A stretch of DNA of 64,000 bases. Source: Prorocentrum cordatum. Its lineage: Eukaryota > Sar > Dinophyceae > Prorocentrales > Prorocentraceae. Both the position numbers and the translations under genes were made by a program. Position 1 is the stretch's first letter. Every line of letters begins with the position of its first letter. The stretch is taken from assembly GCA_963575745.1 (NCBI GenBank), contig CAUYUJ010000359.1, forward strand, positions 118,133 through 182,132. Direction: 5' to 3'. The notes below the pieces were generated by a model. It made no database searches and was not told the DNA's origin. It saw nothing but the letters and a program-made list of their open reading frames with translations. This document shows positions 1-64,000 of the stretch, in pieces.

Positions 1-158
1 GCCACGCTCTCCGCATCGTCGACGACAAAAAGGACGATGTTGAGAAGAAAAACGGCCTTTTTGCATTGATTTTTTACAGTCCGGATGGGAGGTCCCGGAT
101 TGGGTTGCTATCGGCCGGAATACGAGGTAGGTGGGGGAATCTAATAATAAGGAACACG
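1..158. repeat. Copy of a dispersed GTCGACGACAA repeat
   Basis: The stretch has a GTCGACGACAAAAA core, then a TTTTTGACAGT-like segment and a GCTATCGGCCGG segment, and runs into GT repeats. The same order recurs at about 16985-17560. It is non-coding repeat DNA with no recognisable protein. Confidence 0.55.
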
Positions 159-159
159 G

Positions 160-510
160 ATGTGGGTGTGGGTCTGGGTGTGGGTGTGTGTGTGTGTGTG
201 CGTCTGTGTCTGTGTCTGTGTGTGCGTGTTGTGTGTGAGTGTTGTGTGTGTGATTGTGTCATTGTGTCACTGTGTCATTGCGTCATTTTGTCCTTGTGTC
301 ATTGTGTCATTGTGTCACTGTGTCATTGTGTCATTGTGTCATCATTGCATCATTGTGTCATTGTGTCATTGTGTCATTGTGTCATTGTGTGATTATGTGA
401 GTGTGTGTGTGTTTGTGTGTGTGTGTGTGCGTGTGTGTGTGTGTGTGCGGGGGGGGGGAGGTGTGTGTGTGTGTGGGTGCGTGGGTGCGTGTGTGTGTGT
501 GACTCCTACT
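160..510. repeat. GT-rich microsatellite with an embedded 8-bp CATTGTGT array
   Basis: The tract starts as TGGGTG/TGTGTG hexamers. At about 255-400 it changes to tandem CATTGTGT octamers with point variants, then returns to pure GT. All frames stay open only because the repeat rarely makes stops, so no protein is called. A 21-bp direct duplication of GGGACATTAGGAACCCATA follows at about 511-552. Confidence 0.9.
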
Positions 511-552
511 GGGACATTAGGAACCCATAGGGACATTAGGAACCCATAGGGA

Positions 553-1480
553 GCGCCGCTTGGTGACCCCAAGGGGGTGGCGCCATCCCCTCAAGCAGCC
601 TCTCCGAGCCTGTGAGCCGACGCCAAGCGAGAGGGCGGTGCTAAGGGGGGCCTTCGGAGAAGAAGGACTGCGGGGGCCGTCGCGGTTCCGCGGGGCGCCA
701 GGGGGGGGCGCGCAGGCGCGAAAACCAAGGGAGGCGGCTGCGCAGGAGCAGGTGCAGCTGCCCTTCTGTGCGCCGCCCCCCCCACCCCCATTTCGCGTGT
801 CAAACTCCAGTGGTATATACGCCGGCCGAAATTTCGACCGCCTCAACCCAAAATGGAGATGTCGTGGTCGGCGTTTTGGAGGAACGCGTCGATATCGGCC
901 AGATCTGGAGCCCCTCTGGGGCCCCTGGGGAGGCCCCACAGCCTTTGTGTTCCCCGCTCGCGCTTTCACGAACGGATCCGCTGTCTAGAATGTATGCCCG
1001 CGCGCAAGCACGCATCCGCAAGGAGGTTTTGCGCATCGCCGGAGCGTGGTGACAAGTCCATGCTCGTGCCGAGTAAGGGATCCGCATCGCACGGTCGACA
1101 GCCATCTACCAGACATGTTATCTACAAGCAGGTTTTCAATTGATATCCAGCCGATACGGAGGCCGCTCCCAGGCTGACAAGGAGGTCTCGACCACTGAAG
1201 CATTCCTTATCCCCCGCATGCTACAGCATGTCTCTGGTCCCAGGAAGGTCGACGAGAGCCTCCGGAGGAATCCAAGACAATTCAAGAGCGCACCAAGAGG
1301 GCACCGAGGTGCTTCAAAAAGGCTCCAGGACGGCTCCATGATAGCCCAAGAGAGCCTGAGGTGGCCCCAAGAGGCTGCGAGAGAGTCTAAGTGACCCTGC
1401 GAAGGCCTACATGGCCCCAAAACGGTCCCAGCCAGGACGTGCAAAGTTGGGAAGACAGCTTATTAAATGGTGACGTGTGG
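553..1480. other. No gene recognised
   Basis: GC-rich sequence with open frames on both strands that lack domain-like composition. I see no leader, retroelement motif or clear repeat here. Confidence 0.5.
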
Positions 1481-1483
1481 TGT

Positions 1484-1922
1484 GCCGGGTGGAACACGTC
1501 CACCGCGCTGGCGCCCAGCATGTCTTGGCTTCCCCTACCCGTTGCGCCCTCTTTGTCCATGTCGCACGATGCAGAACACTCGCGCGCCTACTTCCACGGA
1601 TACCGATGCTGTACACGCTGGCTTTCCAGCGTGGGCGGCCGCCATGCTTGTGGAACCCGCTCCCGCTTACCGAAGAGCCCCTCTGCATTTTGCAGAAGCG
1701 CATGGTTAGTGGCACTTTGCCGTCGCAGGGATGAGTATTTCTTTGGGAGCTCTCTGACAATACGCTCCTTGATTTTGTGATTCTCCCCAGCGCATAGCAG
1801 GCGAAGAAACACCCATGAATCGATTGATGTTGCGCGCCGAGTGGACCATGTCCACCGCGTCGCCAGCGAATGAAATTAATTTCGCGCGTTGCATGCCGAG
1901 TGGAGTACGTCCACCGCGCCCG
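1484..1922. repeat. Three dispersed GTGGA-n5-TCCAC palindromes
   Basis: Near-identical palindromes of the form GCCGrGTGGAnnAnGTCCACCGCG lie at about 1484-1512, 1834-1862 and 1892-1920. Each has perfect GTGGA/TCCAC arms. The spacing is irregular, so this is not a tandem array. A protein-binding or foldback role is possible but untested. Confidence 0.6.
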
Positions 1923-2900
1923 CATCAGCTCTTCTGCCACGTGGAATGTGCTTACATCGGTTCGCCAAAAGGGGACCAGACTGATAGGGAATGAGAAGGC
2001 TTCTCGAGAGGATAATCCAGGCTTACGGGCGATTGGGGTTCACGGCATAGCATCCGTGGGGACAGAGGGAGGGTACCATTTGTTGATTGACCATGATTGG
2101 TCGAAGTCTTTCTGAACTCCGATGTTGCAAACACTAGATATTCGCCACATATTTCTAGAACCACAGCGCGCGCACAGCGCGCGCATGGTTCCAGTAAGAC
2201 TAACTATGACTGTTTGTATAGGACTCGCTCTGCTCCAAAAATAGGAGCCTGTCAAGAGCTTTTCGGGAGTCGTCTCAAGCACCCTTTTTGGACCCTCCCA
2301 GGATCTTCCCACTATATTCCAATACCTTCCCATGAGCCTTTGAAGGCACTCTCGGGGCCCTCGTGAGCTTCTCAAAAACGTTCCCAAGAGCTTCTCAAGA
2401 GCTCAGCAGCCTCCCACGGCCCTCCACATAGCCTCTCAAAAGCTCCTCGGGAGCCCAGACGACACCGAGATAATGACAGTCCTTTCTCAAAATGCGACCC
2501 ACAGGACCGACCTGGGTTGCTTTATGGCCAGGGTTCCGAAGCGGATCCAGACGTTGCAACGCGCGCACCCCCCCGACCCAAGGTTCCTCCTTTTTCCCCC
2601 CCTGAGAGTCTGGGGCGGGCGGACCCTGACGGGCGGGCCAGGCGGGACATGATAGGATATTGTTTTTGGAGGGCTTGGCGATAACCGGGGTCATCGGGCC
2701 CGCCCCCCCCCCTCTTTCCCCCGGGATAAGGTGTCAGCTGCGCAGGTCTGGAGGGTTACGCAGTGGCGACGCGCGCGCGGGCATACGTGGGGATCCCCCA
2801 CAGCGTAAAGGTTAGGTGATCGGCCGACACTTGCCTCCCCCTTTCTGGATAATCTGCAAATGACCCGACCATGTGCGGGTACGAGTACTGCAAGGCAGGC
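1923..2900. other. No gene recognised; degenerate AAGAGCTTCTCAAGAGC repeats
   Basis: About 2330-2460 holds imperfect repeats of CTTCTCAAGAGC/CTCTCAAAAGC type. A 10-bp GC palindrome, CGCGCACAGCGCGCGC-like, lies near 2165-2185. I see nothing coding. Confidence 0.4.
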
Positions 2901-2904
2901 GGGA

Positions 2905-3235
2905 CGAACGTGAGGTAACGAATTGTGTGAGGGGTGTGCCGAATCGGGTGCGGTGCCGCCATGCGAACGCAGCCAGTGCGGCCTTCGGTGGAGCTCCCGA
3001 TGGGGCCACGAAGCATGCTAGAGGTGTACCGATTCGGCGGCGGGGGCGCTATGTGAACGCAGTCGTAGCCACTGGGCCCTTCGGTGGAGCTCCCTCGGTG
3101 ACCACGAAGTGTGTGAGGGGTGTGCCGAATCAGGAGCGGGACCGCCATTCGAGCGCAGCCACTGGGGCCTTCCGTGGAGTTTCCCTTTGGGCCACCGAGT
3201 GTGTGAGGAGCGTGCCGATTTTGGCGCGCAGAGGA
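2905..3235. repeat. Satellite array, first block (about 90-bp monomers)
   Basis: About four tandem monomers run from the GTGTGAGGGGTGTGCCG box through GCCATGCGAACGCAGCC and CCTTCGGTGGAGCTCCC to GGGGCCACGAAG. The block ends in a GGA-rich stretch at 3240-3290. The monomer length is not a multiple of three, so the open frames do not encode a repeated protein. Confidence 0.85.
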
Positions 3236-3319
3236 AAGAGGCAAGGGTGGGAGGAGAGGAGGAGGAGGCGGAGGAGGAAGACCAGTGCAAAACCAAGGTT
3301 CAAGCGATTTCGGGATAAA

Positions 3320-3790
3320 CCCTCCCTACGAGCCCCCTCTTCACATGCCCTTACAAGGATTCATTTCCACTGGGGGGAGTGCCCTGTTGGGAGACAATCG
3401 TTTGAAGATCATGAAGCGCGCCAACATGTTCGGGACTCCAACGCCACGAATCGTTCTGACTGTTGCGTCTTGACGATCCAGAATTGTCCCAGAACAGCAT
3501 TCTTCGAATTTCAACACCGCGAATCAGCGTAACTGTTGCGTCTGAAGCGATTGTGAGCGACACGAAGGCGAGAGCCATATTTTGAAAAGGAAGCGCCCTC
3601 AATCCGCGAAGTCATTGCAAAAGTTGAAGGCGAGTGCTCGCGCGGCGCTGAGACGAAAGCCACATTTTGAAAACGGCCCGCCGCAAATCTGTGAACTCTA
3701 ATATGCTTGTAAGACGAATTTGCGCGGCACTAAGGCGAGAACCATTTTGGAAATGGCCCACCCTCAATCTGTAAAACGGTTGCCAGTTTT
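3320..3790. repeat. Composite dispersed repeat, copy 1
   Basis: This contains repeats of TTGCGTCTTGACGATCC type followed by tandem units built on GCGCGGCGCTGAGGCGA and CCATATTTTGAAAA. The same two modules in the same order occur at about 13890-14320. It is interspersed non-coding repeat DNA. Confidence 0.65.
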
Positions 3791-3904
3791 TACGGTTCAG
3801 GGTGATAGGTGGAGAGGAAATCTCCAGCGAAACGCCCGGCCCGCCTGATCGACCAGCCTCGGGGTGCGACAGGGAGGAGTTATTTATACAGACAAGAAAT
3901 GGCG

Positions 3905-4065
3905 GATGAGGCGGAGGAAGAGGAGGAGCGGGAGGAGCGGGAGGAGGAAGGAGGAGGAGGGGGAGGAGGAGGAGGAGGAGGAGGAGGAGGAGGAGGAGGA
4001 GGAGGAGGAGGAGGAGGGGAGAGGAGAGGAGAGGGGAGAGGAGAGGAGAAGAGGAGAGGAGGACG
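3905..4065 (+). repeat. GGA purine tract
   Basis: Nearly pure GGA/GGAGAG repeat lies between the composite repeat and the conserved 42-bp motif. The long open frames across it read poly-Glu, poly-Gly or poly-Arg and are artefacts. Confidence 0.95.
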
Positions 4066-4071
4066 CGAGGC

Positions 4072-4230
4072 GCTGTCTCTTCAAAACGAGGACCCAACAC
4101 CACAGGATGGTTTGGACAAGCGATGTCCAGCGGGCCTGCTGGTCGGGGCGTGTGGTTTATCGACGGTGGCCCGCGCCGGGGTGCGCCGCAGGTTGGGCGC
4201 AGACGACGCCGCCGTGAAGAAGCAGATGGG
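4072..4230 (+). repeat. Conserved satellite-flanking module, copy 1
   Basis: A roughly 42-bp motif containing ACGAGGACCCAACACCACAG is followed about 60 bp later by GCGCCGGGGTGCGCCG and AGAAGCAGATGG. Both parts recur in the same order after the GGA tract at 6136-6350. The reverse complement of the 42-bp motif opens the inverted satellite blocks at 41427 and 42816. Confidence 0.8.
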
Positions 4231-5945
4231 GGCTACGAGACGTGTGAAGGTTGTGCCAAATCGGGTTCGGGTACGCCCTGCGAACACAGCCTCTTGGGCC
4301 TTCGGGGAAGCTTCCTCTGGGGCCACGAGACGTGTGAGGGTGGTGCTGCATGGGGTGCGGGTACGCCATGCGAATGCAAGCACTTGGGCCTTCGAGGGAG
4401 CTCTCTCCGGGGCAACGAAGCATGTGAGGGGTGTGCCGCATCGGGCGCAGGTACGCCATGCGAACGCAGCCTCTGGGGCTTTCGGGGGAGTTTCCCTCTG
4501 GGGCCACGGAACGTGTGAGGGTGGTGCTGCATGGGGTGCGGGTACGCCATGCGAACGCAAGCACTTGGGCCTTCGAGGGAGCTCTCTCCGGGGCCACGAA
4601 GCATGTGAGGGGTGTGCCGCATCGGGCGCGGGTACGCCATGCGAACGCAGCCTCTGGGGCTTTCGGGGGAGTTTCCCTCTGGGGCCACGGAACGTGTGAG
4701 GGTGGTGCTGCATGGGGTGCGGGTACGCCATGCGAACGCAAGCACTTGGGCCTTCGAGGGAGCTCTCTCCGGGGCCACGAAGCATGTGAGGGGTGTGCCG
4801 CATCGGGCGCGGGTACGCCATGCGAACGCAGCCTCTAGGGCTTTCGGGGGAGTTTCCCTCTGGGGCCACGAAACGTGTGAGGGGTGTGCCGCATCTGCAG
4901 CGGGTACGCCATGCGAACGCAGTCCCTGGAGCCTTTTTGGGAGCTTCTTATATGGCCACGAAGCGTGTGATGGGTGTGCCGAATAGGGCGCGGTTACGCC
5001 ATGCGAGCGCAGCCCGTTCGTGCCTTCGCTGGAGCGCCCTAAGGGGACCCGAAACGTGAGAGGGGTATGCCGAATCCGGGACGTGCACGCCATGCGAACG
5101 CAGCCACTGGGGCTTTCGGTGGAGCTCCCTACGGGGCCACGAAGTGTGTGGAGGGGGGGCTGTGCCGAATCGGCGGCGGGTACGTCATGTAAACACAGCC
5201 ACTGTGGGGCGCTATACGAGGCCACGAGAAATGTGAGTGGCGTGCGAAAGCAGGTGGGGCACGCCATGCGAATGCAGCCATCGGGGCCTTCGGTGGAGTT
5301 TCCCTCTGGGGCCACGAAATGTGTGAGGGGCGTGTCGGATCGGGTGCGGGGCCTTCGGTGGACCGCCCTAGGGGACACAACACTTGTGAGGGGTATGCCG
5401 AATATGCGGCGGGTACGCTACGCGAACGCAACCACTGTGACTTTCGGAAGAGCTCCAGATGGGGGCACGAAGTGTGTGAGGGGTGTGCCGGATCGGGTGC
5501 GGGTGCGCCATGCGAGCGCAGCCATTGGGGCTGATGGCGGAACTTTTTATGGGGCCACGAGACGTGTGGGGGATGTACCGCATCGGGGGCGGGTACGCCA
5601 TGCGAGCGCAGCCATTGGCGTCTCTGGTAGAGCGCCCCACGGGGCCACGACACGCGCGAGAGGTGTGCCGAATCAAGGGCGTGAGCGCCATGCGAACGCA
5701 GCTTCTGGGGCTTTCGGTGGAGTTTCCTCCTGAAGGACACGACACGTGTGTGAGGGGTGTGCCGAATCGGCGGCGGGTACGCCATGCGAGCGCAGCCTCT
5801 GGGGCCTTCGGCAGAGCCCCTTACGGGGACACGAAACGTTTAACGGGTGGACCAATTCAGAGGTGGGGGCGCCATGCAAACGTAGCCTTTGGGGCTTTCG
5901 GTGGAGTTTCCCTCTGGGACCACGAAGCGTTTGAGCGGAGTGCAA
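4225..5945 (+). repeat. Satellite array with a 181-bp higher-order repeat
   Basis: Tandem 90-91 bp monomers are bounded by GGGGCCACGAAGC and carry GGGTACGCCATGCGAACGC. From about 4320 to 4865 two monomer types alternate with a strict 181-bp period (phase points 4321, 4502, 4683), three near-identical copies. After about 4900 the monomers diverge. Since 181 is not divisible by three, each copy changes frame, so the open frames are incidental. The related inverted array at 41.4-47.2 kb uses a shorter 77-bp monomer. Confidence 0.9.
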
Positions 5946-5967
5946 AAATGAGCGCGTGGATGGAAGG

Positions 5968-6125
5968 TGGCCGGAGGAGGAGGAGGAGGAGGTGCAGGAG
6001 CAGGAGCAGGAGGAGGAGGAGGAGGAGGAGGAGAAGCAGGAGGAGCAAGAGGAGCAGGAGGAGGAGGAGGGAGGAAAAGGCAGGATAGGGGAGGAGAGGA
6101 GGAGGAGGATAGGAAGAGGAGAGGA
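5968..6125 (+). repeat. GGA purine tract
   Basis: GGA/GCAGGA repeat immediately follows the satellite array and precedes the second conserved flanking module. Confidence 0.9.
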
Positions 6126-6135
6126 GGACGCGGGG

Positions 6136-6350
6136 CGCTGTCTCGTCGAAGCGAGGACCCAACACCACAGGATGGTTTGCAAAAGCGATGTTTCGCAGGC
6201 TGGCCGGTTTCTCAGCAATCGGTCCAGCGGATCCTAGCAGGCCAGTCGGGCGGGCGGATCTTGACGGGCGATCCGGGCGGGCGGACGGGGCCCGCGCCGG
6301 GGTGCGCCGCCGGCAGGGCGCAGACGACGCCGACGTGAAAAAGCAGATAG
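6136..6350 (+). repeat. Conserved satellite-flanking module, copy 2
   Basis: This is a paralogue of 4072-4230: the GAGGACCCAACACCACAG core, then GCGCCGGGGTGCGCCG and AAAAGCAGATAG. The shared order suggests that satellite, purine tract and module were duplicated as one unit. Confidence 0.8.
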
Positions 6351-6454
6351 AGGCCCGTCCGTGCCATAGTCGTCGTCCTCCCCGAGGAGGAGGATACAAG
6401 GATACAAGACATAGAGGCGCCAGCGAGTCTCCCGCCAGCACTCTGAAACTACGT

Positions 6455-6690
6455 GAGAGCTACGGCGCAACCCTTTGGGCGCGCCTGGCAATCTCCAAAT
6501 GAAGCGATCTCTCCAGGTTTCGGGTGCTTTCCCGCGAGGGTATTGGCGAGGAGCCTCTTCGGGCCCCTTCTCCAAGTGTCCTTTGCAAAGTTTCTACGGG
6601 AGAGGCCCCAGCCTCTTCGAACAAGAAGCCCCACATCTCCAACAAAGCATGTGCGGCCCTTTGCGCCGCACTCTGTGGCCAAGAGGTGCG
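6455..6690 (-). pseudogene. C-terminal CxxC domain of retroelement 3
   Basis: The minus-strand reading gives GHRVRRKGPHMLCWRCGAS, then after a frameshift LANTLAGKHPKPG. The pattern (Cys-x2-Cys-Gly, a basic stretch, then a Leu-rich segment ending Gly-x-His/Tyr/Phe-Pro) matches the extreme C-terminal domains of retroelements 1 and 2. It probably binds zinc or nucleic acid. The function is unknown, and the assignment rests on pattern and order only. Confidence 0.5.
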
Positions 6691-7540
6691 AAACAATTCT
6701 CACCCTGCCCCGTCGCCGTCGCCCCCTCCGAGGCATTCGCACGGGCCTCAAGATCCCCAGGTCCCGGACCGGCCACGCGCTCCGATGCAGACGCCGCCAC
6801 AAGCGCCGTATTGATGGGCTCAGGACGGAGGACGGAACGAGCCTCTTGAAATTTCACCTCAGGGCCGAAGCCCATCATATTGATACGGCAAACCTGAAGC
6901 GGCGTGGGAATACATGATTTGCCTGACCCATTGGTGAGGTGTTTTTCAGTCGCGAGAGTCCGAGATTGGGCCAGGCATTTTCAACAAACCAATTAACCAG
7001 GTTACAAGCGCAAAACATAGTGTTCCTGGAACCCGACCCGAGAAGCTTACAGGGTAGTGACCCGCGAGCAGACGCGTTACACTTGCACTCGCGAGCGCGA
7101 GCCGAGATTTGCTCCTCGATCCTGTCTCTCTCCTCTCCCTCTCTCTCTTTCTCTTCCTGGACTCATCAGTCCGAGCACCAGCCCATCCAAGGGACTTCGC
7201 ATGGCTTCTGTACAGCTGTAATTCCCCAGCGGCATTCTGAACCCCAGCATTGGTTGTTTTATGTTCATTGGCCGCCGGCGCGTAACAAAAAAACAGCCCA
7301 ACTAAAACCTGTTTGCCAGTTTGGAGGTTTCTCAGGGTGAGCCTCCAGAAAATTACACATGCCTAGAATGAGCAGGGGCCCATGCAAAAGATGGAGGGCT
7401 CCGAACGGGGCTTGCACACGCCAACGATCTGACGCCAGACCGAGCCGTAGGATCCTCTTGAGGCCCCAAGGCTGGGATTCCAGTCCTTGCCCCTCCCGAG
7501 CGAACCCCAGGAGATCCGAAACCAGAACCTCGATTTCAGT

Positions 7541-7985
7541 CGGCGGCGAGCGAGGGGGGGGGAGTGAGAAGGGGCGTGCCCTCTCAGAAGGCTCGGAAGT
7601 CCCCTGGCCCCCTGAGAAGTTCTCTGAGCTCTTCCCGAAGACCCAGAGCACTTCTCGGAAGGCCCGAGGGCTTTTGATCGGAATCTTGAGCATATGCACT
7701 TTCAGTGGCGGGCGGTTTTTCAATTCCAGGACTTTTTCGAGGTTCGGGGACGACGTCGGGTTGGTGTGGTGTATACTTGTTTCCCCGTTTTCCGGGGGGA
7801 AACAACGAAGAATGCATACACCAGGATCCCGTATACACCAGGATCCGCTTACCCATGCGAGATCCAGCGTGAGGCCAGACAAAGGCGTCGGTGTATAGAG
7901 TTCGGTTCCCTATTTGAGAAGCCACGCCACCTACTGGGAAGGCTTTCTTCTTCTCATGTCCCCCCCTCGCTCGCCGCCGATGCAG
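7541..7985. mobile_element. MITE family C, copy 1 (expanded)
   Basis: The left end is TCGGCGGCGAGCGAGGGGGG and the right end its inverse (CCCCCCTCGCTCGCCGCCGA). The internal CTTCTCAGAAG/TTCTGAGAAG arms match copies at 8592 and 9406, but this copy is 445 bp against about 197 bp. About 250 extra bp lie near 7675-7930, including a TTTCCCC/GGGGAAA hairpin, which looks like a nested insertion. The element sits inside the RNase H remnant. Confidence 0.8.
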
Positions 7986-8591
7986 GAAGGTGCTGCAGGG
8001 CTCTGAGCAACGCAGTCAGTTCGGCCATACCGACCGTCTGGACGGGGCCCTGGGAGCGGCCCACAGCGGGCTCTGACTGGCGAGAATCCCGTCGCTCCCC
8101 AGCTGAACCACCGCCCACCCACATCTTCGGTTCTTCCTCCTCCTCCTCTTCCTCCTCCTCACTGGCGTGACCTATTCCCTCTCGCACGACTCGATTGTCA
8201 TGACTCGCACGGCTATGCGTTATTCCAGTACCCGCCATCCGCCAACAAATGGAGAAAGGCGCCGCCAACGTTGGTCGCGCACCCAAACAATAGAGGCTGA
8301 GTGGCACCCATTGTCCAGGCACTGTGCAATCCTGATCCGTCTGTGAAGGCATCGCGGGGCCAAGAGCTGGGGCAAGACTTCCAGTCTCCCCAGAGAGAAG
8401 ACGGCACTGATTCGTGGTGCGGCGAGGCCAGCCTCATGGGAGCTTGCGGGAGGCCGAGGCAGCGGTCTGTCGTGTCCCAGCTCCCGTTGCCAACGACGTC
8501 CACGGCACTCTCGCCGAGGTAATTCCTGACTCGGCTCATCTCATCGTTCCACTCGGGCAGCCCCGTCGCGGTCCGAGCCTCCATCAAGAAA

Positions 8592-8790
8592 TCGGCATCG
8601 AGCCCAGGGGGGGAGTGAGAAGGAGAAGGCCTTCTCAGAAGGCTCGGAAGCCCCCTGGCCTTCCGAGAAATTCTCTAAGCCTTCCCCGAAGACACAGAAC
8701 GCTTCACAGAAGGCCCGAGGCCTTTGAGACGTTCCGCCGCCTACTGGGAAGGCCTTCTCCTTCCATTCCCCCCCCCTCGCTCGCCGCCGT
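8592..8790. mobile_element. MITE family C, copy 2
   Basis: A 199-bp inverted-repeat element. The left end (TCGGCATCGAGCCCAGGGGG) is diverged and the right end (CCCCCCTCGCTCGCCGCCG) intact. The inner GAGAAGG..CCTTCTCAGAAGG arms are typical of the family. It separates the zinc knuckle from the RNase H region of retroelement 3. Confidence 0.8.
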
Positions 8791-9169
8791 CGAACGGATA
8801 TGCATACATCATGTGCCCCAGCGTCCCGTGCGCCTGCTTGGCGTGGCACTCGGGGTGAGGACAGATCGGCGACTTCAGCAGTGTCCTCTCATGCCTCTTG
8901 GCCACCGTCAGGTAGCCTCCTGATCAGAGCGATCTGAGCAGCCGTGCTAGCTGTGGCTGCTTGACCACACCGTCCATCCGCCCCACCTCAAGCGGAATGT
9001 GGCACGGGTCCAGATCGCCTCGTTGCCGTCGAGCTTTTCAGAGATGTGTTCGCAGATCTGGCGGCCTTGCCACCATCTCCCATCCTCCTGAAGTTCGGAT
9101 GCAACTCCTGGGAGGTCAGATTCTGAGTGTGCCCTGGTCCGAAATCCAGCTTGATCCGGCTTAATCTCG

Positions 9170-9285
9170 ACTAATATGGTTCCATCCCGCTTAATCCGGC
9201 TTGATCCCGCTCGATCCGCGGCCCAGTGTCCAGCGCAAAACCCCCCCAGTGGGGCTCAGTTCCCCCTCACCTGTTCCGACGACGT
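9170..9285. repeat. Dispersed repeat shared with 53215-53325
   Basis: TAATCCGGCTTGATCC and GATCCGCGGCC boxes are followed by CAGTGGGGCTCA and ACCTGTTCCGACGACG. The stretch at 53215-53325 has the same order (CCAATCCGGTCTGATCC, GATCCGCGGCC, AATGGGGCTCA, CCTTTCCGACGACG). Confidence 0.6.
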
Positions 9286-9405
9286 CGCCTTCGGCGAGAA
9301 GCCCGCCGCCCTCGTCGCCTGTGAAGACCGTGCTGCTCGCCGTACTCTCCAGCCGACCCTGCGTACGCTATAAGCCTTGTGGACGATGATCAGTGGAGAG
9401 GAATC

Positions 9406-9601
9406 GGCGGCGAGCGAGGGGGGGAATTGAGAAGGGGCGGGCCTTCTCAGAAGGCTCGGAAGTCCCCCAGCCTTCTGAGAAGTTTCCTGAGTCTTCCCTG
9501 AAGGCACAGAAAACTTCTTAGAAGGCGCGAGGGCTTCTGAGAAGTCCCGCCGCCTTTGAGAAGGCCTTCTCCTTCTCACTTCCCCCCTCGCTCGCCGCCG
9601 A
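9406..9601. mobile_element. MITE family C, copy 3 (best preserved)
   Basis: A 196-bp element with perfect terminal inverted repeats of about 20 bp (TCGGCGGCGAGCGAGGGGGG and its complement), followed inward by long CCTTCTCAGAAGG arms so that nearly the whole unit can fold back. It carries no ORF, as expected of a non-autonomous element. Confidence 0.85.
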
Positions 9602-9930
9602 AGGAAGAACGTTGCCAAGTCATTGCCAGATGCCTGAAAATGGTCGAAGCATGTCTTAAACATTGTTAAGACTGTTTTCAGCAGGTTTGGAACACGTTCC
9701 GGCATTCTAAAAAAAAACATTGCCAGCTCAGTGGTAGGATTGTGAGGGGGCGAATTGGCATGGCATCCGCAATGCAGGCCAGCAGGGCGCCAGCGGCCCC
9801 CGCACGACGATCCCTCCGAGGCGGCGCCTGTGCAGCGCCCAACTTCTCTGCCGGCACTCTCGCCGAGCGCGCGCCAGCCAGCCCATCGGGAGCGTTCCAG
9901 AGAGGGCCTCGCTTTCCAGGACAGGATTGC

Positions 9931-10032
9931 GTCGGGCATGTCCCTCTACAGGAGGAATATTCGAGCATAGTCAAAAAAACAAATAGTCTGGGGACGATTG
10001 TTTGATTATGCTTGACCATATTTGAATCTGTG
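9931..10032. mobile_element. MITE family B, left-end fragment
   Basis: GTCGGGCATGTCCCTCTACA and the following GGAGGAATATTC..AATAGTCTGGGGACGATTG match the left half of the complete copy at 10435. No right arm is seen. Confidence 0.75.
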
Positions 10033-10434
10033 TTGCCTATTTTCTGTTGCTCTTCGAACTAAGGATAGAAGGAGATGTCATCTCTTCCTCGGCGGAAAGC
10101 GGCGGAAGTAAAACGAGGCCGCCTCCGCCGGCGGGAGCTGGCGGCAGGTTAGCGGAAGGCGGCGGAAGTAACAGGTGCACCCCGGAGATGAAGACGTTTT
10201 CGGGTTGGGGTGTCCTGGAATTTGCCATCTGAAGCCGCTGGTCCCACACGAAGCACGTGCAGATGGTGGTGATCCCCAGCGCGGCCTCCAAGATGTGGTG
10301 GTCGATGTGCTCGTCGTGCTGCGAGGCTAGGGACGCTGGGATGCTCACCCCGCCCGACTTTGCTCCGCACACCGCCGCCGCCGCCAGCCTCAACTCCTGG
10401 AGGTCGGGACCAGGGATGCTAGCGGCAGCCTTAA

Positions 10435-10587
10435 GTCGGGCATGTCCCTCTACAGGAGGAATATTCAAGAATAGTCAAATAATTGTCTGGGGACGATTGT
10501 TGTGCTATTTTGACTGTTCTAGAGTGTGTTTCGACGACTACTTCGAATTCTTCCTCCAAAATCCCCCCGTAGGAGGACACGCCCGAC
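10435..10587. mobile_element. MITE family B, complete copy
   Basis: A 153-bp element with inverted ends GTCGGGCATGTCC..CTACAGGAGGA and its complement (TAGGAGGACACGCCCGAC). The flanks read TTAA on the left and CTAA on the right, a possible 3-4 bp target duplication. It is inserted in the reverse transcriptase remnant. A second complete copy lies at 48113-48259. Confidence 0.85.
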
Positions 10588-10746
10588 CTAACGACAGCCG
10601 GACCACGTGCAGCAGACGGCGCCAGCCCTGATCGCCACAGCGCCTGGACCTTCGCGCTGGCCGTACTGCGCGGCAGCGTCCCTCTCGGCGTGCGCTCCTT
10701 CGGCTTGTCAAGCCGCGCCTTTGCCACCAGGCGTTCCGCGCGCCCC

Positions 10747-10931
10747 TGCAGTGAGAGTTTGTGCCAAGAAACACCCTGCCCGCGTGCCTCAAAGGGTACC
10801 CTGCAGTTTCTTGGGTTTCGATGGTTCTGCCATGGAAAGCGTGACGTTCCCAAACCAAAGACCGATGGACGTCCTGGGGTCTCAGGATGTTTTTTTGTTT
10901 GGAGGTTTCCTGTGGCCGGGCCTTTACTGTA
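10747..10931. mobile_element. Tc1/mariner-like MITE (family A), copy 1
   Basis: The ends are TGCAGTGAGAG and TTTACTGTA; the better copy at 21320 shows TA-CAGTGGAG ends. The internal AAGAAACACCCTGCC and TTTCGATGGTTCTGCCATGG are shared with the copies at 21320 and 53048. Ends starting CAGT next to TA are typical of Tc1/mariner insertions. There is no transposase ORF, so it is non-autonomous. Confidence 0.75.
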
Positions 10932-11584
10932 AGTAGAGGTCGTGCCCCCAGTTGCGGATCGCCTTCTGAGATCGATGCGCAGCATCCTGGCCCAGGGACT
11001 GAACGCTGTGCCAGCGGCCTTCCTTTGATGCAGGCGCATCCCGTTTTCGACGGCTGCACGACGGGCCCTCGTCCAGGAGCTTCCTTGGTGAAGGTCCTCG
11101 TGGCCAAGACGGGCTCCTTGGTGCGAGACAGCTCAGCGCCACTCCAGTGCAGCGTTGCATCGTCCACCAGGGCACGCGATGTGACGGACCTGCGCACGCT
11201 CCACGTTTGTACGAGCGTCCTGTACATCAGCGCCGTCAGGAGCGTGGTCGCGTGCGTGTAACCTGGCAGGATCTAAGAGGATAGTTGACCGCCCAAGCCT
11301 CCTCGAACAACTGCTGCAGCAACACCATGTCGACGCACACCTACATGTCTATCATGACCGATATCGAATGCTCGCCCGACAAGTTCGTGTCCTCAGCAGC
11401 CGCGCTGTGGGCAAATGCTGAGTGCACCGACTGGAAGAGGGGTCGCCTCATTCTCGCCCGTTCTCGGATACACGGGTGGATGAGTGCCAGCAGGCGAGCG
11501 TCTCCCATTTTCTTCGGATCCCGGAATGCGAACCATTTCAGCATACATGCGACCACCCGGCTCGAGCAGCAGCACGTGCGACTT

Positions 11585-11647
11585 GCGGCGTGCGACGTGC
11601 AACGGCGACGGCGACGGCGACGACGGCGGTGGCGACGACGACGGCGA

Positions 11648-11678
<31 letters not shown>

Positions 11679-11888
11679 CGCGGCGGCGGCGATTTACGAC
11701 GGCGACGGCGGTGGCGACGGCGACGGCGAGGGCGAGGGCGGCGGCGGCGACAGCGACGGCGACGGCGACGACGAGGGCGACGGCAACGGCGACGACGACG
11801 GCGGCGACGGCGGCGACAACGACGGCGGCGGCGACAGCGACGGCGACAACGACGACGACGACGACGGCGAGGGCGGCGACGACGACGA

Positions 11889-11926
<38 letters not shown>

Positions 11927-12032
11927 GCGACGGCGACGACGACAGCGGCGGCGGCGGCGGCGACAGCGACGGCGGCGGCGACAACGACGACGGCGGCGGC
12001 GACGACGGCGACGGCGGCGACGACGATGACGA

Positions 12033-12085
<53 letters not shown>

Positions 12086-12289
12086 ACGGGCGGTGGCGGC
12101 GACGACGACGACGGCGGCGACGACGACGACGGCGACGACGACGGCGACGACGACCGCGACGACGACGACGACGACGGCGACGGCGGCGGCGGCGACGGCG
12201 GCGGCGACAGCGACGGCGAAAACGACGACGACGGCGACGGCGGCGGCGACGACGACGGCGACGGCGACGTGCGACGTGCGACGTGCGAG

Positions 12290-12324
<35 letters not shown>

Positions 12325-12390
12325 CGACGGCGACGGCGACGGTCAAAGCGACGGCGGCGGCGGCGACGACGGCAACGACGGCGACGGAGG

Positions 12391-12421
<31 letters not shown>

Positions 12422-12489
12422 GGCGGCGACGGCGACGGCGAAGGCGGCGGCGGCGACGGCGTCGTTGACGGCGACGGCGACAGCGACGG

Positions 12490-12524
<35 letters not shown>

Positions 12525-12537
12525 GCGACGACAACGA

Positions 12538-12579
<42 letters not shown>

Positions 12580-12744
12580 ACGACGTGCGTCGTGCGACGG
12601 CGACGGCGACGGCCACGGCGACGGTGACGGCGACGGCGGCGACAACGACGGTGGCGGCGACGGTGACGACGATGGCGACGGCGGCGACGACGACGACGAC
12701 GGCGTCGGCGTCGGCGGCGACGGCGACGGCGACGGCGACGACGA

Positions 12745-12788
<44 letters not shown>

Positions 12789-12794
12789 ACGGTA

Positions 12795-12854
<60 letters not shown>

Positions 12855-13040
12855 TAGGCGACGGCGACTGCGACGGCGCTGGCCACGGCGACGACGAGGG
12901 CGACGGCGACGGCGACGGCTACGGTGACGTTGAGGCGACGGCGGCGACGGTGATGACAACGACGACGACGGAGGCAGCGGCGGCGGCGCCGGCGGCGGCC
13001 GACGACGGCGGTGGCGGCGATGGCGGCGACGTCCACGCGC
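11585..13040 (+). repeat. 1.45-kb degenerate GGCGAC hexanucleotide repeat
   Basis: An imperfect GGC/GAC repeat with interspersed CGACGTGCGACGTGCGA motifs at about 11585, 12268 and 12580, and a pure GAC run at about 12790-12855. Frames of up to about 600 codons stay open on both strands and would read poly-Asp/Gly, poly-Arg or poly-Ala. With several frames open on both strands I reject a protein. Confidence 0.92.
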
Positions 13041-13139
13041 TGCTCCCACCCCACCACCAGGCAAGAGGTAGGCCCTGCCCTCCACACGAGAGGACGCAAG
13101 GGGCAGAGATCTTGACGGGACGGCACTACAAGAGAGCCC

Positions 13140-13660
13140 GATGAGGCAGGTGGAGTTAAGTACGTGTTGATATATCAAAGAAGCACACAACCCCAGGGCA
13201 TTCACTGAGCTGTCCCTACATGTGAAGCGTAAAGGTCGCCACCGTTCCGGCCGCAGTATTGTAGAGGCGCCAATCGCTTGATACCGAAATTTGCGCTGCG
13301 GCGGCACATGCCGTGAAGATCTGATTTGCTACATTTTGCCAGCCGTAGGCCGCACAGAATTAGGCCGGACCATAATTGTGTATATCTGTATGCATTTGTA
13401 CACAGAATATGTCTGCACATGTATATATACACATATATGTATAACAGGGGCCAGCGGCATCCAGAGCAGGAGGGTCTCTCGTACCGAGCGCGGCCGTCGT
13501 CTGACTCGAGGCCCAGCATGCGTGACGCCTGAATTTCTAAAGGGGAGGGAAGCCCTCAAGGGCAGCCGCTTCGGAGAGGGCTGGGGGGAGGGGCTCCTCA
13601 CTCGGAGGCCTCCGCGCATCCCTTTTTCGGGGTAGAACAACCACTACCGAAGACGCTGCA
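13140..13660. other. No gene recognised; TA-rich patch
   Basis: About 13375-13445 is unusually AT-rich, with TATATACACATATATGTATA-type sequence, against GC-rich surroundings. No coding signal is seen. Confidence 0.5.
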
Positions 13661-13669
13661 AAACATGAG

Positions 13670-13820
13670 AACAGGGAAGAGGAGGTGGAGGAGGCGGAGG
13701 AAGAGGGTGGAAGGAGAGGAGGAGGGAGGGTGAGGAGAAGGTGGGAGGGGGAGGAGGAGTAGGAGCAGCGGACGGAGGGAGGGAGGTGGGCACGGCGGAG
13801 GGCAAAGAAGGGAGGAGGAA
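13670..13820 (+). repeat. GGA/GGAGGGA-rich purine tract
   Basis: Imperfect GGA repeat precedes the second copy of the composite repeat, as the GGA at 3240-3290 precedes the first. Confidence 0.8.
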
Positions 13821-13889
13821 GAAGATGGACCAGTGCAGGCCCAAGGCGCATCAACGATGTTGCAATGAACTACCCCTCCAAGTTCCCTA

Positions 13890-14320
13890 TTCTAAGGCCC
13901 CTACACTTTGTGGCCTTGCGTGAAGTGCCCCATTGGGAAAACCCGTCCGAGAATCCCCAATCTTTCCAAAACGGAACTCTTGGGACTTCAACGGCGCGGA
14001 TCAGTTTCATTGTTGCGTTCTGACGATCCTAAATCGCGCAAGAACACCATACCTGGAATTTGAACACCGTGAATCCACGTCACCGTTGCGTCTTGATACC
14101 CCGAAGTCGTGTCAGAGCACATTACTGGGACGTCAACCATACGAATCGGTCAAACTGTTGCGGACTTCAGACGAATGTGCGCGGCGCTAATGCGAGAGCC
14201 ACAATTTGAAAAGGAAACGCCCTCCAACCTTGAAGCTGACGCAAAGTTTATGACGAAGGCGCGCGGCGCTCAGGCGAGAGCCATATTTTGCAAACAGCCC
14301 GCCCTCCATCCGTGACATTG
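13890..14320. repeat. Composite dispersed repeat, copy 2
   Basis: It carries TTGTTGCGTTCTGACGATCC and CCGTTGCGTCTTGATACCC repeats, then GCGCGGCGCTAATGCGAGAG and CGCGGCGCTCAGGCGAGAG units with CCATATTTTGCAAA. Order and spacing match 3320-3790. Confidence 0.65.
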
Positions 14321-14325
14321 GTACA

Positions 14326-14376
14326 TCCGGCGCCGCCCCTGGCGCCGACCCAAGACATCCGCGCGGAGCTCCAACA
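14326..14376. repeat. Half-copy of foldback family D
   Basis: GGCGCCGCCCCTGGCGCCGA followed by CCAAGACATCCGCGCGGAGC matches one arm of the complete elements at 18913 and 48308. Confidence 0.6.
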
Positions 14377-14659
14377 GTTCATGGCTCTGCGGTTTGCTCT
14401 TCTTCGACCGTGGGCGCGCAGCCAGCCCGAGCCCTGCGCCGCCGGAGGTCCTGAACGACACGCTCACAGTCATCCCGGACATCGGCGGCGAAGTCCGAAC
14501 CCTACCCGTGCCGATCAACGATTCGGGCAACTTGATGGGCGACGGGGGCAGAATTCGGAATCCGTCGAACACGTGGCGAGTTCCGGGCCCTGCCTTCGGT
14601 TGCAAAGCATGGGAGCCGTACGGACCTTCGTGATCTTGTATTCCGCCTTTCGGGCGCAT

Positions 14660-14800
14660 TGGCGTCGATTAGCGTCTGGCAATCGATGAGATAGCGCCGA
14701 TTTAACATCGAGTAAAGTCGATGTAGCGTCGATGTTAGCGTTGACTAGCGTCGATTCGCAAGAGCCACTCGATGGTACTGGAGGCTCCCATGGGTTGCCA
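14660..14800. repeat. TAGCGTCGAT short repeats and shared flank
   Basis: Clustered TAGCGTCGAT/TAGCGTTGAC units precede GGAGGCTCCCATGGGTTGCC. The same arrangement lies at 26640-26790, where the flank reads GGAGGCTCCAAGGAGTTGCC. These are two copies of one dispersed repeat. Confidence 0.6.
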
Positions 14801-14829
14801 CCGAAACCCCGCCTCCCATCGATTCAGGG

Positions 14830-15790
14830 GAATCGGTGCGGGTGGGGAGCAGTGTTGGGACGTCGCCACCCAGGACACGCGCCAGCGCCTCCAGAAGTAC
14901 CGCGAGGAGCTGCAGGCAAGCCCGCGCGCACACCTCTGGCAGGCGGGGGAGGGGCTCGGAGGCCCGGAGGCCACAGCAGCACCACCAAGTCAGAGTGAGG
15001 GGGCCGAACGGTCTTGCACCATGCCTCGGTGCGTGGCCGAAGTGTGATTTCGTGGCGCGGAGTCTGCGTGTTACGTTGCGTGTCCTCGTTCGCGATCCGC
15101 CCGCGCCTTCTCACTCCTATCCGCAATTGCGGGGGTTAGAGTTAAAGGCGGTGTGCCTCCGCCGAGGCAGGGTGATCCCGATCTCGGCGCTGGTCGCGGA
15201 GCAAACAATAGCACAAACAGAAACTGTTGGGGCTCCGCGCGGAATTCTCGGATCCTCGCTGGAGCCCCCCTGGCGGCGCCTACGGCGCCTCATCTTTTCG
15301 GACCCCATTTTGGAGGCCCTTGGATCCATTGCCAGATTCAATGCGACGTGCCGCCATCGCGAGAACGTCAAAGAGGGAAGAGACAACGGTGCATGAACAG
15401 CTCTCCACCGCAGCACTCTGCGATGCCAGTGCCTGGGGAGCTCGCATGCTCACAGCAGCGCGCACCTTGCGCATAATATTCAAATGCGCTCAGCGTGCAT
15501 GCGCACAGATGGCGCCTTGCGTGTTCTTGACGCCAAGTACAATTGCCGCGCAGCGCGGTGCGCTGGCGAGAGCGGAATACAGGCGCTCGCATTCCGATGT
15601 TGGGCGAGGACGACTAAGGCCCAGAAGGCCGAGACCATCGCAGACGCGCCCCGCTGCATACGACCCCCGAAGAGTGCGCTGCAGCGTGCGAGCGCACGCT
15701 TTTGGACGCGGACGACGCTGCGCAGCAGACGCGAGCGGTGGAGATACCACAGCATTGCCACCGCCAAAGTACCAGACGTGCATCCCAGGG
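14830..15790. other. No gene recognised; degraded foldback half at 15226-15300
   Basis: CTCCGCGCGGAATTCTCGGA and GAGCCCCCCTGGCGGCGCC at 15226-15290 resemble an arm of foldback family D. The rest is GC-rich with no supported gene. Confidence 0.45.
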
Positions 15791-15804
15791 CTATCACAAT
15801 CGGG

Positions 15805-16126
15805 TTGCTTCTGCGTGTTTGTGTGTGTGTGGGTTTGTGTTTGTGTGTGTGTGTGTGTTCGTGTGTGTGTGTGTGGTTGTGCTTGTGCTTGTGCTTGCGC
15901 TTGTGCTTGTGCTTGTGCTTGTGCTTGTCCTTGTGTGTGTGTGTGCGTCTGCGGGTGTGCGGGTGTGCGGGTGTGCGGGTGTGCGGGTGTGCGGGTGTGC
16001 GGGTGTGCGGATGTGGGGACGTGGGGCGTGGGGGCGTGGGGGCGTGGGGGCGTGGGCGTGGGGCTCGGGCTGGGGCTGGGGCTGGGCGTGACCGTGGGCC
16101 TGGGCCTGGGCCTGGGTCTGGGCCTG

Positions 16127-16161
<35 letters not shown>

Positions 16162-16270
16162 GGGCGTGGGCATGGGCGTGGGCGTTGGCGTGGCCGTGGC
16201 CGTGGCCGTGGCCGTGGCCGTTGCCGTGGGCGCGGGCGTGGGCGTGGGCGTGTGGGTGGGGGTGGGGGGG
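15805..16270 (+). repeat. Hexamer-phased GT-type repeat with drifting motif
   Basis: The motif changes in steps while keeping a 6-bp (or 8-bp) phase: TGTGTG, then GCTTGT, GCGGGTGT, GGGGCGTG, GGGCTG/GGGCCT, GGTCTC, GGGCGT and GGCCGT. Each block is nearly pure. No protein is credible because all frames are open. Confidence 0.9.
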
Positions 16271-16489
16271 CAAGCCGTCTCGCTCACTCCCACCCGCCCT
16301 CTCAACACATACGCAGCACCCGAGGCTGGCCCGCCCGAGGCAGCTCGAATGAGCCAGAGGGTTCCGTCCACTCCCACCCGCCCTCCCACAACACAAGAAG
16401 CAAGTGCGTCGCGTCCGACGCTTGTCGCTCATCTTATATCGCGGGTGGCTTCACGTTTAGCGCGCGCCATGAGTTGCGTCCTACTGCTG

Positions 16490-17460
16490 CCGCGTATTGA
16501 GCAACGTCGACGGGAAACAAGACCGGGCGCGATGTACGCCGCGCCCCGCTCCGGCCTGTCATGTTGCATCGTCGGCGGCAACATGTCCAGCGCGCGAAGT
16601 GCGCCGCGTCTCATTCCAGCCACGCGCGTCGCACCGCCAATCGTTTCGCTCCTGCCGCGCATGGAAGAGGGGGAGGAGGAGGAGGAGGAGGAGGGGAAGG
16701 AGAGAGGGAAGGAGGGAGAAACTGAGGAGGACGAGGAGAATGCATCTTGGGAATGTGCGGTGCGTCTTGGGAGTTTTCTGGGATACGCCTGAGGGCTTCT
16801 TGGAGATATCTTCCGGGTTGGAACAGCGTCAACACAAATAGGCGTTAACCTCACAATTTTTCAAACACCAAATGAAAATCAATATTTGCGTTGCCCCCCC
16901 CAGGACCTCCTGAACGTTACCTCTTGGGGGTCCCCTGTAGCACTTGCTTGAACCGCGCTTGCTTGACTGCATTATGACTCGCCGCCCGCCCACCTCCTCA
17001 ACCCGACGGGCCGCAGCGTCGACGACAAAAAAACCCACGCTGACGAGCAGGCGTCCCCGCGCGATGTGCGCCGCGTCCCGTTCCTGCTAAGCGATTCGCA
17101 GCGCCGACGAGGAGAAAGTACACGTTGGCTAGAACAACGTCGATGTTGCTGTGTTTTTTGACAGTAGGACGCGGGGTCCCGCGTAGGATTGGCCAGGCGT
17201 CCGCGCGCGATGTGCGCCGCGTCCCATTCCTGTTGCACTGTTCGCAGCGTCGACGATAAGAAAGTCCATGTTGAAGAGGGAAACGTTGACTTTGTATTGT
17301 TTGTTGATGGGTAGGACGCGACCTCCCGCTTCCGGTCACCCAAACGGTGTTCATTCCGTCCCATTCTTGCTACACGGCTCGCAACTCGACGACACGCTGG
17401 CGAGAACAAAGTTGAGTTCGTCTTGTTTTTTGACCGTTAGGACGGCGGGTTTGCTATCGG
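16490..17460. repeat. Tandem-like repeats with GTCGACGA and GATGTGCGCCGCGTCCC boxes
   Basis: Units of about 130-150 bp carry GCGATGTGCGCCGCGTCCCG at about 17060 and 17205, and CAGCGTCGACGACAA/CAGCGTCGACGATAAG at about 17008 and 17245. Diverged forms lie near 16500-16640. GGA-rich sequence at 16665-16730 interrupts. The first 160 bp of the window hold another copy. Confidence 0.6.
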
Positions 17461-17499
17461 CCGGCTAGGTGGGGACGTGGGGTATTTATCATAAAAGTA

Positions 17500-17565
17500 A
17501 GGATGGGGGTGTGGGTGTGGGTGCGTGTGTGTGTGTGTGCGCGTGTGTGTGTGTGTGTTGAAGGC
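17500..17565 (+). repeat. GT microsatellite
   Basis: GGGTGTGGGTGTGGGTGCG runs into pure TG. It follows the same GCTATCGGCCGG flank that precedes the GT tract at 160. Confidence 0.85.
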
Positions 17566-18040
17566 GCTAGCTCCGGGTTGATATTACCATGAGGTTGTCC
17601 CAATAGGCGTTGCCTGTGTGAGTTTCACGCAGTATCACATATTCCGCATGCGCACACCGTACGAGCATCTATACATGCAACCACGTACGCAGTCATTCAT
17701 AACCACAGGCACTCACGCTCTTGCCCTTGCACGTGCGCGAACACGTGCACCTAGCTGCACACACGTTCATACGTTCATGCACTTGACACAGGTATTCTGC
17801 GCAAGTGATGCATGACAGGGAGAAGCATGCACACGTAGAAGTCTTCCATCCCAGGTACGCGTTCATGGTTGTGAGGTTGTTTAGTGTTTCTGTGCCAATG
17901 GTAGTCGTGTCCAAGAGCTCAGGTGTGGTGCCCAGCGCCGTTGGTCGGCGGCCCACGGTGCGAGCGGGCGGAGCCCGAGCTTGCGGTTCGAGGATACGCA
18001 GAGTGCCGCCAGCTGCCCCCTGCTTACAAAACTATTGAAC
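17566..18040. other. No gene recognised; lower-GC sequence
   Basis: Mixed sequence with ACGTGCGCGAACACGTGCAC-like partial palindromes near 17730-17750. No domain or repeat family is recognised. Confidence 0.4.
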
Positions 18041-18044
18041 GTCC

Positions 18045-18300
18045 GTGGGAGGAGCAGGAGGAGGTGGAGGAGGAGGAGCAGGAGGAGGAGGACGGGAGGG
18101 ATAATTACAGGAGGGAGGAGGAGGAGAAGGAGGAGGAGGAGGAGGGAGAAGAATAATAATAGTGAGGCGAGGTGGAATCACGGAGGAGCGGAAGGGACGA
18201 GGGAGGATGGAGGAGGATGGTGAAGAGAGAGCAGGGGAAGATGCAGGAGGAGGAGGAGGAGCAGCAGGGAGGGAGGGGGAGGAAAACGAGGATGAAGAGC
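18045..18300 (+). repeat. GGA-rich purine tract
   Basis: Imperfect GGA/GGAGGA repeat with one AATAATAATAG interruption. It is not coding. Confidence 0.85.
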
Positions 18301-18910
18301 CAATAGAGCCTAGGGATGTGCTCTCTCGGTGTGCGCCTGGAGAGAGAACTAGCAGTGTCCAGAGAGCCGTGCCCGACGGGCGCCTTTAGTCTGCTCACGC
18401 GGTTGCCGCAGCCCCCCCGCAGCGACGCCCAACAAAATCAGCGTCCGTCCCTGAGCTGGCGCTGACCTGGACCTGCCACTCCTGCCACTCCGCCGTACTC
18501 AGCAGCGATGGCACCTTGTCGTCGAGTTAGCCCTAACCCCCCTAATATCATTATGAGGACGTGGCCTCACTGAGGACCCCGTCTTCGCATTGGGGATGAT
18601 ACTTCTGGGCGGTTTGGTTCGATACATCCGCAGAAAAAGGAGCCCCTATCCCTAATTGTCTTGGCCCTCCTAACTTAGGTCCCCTTCCAAAGGGTTAGGG
18701 GCTTGTTCTGCTCAATCACCTCGAGCGTGGAGTCGGTGACCCGTGCCTTTGCGGCTCGGCCAGCCTCGGGGCTGGCGAGCACGGGCGGCTGCGGAGGTCC
18801 GCCAGGGCACACCTCCCGCAGCTTGGTCCGAGCAGATCTTCGTGCTCTGGCTGCAGCGGCCGCGCCACGCGACGTCTGCCGTGCGCCAGAGGCGGTGCCC
18901 GCGGCTGCCA
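18301..18910. other. No gene recognised
   Basis: GC-rich, no retroelement motif and no long repeat. The open frames lack plausible protein composition. Confidence 0.4.
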
Positions 18911-18912
18911 CA

Positions 18913-19110
18913 GGGAAACAAGCAAGGGTATAAACATCAGAACTCGGAGGGCCGCGCGGAAATGTCTCGGATCGGCGCTGGACCCCCCTGGCGGCGCCTC
19001 TGGCGCCGTCCCTGGCGCGTTCCGCGCGCCAGGGAGGGGGTGCAGCGCCGATCCGAGAAAGTTCCGCGCGGCCCTCCGAGTTCTTATGTTTACACCCTTG
19101 TTCGTTCCCT
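18913..19110. mobile_element. Foldback element family D, copy 1
   Basis: Two arms of about 75-85 bp, near-identical inverted copies, flank a short GC loop (about 19000-19030). The left arm contains AACTCGGAGGGCCGCGCGGA and TCTCGGATCGGCGCTG; the right arm is their complement (CAGCGCCGATCCGAGA, TTCCGCGCGGCCCTCCGAGT) and ends TTTACACCCTTG. A transcript would form a long hairpin. A related copy is at 48308-48475. There is no ORF, so it is either a foldback transposon or a hairpin-RNA source. Confidence 0.8.
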
Positions 19111-19359
19111 TTTATTTCAGCCCCGGCGCTGGTCCGTGGCGAGGCGGGTGACTGCGTATGTCCAGGGCAGCGCTCCTCCTCTCACGCGCTGTGCGCCGCA
19201 GCGCCGGCACCAACCAGCCTCCGCCCGCTGCTCGGGGGTGGCTCTGAGAAAGACGTGCTGCTCGGCTGGCTCCCCGGGACGAGCTCCAGCAGCGGCGGCC
19301 TCGAGCAGGAGTGGGCATTTTGCGGGAATGTCCCGCGGAGGGGGGGGCTGGTGCCCTGG

Positions 19360-19765
19360 TGTGTGTGTGTGTGTGTGTGAGTCTGTGTGTGTTTTTGTGT
19401 GTGTGAGAGTGTGTCTGTGTGCGTTTGTGTGTGTGTGTTTTTGTGTGTGTGTTTGCGTTTGCGTTTGCGTTTGCGATTGCGATTGCGTTTGCGTTTGCGT
19501 TTGCGTTTGCGTTTGCGTTTGCGTTTACGCTTGTGCTTGTGCTTGTGCTTGCGTTTGCGTTTGTGCTTGTGCTTGTGCTTGTGATTGTGTTTGTGTTTGT
19601 GTTCGTGTTCGTGCTTGTGTTTGTGTTTGTGTTCGTGTTCGTATTCGTGTGTGTGTGTTTGTGTTTGTGTTTGTGGTTGTGTGTGTGCTTGTGTTTGTGT
19701 TTGTGCTTGTGTTTGTGTTTGTGTTTGTGTTTGTGTTTGTGTTTGTGTTTGTGTGTGTGAGTTCG
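19360..19765 (+). repeat. Hexamer-phased GT-type repeat with drifting motif
   Basis: Blocks of GTGTGT, TTTGCG, ATTGCG, CTTGTG, TTTGTG and TTCGTG succeed each other in a fixed 6-bp phase over about 400 bp. It borders an RNase H fragment on its right. Confidence 0.9.
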
Positions 19766-19831
19766 CGGGAAACATCTGTTTGCGGCAGTTCGGTGCACCA
19801 ACGGATCGAGCTCATGCCCTTCCCCTCAGGG

Positions 19832-20143
19832 TCACCCTCCTTTGGTGGATCCCAGCCCGAGGCCGAGGTCTTCGATGCGGCGCCAGACGGCCATCCGCAG
19901 GTCGACATCGGGCCTGTCTGCGCACACGCACCAGAGCCGACCAGCCGCTGTGCCATCAAAAATGCTTTGCATGTCGATGTGGAACACAATCGGCGGCACC
20001 GCATGCACCAGCGTGCGCTCAACGGCCTGTAACTCGGCACGAGCAATGCTGCGCTGTACGCGGGGGTCGGCGTGTTGCGCAACAGTGGTTGTATAGCATG
20101 CACCGCCGCAGACTTTCTTTTGCACAGGGCCTGCGCCTGCCAT
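19832..20143 (-). pseudogene. RNase H fragment of a non-LTR retrotransposon
   Basis: A minus-strand open frame of 103 codons reads SIARAELQAVERTL (catalytic Glu in the AEL helix), then VFHIDMQSIFDGTAAGRLW (the next catalytic Asp) and VDLRMAVWRRIEDLG. This is the pattern of retroelement RNase H domains. The first Asp strand (TDGS) and the C-terminal His/Asp part are missing, and the frame ends next to the GT repeat, so this is a fragment. It may derive from an element related to retroelement 3. Confidence 0.7.
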
Positions 20144-20149
20144 GCAACA

Positions 20150-21310
20150 TCATGTCTACACATCGTGGGAATGCGCGCGCTGTAGCAGTGCCGGGCTGCA
20201 CATCAGCATGGTTTCGTGCACGTCCGCGCATGTTTGAGGGTTATAGTTTCACGAGTTGCGTGTGGCGTATTGCTTTATGCAGTCAGAGGTCTAGTGGTTC
20301 CGTCAATGGTTCTTTAAAGTCACATGCAGTTAGCCCGCAGTATAGCACATCCATCGTGTACAGGTTGCGTTACGCATGCACTCTGTGAGTGTGTAGCCAT
20401 AAGTTGTTAGTTGTGCGCGATGGGTTCTGCCAATGGTGGTTTCACTTGGCCGAACAACCATACATTGTGCACTCAGGGTTGTTACTACGGTGAGTAGCGC
20501 GTGCTTGCCACGAAGAACGGCTCCCTTGCGAGTGCGCGTCGCATTCGTACGACAGATGATCGTATTGAAATAAGTTCGCGCTACGCTCCAATTGTGCATG
20601 TTTGATTATGGTTAGCCGTAATGTGCAGGCGGCCCAACAGGCAGAAACGTATGCAGGGCCCCTCTTGCTTGTGATATGGGCTTGATTGGGGTACGCTTGT
20701 AAACTTGCATGCCTGGCATGACCAACGTAAACATCCATGGAGTCATGCTGAGGCTCTGATTTGAGCTTTTGAGGAGCTCTTTAGGCCATGTTGGAGCCAT
20801 CGTCGAGGCCACAGATCAGCACCAGGGAGTGGCCCCAACATAGCACAGGTATCATGGAACCTGACAGATCCTCTTGAAGGGCCGTCTAAAGATCTCGGGG
20901 TGTTCAGGGATGGTGTCGTTAAAGCTGTGTCGGGCCTTCTAGGCCCCTGTCGCGGCAGTTTTTAGGGATCGGAATCCCGTCCGAAGTGGAAATGCGAAAG
21001 GGCAAACCAAATTAAACAACCATTGGTGGTTGAATCAGTTTAGCCTCTTGGGGGCATCTTCGGGAGGCTCCGTGGCCACCTCGGGCCAGTGTGTGATGGT
21101 GCTGGCACCCCTCCAGCCATCTTGATCCAAATTGAACTTTCTGGCGCCATCTTCGAGGCCATGGTGGGCTATCTGGGGCCATTCAGGGCCAACGCGTACG
21201 CTTGAATCCCTCGAGAACCAATGGTCCAGAACCCTGGGGAGGGGCAAGGGTAGAGGGGAAATGCATCCCCGCGGGTATTCGCGGGGGTGGAACACTGAAT
21301 TCCTCAAACC
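20150..21310. other. No gene recognised
   Basis: 20150-20740 is lower in GC with several GCATGCA-type words. 20750-21200 is rich in CTTGGGGC/GGCCATCTT-type words shared with 28320 and 49356. I see no coding support. Confidence 0.4.
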
Positions 21311-21319
21311 GCCTGCGCC

Positions 21320-21499
21320 TACAGTGGAGACCCATGCCAAGAAACACCCTACTTGCCTCCAGGGTGGCCTGGGTGCCCTCGGTTTCGATGGTTCTGCCAT
21401 GGAAAACGTGACGTTCCCGCGCCAAAAATCCATGGACGCCCTGAGGTCTCAGGGTTGGGTTTCTCGTGGAAGGTTTCTTGTGGACTAGCCTCCACTGTA
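21320..21499. mobile_element. Tc1/mariner-like MITE (family A), copy 2 (best preserved)
   Basis: A 180-bp unit with perfect inverted ends TACAGTGGAG and CTCCACTGTA, so TA dinucleotides flank CAGTGGAG..CTCCACTG. Internal sequence (AAGAAACACCCTACTTGCC, TTCGATGGTTCTGCCATGG) matches the copies at 10747 and 53048. It has no ORF. Confidence 0.85.
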
Positions 21500-21539
21500 C
21501 GGCAGATTCGCGTCGTGCCGACCAGCGGCGACCTCACCG

Positions 21540-21690
21540 CATGCGTTTACGGTTGAACGCCGCCCTCGGCCCATTTGGAACGATCGGGCGATCGAAGAGC
21601 CGCCGATCGTTCAAGGTTGAACGATCCACGCGGTGTCGAAAGCCAACGCCGGGTTCGACACGACGCGAACTTGCCGTACAGTCGGCCCGG
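21540..21690. repeat. Inverted GAACGATC repeat, shared with 29250-29345
   Basis: GTTGAACGCCGCC, GAACGATCGGGCGATCG, GCCGATCGTTCAA and GTTGAACGATCC with GCGGTGTCGAAAGCC are matched at 29250-29345 by GTTGAACACCGCG, GATCGGCCGATG, GTTGAACGATCTG and CGCGGTGTGAAGCC. It folds back on itself at GCCGATCGTTCAA. Confidence 0.6.
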
Positions 21691-21924
21691 ATTAGCAGGT
21701 CGACCCTGCCAAGTCAAGGGTACCCGTGAGTCCTGTGCCTCGCGGCCCGTGCCTTCTCGCACTCCTATGGCGATGTGGTCCCCGGAAGGGTCTCGCGTCC
21801 TCTCGCGTGTCCTCTCCAATTAAGTCCGACTGTAGGAATGTGCGCTGACATCGCAGGCGCCCGCCGCGCCCTTTATCGGGGGCGGCAAAGAGGGGGGTGA
21901 TGACTAGGGGGGGGTGGATATCAT

Positions 21925-22075
21925 GGCGGGGGCCGTGATATTTTCCCAGATATCATTGCGCTTCTTCTTATTCCATTACGTCCCTGGCCCCCCCGCTGGG
22001 CCGCGCACATGCCGCCGGTCATGATTTGCGCCCCCCCCTCTTGGATACCCCTCTCTTGGCCGCTCCCGACTTTAG
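21925..22075. repeat. Dispersed repeat shared with 26283-26435
   Basis: The order GGCGGGGGCCGTGATAT, ATATCATTGCG, CCCCCGCTGGGCC, CATGCCGCCGGTCATGATTT, CCCCCCCCTCTTGGATACCC is repeated with moderate divergence at 26283-26435. Confidence 0.65.
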
Positions 22076-22079
22076 GCCT

Positions 22080-23280
22080 TCATCGCCGAGCACTACCCGG
22101 ACGTGGTCGACGAGGAGGCACCCGGCGTGCGCTCCCATCATCGTGGGCCTCTCCAGGGCTCCTCGATTTGCTGGGCCCCCGCGCTGCGGGGCGCCCTGCA
22201 CCAAGCATGGTTCAGGAGGGAACAAAAAACACACAGACACAATTAATCGTCGATTCCCAGAAAATATGGGAAAATATGGGAAGGGGGGGGGAAGACAAAA
22301 ACACAGAAAATATGGGAAACTATGGGGAATCTTTTTATTTGTGTGTATTTATTTGTGCGTCCCAGGGCCCCTTCAATGGTGTTTCACTTGGCATCGCTTG
22401 AACGTGTGCATTGCGAGGGCCATCGAGGAGCATGCTGCTCACCTTGGGAAAAAAACACGCGCACGACACCGAAAAATGCACAGGGAATGGGCGTCCGAGC
22501 GATGGCGAGTTCACCCCCACCCCCCAGGGCTCATTTCGATTCCTCCGATTCGATTCGATGTCGATCGCCTCCGATTCCGAGTCGGCTCGGCTTCGGATTC
22601 CGATCTGAGCTCCGATGTTTCAACGGAGGCCTGCCAGCCTGCCGATCTCCGCCGATTCGACTTCTCCCGACTCGGCTGCCGATTTCCGCCGATCCGATTC
22701 ATGTCGATCGCCGATCCGATTTGTCGATTCGATTCTGGGCTCTCCTGCCCCCCAGCGCGGAGAGGTGCCTCCCGACGCGGTGGGATGGGCCCACAACCCC
22801 CTTGCGCTCTCGGACGGAAGACCTTGAGCCCACGGCGTGCCTGCAGGGCGGAGTCCAGCCACTTCCACCATGACGAGCCGAGCACCGTCGGCACCGCTCG
22901 TAAGGATGATCCGCTCCCCAGGGGTGCCCCTGCATCCTGGCCTCTCCGGTCATCTTCGGTCCATCCTCGACCACGCTCGATGGCCAGCCCCGCTCGAAGA
23001 GCTTCGGCATGGGCGCCCAAGGCCCTTGCATCCTGTGCAGTCGGAGTCGATTTGAGAAAGCACGCGAGAGGACACAAGACCCTCCCGAGGGCCACCTTCC
23101 CATAGGAATGCAGAAGGCATGGGTCGCGAAACGGCGGGGTCGACCTACGAATCAGGCTCGACTGCATCGCGCATCCTCGCTATTGGTTTTGACTGCAGCG
23201 CTGCCAGGCCATGTGCACGGCGCCGCGCAAAATGGCACGCGGGTCGGCCCAGAGGGCCACGAATCACGGGCCTGTTTTCC
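22080..23280. other. No gene recognised; CCGATTCGATTC-type repeats at 22540-22740
   Basis: 22540-22740 is made of short GATTCCGAT/GATTCGATGTC words repeated irregularly. The remaining sequence has long open frames but no family signature. Confidence 0.45.
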
Positions 23281-23299
23281 ACCACCACCACCACCACCA

Positions 23300-23410
23300 T
23301 AAGTTGGAGGGGTGAGGGAGCTGGAGGATGAGGAGGAGGACGAAGAGGAGGTGGAGGAGGAGGAGGAGGAGGAGGAGGAGGAGGAGGACGAGGAGGACCC
23401 CCTCCCCCTC
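23300..23410 (+). repeat. GGA purine tract
   Basis: GGA repeat preceded by (CCA)n at 23281-23300. Confidence 0.9.
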
Positions 23411-23614
23411 CTACTTAAGTTGGCGGTGGCAAATAAGCCCACCAACGATCAAATGCCACGGGTGGGGACCCCGAAGCGCCAGGCAGCGGGCCTGCCGCCT
23501 CCCGGGCACCCAGCGCACTGTGTTTGTCGGACCTCTCTCCGCTTGTGACGGCAGCATTTGTCCCCCCCTTGGTAACTTCTCGTTGCGAGCCCGGGGGGGA
23601 AGTGAAGAGGGGGG

Positions 23615-23649
23615 CATCCTTCTCCTCCTCCTCTTCCTCCTCCTCTTCC

Positions 23650-23684
<35 letters not shown>

Positions 23685-23830
23685 CGTCCTCCTCCTCCTC
23701 CGTCCTCCTCCTCCTCCTCCTCCTCCTCCTCCTCCTCCGTCCTCCTCTTCCTCCTCCTCCGTCCTCCTCCTCCTCCTCTTCCTCTCCGCCTCCTCCTCTT
23801 CCTCCTCCTTCTCCTCCTCCTCCCCCTCCA
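23615..23830 (+). repeat. TCC pyrimidine tract
   Basis: TCC/CTC repeat with TTCC and CGTCC interruptions, opposite in strand to the GGA tract 200 bp upstream; together they could pair as an inverted repeat. Confidence 0.9.
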
Positions 23831-23834
23831 GCGT

Positions 23835-24390
23835 TGTTTCGTCCCTCCCAAGGGTACAGCCAGACCGAGTTATAAGATCGAGGTCGGTTCGAGGAGGGTA
23901 CCCTAATGTTCTTCGTGTTTGTTGGACGTTTTGTGCATCCTGGTGATGGTGTGTGTGTGTGTTTTGGCCAGCGGAAGGTCTCAGATTCTTGAAGGATGCT
24001 CTTCTGTCCTGGGTTCGACTGTAACGTTCGCTACCAGGGCCACCCCGGTAACGCGAACGATCGCACCAGGAGCGGGGCTTGGACCTCCCCCTCATGCATG
24101 TAGTGTGTTGCACAGGCGATTCATGCGCCAGTGGCGCGGAAGCACCCTGGCGAGTGCACGCCGCGGCCCCCGTGACCGTCATCCTCCCGCCCGCCCCCCC
24201 CACCCTGGGTAACAACCGACCGTTGCCGGGGCAGGAGGGCGCAGCCGTGCCCTCCCGCCGCTGGGCTGCGCCACTCGGCCGGCGCGCCCCTCTGCCCCAC
24301 CGCCCGCCTGTCTTCTTGGCGCGCCAGTCCGCGGACGCCACGAAGATGCAGGTCCTCGAGAGCCGGAAGCTGGTCGCGGAGGTGGCGAGC
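23835..24390. other. No gene recognised
   Basis: GC-rich sequence of mixed composition. Short GT run at 23948. No domain or repeat family seen. Confidence 0.4.
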
Positions 24391-24510
24391 TCGTTAGGCT
24401 CGGCATGCTCCCTCGCGTCGTCGTCGTCGTTGTCGTGGTCGTGGTCGTTGTCGAGGTCGTCGTTAGGCTCGGCATGCTCGTTAGGCTCGGCATGCTCCCT
24501 CGCGTCGTGA
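24390..24510 (+). repeat. Tandem CGTTAGGCTCGGCATGCTC repeat
   Basis: The 19-bp unit occurs three times, two of them adjacent, with a CGTCGT/GTCGTGG-rich insert between and CCTCGCGTCGT after the first and last. Confidence 0.8.
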
Positions 24511-25110
24511 AGACATGACGACGGACGTAAACGTAATCGGAAGGGGCTAGGACTAGGATAATATCCGTTTCAGAGCGTTCCGGAATGCTCTCAGAGCGTT
24601 CCGGAACGCTCTGAGAAGGCCGCGGCGCCCGAGTTATTTCTTAGATCCCCGGATCTCAGAGATTCTCGATCTATCCTCACCCGAATTTATCCTCTTCCTG
24701 ACAGAGAACGACAGAGACAGCCCGCGCGCAAGAGTCCACACGAGGGGACTAGTCGGGGTGGGAGCATTACATATGCAATGTGGTGAAACATTGGAATATT
24801 CAAGTTCTGGTAAAAGACAAGAATCCAGCCTCAAGGCGCTTTCGCTCAGCAGTTGAGGCGATACTGAACCATGCTGGATGGTTTGTGTACTTCACAATGT
24901 CACCCGCCCACCGAGTCCTTGGCCGGGCTCGTTGTCGATGGGCAGAAACATCTAGAGACAATCATCGATCACAGGTCAGCGCTTTGCAACCCCATTTCCA
25001 TGGCTCCTCGGCCGCTTTGGCAGCCCAGCGCCACTTCCTTTGTCGACGTATGGTACCCCAATCCTGTATACCTGTTTGGTCAAGAACACGTTCTGTTTCG
25101 TGGGTGGTTC
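24511..25110. other. No gene recognised; palindromic CAGAGCGTTCCGGAACGCTCTG
   Basis: A 20-bp-scale palindrome lies at about 24596-24618, with a near-copy just upstream (AGAGCGTTCCGGAATGCTCT). The sequence downstream adjoins the reverse transcriptase fragment but shows no recognised continuation. Confidence 0.45.
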
Positions 25111-25117
25111 TTTTGAT

Positions 25118-25366
25118 CTACATACCCCATGGCTTACTGACTGAGTCCGTAACCCGGCGGCGTGGTGGACGAATAATCATACGCAACATATGTTTTTGAG
25201 TACGTTTAATTCGGATCTCGAGCTCGGAAGTGAAAGCCCAATAAGCACAACCGTAAAGCACAGATTCGGTGATAGTGCCATGAAATAAACGTACCCGGTC
25301 GCGAAGCGAGTACGATCGTTGGGTAAGTTGTTCCTTCAACCTATAGAGTTGTCTCCAGCCAGCAGC
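25118..25366 (-). pseudogene. Reverse transcriptase thumb fragment
   Basis: The minus-strand frame reads GWRQLYRLKEQL, LRDRVRLFHGTITESVLYG and KRTQKHMLRMIIRPPRRR. The order 'Leu-Lys..R-x-R-L-F-x-G-T-x-x-x-x-L-Y-G..Q-x-x-M-L-R' is the connection/thumb segment after the palm in RTE/Jockey-like non-LTR retrotransposons. Possible upstream parts lie out of frame at about 25400-25520. The palm motifs are absent, so this is a decayed fragment. Confidence 0.65.
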
Positions 25367-25369
25367 TCG

Positions 25370-25990
25370 TCCTGGCTTCGCCTTATCTTGCGGTGGGAGC
25401 GCCAGATCGCGGCATACTGATTCGCCCGAGGGCTGGACCATCCGATGCGATCCTTCGATCCCTCTCCTGCCACGAGTGGCTGGGCGGCACCGTCCAGGAC
25501 GTCTTGGGCGACTGGGGTTTCCTGAGTGTCCCAAAACTGTGCGGTGACGCACGGCGCGGTGAGGTCGTTGGAGATGATTTTGGGGCCCCGAGCTCTCTCT
25601 CTCTCTCTCTGTCTCTCGTACTTCGAGGGGATCGGCTACAGAATCGGTTTGCCCCAGAGTTGCGTTGTTTCGGTCGGGCCCACGAGAGCACGTAGAATGC
25701 TCAGTAGATCGACTACACATTCTCAGTCTTCTTCGCGCAGGCGACGGAGCAAAAAAAGAAACAAATGGGTAAATCAGTTCCACTGTCGACCCCCTGAACT
25801 CTCTCTCTCCCTCTCGGCCCCGCCCCGCGAAGGCCTCCCGGGTGACGGCGAGGACGGGCCGCCGCCGCAGCGGGAAGGGAGGCGCGGCGGGTGGGCGGGG
25901 CCGGGGCCCTGAGGAGGACCGTTCCAGGCGGCCGCAGATCTCGGGCACGCGCAGAGTGGGGCGGGAAGGAGAGGGCGGCCAGGAAAAGAG
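25370..25990. other. No intact gene; short CT runs
   Basis: Faint out-of-frame continuation of the reverse transcriptase fragment to about 25520; CTCTCT runs at 25592-25615 and 25800-25815. The rest is unassigned. Confidence 0.4.
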
Positions 25991-26225
25991 GAAGAGGAGG
26001 AGGCGGAGGGGGAGGGGGGGGGCAAGGAGGAGGATGAGGAGGAGGATGAAGGATGACGAATGAACAATGAGGGGTGAGGGGGAAGAGAAGAGGAGGGGGA
26101 GGGAGGAGGAGGAGGAGGAGGAGGAGGAGGAGAGGAGAGGAGGAGGAGGAGGAGGAGGAGGAGGAGGGGGAGGAGGAGTTGGAGGAGGATGAGGAGGAGG
26201 AGGAGGATGAGGGGGGGGAAATCCT
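25985..26225 (+). repeat. GGA purine tract
   Basis: Nearly pure GGA from about 26095 to 26215, with looser purine repeat before it. Confidence 0.9.
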
Positions 26226-26282
26226 GGTGCGGTGCTAACGATAAACCCGGGGGGGGTCGTAAAGGCTTCCTCGGGACAGCAC

Positions 26283-26435
26283 GGCGGGGGCCATGATGTC
26301 TCCCCAGATGTCATGGCGCCTCTCCCTCTTTCGCTGCGTCCCAGGCCCCCCCCCCCCCCTGGGCCTCGCACGTGCCGCCGGCCATGATTTGCCCCCCCCC
26401 TCCTCTTGGACGCCCCTTCCACTCTCTTGGGCGCC
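26283..26435. repeat. Dispersed repeat, second copy of 21925-22075
   Basis: GGCGGGGGCCATGATGTCT, CCAGATGTCATGGCG, CCTGGGCCTCGCACGTG and CCGCCGGCCATGATTTG match 21925-22075 in order. Confidence 0.65.
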
Positions 26436-26439
26436 CCCG

Positions 26440-26600
26440 AGTGGGGCGGGGGGAGGGGGAAGGCGAAGGGCTTCTCAGAAGCACCCCTGCTTCTCAGAAG
26501 GCGCGGGCCGTGTCTATAGGTGTAAGGTTGGCGCCTTCTTGAGAAGCAGCCTCCCTCTAAGAAGCCCTCCCCTCTTCGTTAGAACCCTTGCGTGCGCCGC
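26440..26600. repeat. Region with CTTCTCAGAAG arms, possibly a degraded family C MITE
   Basis: CTTCTCAGAAGC, CTTCTCAGAAGG and CTTGAGAAGC resemble the inner arms of family C, but the terminal GGCGGCGAGCGAG repeats are absent, so this is tentative. Confidence 0.3.
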
Positions 26601-26639
26601 CGAACTTCCAAGTCCTCGGGATTCTGTCTTTAGAGTGCA

Positions 26640-26790
26640 TTACGTAGCGTTCGCTAGCGTGTGGACGTCGATGGAAAGGCGCAGATTTCGCCTCGATGAG
26701 CGTCGACTTAGCGTCGGTTCGCGTCGACTAGCGTCGTCTAGCGTCGACTCGCAGAATGTATGGGAGGCTCCAAGGAGTTGCCACAGAATT
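26640..26790. repeat. TAGCGTCGA short repeats, second copy
   Basis: TAGCGTCGACTTAGCGTCG-like units are followed by GGAGGCTCCAAGGAGTTGCC, matching 14660-14800. Confidence 0.6.
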
Positions 26791-27214
26791 TCTGGGCCGC
26801 TGTTTCTCCTCAGACTTCCCTCCGCGAGCCCAGACCCCCTCGCGTCGTGACGACGTCACAACGGGAGATGGCTTGCTCTTTTGGACCCCGTGGGCCCTCG
26901 CTTGGCACTGGGACCGTCGAAAAAGCTGTCCCGGGGAATGAGCCGAGACGTTTTGCGGTCCACGTAGCGAAAAATCACGACGTCGGGGGTGAAGCCCAGT
27001 GTACTTTTCGGGCCTCGCCGCGCTTCCCCATCCTTCCGTGTGAGCGGATTCGCCAGAATCTACAAATCAGCCTCTTCTAGAACGCTCCGAGGCCTCCTCC
27101 TCCTCCTCCTCTTCCAGAGCTGGCGGATCTCAGCGATCCCCGATCGATCCTGATCCGATTTTGACCCAGTCTTGTTGCATCGTTCAGGGGACACGTCAGG
27201 GGGGGAGAGGCGCA

Positions 27215-27440
27215 GGGGGCATCCTTCGATAGCGTTCCCACGCTCAGATAGTTCTCACCTGTTTCTGCGCATGAGGTGCAAGTTTGATAACAGTGGTGGA
27301 TTAGTTCTTGGCCTGGGGCGTAAGTGAGACCCGCCGACGGAGGCTGGCATAAAGACGATGCGCAAACTTCGTAGAGGCCTGCATCCTGATAAGAAGGGTG
27401 GGCCCGCCAATATCGACAAATTCTAGATGCCACATCCCCC
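27215..27440 (-). pseudogene. Possible reverse transcriptase thumb fragment (RTE-like)
   Basis: The minus strand reads HLEFVDIGGPTLLIRMQAS, TKFAHRLYASLRRRVSL and, after a frameshift, YQTCTSCAETGENYLSV. This resembles 'F-x-x-L-G..I-x-x-R-I-x-x-A..F..L..L' followed by 'Y-x-x-C-x-x-S..x-G-E-x-W' in RTE-type elements. No catalytic residues are present. It could be chance similarity. Confidence 0.4.
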
Positions 27441-28020
27441 CCGACCTTCGGGGTCTGGCAGTCGCAGGCTTCGGACTCCATGATTGGGTTGGTCCGTGCA
27501 TAAGTTGGTCGCTTTTGCCCGACCGCGCTCAGGAATCCTTGTGAGTGAGGCGTTCCTCGGTTCCCCCTTTTCTGCCCGTGCGTACCCTCGCGCCCGCCGC
27601 CCTTCCTTGCTCTCTCGCCTCCTCGTCGTGTTTGACGGAGCGGCCTCTCGGGCCCCCCGTGCTGCCACAGCGCAGCGTGCCGCACGCCAGTACGCGCCGG
27701 TCAGTACGGTTCGAGTTGGCGCCACTGTGCGACTTCTCCTCCGTCGAGCTCAGACTGGTGCCTGCGCCCCTGCTCCTGGGTCGCTCGAATTTTCATGGGG
27801 GGCATGTTGCCTCTTGCGCGTGCACTTGCGACGTCGGCCTACGCGCCGTCGTTGCCAATTCTCTCGCCCTGCGCCCCAGCCGAGCCCGACCCGCTTCCTG
27901 GATCTGTCCTTGTGAGCCGTCAATCAAAAAGTATGCCCCCCCACCAGCCCATCTCAAACCGACGCCCAGGCGGGTTGAGACGATCATGGAAGCGTAGGAG
28001 CAAAATAGGGGACAGACGTT
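27441..28020. other. No gene recognised
   Basis: GC-rich open frames on both strands without domain signature. Confidence 0.4.
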
Positions 28021-28029
28021 ATCGTTCGA

Positions 28030-28238
28030 GGGAGGAGGAAGAATTGGAGGAGGAGGGGGAGGAGGATGGATGGATGATGATGGAGGGAGAAGGCTGATGT
28101 ATTTGCAGATCAGGAGGAGCAGGAGCAGGAAGAGGAGGGCGAGCAGAAGGATAAGAGGCGATGGAGGAGGAGTAAGCAGATGTGGAGGAGGAGATGGAGG
28201 AGGCGAAGGAGGGGGAGCAGGAGGGGTAAGCGGTTGAG

Positions 28239-28270
<32 letters not shown>

Positions 28271-28290
28271 GGAGGAAAAGGGCGAACAGA
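28030..28290 (+). repeat. GGA-rich purine tract
   Basis: Imperfect GGA, GGAGCA and GGCGA repeats. Confidence 0.8.
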
Positions 28291-28319
28291 AGAGCCAGAA
28301 GCCTCGTAGATTCCTCTCG

Positions 28320-28975
28320 GAGTCTTTTCGGATGTCGCTTGGAAGTTGTTTGCAAGCCTTTCGGGGCGTTGGGGGGCATCTTGGCGGGCCCGGGGCCGTT
28401 TTTGAGCGTTCGGGTGCCACGGGGATCCTCTTGAGGCCTCTTGGAGGTCTCTTGGGAGTTTCTTGGAGGCCCTTTGGGCGCCTCTTGGGGCCGCCCGGCC
28501 GCCTCTTGGGGCCCTCTTTGGGGAGTTTAGGGGCGCTCTTAGTGCCATCTTGGAAGACATCGATACAACAAGAAGGGACTTCCAATTAGGGCCCCCCTTC
28601 AAAAGCCCCAGACAGCGCCTCTTGGGGCGCTCTTGGGCGCTATTGGGGCCGTCTTGGGGCTCTCTTGGGCCCCTCGTGGGGCCGTCTTGGCCCATTTCGG
28701 AGCCATCTTGGGGCCTCGAACGGCCATCGGAAGAGAAAAGGCGAGAAGGCAAAAAACATGTATTTCCCTTAGGTTTTGGAAGGAGGTTTGTCTCTTCGGG
28801 GCCTCCTTGGGGAGCTCTTTGGCCACTTGGAGCCGTCTTGAGGCGATCTTGGGGCCTCTTGGACCATCTTGGAAGTCATTTTGAGCGATCTGGCGCTATC
28901 TTGAGCTATCTTGGAGGCCATCTTGGGCTATTTGAGGTGCGCTTGAAGCCGTGGGCCATCCTGAACGCTCCAACT
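28320..28975 (+). repeat. CTTGGGGCC-type degenerate repeat region
   Basis: Short words GCCATCTTGGGGC, GCTCTTGGG and CTCTTGGAGG recur about every 12-18 bp for 650 bp. The same words make up 49356-49870. Open frames read Leu-Gly-Pro-Ser-Trp repeats. I consider these products of repeat composition, not protein. Confidence 0.6.
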
Positions 28976-29640
28976 ACCCGCGACCAGTCCCGTCCAGGTC
29001 CAGGGGAAAGGTAAGGGGGAGGGGTAAACCACTCCCCGAAGGGGAAGAAGGGGGTTGGAAGAGGAACCTCTCTAGACTACCTATGACCCAAATGGCTGTT
29101 GGGATCCATCCCGCTGCTATGTTTACAGGTCCAGTGCTGCTCCAATTGCGCCTCCTGACGGGTGTTCGCAGAACTGCCGCAGGGGCCGTGCCGTTGCAGC
29201 CCAACAAAAAAAGCTCAGGGAGGGATGCATCGACCCCCAGGCCCCGTTGAACACCGCGGGCGACCCAGGATCGGCCGATGTTGAACGATCTGACGCGTCG
29301 GGAACGGCCGATGGTTCAAATTGGATGGACCCCCGCGGTGTGAAGCCGGCACGCCACGAGCCTGTGGTATTCGATCCGCTTTCCCACTTCGTGTTTCTAC
29401 CTGCTTCTTTCTAGGCCTCCCAGATGGGATCGGAGTCGATGGTCAGAGGTTGATAGACCTCCTGCCCTGACATGTCGATTAGCGAATTGGCCGTTTTCGG
29501 TTCGCGAGAGGACGTCGCGGCCGGCATTTTCGCGGGTCCAGGTCCGTCGGTTTCGGTCCCAGGCCGTTTTCATTATTAAGGGGAGGTTGATTAAAGGGAG
29601 GTTTGTCCACCGCCGAGATGGGGTCGGAGGATCGCGCCGC
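28976..29640. other. No gene recognised; inverted GAACGATC repeat at 29250-29345
   Basis: 29250-29345 is the second copy of the foldback-like repeat at 21540. The rest is unassigned. Confidence 0.45.
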
Positions 29641-29765
29641 ATCGACGATACATCGACGATGCGGCTCGAGGTGCAGCCCGATTTGCTTCATGTCGACGTC
29701 GCCGATGCATCGCCGACGACGATGCATCGCTGGTGCATCGCCGATGTATCGGCGATGACCTTCGA
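29641..29765. repeat. CATCGCCGATG short palindromic repeats
   Basis: CATCGACGATG, GATGCATCGCCGA, GATGCATCGCTGG and TGCATCGCCGATG recur over 120 bp; a shorter cluster lies at 40740-40760. Confidence 0.6.
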
Positions 29766-30099
29766 GGGGCCGCCCTCGTCGCCTCGACCCCGGAAATCTG
29801 GTGCGTTTGGACACCAGGAGGGGTTTGGGGACAGATTTTGTGAGCTGTCGCTGCCTCGACTTGCCGTCCGAATGCTCCTTGCCCTTCGTGAAGAGCCTCC
29901 TGGAACGCCCCGGGAGCCCCCCCTCGAACATCTCCCTGTCATCCCTCAAGGATGCCTCAGAGGACCTCCCCGGAACCCCTCGGGAGCCGCCCTGAAATTC
30001 CTTGTGTAGCCAGTCTAACCTCGCTGGAAAACGACTTGCACGGCGAAGCAGCCGGGCCTTGTGCTTTCCATCAGGGTCCAGATTTAAGCAGCACAATGC

Positions 30100-30205
30100 A
30101 GCACAATCCTCCTCCTGCTCCTCCTCCTCCTCCTCGTCATCATCATCACCATCGTTATCATCATGACCACCAGCAGCAGCAGCAGCAGCAGCACCATCGC
30201 ATCCT
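30100..30205 (+). repeat. CTC/CAT/CAG mixed trinucleotide repeats
   Basis: CCTCCTCCT, then CATCATCACCATC, then CAGCAGCAG runs. Confidence 0.85.
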
Positions 30206-30383
30206 TCCCCGTATCCTCACGGAGACTGGCAGTCAGGCACATCTCAGACGAGAGGATCGCCTGCCGCGCTGTGGTCTGTCCGATGGCTGCGCAGCCCAGG
30301 GACAGTTGGGACCCTTGAACACGAGGTTGTCCAGCGGTGCGCCCTGGGCACCCCCGGGACGAGGAGCGGGGAGGGAAAGGGGA

Positions 30384-30551
30384 GGATGGACATCTCCTCC
30401 TCATCCTCCTCCTCCGCCGTCTCCTCCTTCACCTCCTCCTCCCCCTCCTCCTCCCTCCCTCCCTCCCTCCCTCCCTCCCCCCCCCTCCTCCTCCTCCTCC
30501 TCCTCCTCCTCCTCCTCCTCCTCCTCCTCCTCCTCCTCCTCCTCCTCCTCC
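30384..30551 (+). repeat. TCC microsatellite at the 5' boundary of retroelement 1
   Basis: TCATCC and CTCC repeats become pure CCT/TCC from about 30485 and run without interruption into the spliced-leader sequence at 30552. The 3' boundary of the same element also abuts a TCC tract (38057-38110), so this is read as the target site. Confidence 0.9.
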
Positions 30552-30588
30552 TCCGTAGCCATTTTGGCTCAAGCCATTTTGTCTCAAG
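30552..30588 (+). other. Dinoflagellate spliced leader (exact, 22 nt) plus one truncated leader
   Basis: Positions 30552-30573 read T-CC followed by GTAGCCATTTTGGCTCAAG, matching the 22-nt dinoflagellate SL consensus at all positions, with T at the variable first base. Directly after it, 30574-30588 reads CCATTTTGTCTCAAG, which equals the 3' 15 nt of the leader with one substitution. In known biology a leader followed by a truncated leader marks a gene that was reverse-transcribed from a trans-spliced mRNA, reinserted, and trans-spliced again. It is not an SL-RNA gene: no GT splice donor follows. Confidence 0.95.
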
Positions 30589-30748
30589 ATGCCTGGTTCT
30601 CTTGGGCCAAAACGGATACCGCTAGTCCGCGGCTTGATCTCGAAGTTCTCTGCCTTCACTGCAGGGGTTGGGCGCCTGCACCAGTCTCATCCTTTCTCAC
30701 GAAGGTCCCTCTGTTGAGGGGTTCACTTGCCTCCGTTCACGGTCATTC

Positions 30749-31763
30749 ATGGCCCAAGATGGCTGGCACAGCAGTGGAGGGAAGGCTCGTCAGCAGTACC
30801 ACGACCCGTGCCCGCACTGCAGGTACCGCTGGAACTTCAAGAACAACCATTGGTGCTACCAGTGCACGGGGGCCCTGGTGTCGCAGCCTGATGGTTCGAA
30901 GCGGCCGATTGGGCAGTGGGCGTTTGGGCCTCCGCAGTTCTCGAGCTCGCCGTTCCATGTTCAGCCTGCTGGGTCTCCCTTCACCGACCCGACGCCGGCG
31001 CAGGCGGCTGCGGCAGCCGCCACGGGCCCAGGCAAAGGTCGTGGCAAGAAGGGTGCTCCTCCGCCACCTCGGGGGAAGGCCAAGGCGGGCCATGTTGACA
31101 GGCGTCCGTGGGTATATCGTGCAAAGTCCTGGCTCGAGCGCTGCTCCCTCAAGGTCCTGGAGGGGGGGGGCCTGGCTTCAGGAGGCGCGTGATGCAGAGG
31201 ACCTTGCGGTCACGGCGGCGGTCGAGGCCAAGCGCTCGTGGGGGGAAGCCTGCGCGAAGCAGCTCCCGCAGCCAGTGGCGTCGCCACCCGCTGCTGCTGG
31301 GGCATCGTCGCTCAACCTGTCCACGCTCCTGGGCGAGGACAGCGAGGTCGAGGGGCTCACCATCGTCGACGGCCCAATGTTCAGCACGGAGGGCCTCGAC
31401 CTCGACCCCGCGGACCTTCGCGAGTGGGAGCGGGCCAAGTCCAACCTTGCGGCTGGCACCAAGGCCGAGATCTCCAAGGCGCTCGGTTCGTCAGCCGAGC
31501 AGCTCGCCGCTCTTCGAGCGGAGGCCAAGCAGGTGTCCTTGCGGATGCAAGCGAAGCGCAGGCGGAGTGATGGCGCTGGCGATGGTGCTGGGGCTAGTGC
31601 TGTTGCTCAGCCTGGCGGGGCAGCTGCCTCTGGTTCCGAGGGCGACGGCGGCGGCACTCCTACCACCGGTTCAGCTGATGGGCCTGGGGAAGTTCGAGCT
31701 GCAGCCAGGCGCACCGCCAAGGAATCCTTCGACATCAACCGAGCAACGCAGCAGGGACTTTAG
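30749..31763 (+). pseudogene. Retroelement 1 ORF1 (Cys-rich finger protein), one frameshift
   Basis: The ATG at 30749 begins MAQDGWHSSGGKARQQ. Residues about 20-40 hold CPHC-RYRWNFKNNHW-CYQC, a Cys-x2-Cys-x11-Cys-x2-Cys finger resembling RanBP2-type zinc fingers. A Pro/Gly/Ala-rich basic stretch follows (GPGKGRGKKGAPPPP). A run of nine G (31162-31170) shifts the frame; the second half continues with WLQEARDAEDLAVTAAVEA, an acidic segment and a charged, probably helical region ending RATQQGL-stop. ORF1 proteins of such elements usually bind the element RNA; that role is inferred. Retroelement 2 has the matching protein. Confidence 0.75.
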
Positions 31764-31766
31764 CAA
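31751..31766 (+). promoter_or_regulatory. Conserved ORF1/ORF2 junction, CTT-TAG-C
   Basis: GCAGGGACTTTAGCAA spans the ORF1 stop codon TAG (31761-31763). The next open frame is +1. The same sequence (GCAGGGGCTTTAGCAA) stands at the equivalent place in retroelement 2 (57257-57272). CTT followed by a stop and C resembles known +1 frameshift sites such as CUU-UGA-C of bacterial prfB. The role is inferred. Confidence 0.6.
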
Positions 31767-32830
31767 ATCTATTGACCCTGGTTTGCCACACACCTTTTAT
31801 GGTGACATCTTCATGAGTACTGCGGAGGAGCTCGCCTTCGATCCGCAGGAGTACCTGGACAATCTCTACAAGTTCACGTTGAAGGAGGGTTGCCCTACGA
31901 CGCAGTATGGCGACATTTTCCTCACCGAGGCGGAGGAGGCCCTCTTTCTCCCTGCCGCTTAGCCCTTGACGGGCATTCTTCGTCTTAAAGATCAGGATCC
32001 CCAGCGCCGAGCTGCGATTCACCATCGTGAAGTACTTGAGCGGAGTCTCCGCTCTTACGCTGGCAGATGGATCCCTGACGCTAGCGCAGCGAACGAGGCT
32101 TCTGATGAGGCCCACTGGAAATGGCATTGCATTCCATTCATCTCGACGTGGTTGTCTCATCCTTTGCTGAGCCCGCTTGTTTCAGAAGCAGCCGCTGCGG
32201 CAGGCCATGGGAATCCTGCCATTGCAGCTCTTGATATGGCCAGGCGTATATGCGAGCGCGCTCGGCGCAGCCACCGTGCTCGCTATTTGCAGATGTTGCG
32301 GAACTTGGAGGCCGAAGATTTTGATTTGCGGCAGGAGGGGCTGCAGCGACAAGCGATGGCGTTCGTGGAAGCTTTGGAGACCCTCGACACACGTGCGCCG
32401 CAGCGGCGCGTGCAGGGCAGCTTCCAGGCGGTCCTCCCTTTTTGTGGGCGTCAATACCTTGCAGCGCCACCCGACCGAGATAGTCAGGTTGCTGGTATCC
32501 CTGCCTTCGGTCGGACGACGGGCTGCGCGAGTTCTCCGGCAAGTTCGCGGCCTCCATCTTTGGGCGAGGGGCGCAGGGATTCAGCCCCTGGTTGTCGCAG
32601 CCCCTCGCCCACATGCACTACGGCTACTGGCAGTTTGTCTTCAGTTTCCGCGACCCTTTCGGGTTCGGCCAGTTTTGCGAGGATTACCACCTGCGCTTCG
32701 AGCACCGCGTGCGGGTCTCAGGAGGCGCCAACAAGATGCCCTTCCAGCACGGGGTGTATTTCCACGGGTGCTTCTTTGACTCCGCCCTCGACGCAGATCA
32801 CATCTGCGCCAGAGGCGGGGGGGGCTAGTG
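31764..32830 (+). pseudogene. Retroelement 1 region of unknown function between ORF1 and endonuclease
   Basis: The +1 frame after the ORF1 stop gives 66 codons containing two similar segments, PHTFYGDIFMSTAEELAF and PTTQYGDIFLTEAEEALF, then a TAG (31960-31962). The same frame stays open to about 32450 (HHREVLERSLRSYAGRW, ALDMARRICERARRSHRA). Coding sense then moves to another frame (HYGYWQFVFSFRDPFGFG, FEHRVRVSGGANKMPF, GVYFHGCFFDSALDADH) ending at 32827. I do not recognise the family. Retroelement 2 has no equivalent region: its endonuclease follows ORF1 directly. Confidence 0.5.
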
Positions 32831-34494
32831 TCGGGCTGGGACGACGCTAATCACGACCCCTTCGATGACCTGGATCGCATGTTGGATGCGGAAGCGGCTG
32901 ACTCACGCCGTGCCCACAGGCGCGGAGGGAGGCGAGGAGCCACAACCCGCTGGGCCTCAGGTCTCTGGCCGCCCTGCTTCACCCCTCCGCCTGTCGTCGT
33001 CGGGAGGAGGAGGGGCACGCCTTAGGGGCGTGGCCGAAGCTTCCGAGGGCTCTAAGTTGGTGGAAGATGCGACCCCAGTCCCACATCTCCCAGTACCCCA
33101 TAAGCTTTCGAGTCGACCTGATATGGTTGCTCCTCTCGCTGCAGGTGTTGAGTCCTTTTCTTTTCTGTATGGGAATATCTCAGAATGGGGCCCACAGGCT
33201 CGCAAGTTTCTTAACACCACCTCGTTTGCCATGGTGTGCTTTGTTGAGATGCACGCGTTACAGTCCAGGTTTGTTGAGGGCATCGACCAGACTTTCGACG
33301 CTGACGGGTGAAAGACGGCTTACACGGGCAGCAAGGCTACGGGCAAAAGGTGGTTCTTCTGGCGGAGAGCTTGTTGCTATTCGCAAGCATCTGGCCTCCA
33401 CTAGCTTCCAAAGTATTCGCCCGGCTGCAGTCAGGCTTGGTAAGTCGGATCCATTCCGAGGGCTTGTACCCATGACCTTGCATCTCAGCAGCGGCAATGT
33501 GGTCGTTGTGGCTATATATATCTTTGGCCTGGACTTTCGACATCAGGCCACAACCAGTCTATTTTGATCAGTTTGGGTGCTTTTCTTTCGGCGTTAGCCG
33601 ATCCCTGGATAGTTGTTGGCGACTGGAATCTGGAACCTGCGGCATTTATTATTTCTTGATGGCCCTCGAAGTTGCAGGGCGAGATTCTGCATCCAGACGT
33701 GAAAGGTCACCTGCGACAAGGCGGCTCAAGGCACACTGATTGACTATGGATTGGTTAAGCAAGGCACGGCTGATCGCTTTTGTATGCGAGGTTGTGCATC
33801 AGTTCCGTGGAAGACGCACATTGCCCTGCAGGTTGGCATCCCTGGGTCTAAGCAGAGGTGGCGGCAGCAGCGCCTTGCCACGGCACCTGCGTTCCCGATG
33901 GTCTGCCGCCCCAAGAAGCAAGCTGACCCAAGCAGTAAGTCCTCGATTCAGAAACAGGAAGCGCTTATGCAACGTAGAGCGAAACTTCCTGAGGACCTTC
34001 AGGCTGAATTTGATATGCTTCACAAAGAGGCTGCGACCACGGCAGCTGAAGCTGATTCAATCTCTTTCTTTCTTCCTGAGGAAGCGCGGCCCTCAGGTTC
34101 CATTGCGGCGCCGCCGCTCGGGGAGATCAGCCGACGCACGCTGGAGCAGCATTTCCTTGGGGATATTAAGGCATCGGGCTCGTCGCAGCTCACCAGAAAG
34201 TACGGCACCTGGATTACCAAGATGGAAATGGCTTTCAGTGTTCACCATCAGCAGGAGGACTTCGAACCTCTGCGGGGCGCAGGCCCCCAGCTTAAGTGGC
34301 AGTTACCGCAGGCTGCTCCAGGACGTGCTCACCTCTCTGACCCTGTGGGTGAGCAGTGGGGCCTTGTGCACACGCTGGTATTGAGGGCGGTGTCGCCGGC
34401 GAAGCATGGGCGGGACCCCAAACAGCTATCCGATTGCTTCCAGCAACTACAGCGGCATGTTGCTTATTTTCATGCAGCAGATACATCTGAGTAG
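32828..34494 (+). pseudogene. Retroelement 1 endonuclease (APE-like), frameshifted
   Basis: Pieces in different frames give the exonuclease-endonuclease-phosphatase fold in order: SFLYGNISEWGPQARKFL and VCFVEMHAL (catalytic Glu, about 33155-33255), GGSSGGELVAIRKHL (33340-33390), WIVVGDWNLEP (the GDxN motif, about 33617-33650), TLIDYGLV (33731-33754) and PWKTHIAL (the late His, about 33810). After the last shift one frame runs open to 34494 with a basic and helical linker (KQEALMQRRAKLPEDLQ). The enzyme would nick the target DNA to prime reverse transcription. At least three frameshifts or stops disable this copy. Confidence 0.7.
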
Positions 34495-34548
34495 GTTGGC
34501 TCCTCTGGTCAGGAGGAGCAGAATCGCTGGCTTTGTTGGTCGGCCACC

Positions 34549-36922
34549 ATGCCCTCGGCCAATCACGACGAGCTCGATGATTGGTCACATTGGACGGAGA
34601 GACTGGCTCATCGGGCGCAGGCGCGATCTCTCACAAAGGGCAAGCACCAGTTCACAAAGTGGGCCCTAGAGCAATGGCGGCAACATCCTGGGCGTCTTCA
34701 TGCGATGGCTCGTGATCCTCAGCCTGCGGTGCATGAGAGTTATTGTCATGGGCAGGTCATTTCAGAACCTTCGGAGTTCATGGGCGAAAAGCAGAGATTG
34801 GCGTGCCTTGTGGACCGATGCAGTTGACGGTGCTGAGGCCATCACTCACATGCTTCAGCAGTTGCATGGCGAATCTCGGCGAGACCCGTTGCCTCCATTG
34901 GAGTTGGAATCTTTGGAGCGTGTGGTGGCCAAGCTTCCTGCGAAAGCCTCAGGCGTCGATGCTCTCACTCCTCGTGATCTTCAAAGGGCCCCTCCCCAAG
35001 GTCGGGCCGAGTTTCTAGAGTTGCTTAGCCAAGTCGAACAGGAAGGAGTTTGGCCAGCGCAGTTGCTTAGCACAATCTGCGCTCTTCTCCCCAAACCCAA
35101 GGGAGGGGAGAGGGTCATTGGACTCCTGGCCGAATCCGCGAAGATTTGGAGCCGCCTGCGCTATGGTGCTACCTCAGAGTGGACTGAGTCTTTGGAGGCG
35201 CACTGGGACACGGCTATTGCAGGCAGCAGCGCCTTACGCGCCGCTCTGTTGAGGGCTCTACTCGACGAGACGGCGACGGTCCTTGATATCACGGTGGCCA
35301 CGCTATTGCTGGACTTTGAGAAGTTTCATGGCTCGCTGTCTTGGGTTCTTTCGGGCTGCGCTGCGCAGGAGTTGGGGTATCCACCCATTGTGGTATGCTT
35401 GGAGGTGCAGTTATGTGCTGGTCCCCGCTTTCTTCGGGGTCAGAAGGGAGCGTCCGACGCCATCCTGCCGACTCGTTCGCTAGTGGCGGGATCCCCTCAT
35501 GGGGTGCGGTCAGCCAAGCTCTTTCTACACCCGCTGCTGCAGCGTGCTCAGGCCAGAGCCGACTTCACGACCTTGTGGACATTCATTGATGATACCGTGT
35601 TGCGTTCAGAGGGACCTCAGGATAAAGCAAAGACTCGCATGGTTGCGGCTGTTACTGAGTTCAAGCAGGGTTTGGACACAATGCGTCTGGTGGTCTCCCC
35701 TAAGACGGTGCTTATCTCTAATGTGATCCGCCTGGGCAAGAAGCTAGCCAAGAAGCTCCGTCGCAAGGCGATTCCTGTGCAGTATTGTTTGGAGGCTGTT
35801 GACCTTGGTGTTGATGCCACAGGCGGCGGACGAAGGACTGTTCGCAAATCTTCCCAGCGCGCTGCCAACGCTGCTCGTCGTGCTGCACGTCTGCTGCGTT
35901 TTCGGCGGCATGCACGGCTCCGCAAGGTTTCGCAGGGCCTGTGGAAGACTGGAGCGCTGCCGCAGGCAGCATACGGACATCAAGTACACGGCCTTGCACC
36001 ATATCAGCTCCTTCGCCTTCGACGGCAGGCGGCTACTGCAGGGGCAGGCCCGTTGAAGGGCAGGTGCTTGACCAGTACTTTAGCCATATCGTATGGTCAT
36101 AAAGATCCTGCTTTGGAGCTGAGACGCCAGCTTCTGGCGGAGTATCTCACGGCATGGCGCCTTCACCTTGAATTTCATCAGAGAGTTGAAACATCCTGGC
36201 CGGAAGTTATTCGTCGCCTGGAGGTTGCGGGGCAGGCAGGGCGCTGGCGATTGGTCAAGGGTCCAGTGTCTGCAGTGATCGCCACGTTGCTTGATGCTGG
36301 CTGGAAGCCACCCTCAGCTACTTCCTGGCGGCGCCCTGAGCACGGTGGATTTGCCGAGTGGAGAATCCCCACATCATCTCTGGGTGGTTTTTCTGGGGAT
36401 GAGATGGATGTTGGCGGAGCGATTGAAGATGTTATGCTTGATTTTGACGCTCAGCTTTGGTCTCGAGCTTCGGAGCATGAGGGAGCTGAAGATCTCGCTG
36501 GTGGGGCTGATCTCTATTGGGCTCGCCGAGAGTTCGCGAAGTTCTCGCAGAACGGGGGCTGCGACCAGGCTGGGCAGACACTGTGCGTGGCCGCTGGAGC
36601 GCAGTGGCCGCGGGCGCGCCAGTTCCCAACGGGCGCGGAGGAGCAGCAGCGGCGCCCCAGGTGTCTGAAGGCGCCTGAGACTCTGAGGCACAGAATTTGG
36701 GAGTGTGAGAGTAATAAGGATCATGAGGATTATTCCCTGTCCGCTCCCCTAGTGTCTCAAGCACTCGTTAATTGCGATATGAATCCTGCCTTGTGGCTTA
36801 GAGGTGTTCCCCCGACCAACCATACTCACCCTGAGTTGGTGGACCCACCCGAAGCGGAGGGTTTAGAATCTCTCGGCTCGACGTCCCTGACCGATTTGTC
36901 CTCTGTCGGTCCTGACCCCTGA
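34549..36922 (+). pseudogene. Retroelement 1 reverse transcriptase with zinc knuckle
   Basis: A linker in one frame (34549-34790: SHWTERLAHRAQARSLTKG) shifts into a 740-codon frame that is open from the ATG at 34700 to 36922. In that frame ASGVDALTPRDLQ is the conserved pre-palm box (residues 83-95), LLLDFEKFHGSLSW is motif A (Asp205), LVAGSPHGVRSAK motif B (261-273) and WTFIDDTVLRSEG motif C (Asp297-Asp298). The knuckle CLKAPETLRHRIWEC lies near residues 654-668. Non-LTR reverse transcriptases copy the element RNA at the nicked target. All catalytic aspartates are kept although upstream parts are broken. Confidence 0.85.
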
Positions 36923-37964
36923 GCTGTTGGCTTTCGCTTTGTGCCTTGAGGGCACCACTGGCCCCGTTCATTATGTCACGGACCACTTTCCCTTGATTAC
37001 TGGTTGGGAGCGGGGTCGGGTTAGTGCGGTGGGCGGGCGGAATTGGGACTTGTGGCTCCGAATTAAGACCGCTCTTGCTTCACGAGGTGAAGGTTTAGTA
37101 ACCTTGGAGTGGACGGCTTCCCACTTAGACACGGAGGCTGAGGGCCTAACGGCCCACCGGGTTTTCCTCAGGTCTGGAAATCCATTTGCGGACCGCGCGG
37201 CCTCAGAGGCCGCGGAGCGTTCTCGGCACCTTTCGGCCCGCACGGACCCTCGAACTGATTTTTGGGATGCTCAGACCGCCCTGCTTAGAAGGAGAGCGCG
37301 CCGCGCCCTGATCGACTCGTCAGCGGCCGACCCGGGGAAGGCCCGCCCTGCTGTGGCGCCCTTGGAGAGAGCGAGGCAGGGCTCGAAGTTGGATCGGGCG
37401 CTTCGCGCCTCCCCTCACAAGTTTGTGACCTTCGGCAGCGCGTTTCGTTGCAGGAGTTGCGAGGTGCTGTGTGATACGAGTCACCTCTTAGAGGTCTCCA
37501 AGGCGCCATGCATCCCTGCTGTTGGGGTGGACTCTTTCCCTTCTGACTTTGTCGTGGTGGTCCCTGGCCCCGTCGCGGTGTCTGGAGCGGTCTTGCATCC
37601 ATCCCACAAGCTTGCGCTTTGGGATCTGCATTGTCTGTACTTTTGTCAGTTTTGTGGCCGCACGGCTACTTCGGACGGGCGCTATTTGGCGCTTGTATGT
37701 AAAGCGCCCTCTCGCAAGGGCATTGAAAATCTGGCCAGAATTCGTCGTGGTTTGTACCCGGGTTATGCAGGCCCGTCCAAGGCGAGTGTCCTGCTGCGCC
37801 ACGCACGGTTTTCTGCCGTGGCCGACCAGCGAGCTCGAGCGCGAGATCCCATGTCGGAGTTAGCTGTGTCTCAGGGAGTCGGGGGGGCTTTTCCTGTTTC
37901 GGTGGACGAGGTCCCCCTCGTCCACCCCCCCTCCCCTGTCGACCCGAGCAGCGATTCCGATTAA
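36890..37964 (+). pseudogene. Retroelement 1 RNase H and C-terminal CxxC domain
   Basis: In the frame ending at 37964, TPELLAFALCL (Glu), VHYVTDHFPLITGW (Asp) and WTASHLDTEA..GNPFADRAA (late Asp) mark RNase H. The first Asp strand (TDGS) is not found, suggesting a deletion or a shift near 36860-36890. Then come FRCRSCEVLCDTSH and, at the end, HCLYFCQFCGRTAT..RYLALVCKAP..GIENLARIRRGLYPGY, the CxxC domain shared with retroelements 2 and 3. There is no in-frame ATG near the start, so it was probably once fused to the reverse transcriptase. Confidence 0.7.
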
Positions 37965-38056
37965 AGGGAGTGCCTTAGGCACATGCGTTCCTGCTTGCTG
38001 CTCTCTCCCTCTCTTGCCCTGCCCGCCTCGTTGCACGACGTTGCTTACCAAAACGT

Positions 38057-38110
38057 TCCTCCTCCTCCTCCTCCTCCTCCTCCTCCTCCTCCTCCTCCTC
38101 CTCCTCCTCT
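38057..38110 (+). repeat. TCC microsatellite at the 3' boundary of retroelement 1
   Basis: About 18 uninterrupted TCC units directly follow ACCAAAACGT, the last non-repeat bases of the element. Confidence 0.95.
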
Positions 38111-38560
38111 TTTGTTCGCCACCGTCGATTAGCAAGCAAATCGTTCGTCGAGTCAAACATCTTGGGCACCAATATTCATCGGCATTGGAAGTTTTGAGGA
38201 TTGACGTCGCCGCGGGGCGTCGATTGAAATACTTTCTTCTTCGGTCACGGATCGCCAGGACCCGAACGCGAAAGCCCAGGTTCTCGGTCATCAAGAAAGC
38301 AGGGGCTCTGGATGGCGTTTCTCGCGTCGGGCATTGCCGTCGGCGATGCAGTACGGGGGGGGGTACATGGTGCCCGACCGTCGCTTGTCCAGCTGATGCG
38401 ATGCGTCATGAGAGGCACGTGGTACATTCCAGGGACCACGACTTCGGCCTGGGTCTCCTGCTGCATCCAGGGATCCACGGTTGATGATCCGCAGGTCTAT
38501 TGTTGAACCCCGTTTGTATGCTAATGGGTTCCCCTGGTTCAGGATCGTTGCATCTCTCAC
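38111..38560. other. No gene recognised
   Basis: Mixed sequence between the TCC tract and the hypothetical ORFs. One plus frame reads through with basic composition (RRLKYFLLRSRIARTRTRK) but no known motif. Confidence 0.4.
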
Positions 38561-38563
38561 GAC

Positions 38564-39409
38564 GTGTTGCAGAAGGCTTGGCAGAGGCAAGCAGTTCGTG
38601 CCCTACGCTCGAGCAAGCCGCGGGAACAAGTTTCAGGCATACTGTCATTGCGAGACATTGGATGGAGGGTGGTCTCGACCCCTGTTGTCGTCACGGATCT
38701 AGTGTTCGACGTTCGTGTTGTTGCTCCTGTCAGTGTGCGTGAGCTGACAAACGCTGCTGCGGGTCGTGAGGTGTGGTTTGCTTGGGCACAGAGGTCCAAC
38801 CCAGCTGATGACGGTATGGATCCCAAGGAACCCATTGGAGATTTGTTTGAGCCCGTCATGGGGTTACTCAGTGTGGTTCCTGACGCAGTGACCAGGCACA
38901 AGAAGAGCCACCGCCTCCAGCCCCCCAATGGACCTCATCGCACCAGGAGAGTGCCATGTTGCGTGCTGTCGTGGGTGGAGGTGCCTGGCCCCCGAGTCGG
39001 CTCTACAACCATGGGTAAGCACAAACATCGCAATGCCCGTGTTGCCCCAGGGCCAAGACGGCCCACCGCCGATTTCTGGGCGACGATTTGGCACAAACTT
39101 GACGACTTCGGAGGCCGCCAGACTGGTGCGACCCACGACGCGAGGGCCAACAGGTGGGCTGACCTCGCTGCCCGCACAGGTAGAGATTTGCATGTTGCCA
39201 CGCCTCAGCATCAGAAGGCCATGCCATGGGCACTTCGATCCACTCGCCGTGCATTGAATTGGCTTGTTGTTGCGCATATGCACCATGTCAGTTTCGTGAG
39301 GACCGAAACGCGACGGCGAGCGATACGACCTCGTCGACGCAAGGTCCGAAAAGCCTCAGACCTTCCCCCTCTCATTTGCGTCACCACTTCCCCGAGGGCA
39401 GGGGATTAG
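38564..39409 (+). CDS. Hypothetical ORF, possibly a decayed transposase
   Basis: The frame is open for 281 codons but the track start is not a convincing initiation site. It includes REVWFAWAQRSNPADDG, CVLSWVEVPGPRVGSTTMGK and ARANRWADLAARTGRDLH. I do not recognise it confidently. The next frame downstream carries a zinc ribbon of the kind that ends piggyBac-type transposases, so this may be the frameshifted body of such a protein. No inverted termini or TTAA pair could be tied to it. Confidence 0.3.
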   Translation: MLQKAWQRQAVRALRSSKPREQVSGILSLRDIGWRVVSTPVVVTDLVFDVRVVAPVSVRELTNAAAGREVWFAWAQRSNPADDGMDPKEPIGDLFEPVMGLLSVVPDAVTRHKKSHRLQPPNGPHRTRRVPCCVLSWVEVPGPRVGSTTMGKHKHRNARVAPGPRRPTADFWATIWHKLDDFGGRQTGATHDARANRWADLAARTGRDLHVATPQHQKAMPWALRSTRRALNWLVVAHMHHVSFVRTETRRRAIRPRRRKVRKASDLPPLICVTTSPRAGD

Positions 39410-39510
39410 TCCGTTGCAGCTTTTGTAAGAAGGGAGTGAAGAACATTAAAGCCCGAAAGCGGTTCACGTGTGAACCATGTGATGCCAGATTATGTCAAGA
39501 TTTGCTAGAG
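39340..39510 (+). pseudogene. piggyBac-like transposase zinc ribbon (remnant)
   Basis: The plus frame reads HLRHHFPEGRGLVRCSFCK, then KARKRFTCEPCDARLC. A His-x-Phe-Pro lead followed by Cys-x2-Cys-x13-Cys-x2-Cys with a final Leu-Cys resembles the C-terminal ribbon of DDE transposases of the piggyBac/PGBD type. The open frame continues to 40119 as low-information sequence. It is a single short motif, so the call is tentative. Confidence 0.45.
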
Positions 39511-40525
39511 CCTGCCTCAGATCCTTCGAGCCAGGTCCCTGCTGGGACTCCGCCGTGGCCTGAGCCTCCTGGGGACTTAGGTCAAGGAGGAGAGCCGACG
39601 CACTCAGCCTCGAGACGGCTCGAGGCTGAAGGCCACGCTCGCGCTTCCATGGACCTGCATGTGTTCGTTGGCTTGGATCCTGGGACTCCCATGAGAGAAA
39701 GCGCGGAGGATCGGAAGCGGGTTGCATATGTACAGAGTTGTGAGCCACCACGGCAGCGTCCCACAGCTTCGAGTGACCGACAGGTGGAATTCAACCCAAT
39801 TGTGTCAACGTCCTCGGTTGATGCGTCTGAGCTCTCGGCTGTCACTCAAAGAGTCAGTGTCCTCTCGGATATTCCCTTGGCTTGCAGTGAGGTCGGGAGT
39901 ACGGTCGACCCTGCGGTGTTTCCCGAGCGTGAAGGGGACTTGGGAGAAATGATCGGCCCAAGTGGGCTGAATATACGGTCCCAGCGGCCAAGGTGCCGCA
40001 GACAGGCATCGTGCTTGCTATGGCCGCGCGAGGCCACCGATTGTGGGTTGCGCCAGGCAAGTGTGTCTTACGCGTGTCTTGCGGATTCTTCTCGACAGGC
40101 ATTGTTGGCCATGTGTTAACCGATTGTGAATCCGATGAGAACCGCATCTCAAAAAGAGCTGCCCCTAACTTGAACAGAAAGTTGTTTCTGGCGGGAAACC
40201 ACCCGGCCGACGAAGGACGGGAGGGCAGACGAGTTTTTTCGGCGCCCAGGCTTTTGAGGGCCACGGACCCCGAGGTCCATTGGTTGCGGCTCCTCGTGGA
40301 GCCCAGCATTGCTACCATTTCCAGGCAGCCAGCATTCTAATCCTCATTAGTGTGAGGCTGCCTATCCGTAACATTTTTGTGTTCCGCACCCTCGCCGCGA
40401 TCCCTCGGGTGGGCCTGGGGGCATCTGGAGCTTGCCGAGGGAGGCAGTCCTTGCCAGCCCTCTTCCTGCTGTGCCCGCTTGTGCAGACGGACACGCGGCG
40501 GCGCCAAGGTAGCGTTTCATCCTGC
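39511..40525. other. No gene recognised
   Basis: Open frames continue from the zinc ribbon to 40119 without recognisable motifs. The rest to 40525 is unassigned. Confidence 0.35.
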
Positions 40526-40527
40526 TG

Positions 40528-40600
40528 CTGCTCCTCCTCCTCCTCCTCCTCCTCCTCCTCCTCCTCCTCTTCCTCCTTCTCCACCTCCTTTTCCGGGATG
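40528..40600 (+). repeat. TCC pyrimidine tract
   Basis: CTGCTGCTCC then about 12 TCC units with two TTCC interruptions. Confidence 0.9.
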
Positions 40601-41426
40601 ACGCGGGAGCTCTGCTCAAAAATGACGCTGCTGGCTCTGTGAGCCAAGCGACTTTCCAATCTCTTGTCTGAGGTTGCGGCCGGGGGGGCGTCGAGGCCTC
40701 CCAGATGGGGCCTGAGTAGATGGGTCGTCGGAGGATCACGACGCATCGCCGATGCATCCGGGCCGCCTCGCTGGGGGGTGGTGCAGCCTCGCGAGTTCGG
40801 GGCCACGACGGGAGCGCTGCCCCCAGCAGCCCCAGCAGCAGGGCAGACCCCTCCGCGGCCCCGGGGCGGGGGGGGGGGCAGGGAGGATCGGTGATCCAAA
40901 GATGGAGCCCTGAGGTGTGGGGTCGTAAGGACGAGGTGCCTCAAACAATGTGAATCCACCCTTGGATCCCTTCCTGTCCTCAGGGCCCCATCCCTCAGGA
41001 CCCCATCTTTTTGAGCCCTCAGGACCTCATCCCTTTGAACCACCGAGAGGAGAAGGGAGCTCAGAGTTTCTTGGAAACGGCAGGGCCGTGTTCGAAGCCG
41101 CATCCAGGATAAAAACGGCTCTGGGCTTGAAGCCAGAGCCCGAATTGGAGAAACACCGATACAGCAAAACAAAGAATGACATTGGGGAAAACAATGCAAT
41201 ACGACAACGAAGATTTGCCCTGTCGCTTCCGAAAGCCACGAATGGAGCGAACGGAATGGGCCAATCGCGAAGCGATGAAGCGTTGCCCAGACAAGTGGCC
41301 AGAGCATGGAGCTCGGCCTGGTCAGGGCCACTGCGTGGGACCACCTGCCCCGGTGGGAGGGAGGAGACGGGAGGACGAGGGAGGACCCCGGGGGGAAGGT
41401 GGAACCAGACCCCCGGCGTCATATTT
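40601..41426. other. No gene recognised; CATCGCCGATG patch
   Basis: 40680-40800 shares GCCTCCCAGATGGG and GCATCGCCGATGCAT words with 29415-29765. The rest to 41426 is unassigned. Confidence 0.4.
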
Positions 41427-42665
41427 CCCAACCATCTTGTGGTGTTGGGTCCTCGTTTTGAAAAGACAGTCCCCGCGTTCTCCTTCTCTCCTCCTCTTCC
41501 CCTTCCTCCACCGTCCTCATGCGTCCCGCACACCAGTACGGCGTTTCGTGACCCTCCTCCCCCTCCTCCCTGTGTTTCACCCACCCAGTACAGCGCTTCG
41601 TGGCCCCATAGGGAGCCCCACCGAAGGTCCCAGTGCTACCGTCCGTTCCGCACACCCAGTACAGCGTTTCGTGGCCCTCATCCCCCTCCCCCCTGCGTTT
41701 CACCCACCCAGTACAGCGCTTCGTGGCCCCATAGGGAGCTCCACCGAAGGTCCCACTCCTACCGTCCGCATGCGTCCCGCAGACACCCAGTACAGCGTTT
41801 CGTGGCCCCATAGGGAGCCCCACCGAAGGTCCCAGCGCTACCGTCCGCATGCGTCCCGCACACCCAGTACAGCGTTTCGGGGCCCTCCTCCCCCTCCTCC
41901 CTGCGTTCCACCCACCCAGTACAGCGCGTCGTGGCCCCATATGGAACTCCACCGAAGGCCCCAGTGCCCCCGTCCACATGCGTCCCGGAAGGCCAATTTG
42001 GCATTTTCGCCCACCCAGTACAGCGCGTCGTGGCCCCATAGGGAGCCCCACCGAAGCTCCCAGCGCTACCGTCCGCATGCGTCCCGCACACCCAGTACAG
42101 CGTGTCGTGGCCCTTCTCCCCCTTCTCCCTGCGTTTCACCCACCCAGTACAGCGTTTCGTGGCCCCATAGGGAGCTTCACCGAAGGCCCGAGTGCCCCCG
42201 TCCGCATGCGTCCCGGAAGGCCAATTTGGCATTTTCCTTCACCCAGTGCAGCGTTTCGTGGCCCCATAGGGGGCTCCACCCAAGGCCCCAGTGGCACCTT
42301 CCATATGCGTCCAGGAAATGTAATTTGGCATTTTCACCTGCGCAGTGCAGCGCTTCGTGGCCCCATAGCGGGCTCCACCGAAGCCCTCAGTGGGACCGTC
42401 CGCATGCGTCCCGGTAACTCAATTTGGCATTTTCGCTCACTCAGTAGAGCGCTTCGTGGCCTCATAGGGAGCTCCACCGAAGCCCTCAGTGGGACCGTCC
42501 GCATGCGCCCCGGAAACCCAATTCGGTACACCACCCACACAGTACAGCGTTCCCCCCCGCCCAGTGCAGCGCTTCGTGGCCCCATAGGGAGCTTCACCGA
42601 AGCAGATATTTACGATTACGGTACCCACAACCGCATATGGTTGGGACCTTCGCCAGGATAATTTT
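41427..42665 (-). repeat. Inverted satellite block 1
   Basis: The block opens with the reverse complement of the 42-bp flanking module (CATCTTGTGGTGTTGGGTCC), then a TCC-rich spacer, then tandem monomers. The basic monomer is 77 bp (TTCGTGGCCCCATAGGGAGC to CACACCCAGTACAGCGC). It alternates with a 51-bp form in which CCTCCTCCCCCTCC replaces the middle. Later monomers carry CAATTTGGCATTTTC. The block closes with ATTACGGTACCCACAAC and GGGACCTTCGCCAGGATAAT. The same closing sequence ends blocks 2 and 3. It is non-coding. Confidence 0.85.
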
Positions 42666-42815
42666 GTTCGTGACGCGACCCCCAGAGCTCTGCAGGATCC
42701 CTTGCCCGGGACCGGTGCTTCCTCCCGAGTCGTTCTTTGACGGCCACGAGGCCTGGCGAGGGCCCCCGGAGGCTGAAAAAGCAACGGAAAGCCTCCCGCC
42801 GTCATTTTTGTTTCC

Positions 42816-45197
42816 AACCATCCTGTGGTGTTGGGTCCTCGTTCCCAACCATCTTGTGGTGTAAGGTCCTCGTTTTGAAGAGACGGTCCCAGCGTTCTCC
42901 TCCTCTTCTTCCTCCTCCCCCTCCTCTCTACCGTCCGCATGCGTCCCGCACACCCAACACAGCGTTTCGTAACCCTCCTCCCCTCCCCACCCAGTACAGC
43001 GCTTCGTGGCCCCATAGGGAGCCCCACCGAAGTTCCCAGTGATACCGTCCGCATGCGTCCCGCACACCCAGTACAGCGCTTCGTGGCCCCATAGGGAGCT
43101 CCACCACCCACCCAGTACAGCGCTTCGTGGCCCCATAAGGAGCTCCACCGATGGTCTCAGTGCTACCGTCCGCATGCGTCCCGCACACCCAGTACAGCGT
43201 TTCGTGGCCCTCCTCCCCCTCCTCCCTGCGCTTCACCCACCCACTACAGCGCTTCTTGGCCCCATAGGGAGCCCCACCGAAGGTCCCAGTGCTACCGTCC
43301 GCATGCGTCCCGCACACCCAGTACAGCGTTCCGTGGCCCTACAGGGAGCTCCACCGAAGGTCCCAGTGCTACCGTCCGCATGCGTCCCGCACACCCAGTA
43401 CAGCGTTTCGTGGCCCTCCTCCCCTCCTCCCTGCGTTTCACCCACCCACTACAGCGCTTCGTGGCCCCATAGGGAGCCGCATGCGCCCCGCACACCCAGT
43501 ACACCGCTTCGTGGCCCCATAGGGAGCTCCACCGATGGTCTCAGTGCTACCGTCCGCATGCGCCCCGCAAGCCCAGTACAGCGTTTCGTGGCCCTCCTCC
43601 CCCTCCTCCCTGCGTTTCACCCACCCACTACAGCGCTTCGTGGCCCCATAGGGAGCCCCACCGAAGGTCCCAGTGCTACGTCCCACCCAGTACATCACTT
43701 CGTGGCCCCATAGGGAGCCCCACCACACACAGTACAGCGTTTCGTGGCCTCCCTCCCCCTCCTCCTTGCGTTTCACACATCCACTACAACGTTTCGTGGC
43801 CCCATAAGGAGCCCCCCCCGAAGGTCCTAGCGCTACCGTCCGCATGTGTTCCGCACACCCAGTACAGCGTTTCGTGGCCCTCCTCCCCCTCATCCCTGCG
43901 TTTCGCCCACCCAGTACAGCGCTTCGTGGCCCCATAGGGGGGCCCCGCCGAATGTCCCAGTGCTACCGCCCGCATGCGTCCCGCACACCCACTACAGCGT
44001 TTCGTGGCCCCATAGGGAGCCCCACCGAAGGTCCCAGTGCTACCGTCCGCATGCGTCCCGCACACCCAGTACAGCGTTTCGGGGCTCTCCTCCCCCTCCT
44101 CCATGCGTTCCACCCACCCAGTACAGCACTTCGTGGCCCCATAGGGGGCCCACCGAAGGTCCCAGTGCTACCGCCCGCATGCGTCCCGCACACCCTGTGC
44201 AGCGCTTCTTGGCCCCATAGGGAGCTTTACCGAAGGTCCCAGCGCTACCGTCCGCATGCGTCCCGCACACCCAGTACAGCGTTTCGGGGCCCTCCTCCCC
44301 CTCCTCCTTGCGTTCCACCCACCCAGTACACCGTTTCGTGGCCCCATAGGGAGCCCCACCGAAGGTCCCAAAGCTACCGTCCGCATGCGTCCCGCACACC
44401 CAATACAGCGCTTCGTGGCCATAGAGAACTCCACCGACGGTCCCAGTGCTACCGTCCGCATCCGTCCCGCACACCCAGTAAAGCGTTTCGTGGCCCTCCT
44501 CCCCCTCCTCCCTGCGTTTCACACATCCAGTACAGCGCTTCGTGGCCCCATAGGGAGCCCCACCGAAGGTCCCAGTGCTACCGTCCGCAGGCGTCCCGCA
44601 TACCCAGTACAGCGCTTCGTGGCCCCATAGGGAGCCCCACCGAAGGTCCCAGCGCTACCGTCCGCATGCGCCCCGCACACCCAGTACAGCGCTTCGTGGC
44701 CTCATAGGGAGCTCCAACGAAGGCTCCAGTGCCCCCGTCCGCATGCGTCCCGGAAGCTCAATTTGGCATTGTCACCCACCCAGTGCAACGTTTCGTGGCC
44801 CCAAAGGGGTTCCACCCAAGGCCCCAGTGCCCCCGTCCGTATGCGTCCCCGAAGCTCAATTTGGCATTTTCACCCACCCAGTGCAGCGCTTCGTGGCCCC
44901 ATAGGGAGCTCCACCGAAGCCCCCAGTGAGACCGTCCGCATGCGCCCCGGAAACCCAATTTGGCATTTTCACTCACTCAGTAGAGCGCTTCGTGGCCCCA
45001 TAGGGAGCTCCACCGAAACCCTCAGTGGGACCGCCCGCATGTGCCCCGGAAATCCAATTCGACACACACCCCACACAATACAGCGTTCCCCCCCGCCCAG
45101 TGCAGCGCTTCGTGGCCTCATAGGGATCTTCACCGACGCAGATATTCACAATTACGGTACCCACAACTGCATCTGGTCGGGACCTTCTCCAGAATAA
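42816..45197 (-). repeat. Inverted satellite block 2
   Basis: It opens with two tandem copies of the flanking module (42816 and 42846; CCAACCATCYTGTGGTGT), followed by about 25 monomers of 77-bp and shorter types, then the CAATTTGGCATTTTC-bearing monomers, and closes at 45136-45197 with the ATTACGGTACCCACAAC terminus. Confidence 0.85.
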
Positions 45198-47178
45198 TTT
45201 TAAAATAACGACCCCGCGGGTCGTAAGCCCTCGTCGTCGGTCTCTGCTGATTGAGAGTTGTGCTTCTCTCCTTTTCCATCGCTCCGCTTTGTCCGTCACC
45301 CGAACTCGGCGCGCTCTTCTATCTGGGTCCGTCCTCCTCCCCCTCCTCCCTCCCCCAGCACCATCATCATCATCACCCGTTTCAGCACACCCCTCACACG
45401 TTTCGCGGCCCCACAGGGAGCCCCACCAGAGGTCCCAGTGCTACCGTCCGCATGCGTCCCGCACACTCAGTACAGCGTGTCGTGGCCCTCCTTCCCCTCC
45501 TCCCTGCGTTTCACCCACCCACTACAGCGCTTCGTGGCCCCATAGGGAGCCCCACCGAAGGTCCCAATGCTACCGTCCGCATGCGTCCCGCACACCCAGT
45601 ACAGCGCTTCGTGGCCCCAGAGGGAGCCCCACCGAAGGTCCCAGTGCTACCGTCCGCATGCGCCCCGCACACCCAGTACAGAGCGCTTCGTGGCCCCATA
45701 GGGAGCCCCACCGAAAGTCCCAGCGCTACCGTCCGCACGCGTCCCGCACACTCAGTACAGCGTGTCGTGGCCCTCCTCCCCTTCCTCCCTGGGTTTCACA
45801 CATCCAGTACAGCGCTTCGTGGCCCCATAGGGAGCCCCACCGAAGGTACCAGTGCTACCATCCGCATGCGTCCCGCGCACCCAGTACAGCGCTTCGTGAC
45901 CCCATAGGGAGCCCCACCGAAGGTCCCAGTGCTACCGTCCGCATGCGCCCCGCACACCCAGTACAGCGTTTCGTGACCCTCCTCCCCTTCCTCCCTGCGT
46001 TTCACCCACCCAGTACAGCGCTTCGTGGCCCCATAGGGAACCACACTGAAGGTCCCAGTACTATCGTCCGCCTGCGTCCCGCACACCCAGTACAGCGCTT
46101 CGTGGCCCCATAGGGAGCCCCACCGAAGGTCCCAGTGCTACCGTCCGCATGCGTCCCGCACACCCGATACAGCGCTTCGTGGCCCCATAAGGAGCTCCAC
46201 CGCAGGTCCCAAAGCTAGCGTCCGCATGCGTCCCGCACACCCAGTACAGCGTTTGGTGGCCCTCCTCCCCCTCCTCCCTGGGTTTCACACATCCAGTACA
46301 GCGTTTCGTGGCCCCATAGGGAGCCCCACCGAAGGTCCCAGTGCTACCGTCCGCATGCGTCCCGCACACCCAGTACATCACTTCGTGGCCCCATAGGGAG
46401 CCCCACCGAAAGTGCCAGTGCTAACGTCCGCACGCGCCCCGCACACCCAGTACAGCGTGTCGTGGCCCTCCTCCCGCTCCTCCTTGCGTTTCGCCCACCC
46501 AGTACAACGTTTCGTGGCCCCATAGTGAGCCCCACCGAAGGTCCCAGTGCTACTGTCCGCATGCGTCCCGCACGCCCAGTACAGAGCGCTTCGTGGCCCC
46601 ATAGGGAGCCCCACCGAAGGTCCCAGCGCTACCGCCCGCACGCGTCCCGCACACCCAGTACAACGTTTCATGGCCCCATAGTGAGCTCCACCGAAGGCCG
46701 CAGTGCCCCCGCCCGTGTGCGTCCCGGAAGCCCAATTTGGCATTTTCACCCACCCAGTGCAGCGTTTCGTGGCCCCATAGGGGGCTCTATCCAAGGCCCC
46801 AGTGCCACCGTCCGCATGCGTCCGGGAAATGTAATTTGGCATGTTCACCCGCGCAGTGCAGCGCTTCGTGACCCCATAGGGGGTTCCACCGAAGCCGCCA
46901 GTGGGACCGTCCGCATGCGTCCCGGAAACCCAATTTGGCATTTTCACTCACTCAGTAGAGCGCTTCGTGGCCCCATAGGGAGCTCCACCGAAGCCCTCAG
47001 TGGGACCGTCCGCATGCGTCCCAGAAACCCAAGTCGGCACACCACCCACACAGTACAGCGTTCCCCCCCGCCCAGCGCAGACTTTCGTGGCCCCATAGGG
47101 AGCTTCACCGACGCAGATATTCACAATTACGGTACCCACAACTGCATATGGTTGGGACCTTCGCCAGGATAATTGTCA
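45198..47178 (-). repeat. Inverted satellite block 3
   Basis: After about 180 bp of unrelated sequence the array resumes at about 45385 with the same monomers. It again ends with CAATTTGGCATTTTC-type monomers and the ATTACGGTACCCACAAC..TTCGCCAGGATAATTG terminus (47116-47178). The opening differs from blocks 1 and 2: no 42-bp module is seen. Confidence 0.85.
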
Positions 47179-47199
47179 CAGCGCGAGGGAGTCTGGGGA

Positions 47200-47288
47200 G
47201 ATGGGGGGAGGGGGGGCGGAGGAGGACGAGGAGGAGGAGGAGAGGAGGAGGAGGAGGAGGAGGAGGAGGAGGAGGAGGAGGAGGAGGA

Positions 47289-47320
<32 letters not shown>

Positions 47321-47880
47321 GAGGAGGAGGAGGAGGAGGAGGAGGAGGAGGAGGAGGAGGAGGAGGAGGAGGAGGAGGAGGAGGAGGAGGAGGAGGAGGA
47401 GGAGGAGGAGGAGGAGGAGGAGGAGGAGGAGGAGGAGGAGGAGGAGGAGGAGGAGGAGGAGGAGGAGGAGGAGGAGGAGGAGGAGGAGGAGGAGGAGGAG
47501 GAGGAGGAGGAGAGGAGGAGGAGGAGGAGGAGGAGGAGGAGGAGGAGGAGGAGGAGGAGGAGGAGGAGGAGGAGGAGGAGGAGGAGGAGGAGGAGGAGGA
47601 GGAGGAGGAGGAGGAGGAGGAGGAGGAGGAGGAGGAGGAGGAGGAGGAGGAGGAGAGGAGGAGGAGGAGGAGGAGGAGGAGGAGGAGGAGGAGAGGAGGA
47701 GGAGGAGGAGGAGGAGGAGGAGGAGGAGGAGGAGGAGGAGGAGGAGGAGGAGGAGGAGGAGGAGGGGAGAGGAGGAGGAGGTGGAGGAGGAGGAGGAGAA
47801 GGAGGAGGAGGAGGAGGAGGAGGAGTAGGAGGAGGAAGCAGGAGGAGAAGCAGGAGGAGAAGCAGGAGGTGAGGAAGAAG
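47200..47880 (+). repeat. 600-bp GGA microsatellite
   Basis: More than 150 nearly perfect GGA units with a handful of GAGAGGA slips, starting 20 bp after the last satellite block. It ends in GGAGAAGCA variants. Long poly-Glu/Gly/Arg or Pro/Leu/Ser frames on both strands are artefacts. Such polypurine runs can form triplex DNA. Confidence 0.97.
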
Positions 47881-48112
47881 GGGGCCTGGGGAGATGTGAG
47901 GGAGGGAGGGAGGAGGCCTGCTCCGGAGAAGCAGAACCGCCCGGCCCGGCTCGGCGATGCCTCCGGCGGGAGCGGGGAAGAGGCGTGCGGTGGGGCAGGG
48001 GTATGGGGGGCGGCCCAGAGGACGCGGGCGGTGCGGCCGGCGGCGACGCCAGCGGCACGGGCGGCACGGGCGACGAGTTCTGAGGACGCATGCTGCACGG
48101 ATCAGGGGTTCG

Positions 48113-48259
48113 GTCGGACATATCCTTCTACAGGAGGGATGTTCAAAGTAGTCAAACAAATAGTATGGGGTCGATGTTTTGATTATTGTTGACTATGCTT
48201 GCGTATTTTTGGGTCTGAAATTATCATCCAACGTCCGCCTGTAGGAGGACATGCCCGAC
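48113..48259. mobile_element. MITE family B, complete copy
   Basis: A 147-bp element with ends GTCGGACATATCCTTCTACA and TGTAGGAGGACATGCCCGAC (inverted). Its internal AATAGTATGGGGTCGATG matches the copies at 9931 and 10435. It lies 49 bp left of a foldback family D copy. Confidence 0.85.
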
Positions 48260-48307
48260 CTGATATCAGGGGGGAGGGAGAGAGTCGGGGAAAAGACAGC
48301 GACCTGA

Positions 48308-48475
48308 GCATAAACGCTCGGAGGGCCGCGCGGATGTCTCAGGATGTCTTGGATCGGCGCCGGGCCTCTCCCTGGCGGCGCCTCCCCTGGCGCACGTCGC
48401 GCTCCAGGGAGGGGGGCCCAGTGCCGATCCAAGACATCCGCTCGGACATCAGAGAGCTGGTGTTTACGTGTTGTG
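48308..48475. mobile_element. Foldback element family D, copy 2
   Basis: Arms contain CTCGGAGGGCCGCGCGGATG, GTCTTGGATCGGCGCCGGG and, inverted, CAGTGCCGATCCAAGACATC and GCTCGGACATCAGAGAGC. The centre is GGCGGCGCC..TGGCGC. Arm similarity is lower than in the 18913 copy, but order and loop match. Confidence 0.75.
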
Positions 48476-49140
48476 CGTTTCCCGAGGAGGAGGGGGCGGA
48501 CGGGAAGGGCAGGGGAGGGGGAGGAGGAGCGGGAGGGGAGGGGATATCGACGACGGAAGGCGGAGGATGAGGAGCATCTTGGATGTTGGTTATGGCGCAC
48601 CAGAAATCCGGCGGGAGGAGGAGGAGGACGACGACGACGGGCAGGGGAAGGAGGCGGAGAAGAAGGGGAATGAGCGGGAGGGAAGGGAGCTGCAGCCAGA
48701 GGAAAATGATGAGGAGGAGTGCGTTGGGGGAGAAGAAGGTGGGGCAGATGAAGGGGGGGAATGGGTAAGTAGGATGATGGTAGGAGGACGAGGAGGAGGA
48801 GCAGGAGGAGGAGCAGGAGGTGTGGACAAGTGTGACGGAGGAGTGGGAGTGAGGAAAAGTGTGACGCAGGAGTGAGAGGAGGCGGAGAAGGAGGAGGTGG
48901 CAGAGGAGGAGGAAGGGAGAGACGAGGAGCAGCAGGGGATGGAGCAGGAGGAGGAGGAGGAGGAGGAGGAGGAGGAGGAGGAGGAGGGGGAGGAGCAGGT
49001 GGTGGTCCCCCTTGGGGAAGAGGAAGAACGGATGAGGGAGCCAGACGAGGAGGGAGCACGGGAGAAGAATCAGAGTGGATGGAGCATGAGAAGGCCGATG
49101 AGACGGTGGAGAGTGCGAGGCAGGGTTGAATGAACAGAGA
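48476..49140 (+). repeat. GGA/GGAGGA purine-rich region
   Basis: Loosely repetitive purine sequence with pure GGA at 48945-48990. No protein is supported. Confidence 0.75.
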
Positions 49141-49355
49141 ACGGGTTGCATTGTTCTTTCTGGACGTTGTCTCGCATTTCTTTCCAGATTCGCAAGATGA
49201 TTGAGCAGATCGACGTCTGATCTCACGAATTCCTTTACAGTTTTCGTGCTCGGGCAGGTTATCATTTTTCAAATAGCTTAAGTCATCCCCAGAAGGAGTC
49301 AGAGTTTGTGACGATCGTGAGAATTCTTTAGTGGCCGTCGGCCCAACCAGCAACC

Positions 49356-49870
49356 GTGGCTGGGCTGTGGGTCTGGAGCCTCCTGGGTGAATGTGAGGGT
49401 TTCTTGGAATGCCTATCAGGGGCCTCTTGGAGGGCTCTTAGGTCCATATGGGACGCTTTGGGGGGGCCTCTTGGGGTCTCTTGGGGGCTTGAGGGCGTCT
49501 TGGAGGCCTCTTGGGGGTGCCTTGGGGGGCGTTTGGAGCATCTTGGGGGGAAAGGCCATCTTGGGGCCCTCTCGGGGGGCAGCGTCCGCCGTCTTGTGGC
49601 GACCTTGGGGGTCATTTGGGCAGTCTCAGAAACTGTCAAGACAAAGGCGCGTGCGCTTAAGCCATACGCTTCCCAAAGGTAATGAGACGAGCTTTGCCTA
49701 TTGATGTCTTCTCGGTAATCCTCTGGGAACACTTTTAGGTCATCTTGGGAGCCTCGTGGACCATCTTGAAGCCATCATGGGTCGTTGTGGGGCTACTCTG
49801 GGCCGTCTCGGCGCTCTCTTCGACTGTCGTGGCGCTCTGTCTGGGCCTTTTTTGAGGGTTGGTGCAGGCT
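49356..49870 (+). repeat. CTTGGGGCC-type degenerate repeat region
   Basis: CCTCTTGGAGG, CCTCTTGGGG and CATCTTGGGG words recur every 12-20 bp, as at 28320-28975. This is non-coding. The stretches 49141-49355 and 49871-50190 show nothing recognisable. Confidence 0.6.
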
Positions 49871-50190
49871 CCAGAGGCCTGGGGGGTGCGTTGGCGAGCT
49901 CGTACCCCCCCCCAAAACGGCATTTTGGATTCCAGTGGAGGGGGAAAGGTGGAGGGGGCCAGCCAAATGCCTCACACGCCCTTTCACCCTTGGCAAGCAA
50001 GCGGGGGTCGGCAGATCACGATCCCCATAGTTCGACATCTGCCCTCTTCGTTGTTTCGTTCACCCCCTGCCCTCATCCATCACCTGTCATCCATTTCGTT
50101 CCTTCTGTTTCTGAAGGCACAAGATTTCATGACTTGCTTAGCTTCGCTTGAGGTTGAAGACGCAGCCGTTGGATACATAGACGCGCCGAG

Positions 50191-50205
50191 GAAACCGGCA
50201 CCCAA
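50191..50205 (+). repeat. 5' target-site duplication of the bestrophin retrogene
   Basis: GAAACCGGCACCCAA directly precedes the leader remnant. Its partner GAAACGGCACCCACAA follows the A-run at 51777. They differ by one single-base indel and one inserted C. Confidence 0.8.
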
Positions 50206-50224
50206 CCGTAGTTGTTGGCTCAAG
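50206..50224 (+). other. Decayed spliced leader at the start of the bestrophin retrogene
   Basis: CCGTAG followed by TTGTTGGCTCAAG matches the SL (CCGTAG, then CCATTTTGGCTCAAG) with a 2-nt deletion and two substitutions. It starts exactly where the 5' target duplication ends, the position expected for the capped end of a trans-spliced mRNA. Confidence 0.85.
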
Positions 50225-50280
50225 CCGCTGCGCTCCAGACGAAGTCTCTCTGCTGGAGACTCCGCCCCTGCAGCCCGGCC

Positions 50281-51657
50281 ATGACCTCGGCGGCGATGGC
50301 GAGTCTACGATCGCCGCCAGTGGCGGGGGCGCAGCCACTGGCACCAGGGCTGGCCCAGCGGGGCCGCGTCCGGCGCCCGTCTGCTGGCAGAAGGCCGACG
50401 GTGGAGCGGATGGCGGCCCGCCTGACGCCGCTGGCTTGCCCTGCCTGGCCCGTCAGCAGGGGCACCGCGGCTCTCGTGTTGCTGGGCTGCGCGAGGATGA
50501 GGAGATGCAGACGCCGTGTCTGGGAGAACGTGGACGCCGCGGTTGCCGAGTCGGCCTCCCAGGGCGTTGGCGTTGGAGAGGGCAGCTTTTTCTCGGAGCA
50601 TCGGGAAGGGGCGTACAAGGCATGGACTCGGCATTCATCCCCGGTGCGCTACGGCAGCAATTTGACGTCTGCCGCTGTGTCGGCCACAACCCGCCGTGTG
50701 GCGCCCATCGTCTTACTGCTCTGCGTGTTCTCTGTCCTCCTGAACGAATATAACTCTCTGGCCACAAAAGATCCTACGCTCCCAGAGTTGGTGTTGCCCA
50801 TGAACCCGTTCGACCTTACCGCGCCGCTGGTCGGCTTGCTCTTAGTCTTCCGTACGGAGAGCTCTTATGCTCGGTATAAAGCTGGCGGTGAGTTGGTTCA
50901 GCAGTTGACGTCGCGGATGCGGGGGGTTGCGTGCAGGCTTTTGACTTGGAGTTACAGGTCGGTGCCGTGTGTGACCGAGGAGGTAGACGAGACGTCCAAC
51001 ATGTTGGCGCTTTACCACCAGTGGATCTTTGCTTCATACTTGCAGCCTAACGGCGTTCGGGCCACAGCAACTTCTGAGGTTTTTCAAAATGCATTCGGAC
51101 TTCCCATCGGCACAGGGCGGCCGTTGACTCCAGCAATTGCGGAGCTTGCTGTAGTTGAGCAGCTCTATAGCATGACGACCCTCAACGATCTGCAGAAGAA
51201 TCGCCTGGACGAGGAACTCTCCCAAGTGTCCGACACCCTTTCCAAGTGTGAGTACCTCATCCGCACCCCGATCCCTTTGGGATACACCCGAGCGACGACT
51301 CGCTTCCTCTTCTTGTGGTTGACACTGCTGCCGTTTGCTTTGGTTCGTAGTTTCTCGAGCTTTGGTGAGGGGTCCTGGTGGGACGGAAAGGCTCAGGTAG
51401 TCGTGCCAGCAGCCATGTTCTTCATCTCGTTTATGTTTCTAAGTCTCGAGGACGTCGCTGCGCAGATTGAGGAGCCCTTCAGAGCCCAGAGGGCGCAGCT
51501 AGAGATGTTGTCAGCCGAGTTTGTAGAGGACGTTCAGGGCATGAAGAAGTCTCTCATGCTCTCCGCCAGTGAGGGTCCGGGAGCTGCTCTGCCAAATCGA
51601 ATGACGACCAGACAGCCGAGAACGATACGCAATGAAGAGAATTATTTGAGCCGTTAG
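50281..51657 (+). CDS. Bestrophin-like (UPF0187 family) anion channel
   Basis: 458 codons from the first in-frame ATG after the leader remnant (50281). The family (bestrophin/RFP-TM, Pfam PF01062) forms chloride- or bicarbonate-conducting channels; plant and algal members act in the thylakoid membrane. Visible marks are a hydrophobic segment VAPIVLLLCVFSVLL (residues 140-155), PLVGLLLVFRTESSYARYKA (182-201, the family's R-T-x-x-S-Y-x-R box), LIRTPIPLGYTRATTRFLFL (326-345), a membrane segment to about 355, and FMFLSLEDVAAQIEEPF (384-400, the signature Gln-Ile-Glu-Glu-Pro-Phe). The first about 115 residues are Ala/Arg/Pro-rich with a hydrophobic patch near 60-72 and could be an organelle-targeting presequence; I cannot say which. 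The tail contains a charged helix. There are no introns, stops or frameshifts, so the copy may be expressed. Promoter and expression are unknown. Confidence 0.88.
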   Translation: MTSAAMASLRSPPVAGAQPLAPGLAQRGRVRRPSAGRRPTVERMAARLTPLACPAWPVSRGTAALVLLGCARMRRCRRRVWENVDAAVAESASQGVGVGEGSFFSEHREGAYKAWTRHSSPVRYGSNLTSAAVSATTRRVAPIVLLLCVFSVLLNEYNSLATKDPTLPELVLPMNPFDLTAPLVGLLLVFRTESSYARYKAGGELVQQLTSRMRGVACRLLTWSYRSVPCVTEEVDETSNMLALYHQWIFASYLQPNGVRATATSEVFQNAFGLPIGTGRPLTPAIAELAVVEQLYSMTTLNDLQKNRLDEELSQVSDTLSKCEYLIRTPIPLGYTRATTRFLFLWLTLLPFALVRSFSSFGEGSWWDGKAQVVVPAAMFFISFMFLSLEDVAAQIEEPFRAQRAQLEMLSAEFVEDVQGMKKSLMLSASEGPGAALPNRMTTRQPRTIRNEENYLSR

Positions 51658-51769
51658 ATCTGCATATGATGCCCAATGTTCGCAATCGGTTTCCTTCATT
51701 GTACTGTTGAAGCTCTACTCAGTCTTCAACTTCATTTCGACTTCAGCTCGTGCTGGATGTCCGACGCCC

Positions 51770-51792
51770 AAAAAAAGAAACGGCACCCACAA
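51770..51792 (+). repeat. A-run and 3' target-site duplication of the retrogene
   Basis: Seven A residues (51770-51776) are followed by GAAACGGCACCCACAA, the partner of GAAACCGGCACCCAA at 50191. Confidence 0.8.
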
Positions 51793-52365
51793 AGTCTGGG
51801 AGAGCCCAACGACGGCCCAAGATGGCTCCAGGACGCCCCAAAAATCAGTGCAAGTCGTGGCCCTTGTCGTTGAGGGATACTGTGGTTGGCAGCGAGGGGG
51901 GTCCAACATGTCCCTTGCGTGGGTCCCCCAAGACACCATAGTCCAAGGCAACTGCATCTAGCTGCTGCGTTAGAGCCGTTGCCCAGTTATTACCTGAACA
52001 GGCAACGGCCCAAGGGGTAACATAATTAAAGATAATCGTGGCAAATCCCGAAGGAAACCAAGCCAGAGAGCAAGTTGAAGATGAATGTGAAGATCAACTC
52101 CAGTCCTTGCCAGAGGAATAGAAGAAGCAGATGTTGATGATGATCAGCGTCTTTGCCTGGTGATGATGGTCCCCCCTCCGCCTCTTACTCCTCTTCCTGC
52201 TCTGCTCTACCTCCGACTTCCCTGGGGTAGCAGCGGCGCCGCCACCTTTGGTCCCTCCTCTGGGGCGCCGTTCTCCCCCCCCCCCACGAGGGGGACGGCG
52301 TAAGGAGATCCAACGCTAGTTTGGCACCCGGAGCGCCTGGAATGCGCAGCCCGAGAGTGCCTCGC
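51793..52365. other. No gene recognised
   Basis: Mixed sequence right of the retrogene. 52230-52320 is GC-rich with a CCCCCCCCCACGAGGGGG stretch. No coding or repeat assignment. Confidence 0.4.
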
Positions 52366-52780
52366 CTTGTCGCGCCGCGCCGCAACCACTGCCGCGCCGC
52401 GCCGCGCTTTTTTGATGGGCCAACTTTCCACCACCACCACCACTACCACATGTAGGATGAGGAGCTCCTCCTCCTCCTCCTCCTCCTCCTCCTCCCCCTC
52501 CTTCCTCCCCCTCCTCCTCATCCTCATCCTCCTCCTCCGTCGCCTCCGCCTCCTCCGTCGCCTCCGCCTCCTCCTCCGCCTCCGCCTCCGCCTCCGCCTC
52601 CTCCTTCTCCTCCTCCTCCTCCTCCTCCTCCTCCTCCTCCTCCTCGTCCTCCTCCTTCTCCTCCCCCTCCTTCACATGGTGGCGGTGGTGGAAGATGGGC
52701 ACATCATTTCTGCCATGTGGGGCGCGGAAGAGAGGGTCCGCCTGCACGCCGCGCCGCGCCGCGCCGCACGCGGTTTCCAG
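52366..52780. repeat. TCC tract inside nested inverted repeats
   Basis: The TCC tract (52467-52670, with CGCCTCC variants) is flanked by (CCA)n on the left (TTTCCACCACCACCACC, 52423) and its complement on the right (GGTGGCGGTGGTGGAAG, 52678). Further out are CCGCGCCGCGCCG runs on both sides (52372-52405 and 52748-52775). The whole block folds back on itself. Confidence 0.65.
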
Positions 52781-53047
52781 AACGTTCGCGTGCGACTCCT
52801 GCGGGGGTCCACGTCTCTGACGTTGCCCTGGCCCGAGGTCCAGAACAATTTCCCCTTGCGTAGCGACAAACGAAAAGACGGCAGGGGTTGTTTTTCCATT
52901 TTCGGCCTCTCGGGGGCTCTCGCCAGGCGTTGGGACCTCCAAAATTACGCAGGACGAGACAAAACGGCTCTGGGGAATGGGTCGAGACTTTTGGGGGCCC
53001 ACGCGGTAAAAAAACACGACGTCGGGGGTCTGGGGCCAATGCAGGCA

Positions 53048-53216
53048 ATACAGTGGAGGCCCATGCCAATAAACACCCTGCTTGCCTCCGGGGTGCCCTA
53101 GGTTTCTTGGGTCTCGATGGACAGCGTGACGCTCGCACAGCGAACACCAATGCACATCCTTGGGTCTCAGGGTTGGTTTGCTTGTGGAAGGTTTCTTGTG
53201 GTCGAGTCCCTACTGC
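53048..53216. mobile_element. Tc1/mariner-like MITE (family A), copy 3
   Basis: TACAGTGGAGGCCCATGCC at the left and GTCCCTACTGCA at the right. Internal AATAAACACCCTGCTTGCC and GGTTTCTTGGGTCTCGATGG match the copies at 10747 and 21320. Confidence 0.75.
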
Positions 53217-53325
53217 AATCTGGCCCAATCCCGCCCAATCCGGTCTGATCCGCGGCCTACTGCGGCGTAGCAGCCCCCCAATGGGGCTCAATTCTCCCTA
53301 ACCTTTCCGACGACGACCTCCCAGC
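53215..53325. repeat. Dispersed repeat shared with 9170-9285
   Basis: CCAATCCGGTCTGATCCGCG, AATGGGGCTCA and CTTTCCGACGACG boxes in the same order as at 9170. Confidence 0.6.
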
Positions 53326-53689
53326 AGTTGCCTCTTAAGTTTCCAGAGTGCGAGAAAAAAGTTCATCGCCCGCGCGCCACGCCGCTGCCGTGCCGTGCCC
53401 TGCAATGTCCCCAGGATGCGGAAGAGTGGCCGCCCGCAGGCCGCGCCGCAGTCGTGCGCGGTGCCGTTGCCGCGCTGCGGGTCAGTTTGGGACCGTCGCG
53501 GCCGCTCTCTGACCCACTGTCGGGGTCTCTTTGGGACGCTGTGGGACGGTTTTCGCTTGTACGAAGTGCCCAGCAAGGGCCCCTCCATGAGGGCCCGGAA
53601 AACGTGGGGAGGCCAGATTGTACCAGAATGTGAGGTTCGGCGGACCACGGGAGGCCATCTGCACGGATCTTGCAATGACGTTTGGGGTT

Positions 53690-54560
53690 GGTGAGTTGGG
53701 ATTTGTATGCGTAGGCGCCAATGTTATATGTAGACGTGTGCATATCGTTGTGTATATTGTGCGTACACGCGCGCATACGTACGTATGGTTTGCAAGCGTT
53801 TATACTCGCATATTTGTCTACGTATGGGTGCCATTATGTATAGACACGTAGATACGCACATGATAATATGTGCATGTACATGTAAACATTTGTATATATA
53901 TAGACACACTTCGAATGAGTATGTAAGAATATGTGTTATACACGTTCCTAATTGTACATAGAGTGAACTACATCTTACCAGATGTGCATGTCTCTCGTTA
54001 TCCTAGTCTCTGCCCGTTGGTTTCGTCCTTCGTCTGTATCCCTTTGCATCCCCCCGTCACTTGTCTGCACACGTGTAAGTGCATGTGTATATAGTTAGAG
54101 AGAGAGTGATGCCCGTGTGTGAGCATCTCTCTCTCTCTCTATTTGTGTCTCTCCCTCGCTCTCTCTCTCTCTCTCTTTCTCTTTCTCCCCCTCCCCCGTT
54201 CCCTTCCTTCCTCCTTTCATAACGCTTCTCCTGTTGTTTGATCCCCTCTCTCTCTCTCCCGTTACAACCCTTTCCTCTCCCTTCACGTATACCCACGTAG
54301 ACATCAGCATATGCATTTACACACCGATCCATACACCATAGATATACGTATGTAGGCACATGGTTGTGATGTGTGCTATCTCTCTATATGTTTGTTAGCT
54401 TTCTCTCTCTCTCTCTTTCGCTCTCTTCCTCCCTTTGGGTTTGTGCGTCAATATCTCTCTCTCACTCTCCCGTCTTCCCGCATCGAGATAAAAAAAAGGA
54501 TCCGGTGTGATTACATCTCTCTTTCTCTCTCTCTCTCTCTCTTTCAGTTCCCTCCTTCCC
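53690..54560. other. AT-richer region with TAYGTA and CTCTCT repeats; no gene
   Basis: 53700-53960 and 54290-54370 are rich in TACGTAYGTATG/TACATGTA words. 54125-54180, 54400-54425 and 54510-54545 are CT dinucleotide runs. Base composition departs clearly from the flanks. No coding signal. Confidence 0.7.
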
Positions 54561-55450
54561 TATGTCTCGTTGTGGTTTGTTGTTGCCGTTCCATGCCTGC
54601 TCTGCTGTGTCCTTCATGTCTCCCACTTTTACCTCCGTCAGGACATTTGCCCAGCCGCAGCTGCACGTGGGCCCTTGGCGAGACTAATTCACTCAGAGGA
54701 GGAAAACGCGGAGCCCGCCGCTGGTTGCCCGAGCGCGCGTGGCTGGTGTTCTCACTCTACGCTACCAACCCGCAGGGGGGCGCGCGCAGTGGTACCGCAT
54801 CGTGCTACGCCACCGTCCCTTCTTTGTTTCGTCGGCACGCAGTGTAACATTTGTTATACAGTTTGCTGGGCGGTCGTGTGATCAGGAAGTGGACGAGTGG
54901 TAAATAGTGTCCCCGTCCACCCTCTTGCGAACCCCGCGTCACAGGGAACTCATTTCTGGATGCATCGGTGGCAACACGTGTCGTGGGGATAAGGTTCTTC
55001 GGTTGTGGGAAGCCAGTGCTGGGGCCGCTACTGGAGCCCCCTCTGGGTACCGGTACCCTTCGGGGGGCTTCTGGCGGCTCTTTGAGTCCTCCTCCTTCCC
55101 TTCCCCTCCTCATCCTCCTCCTCATGTGCATTCCCCTTCTCCTTCCCGTATGGACCTATTGGGCATTTGTGGCGGTTCTCTTCGACGGTTCTTGGCCCCT
55201 CTTGTGTGGATGTGTCTCCACTCCTCTTGCGGACATGCCAGAGATGCGCAGAGACCCAACTCTGAACCCAATTGCCTACTTGGAGCCTCCTTAGGCCGTC
55301 CTCCAGTTGGGGTTTCTCGAGGGTATTTCACGGCTTGGAGGTCCATCGGAGCGAGAAAAGGCGAGAAGACACACATTGATTCAGAAGTGCACGATGTTCA
55401 ACGATTTGCTCCTGAGGGGTGTCCGAGGGAGACGTCCTTGGCATTTGGAG
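54561..55450. other. No gene recognised
   Basis: Open frames on both strands without family signature. GCGAGAAAAGGCGAGAAGAC at 55352 recalls GAGAAAAGGCGAGAAGGC at 28734. Confidence 0.4.
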
Positions 55451-55454
55451 CCAC

Positions 55455-55623
55455 CTGGGAAGCGAGAAGGGATGGGCCTTCTCAGAAGACCTCGCGCCTT
55501 AGGAGAAACTTTCTGTGTCTTCGAGGAAGGCTGAGAGCACGTCTTAGAACACAAGGAGACTTCCGAGCCTTCTGAGAAGGCCCACCCCTTCTCAATTCCC
55601 GCCCCCCCCCTCGCCCGCCGCGG
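55455..55623. mobile_element. Degraded MITE family C copy
   Basis: CCTTCTCAGAAG, GCCTTCTGAGAAGGCC and the right end CCCCCCCCTCGCCCGCCGCG match family C. The left terminus is reduced to GGGAAGCGAGAAGGG. Confidence 0.55.
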
Positions 55624-55939
55624 ATTCGGATCAGTTTGGGCCCACCTTGTTCGGAGCCGAAATCCGAGGCGGGGGTTTATCCAGAACCACCGCTTGGAGG
55701 ATCGATTGGGCCCTTAGGGGCCTAAATGTATCCATATCCACCGCCTGTTGGGTTCCCAGGGCGTTGGTTCCCAGGCGGTGGATATGCATGAATCCCCGCC
55801 TCGCACTAAAGGGGCGCAGTGGGTCCCCGCGCTCAGCCCCACAAAAAGAGCCCCTGCGCGCCGCGCAGACGCTCCCTGCCGCAGATCCCTCCTGCCCTGC
55901 CCCCATCCGACAATCTCCTCCCTTTCCTCCTCCTCTCCT

Positions 55940-55984
55940 GCTCGTCCTCCTCCTCCTCCTCCTCCTCCTCCTCCTCCTCCTCCT
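55940..55984 (+). repeat. TCC microsatellite at the 5' boundary of retroelement 2
   Basis: About 15 TCC units run into the 5' target duplication (55985-55999). Confidence 0.95.
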
Positions 55985-55999
55985 CCTCCTCCTCAATCT
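55985..55999 (+). repeat. 5' target-site duplication of retroelement 2
   Basis: CCTCCTCCTCAATCT, repeated without mismatch at 62387-62401; the bases outside the 15-mer differ. Confidence 0.9.
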
Positions 56000-56016
56000 A
56001 GCCGTTCTGGCCCAGG
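55999..56016 (+). other. Diverged spliced leader at the 5' end of retroelement 2
   Basis: TAGCCGTTCTGGCCCAGG matches SL positions TAGCCATTTTGGCTCAAG at 14 of 18 bases, and all four differences are transitions. It begins at the target-duplication boundary, so the inserted copy lacks only the first four or five leader bases. Confidence 0.75.
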
Positions 56017-56129
56017 TGTTTGGGCTTGCTGCAGCTGTCTTCAGAACGGCGCCGCTGCAGCGAGCCAACTTGGCTGATCGTGAGTCGCTCCAAGAGAGCG
56101 CAGAATTTCATAACGAGGAAGGTGCAGCG

Positions 56130-57269
56130 ATGGCGCCCGAGCCGCCGCCCCCACCCACGGTGCTCCGTGGGCCGCGGCGGCCCTTCTGGGCGTGCGGGAG
56201 GTGCTCAACGGCGGCGAACTGGGCATCTCGCATTCGTTGTCAGTGTGGGAATGAGGCGCCGCTTCGGATCAGGAACGAGGCCTGGAAGGCCCACAAGGCG
56301 GCGACAGCTGCCTTGCCTGCTGGTCAGTCGGGGGCGCCTCCTTCGAAGAGCAAAGGCAAGGATGACACCAGCAAGAGGCTCGCGGAGATGGAGAAGCTCA
56401 TCAGGTCGTTCTGCAGCAAGGGGGAGCCGCCGCCTGCTGCCAGCCCGACAGTGGCTCCGTGGGCCCAGGGTTCCAAGCCGTCGTCGGACATGGGCCCGCT
56501 GCTCGAGTCGGACGATGAGAAGGTCAAGCGAGAGAAGCTCACTGCGCTGCTGGGGCAGTACGAGACGGTGCTCAAGAGTCTTCCTGGGCCCGACGCAGAC
56601 CCCATCCGTGCAGCGACGATCGAGAAGATCAAGTGCATCAGGGAGCAGCAGAAGGCGCTGCGCACGCCTGCGATTGCACATCGCAGGACGGCCCAGGACT
56701 TGCACAAGGCCCGCTTGGCCCGTGCAAAGATGGAGGCCGAGATCGCGGAGAAGACCTCGCAGGTGCAGAAGCTGCAAGAGTCCATGGACGAGCGCAGGCT
56801 GCAGTTGGAGGCGAAGAAGCTCGAGATCGACAAGCTCGACGAGGAGTACAAGAGGACGGCTGCTCTCATTGCGCAGTCAGACGGGGAGCCGAAGCCGTCG
56901 GACACGTTCAAGCTGGAGATCAAGCCGGAGGAGACACAGGATCCTGATGTTCAGGCATTCCTCGGGTCGGATAAGTGGGAGATACTCAAGCCGATCATCC
57001 TCGCGAAGATCGGGCGGCCCTCGCAAGGGGGGCCCGATCATCCTCCTGCTGCTGCTGAGCCTCCTGGCGGCGATGTGGCCGCGGGAGATGACGACATCGA
57101 CATGGAGCAGCTCAACGGGGGCGACTTCGAAGCTCGAGCGGAGGCGTTCCGAGCCGCCGCAGAGGCCCTGCGAGCTGCTGAAGGTGCCGAAGCCCAGGCG
57201 GACGCCAAGCGGCAGCTTCTGCAAGCCCAGGAGGCCCTTGGGGTCAAGCGCCGCAGGCAGGGGCTTTAG
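56130..57269 (+). CDS. Retroelement 2 ORF1 (zinc-finger, coiled-coil RNA-binding-type protein)
   Basis: 379 codons from the ATG at 56130. The N-terminus MAPEPPPPPTVLRGPRRP precedes a finger, FWACGRC-STAANWASRIR-CQC (residues about 20-40), similar to the RanBP2 type and to ORF1 of retroelement 1. A Lys-rich linker follows (SKGKDDTSKRLAEMEKL). The middle is a long charged coiled coil (AQDLHKARLARAKMEAEIAE, QKLQESMDERRLQLEAKKLE). The C-terminus, ALRAAEGAEAQADAKRQLL to KRRRQGL-stop, ends at the conserved junction. Trimerisation and RNA chaperoning are typical of LINE ORF1 proteins with coiled coils, but are inferred here. Confidence 0.85.
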   Translation: MAPEPPPPPTVLRGPRRPFWACGRCSTAANWASRIRCQCGNEAPLRIRNEAWKAHKAATAALPAGQSGAPPSKSKGKDDTSKRLAEMEKLIRSFCSKGEPPPAASPTVAPWAQGSKPSSDMGPLLESDDEKVKREKLTALLGQYETVLKSLPGPDADPIRAATIEKIKCIREQQKALRTPAIAHRRTAQDLHKARLARAKMEAEIAEKTSQVQKLQESMDERRLQLEAKKLEIDKLDEEYKRTAALIAQSDGEPKPSDTFKLEIKPEETQDPDVQAFLGSDKWEILKPIILAKIGRPSQGGPDHPPAAAEPPGGDVAAGDDDIDMEQLNGGDFEARAEAFRAAAEALRAAEGAEAQADAKRQLLQAQEALGVKRRRQGL

Positions 57270-57272
57270 CAA
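57257..57272 (+). promoter_or_regulatory. Conserved ORF1/ORF2 junction, candidate +1 frameshift site
   Basis: GCAGGGGCTTTAGCAA includes ORF1's last sense codon CTT and stop TAG (57267-57269). ORF2 is in the +1 frame and reads straight through (TTT AGC AAG). The first ATG in the ORF2 frame lies about 450 nt downstream, inside the endonuclease and past its catalytic Glu, so a complete ORF2 product needs a +1 shift here or a non-ATG start. Confidence 0.65.
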
Positions 57273-59220
57273 GGCGGCACGGCCACAGCGGGAGCAGCAG
57301 CTGTGGAGGCTGTGGACGGTCAACTCGAGTGCATGGAGCTCTTTCCAGGGCTGCTTGGATTGGCAGAGGAGTTGGGGGGACAGCGCTCGGCCCCATGTGT
57401 GTTTTGGACAGGAACATCGGTTGAAAGATCTCACCAAAGTTCATAGTGCGGCAGGCTGGCTCCGAGGTCGAGGCTATCACGGGGCCTTCGGCAGGGCGAA
57501 GTCCACGGGTCAGCTTGCCACGGAGTCGTCAGGGGGAGTTCTGACGGCAGTCGCGTCCCACATTGCTTTCGCAGGATTGAGCCTCAAGCACCTCGGCGTG
57601 CAGTCAGGCTATTTCTCGAGGCTGAAGCTGATTCGTGCCAACTTCGCCTTCCCCCACGGCCTGCTGCTGGGCTCGGTCTACGGCTTTGTGGACGCATCTG
57701 ACAAGGTTTTCATTTGGGATATGCTGGAGGATTTGGGAGTGTTCCTGCGTCGGTCCAGGTCACCGTGGATTCTCGCAGGGGGCTTCAACTTGCCGCCAGA
57801 GGATATCAAGCTGTGCAAGTGGGTTGAGCTCCTCAAAGGCACGATCGTGGCCCCAAGTGGTCCGACTTGCTTTGCGTCCAAGTCAGGGTCCACGATCGAC
57901 TACTACATCGTGAGTCAGGGGCTTGCCAACTTTGTCAGTGATGTACGCGCGGTATACGGTACCCCTTCGTCGCCTCACGTCGCAGTTGCCATGCAGCTCA
58001 AGGGCCCTACTCTGAATATACCGCTGCATGTTCGCAGGACATGGAAGCCCTTCCCCACCTCCCAGAGGACGGGGCCTGTGCGGGAGCCTGCAGAGCACTG
58101 CTGGTCCTGGCCCGCAGGGGAGCCCGCAGGTGTTCGGCTGGAAGATGCGTGGTGCCAGTGGCTAAGCAACATGGAGCTGGAGCTGCGCAACCAGTTCGAC
58201 ATCGTCGGTGCTGGGCAGAGAGGCTTCGTCGGTCGAGCCGACGGGTTCGAGCGGCGGCAGGTGTCTCTCGCCGTGTCGATGGAGAAGGCGGTGCTTTCTG
58301 GCAGCGGGGCTCAGATGCGAGCCTGGAGGTCTCTGGATGCTATTCTATCCAGGTTCCATGCGCTCCAGGACGACACAGTTGGAGCCAGCGAGGAAGCAGT
58401 TGTTCAGCCGTCCTCAACGGGCTCAAGCGGCGCCTGCGCTCGGCGAGAGGAGCACGCGGGGGAGTGGCCAGCGGCGCCCAGCGTTGCTGGGCTCAGCACC
58501 GAGGGCCCGTCGCTTTCCCTGGGTTCCATGGGCTTTATCCTGCCTGACTACACGTCGCCGCACTCGGGGCCTACGCCGCTGGCTGGTGCTGAGGTCCAAT
58601 CGTCGACAGACCTGGTTACTGCAGACCCCCTGGGCCGTGAAGGTGGCCAAGGCATTAAACCAGGGGAGCGTCTCAGGGGCCAGGTCGGAGGGCTGCATGG
58701 GCGCAAGGGACGTGCCAGAGGCGATACCCGTCGTCACCTGCTGGAGGAGCTGGACCACCTCGACCTGTCGCTGCTGACGGGGGTCAAGGGCGTAGTTTTC
58801 GACCTGCACTCGCTGCGCAGCGTTGCGGAAGCGGGTGGGGAGGACCTGGCCACCCTGGCGACCAACGCCCACCAAGCGGCGCTGGAGGCGTCCCAGGCGG
58901 CGGCAAAGGTACAGCTGCAGGAGTGGAGAGAGTGGGCCCAGCCCGCGGTGAAAGCTGGTGGCCGTCGTGCTCACAGGTACCTGAAGGACTTGCCGCAGGT
59001 GAAAGGGCCAGTGGCTCCTGAGGGCTGGGCGCTGCAAGAAGATGCTGCAGTGCAGGCAATGCACATGGATTGGCTGCAGTACTGGGGGGACGCCAAGGAG
59101 AGCATCTCACAGGTCCAGGCAGCAGTCGCGCAGAGAGATGAGCTGCCCAGGCCGTCAGCTGAGTTCGCGCGGTGTGCCGTTCCTTCCCCCACCAGGTGGG
59201 CTGCGGGGTGGACTGCGTGA
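57270..59220 (+). CDS. Retroelement 2 ORF2, endonuclease part
   Basis: The +1 frame after the ORF1 stop reads QLWRLWTVNSSAWSSFQGCL, then VCFGQEHRLKDL (catalytic Glu), SSGGVLTAVASH, HGLLLGSVYGFVD, WILAGGFNLPPED, SGSTIDYYIVSQGL and SPHVAVAMQLKG. These are the successive strands of an APE-like endonuclease. Two catalytic-box residues differ from the usual form: GDFN reads GGFN (about 57777) and S-D-H reads S-P-H. A linker of about 350 residues follows with a helical stretch (ATNAHQAALEASQAAAK). The frame ends at 59220 because of a frameshift near a C run at 59187-59193; the protein continues in frame 0. Confidence 0.8.
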
Positions 59221-62200
59221 ACCCGCGCTCCTTCGACCTGCTCGACGACGACTTCATGGAGAGGCTGGTGGACCTCATGGAGATGTGGGAGGCCGACCCG
59301 CAGCTCTCGGACAGATGACCGACTCTGATGGTCTTCTTGGGCAAACCTGACGGCTCAGGTGTAAGGCCGATCGCCCTCATCTGTTCCATCCTCAGGGTCT
59401 GGGGCAAGGTGCGGAGAGAGGAGGCCAAGCTCTGGGAGGACCAACACGCTGCTGGAGTCTTCTGGGGAGTGCGAGATCGAGAATGCGATAGAGCTGGCTG
59501 GGTGCACCAGACAATGGCGCACTTTGCACGCAGCAGGGGCACGCAGTCAGCTACATTGGCCACGGACTTAGATAAGTTTTACGAGCGTATATGTCACGCA
59601 GTTTTGTTCGCAGAGGCGGAGGCGGTGAAGTTCTCGACCAGGCTCTGTAGAGCGGCTTGCTCGCTTTACTCGGGGCCGCGTGCGGTGTCCTTCAGCGGCT
59701 GCGTCTCAGAGGTCTTCCACGCCTCAGGCACGGTGTTTGCGGGCTGCTCGCTCGCGACGTCCCTGGCGAGAGTCCTGCTGTTCCGCCTGCTCACCACGGT
59801 GGAGGGCGAGCACCCGACGTCGATGGTGAGGAATGTGATTGATGACATCAGCGTGCAGTCCGTCGGCACGAGCCTCCACGTCGTCAAGGAGCTGGGCGGC
59901 GTCGGGAGCAAGCTGACCGAGGGCCTGCGCAGGCTGCGTCTTGTGCTGTCGGAGAAAAAATCACAGGTCCTTGCTTCATCGAAAGGGGTTGCTGAAGGGC
60001 TGGCCAGTGCGTGGAAGGCGTCCTTCAAGAAGAAGGCTGTGATTAGGAGTCTGGGGACCGATTGGCAGGTGAGCTCTTCTGGGTTGGCCCCCATAGCCTC
60101 CAACAGGGCCAAGACTTGCATGCGTAGGTCGTCGCGCCTCCGCTCTTTGAGGCGCGCTGTGGCCTTTGTGGGGCACATCCAGAGGGCGGGCCCTCAGGCC
60201 TCGGCTTTGTGGGGGGCCTCGGTGAGAGGGCTTCCTAGGTCTCAGTTAAAAAGGATCCGCACGCAGGCCCTCTTGTCTCTGGCTCCTGCGAAGCAGGGGG
60301 CGTCTGTGGGTTTAAAACTCCGCACATTTAAGCAGGGTAGGACCATGGACCCCGTGCCGTTGTATTTCAAGCAGGTTGTGTTCGAGTGGGCTCGGGCCGT
60401 CTGGGACGGACCCCCCAGCATAACGATCCTACAGGCGGTTTTTGAGGATGCCGTCCGATCGCTTGCCACCACCAGTCGCCCGTGGTCGAGGGCGACGCCC
60501 CCTGCTCACGTGTTTGTGATTGCTTGTGGGGACCTGGGATGGGAAGCGAGATCGGCGCGCCTCATAGTGCTTTCGACGGGCGAGCAGATAGACCTGCTCA
60601 GGCTCTCGCCGTCGACCGTTGCCACTCTTGCCCAGCAGGCTGCCAGAGAGATGTCGGATTTTCGTGCCCTGGAGGCTCGTGAGGGTTCGTCGTCGTGGCG
60701 TCGGCCTGTGTTTTGGCAGCCTCTGGACTTTTTGCTCGCCAGGAGAAACTCTGACTGGGACAGGACCCATAAGAATTCCCTCAGGGCGGCTGTCTCGGGG
60801 ATCCACTGGACCCAGGACCGCCTGCAGCGACACGGCTTGGCGCCATGCAACCTATGCAGGCTGTGCATGGGGGCCCCAGGGACCACGTTCCACCGTAGGT
60901 TTGTCTGCGAGGCGTGGGCTGCTGATCGCTCCCTCTTCTTGTCGGATGAAGCGTTGGCTGCAGCCAAGCGAATTCGGCAGCGGGGAGACAATGGGGAGTT
61001 TTTTGCTTCGGGCATTTTCCCGTCTCCCAGGGAGCTGGTTCCCCCGCCGCTTAGGTCCGAAAAGTGTCAGGTCTTCTGGATTCGAAGGCCCGAAGACGGC
61101 CTGCTGTCGGGAAAAATGTTTACCGACGGCTTGGCCATTTTCCCCTCGGACCCGCTCCTGAGAAGAGCAGGGTGGTCGGTGATCTCGGTCGATGACACTG
61201 GTGCCATGATCTCTGGAGCTTTAGGCCCCGTCCCGCGGGACGTCGCTCCCCTCCAGCTCGCCAAGGACGGCGAGGATTATGCGTATCAGATGCTCGGCCA
61301 GATCGCTTTGGACCCCGAGGGTGTTTGGACCGATTGTGCTGCCACGATCTCCTGTGCTAGGTCGAGAGTTCGCTCCACGAGTGCCCGTTGTGGCCAGGCT
61401 CACATGTGGACCTCTGTGCATGCGGCCTTCGAGGGTGGGCTTGCGGTCCATAAGACGAAGGCCCACTGCACGGAGGGTGATGTGGAGCGAGGTGTCACCA
61501 CTCACTGGGAGCGTAAGGCTGACGCCATTGCCGACGCCCTCGGGAAGCGAGGGGCAGGTCAGCATCCATCGGTCGAACAGGCCGCCCGTGAAATCGCTGG
61601 TTTAAGACTCTTGGGGTGGGAGTTGGGCCAGTGGGTTGGGCGGCAGGGGCTTCTGATGCGGGAGAGGGGATGGGTGGACTCGGAGGGCCTGCCTGATAAG
61701 CGCCTGGTGCCTGGTTCGGGCCCTCGCCAGGGCCGCCCCCTCGAGCGCCCCATTCCCCCCGTGTCTGTGCGGTTCAGGGCTGTGCTTTCTGCCACTGCCC
61801 AGGCGGGGCCGTGTGACCCTGAGCTCAATATTTTGATGAGGCTGTCTCAGCACAACCTGCGTGTTTGCCACGTTTTTGATCAGACGGGAGCCTCCGTTGT
61901 CTCCGCCCCACGCATCGTGTGCTGTATTTCGCGTGGGGCTTATGCGCGGGGCGGGGTCAGGGAGCTCGCTGTCCGCGAATGTCACGGCCACAATGCGGGG
62001 AAGGGGCTCAAGCAGCAGCGTTCGAGGTTGCTCGCGGGTCTCTTCCCCAGGTGGCTTAGCAAGTACAAAGGCTGGAGGGTAGGCTGTCTCGAGAGGCCCG
62101 TCCCAGGAGATCTCCTGGACTTGGCGAGGGCCATTCTCGACCGTCCCCAGGCGAGAGTGTCGCCGCCCGCCTCCAGAGCCGTTTTCCCCAGGGGACCGCC

Positions 62201-62324
62201 GTGGCAGGTTCCCATGGGGCGAGGGCCCCTCCTCGCCCGCTTCGGCCTCACGGTGGGCTCGCTCCCGTACTGGGAGCTGCAGGCCGCCCGTCGGGGTGCG
62301 GGGGAGGATGAGGAGTCGGTTTAA
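59190..62324 (+). CDS. Retroelement 2 ORF2, reverse transcriptase, RNase H and C-terminal domain
   Basis: Frame 0 reads CGVDCVNPRSFDLL, then TGA at 59316 in the sequence DR-stop-PTLMVFLGKPDG, where related enzymes usually have Trp. After ATG 59328 (numbering from it): GKPDGSGVRPIAL, motif A LATDLDKFYERI (Asp80), motif B VFAGCSLATSLAR (136-148), motif C VRNVIDDISV (Asp172-Asp173), thumb to about 330, zinc knuckle CNLCRLCMGAPGTTFHRRF-VC near 505-527, RNase H with MFTDGLAIF (about 597), VWTDCAATI (about 667) and WERKADAIADALGK (about 730), and C-terminal IVCCISRGAYARGG..ECHGHNAGKGLKQ..RLLAGLFPRW. A single stop and one frameshift make it inactive as it stands. Confidence 0.88.
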
Positions 62325-62386
62325 TCTGTCTCCGTTTTATCTCCGCGGTCGGTTTCTTGGATGCCGTCCGCCCTCGTCTTATCTTA

Positions 62387-62401
62387 CCTCCTCCTCAATC
62401 T
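62387..62401 (+). repeat. 3' target-site duplication of retroelement 2
   Basis: CCTCCTCCTCAATCT directly follows the element's last bases (CGTCTTATCTTA) and leads into a TCC tract. Confidence 0.9.
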
Positions 62402-62620
62402 TCCTCCTCCTCCTCCTCCTCCTCCTCCTCCTCCTCCTCCTCCTCCTCCTCACCGTCCTCCTCGTCCTCATCGTCGTCCTCCTCCTCTCCTCTCTCCCTC
62501 CTCTCCTTCCTCCTCTTCCTCATCCTCCCTCCTCTCCTCCTCCCTCCTCCTCCCTCCTCCTCCTCCCCTCCCCCCCCCCCCCCCCCCCCTCCTCCCCCTC
62601 CTCCCCCTCGCCCTTCTGCA
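62402..62620 (+). repeat. TCC microsatellite and C-rich continuation
   Basis: Pure TCC to about 62450, then TCCTCG/CTCTCC variants and a run of about 20 C at 62569-62589. Confidence 0.92.
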
Positions 62621-63010
62621 CTGATAGACAGGAGGCAAACGGACAAGAGGCGAGCAAGGGAACGAGGCAAGCGGACAAGAAGCGAGAAGACAGGGGGGAG
62701 AATTGCCGTGCCCCGCAGCACGCGCCGAGGGCCCGCTGCGGAGGGAATTTTGCCACCCCTACACAATTATGCACCGCGTCCCCCGGCAAGCAGACGGGGA
62801 CGAGGGACGACCAGACAGAGAGGACGGGGACGGGCGAGAGGAGCGAGAGAGGCCGCGGAGCCAGGAGAAACGGGAGAGCACGAGGAGGGAGGGACGAGGG
62901 ACGCAGGAGGAGGAGGGGAAGCAGGCACGCAGCGCAGTGAGCAGAGGGGCAGGGCAGGGAATTATGTTCCCGGAAAGCCTTCTGGGAGCACATTACAAGC
63001 GGGGCGGGCC
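62621..63010. other. No gene recognised; purine-rich
   Basis: AG-rich sequence (GGGACGAGGGACGACCAGACAG-like) with no coding signature. Confidence 0.45.
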
Positions 63011-63013
63011 TAC

Positions 63014-64000
63014 CTAGGCCTCCTCCAAGGGCGCGGCAGGCCGGCCACGCCAGCGAGCAGCTGGGCGGCGACCCCGCGCTGCAAAGCCGCGGGCGAGGCT
63101 CTGGCGCAGGTCGCCCAGCGCCTCCGCGCGCCGGACGCCGGCGGGCGCCGCGGCCTTGGCCCAGCGGCGGAGCTCTTGGCCCCAGCGCCCGCCCGTCTCG
63201 AGCGCCGCGGCCGGCAGGCCGCCTCCCGGGTAGCGTCGGCGGCTGCTTGTGCCGTCGCGCCGAGACCTGGCCGCCGCCAAGCTTGGGTCAGCCGTTGTGA
63301 CCTCGACCGCGCTCACGTCGATGGCGAGAGGGCCGGAGCTGACGGGGTCGTGCGGCAACACCACGTCGAGGACTGCCCTCTCCACGGTGCCGTCTGGGCG
63401 CCCGCGGTCCCATCGCGGGCTCGCCTGCTCGAGCAGCGCCGCCTCCTCGCCCCACTCTCGCCTGCACCACGCTGCCAGCGCATCGCGGCATCGATTGTGC
63501 CTGCGACAGAAGCCGGGCCCCTTATCGCAGCAGCAGGCGTGGCTGCCGTAGCGCTGGCGCGCCACCGATCCGCACGGCTGGTCAGACCGGCGGGAACGGT
63601 TTTGGTCAGACCGGCGGGAACGGTTTTGTCACGGCGTTCCGCATTGGCCGGCTGGGTCTTCGAAGAGCAGGCGGCGGCGGTAAGCCGCGCAAAACTCGTC
63701 GTCGGCCAGCGCGTGTTCGTCGCGGCGGGGCACTTGCAGCCACGCGCCCCCTTTCCGCCCCTTGGCTGCGCAGAAGGGCCGCGGCCTCTAGGTCGAGCGC
63801 CTGCTCTGTCTGCCGACGCTCCCGGGCCTGGGCCGACCGCGTCGGGGAGCGCTGAGAAGGCCCTCCGCCGGCGCCCCTGCGGGTGCCTGTGCGCTGGCGG
63901 GCCTGGGCGAGCACCTCGTGGAAGCCTGGGGCGGCACGCTCGCTCTCTTCCAGCATGGACAGACCCTGCGCGGCAAGCACCGCCCGCCATGTGGTGGACC
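63014..64000 (-). pseudogene. C-terminal part of another retroelement ORF2, running off the window
   Basis: A 183-codon minus frame (63565 to 63014) reads GSHACCCDKGPGFCRRHNRC, RDALAAWCRREWGEEAALLE, RPDGTVERAVLDVVLP and LAIDVSAVEVTTAD, ending GGRWGQELRRWAK. The order 'Cys/His cluster, R-H-N..R-D-x-L, Glu, R-P-D, I-D-V' is like the C-terminal nuclease-type region of some non-LTR elements and unlike retroelements 1-3. Upstream coding sense continues in shifted frames (SMLEESERAAPGFHEVLAQA; DDEFCAAYRRRLLFEDPAG) to the window edge. A 22-bp tandem duplication (GTCAGACCGGCGGGAACGGT twice) at 63582-63628 lies within it. Confidence 0.5.

Follow-up and report, generated by a model that had tools for sequence, protein, structure and literature searches.

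Structure of the bestrophin-like unit

The window analysed here, a stretch of 64,000 nucleotides of Prorocentrum cordatum DNA (contig CAUYUJ010000359.1), carries on its plus strand a bestrophin-like unit enclosed by two short direct repeats. The 5' copy of the target-site duplication, GAAACCGGCACCCA (50191..50204, 14 bp), was defined from the letters and from boundary tests, and it is followed by a decayed full-length dinoflagellate spliced leader (50205..50224), by stretches read from the sequence as the 56-nt 5' UTR of the retrocopied mRNA (50225..50280) and its 112-nt 3' UTR (51658..51769), and, between them, by an intact bestrophin-like ORF of 458 codons (50281..51657) with its ATG at 50281 and a stop codon ending at 51657. 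An A7 run regarded as the relic of a poly(A) tail (51770..51776) immediately precedes the 13-bp 3' copy of the duplication, GAAACGGCACCCA (51777..51789).

The leader relic lies upstream of the bestrophin start codon, ends 56 nt before it, and reads CCGTAGTTGTTGGCTCAAG at 50206-50224. It was compared with the leader CCGTAGCCATTTTGGCTCAAG, the reference sequence given in PMC6050394 (this and the other papers cited by PMC number are referred to for the portions available). If the variable first base D is assigned to A 50205, the relic differs from the leader by two substitutions and a 2-nt deletion, and no second leader relic was found behind it. The two repeats, of 14 and 13 bp, are one 1-nt indel apart; the duplication is flush to both ends of the insert and falls within the variable range of about 7-20 bp of target-primed insertions. 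The predicted single uninserted target is GAAAC(C)GGCACCCA. An uninterrupted ORF and a leader with these same changes starting exactly at the repeat boundary had been described in the first-pass annotation, and direct reading bore out both; the flanking repeats it had reported are present, with lengths of 14 and 13 bp rather than 14-15 bp and with their end at 51789 instead of 51792. Upstream of the insert, a pyrimidine-rich stretch at about 50080-50115, picked out by eye, could be a candidate trans-splice acceptor.

Allowing up to four edits, a full-length leader appeared on either strand at a rate of 0.04 per shuffled window (1 match in 25 shuffles); the real window holds three, namely the leader of the bestrophin unit, a perfect copy and, close to the latter, an inverted copy. 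By a looser local score the bestrophin leader alone was not significant (1.8 matches expected at its score of 11). When the flush repeat was evaluated against the 51777 site, the score of the true boundary was equalled at 0 of 19,955 upstream boundaries drawn at random, and 71 of 279,370 pairs reached the score of the bestrophin repeat when all 14 runs of at least six A in the window were pooled. The downstream copy is also the best plus-strand match to the upstream 20-mer of the unit, self-overlaps aside. Searching for a repeat ahead of such A-runs has little specificity on its own, as 7% of 71 shuffled A-runs reached a score of 22; sought in the window by A-runs alone, other A-tailed units yielded nothing convincing beyond the bestrophin unit, and the highest minus-strand A-run match (score 36) was discarded as a low-complexity GCGGC repeat. 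What makes the insertion convincing is that leader, repeat and tail fit together; by weaker criteria the single parts are unremarkable.

Relatives of the bestrophin-like protein and selection

The product of the 458-codon ORF matched Bestrophin_2 (PF25539) with an E-value of 2.2e-40 and 139.4 bits against a gathering cut-off of 27, and a profile built from it and seven homologues matched 7ek1, a bestrophin-like protein of solved structure, at 6.5e-36. Homologues numbered 173, of which 120 were listed; among those listed, P0001 and P0002 are 97% and 84% identical to the bestrophin-like protein. The differences of P0001 are clustered at the N terminus, with 14 in 72 aligned sites up to residue 77 versus 1 in 381 thereafter (Fisher p 2.7e-11), and those of P0002 amount to 15 in 37 N-terminal aligned sites versus 51 in 375 thereafter (p 1.4e-4). 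In noncoding sequence of the unit, about four changes are counted over the some 47 sites of leader and duplication taken together. On the assumption that this decay was neutral and took place at the present site, and with 10% of events being indels, the probability that a neutral frame remains open would be 0.50 at 0.005 events per site, 0.25 at 0.01, 0.04 at 0.023 and 0.0015 at 0.05. The earlier suggestion of selection on the protein is thus supported indirectly, by the N-terminal clustering of the P0001 differences and by the unlikely survival of the frame at the higher decay rates tried; judged on these comparisons, the ORF was probably kept by selection on a channel-like protein while the leader decayed.

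A genome search with the bestrophin-like protein gave 18 matches in the assembly, the unit included, and no near-identical parent was present in its 4,128,499,153 bases and 21,875 contigs. The best-scoring genomic paralogue is 39% identical, with interruptions near residue 242 and within residues 285-320; the remaining matches are 25-48% identical and partial or distant. The first-pass annotation had anticipated a parent with introns, and the best-scoring paralogue does contain at least two inserted stretches, but its sequence is too divergent for a direct parent. Since a close parent is missing from the assembly, the copy is an orphan retrogene as far as the assembly shows, as are most dinoflagellate retrogenes according to a review (PMC6050394). 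A search for leader relics at seven other bestrophin paralogue loci (L005-L011, of which L005 and L006 overlap) returned only two weak matches, a 5-edit leader 1.2 kb before the bestrophin match at L007 and a 3-edit 15-mer after the match at L010. No bestrophin relatives were found in the genome-contig and viral-contig collections. At L006 (C17510), the stretches inserted between the pieces of the paralogue have, by eye, inverted-repeat ends and are introner-like; introners in P. cordatum are mentioned in PMC10666404.

LINE-like elements in the window

Two further leader-headed elements lie on the plus strand of the window. LINE 2 spans 56000-62386 and is flanked by a 15-bp duplication, CCTCCTCCTCAATCT, at 55985..55999 (5' copy) and 62387..62401 (3' copy), the latter preceded by a short (TCTTA)n-like tail. 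It begins with a decayed leader, AG followed by CCGTTCTGGCCCAGG (56000..56016), that carries four transitions, and it contains one frame at 56002-59220 with an endonuclease match (Exo_endo_phos, PF03372) above the curated cut-off and another at 59319-62324 with a reverse transcriptase match (RVT_1, PF00078; E 3.5e-5) below it. Genomic matches to the reverse transcriptase frame number at least 47 (of 40,398 first-look candidates, 46 were scored), many of them 88-97% identical and with longer open frames; a protein search with the same frame produced only two homologues. As for the duplication, 3 of 165 TCC-rich and 16 of 19,955 random boundaries scored as high, in a control that included positions inside the 3' site itself, and TCCTCAATCT occurs on the plus strand only at the two repeat sites (once on the minus strand), so that the repeat is convincing mainly through its AATCT.

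LINE 2 sits in (TCC)n, and its 3' end is not poly(A). Two relatives that were compared also carry a short (TCTTA)n tail, and as they share much of their 3' flank they may represent one duplicated insertion. At another locus, L050, a leader is followed by CCATTTTGGCTCAAG, by CCGTTCTGGCCCAGG and then by nearly the sequence that follows in LINE 2, the relic having two younger leaders in front of it. This layout identifies the old relic CCGTTCTGGCCCAGG as a trait of the LINE 2 family, in front of which newer leaders have been added; LINE 2 itself begins inside such a leader array. LINE 2 was considered as the evident enzyme donor for the bestrophin copy and rejected, given its position in (TCC)n and the (TCTTA)n ends of its family.

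Element 1 opens with a perfect 21-nt leader (30553-30573) and a truncated relic (30574-30588), together 30553..30588, followed by an ATG. The perfect leader marks the window as nuclear DNA of a dinoflagellate. Its LINE-like body (30589..38056) ends at a (TCC)n tract (38057-38109), and the region with the tandem leaders (30394-38109) has (TCC)n on both sides. Its layout, a GDWN motif seen by eye and a very weak similarity to LINE 2 suggest a LINE, a label that we keep tentative because none of the six frames scanned gave a Pfam match. Twelve nt after the tandem leaders there is an inverted leader-like 21-mer with 4 edits (30601-30621, minus strand); as a functional hairpin it was rejected (fold z -1.68, with 14 of 200 shuffles as good). 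Elsewhere in the window, large satellite arrays occupy 4229-5943 and 41522-47062, with periods that include 90, 77-79, 99, 129 and 205; they are inverted relative to each other and about 65-70% identical.

Leader copies across the genome

The exact leader not followed by G, a pattern that leaves out copies before G in order to avoid leader RNA genes, occurs 10,532 times in the assembly, and the same pattern read backward, used as control, does not occur. We studied the first 90 of 100 listed places, in contig order, leaving out the other 10. A TCC/GGA microsatellite was present in the 30 nt before the leader at 22 of the first 30 places (identity of at least 0.67; 23 with L014, at 0.667) and at 35 of 60 in the further set (identity of at least 0.66), that is, at 58 of 90 overall at 0.66. 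For comparison, the frequency was 3.6% among 850 stretches farther upstream and 0.6% among 1,080 downstream of the leader. Several microsatellite-flanked leader loci have in common the 5' stretch GATACCGCTAGTCCGCGG of element 1. At L018 (C1:893877), a short leader-headed unit (about 1 kb) contains a KOW-motif ORF and has TCC-rich sequence on both sides, so mRNAs other than those of LINEs may also enter microsatellites.

Three tandem leader copies (G000:C39:19904, 25145 and 28181) have nearly identical flanks on both sides, which indicates that a retrocopy was afterwards duplicated at the DNA level. Three records of the viral and prokaryote collections contain the exact leader; they were kept out of the replication test. 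One of these records, L001, is an IMG/VR contig of 7157 bp with 22% GC and a giant-virus-like character. It bears exact leaders at 2746-2766 and 2893-2913 on the minus strand, one of them 45 nt upstream of a visibly GC-richer ORF of 254 aa (1936-2700, minus). This combination suggests either the capture of a dinoflagellate mRNA in cDNA form or a chimeric assembly.

Duplications and A-tails at other leader loci

The layout of the bestrophin unit was sought at 19 leader loci with non-repetitive flanks, picked by eye, together with the unit itself. We counted leader-flush duplications with a score of at least 22 within 3.9 kb (1.5 kb for L036) and with at least five A in the 10 nt before the downstream copy. 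By score, 25 of 60 leader loci were not TCC/GGA-flanked; we excluded 11 of them from the duplication test on account of other simple or minisatellite repeats, of short TCC or pyrimidine runs, or as two of the three C39 copies; among the first 30 places, L021 and L040 were omitted for their repeat flanks, and the high-scoring downstream repeat matches there were not counted. The duplication at L036 had already been seen before this locus entered the set.

A duplication together with an A-rich tail was present at 7 of 20 loci (6 of 19 without bestrophin) versus 4 of 780 controls in which other flanks and internal positions were paired. Without the tail the score is less specific, with 7 of 20 loci versus 18 of 380 cross pairings. 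When 5 of the remaining 13 loci were followed to 10 kb, 3 more showed duplication and A-tail, which brings the bestrophin-type layout to 9 of 19 other leader loci over both distance ranges. The description of the bestrophin unit as a retrogene with leader, tail and target duplication therefore gains support from the same layout at other leader loci of the genome. Among the shorter units, L036 has an intact WD40 frame of 382 codons, an A6 tail and a 15-bp perfect core, AAGTCCCCCAAGAGG; L118 has a kinesin frame, a tandem leader and an A-rich tail; L109 has a 21-bp duplication and an A-rich tail; L113 shows A11 and a 13-bp duplication; L112 has five A in 10 and a duplication with one mismatch; and L121 has an A7 tail, two residues of which are possibly part of its 15-bp repeat.

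The longer units are L110 (6.5 kb, A9, 16-bp perfect duplication), L111 (8.1 kb, A7, 14-bp perfect duplication) and L117 (6.3 kb, A9, duplication matching at 13 of 14). In six frames scanned from these three units, the Exo_endo_phos match of L117 and the RNase_H match of L110 lay above the curated cut-offs; the other four of the six matches, RVT_1 in L110 and Exo_endo_phos, RVT_1 and RNase_H in L111, lay below them. Within the frames scanned, each of which gave one match, L117 matched the endonuclease only; a 495-codon frame with a possible reverse transcriptase motif was seen in L123. From their ends and domain matches we conclude that A-tailed LINE-like elements that start with a leader exist, and that they share the ends of the bestrophin unit: leader at the start, A7-A9 at the end, and duplications of 13-16 bp.

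A counted duplication was absent at 10 of the 19 other non-repetitive loci: within 3.9 kb at L115, L116, L119 and L120, to about 6.4 kb at L016, L030, L032 and L033 (a partial repeat at 5.9 kb in L030, score 21, was not counted), and within 10 kb at L108 and L114. The few sites inspected by eye showed no single nick consensus. L111 (C37) and L121 (C130) are different leader-headed inserts at one site, AATGCCCTCACCG, in similar host sequence, and this is a repeated use of one target; the downstream duplication of L121 is immediately followed by another exact leader.

Origin of the bestrophin-like unit

We consider it very probable that the unit is a processed retrogene made by LINE-type, target-primed insertion from a leader-capped, polyadenylated mRNA, with later decay of the leader and retention of the ORF. 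As the ends of the unit suggest, a bestrophin-like pre-mRNA would have been trans-spliced to the dinoflagellate spliced leader and polyadenylated; a LINE-encoded endonuclease and reverse transcriptase would have made a staggered nick and started copying at the poly(A) end, and copying would have reached the very 5' end, leaving the complete leader against the 14-bp target duplication. The likely source would be an A-tailed LINE family of the same genome with leader-capped RNA, whose enzyme could prime on the poly(A) of a host mRNA. After insertion, the leader would have decayed while the ORF was kept.

The decayed state of the leader could also have been inherited, if the parent was already a retrogene with an old relic and a later copy was truncated within a leader array. 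LINE families do inherit decayed leaders, as the leader and relic CCGTTCTGGCCCAGG of L050, the relic that also heads LINE 2, illustrate, and the start of LINE 2 falls inside a leader array. The bestrophin insert, however, starts precisely with the first base of a complete leader, a point at which truncation would have fallen only by luck, and it lacks a second relic behind that leader; we regard this course of events as unlikely.

Copying by the machinery of LTR retrotransposons (Ty1/copia) appears very improbable. LTR integrases produce short duplications of fixed length, about 4-6 bp, and LTR-made retrocopies may be without A-tails, whereas the duplications found here are longer and variable (14 and 13 bp at the bestrophin unit) and are placed after A-rich tails. 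These observations stand against the inclination of the review of dinoflagellate retrogenes, in which the responsible retroelement is called unknown and LTR elements are favoured, and in which Ty1/copia elements are described as highly expressed and heat-activated in dinoflagellates (PMC6050394). That an ordinary genomic gene acquired a leader-like motif, an A-run and repeats by chance is hardly credible, despite the non-significant loose local score of the leader alone and the fact that A-runs with an upstream repeat are not rare by themselves, in view of the rarity of full-length leaders in shuffled windows (0.04 per window), a flush repeat equalled at 0 of 19,955 boundaries and the recurrence of the layout at 9 of 19 other leader loci.

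Probable insertion by LINE-type machinery and the existence of LINEs bearing the same leader are what this analysis adds to the first-pass annotation. Unless the RNA of these LINEs is itself trans-spliced, it is difficult to account for a leader that heads their DNA copies and is renewed in tandem arrays. LINE RNA and host mRNA would then share both termini, so that host mRNAs would be ready substrates, poorly discriminated by the enzyme. We lean slightly towards this wider proposal, in which the leader is part of the replicon and is renewed over successive cycles, giving rise to arrays of relics, and host mRNAs are routine substrates of LINEs. Retrogenes are estimated at 22-23% of the genes in two Symbiodinium genomes (PMC6050394); if LINEs are trans-spliced, this would explain a share of more than 20%, and the bestrophin unit would be an instance in which the product of the process can still be read.

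Target duplications and A-tails at leader-headed units, together with LINEs that share these ends, point to LINE machinery and offer a simple genome-wide test of which machinery makes retrogenes. Exact delimitation further permits dating through the two copies of the duplication, a search for the empty site and the measurement of retrogene survival.

Comparison with known systems

In the bestrophin unit, a leader retrogene, both limits of the insertion can be fixed, and its ends point to LINE machinery. The long leader-headed units contain endonuclease, reverse transcriptase and/or RNase H matches, a layout that we take to be I-group-like. Leader-tagged retrogenes as such are well known in dinoflagellates (PMC6050394; PMC12014239, Haro 2025; PMC7245778; PMC11453091; Slamovits and Keeling 2008 and Song 2017, as cited in PMC6050394). 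Like these DinoSL retrogenes, the bestrophin unit combines a 5' spliced-leader relic with a retained coding frame; unlike them, for which the leader relic serves as the mark (PMC6050394; PMC12014239), it is delimited by an A-tail and target duplications that recur at other loci. The term "target site" has no occurrence in the available text of PMC12014239. LINE-mediated retroposition of leader-bearing RNA has been proposed for endogenous RNA-virus genes in Symbiodiniaceae (PMC10235124). That argument proceeds from nearby LINEs and leader relics, while ours proceeds from the ends of the insert; "target site", "poly-A" and "direct repeat" do not occur in the main text of PMC10235124. Among the literature matches for dinoflagellates, spliced leader and target site duplication, as far as their available portions go, the last phrase was met only for intronic DNA elements, and the matches listed described neither leader-headed LINEs nor target duplications or A-tails of dinoflagellate retrogenes that begin with a leader; we claim priority for neither.

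With mammalian processed pseudogenes and retrogenes of the L1 type (PMC7692494), the bestrophin unit shares the uninterrupted ORF, the 3' A-tail and target duplications of LINE size. It differs from the mammalian L1 system in that the 5' end is marked by a trans-spliced leader and that here the LINEs themselves bear the leader. The long units resemble I-group-like LINEs and SymbioLINE-Dnmt (PMC5890265) in their three domain matches. Unlike those elements, the LINEs of P. cordatum start with one to three spliced leaders, many of the leader-headed units lie in (TCC)n or (GGA)n, and their tails are either poly(A) or (TCTTA)n.
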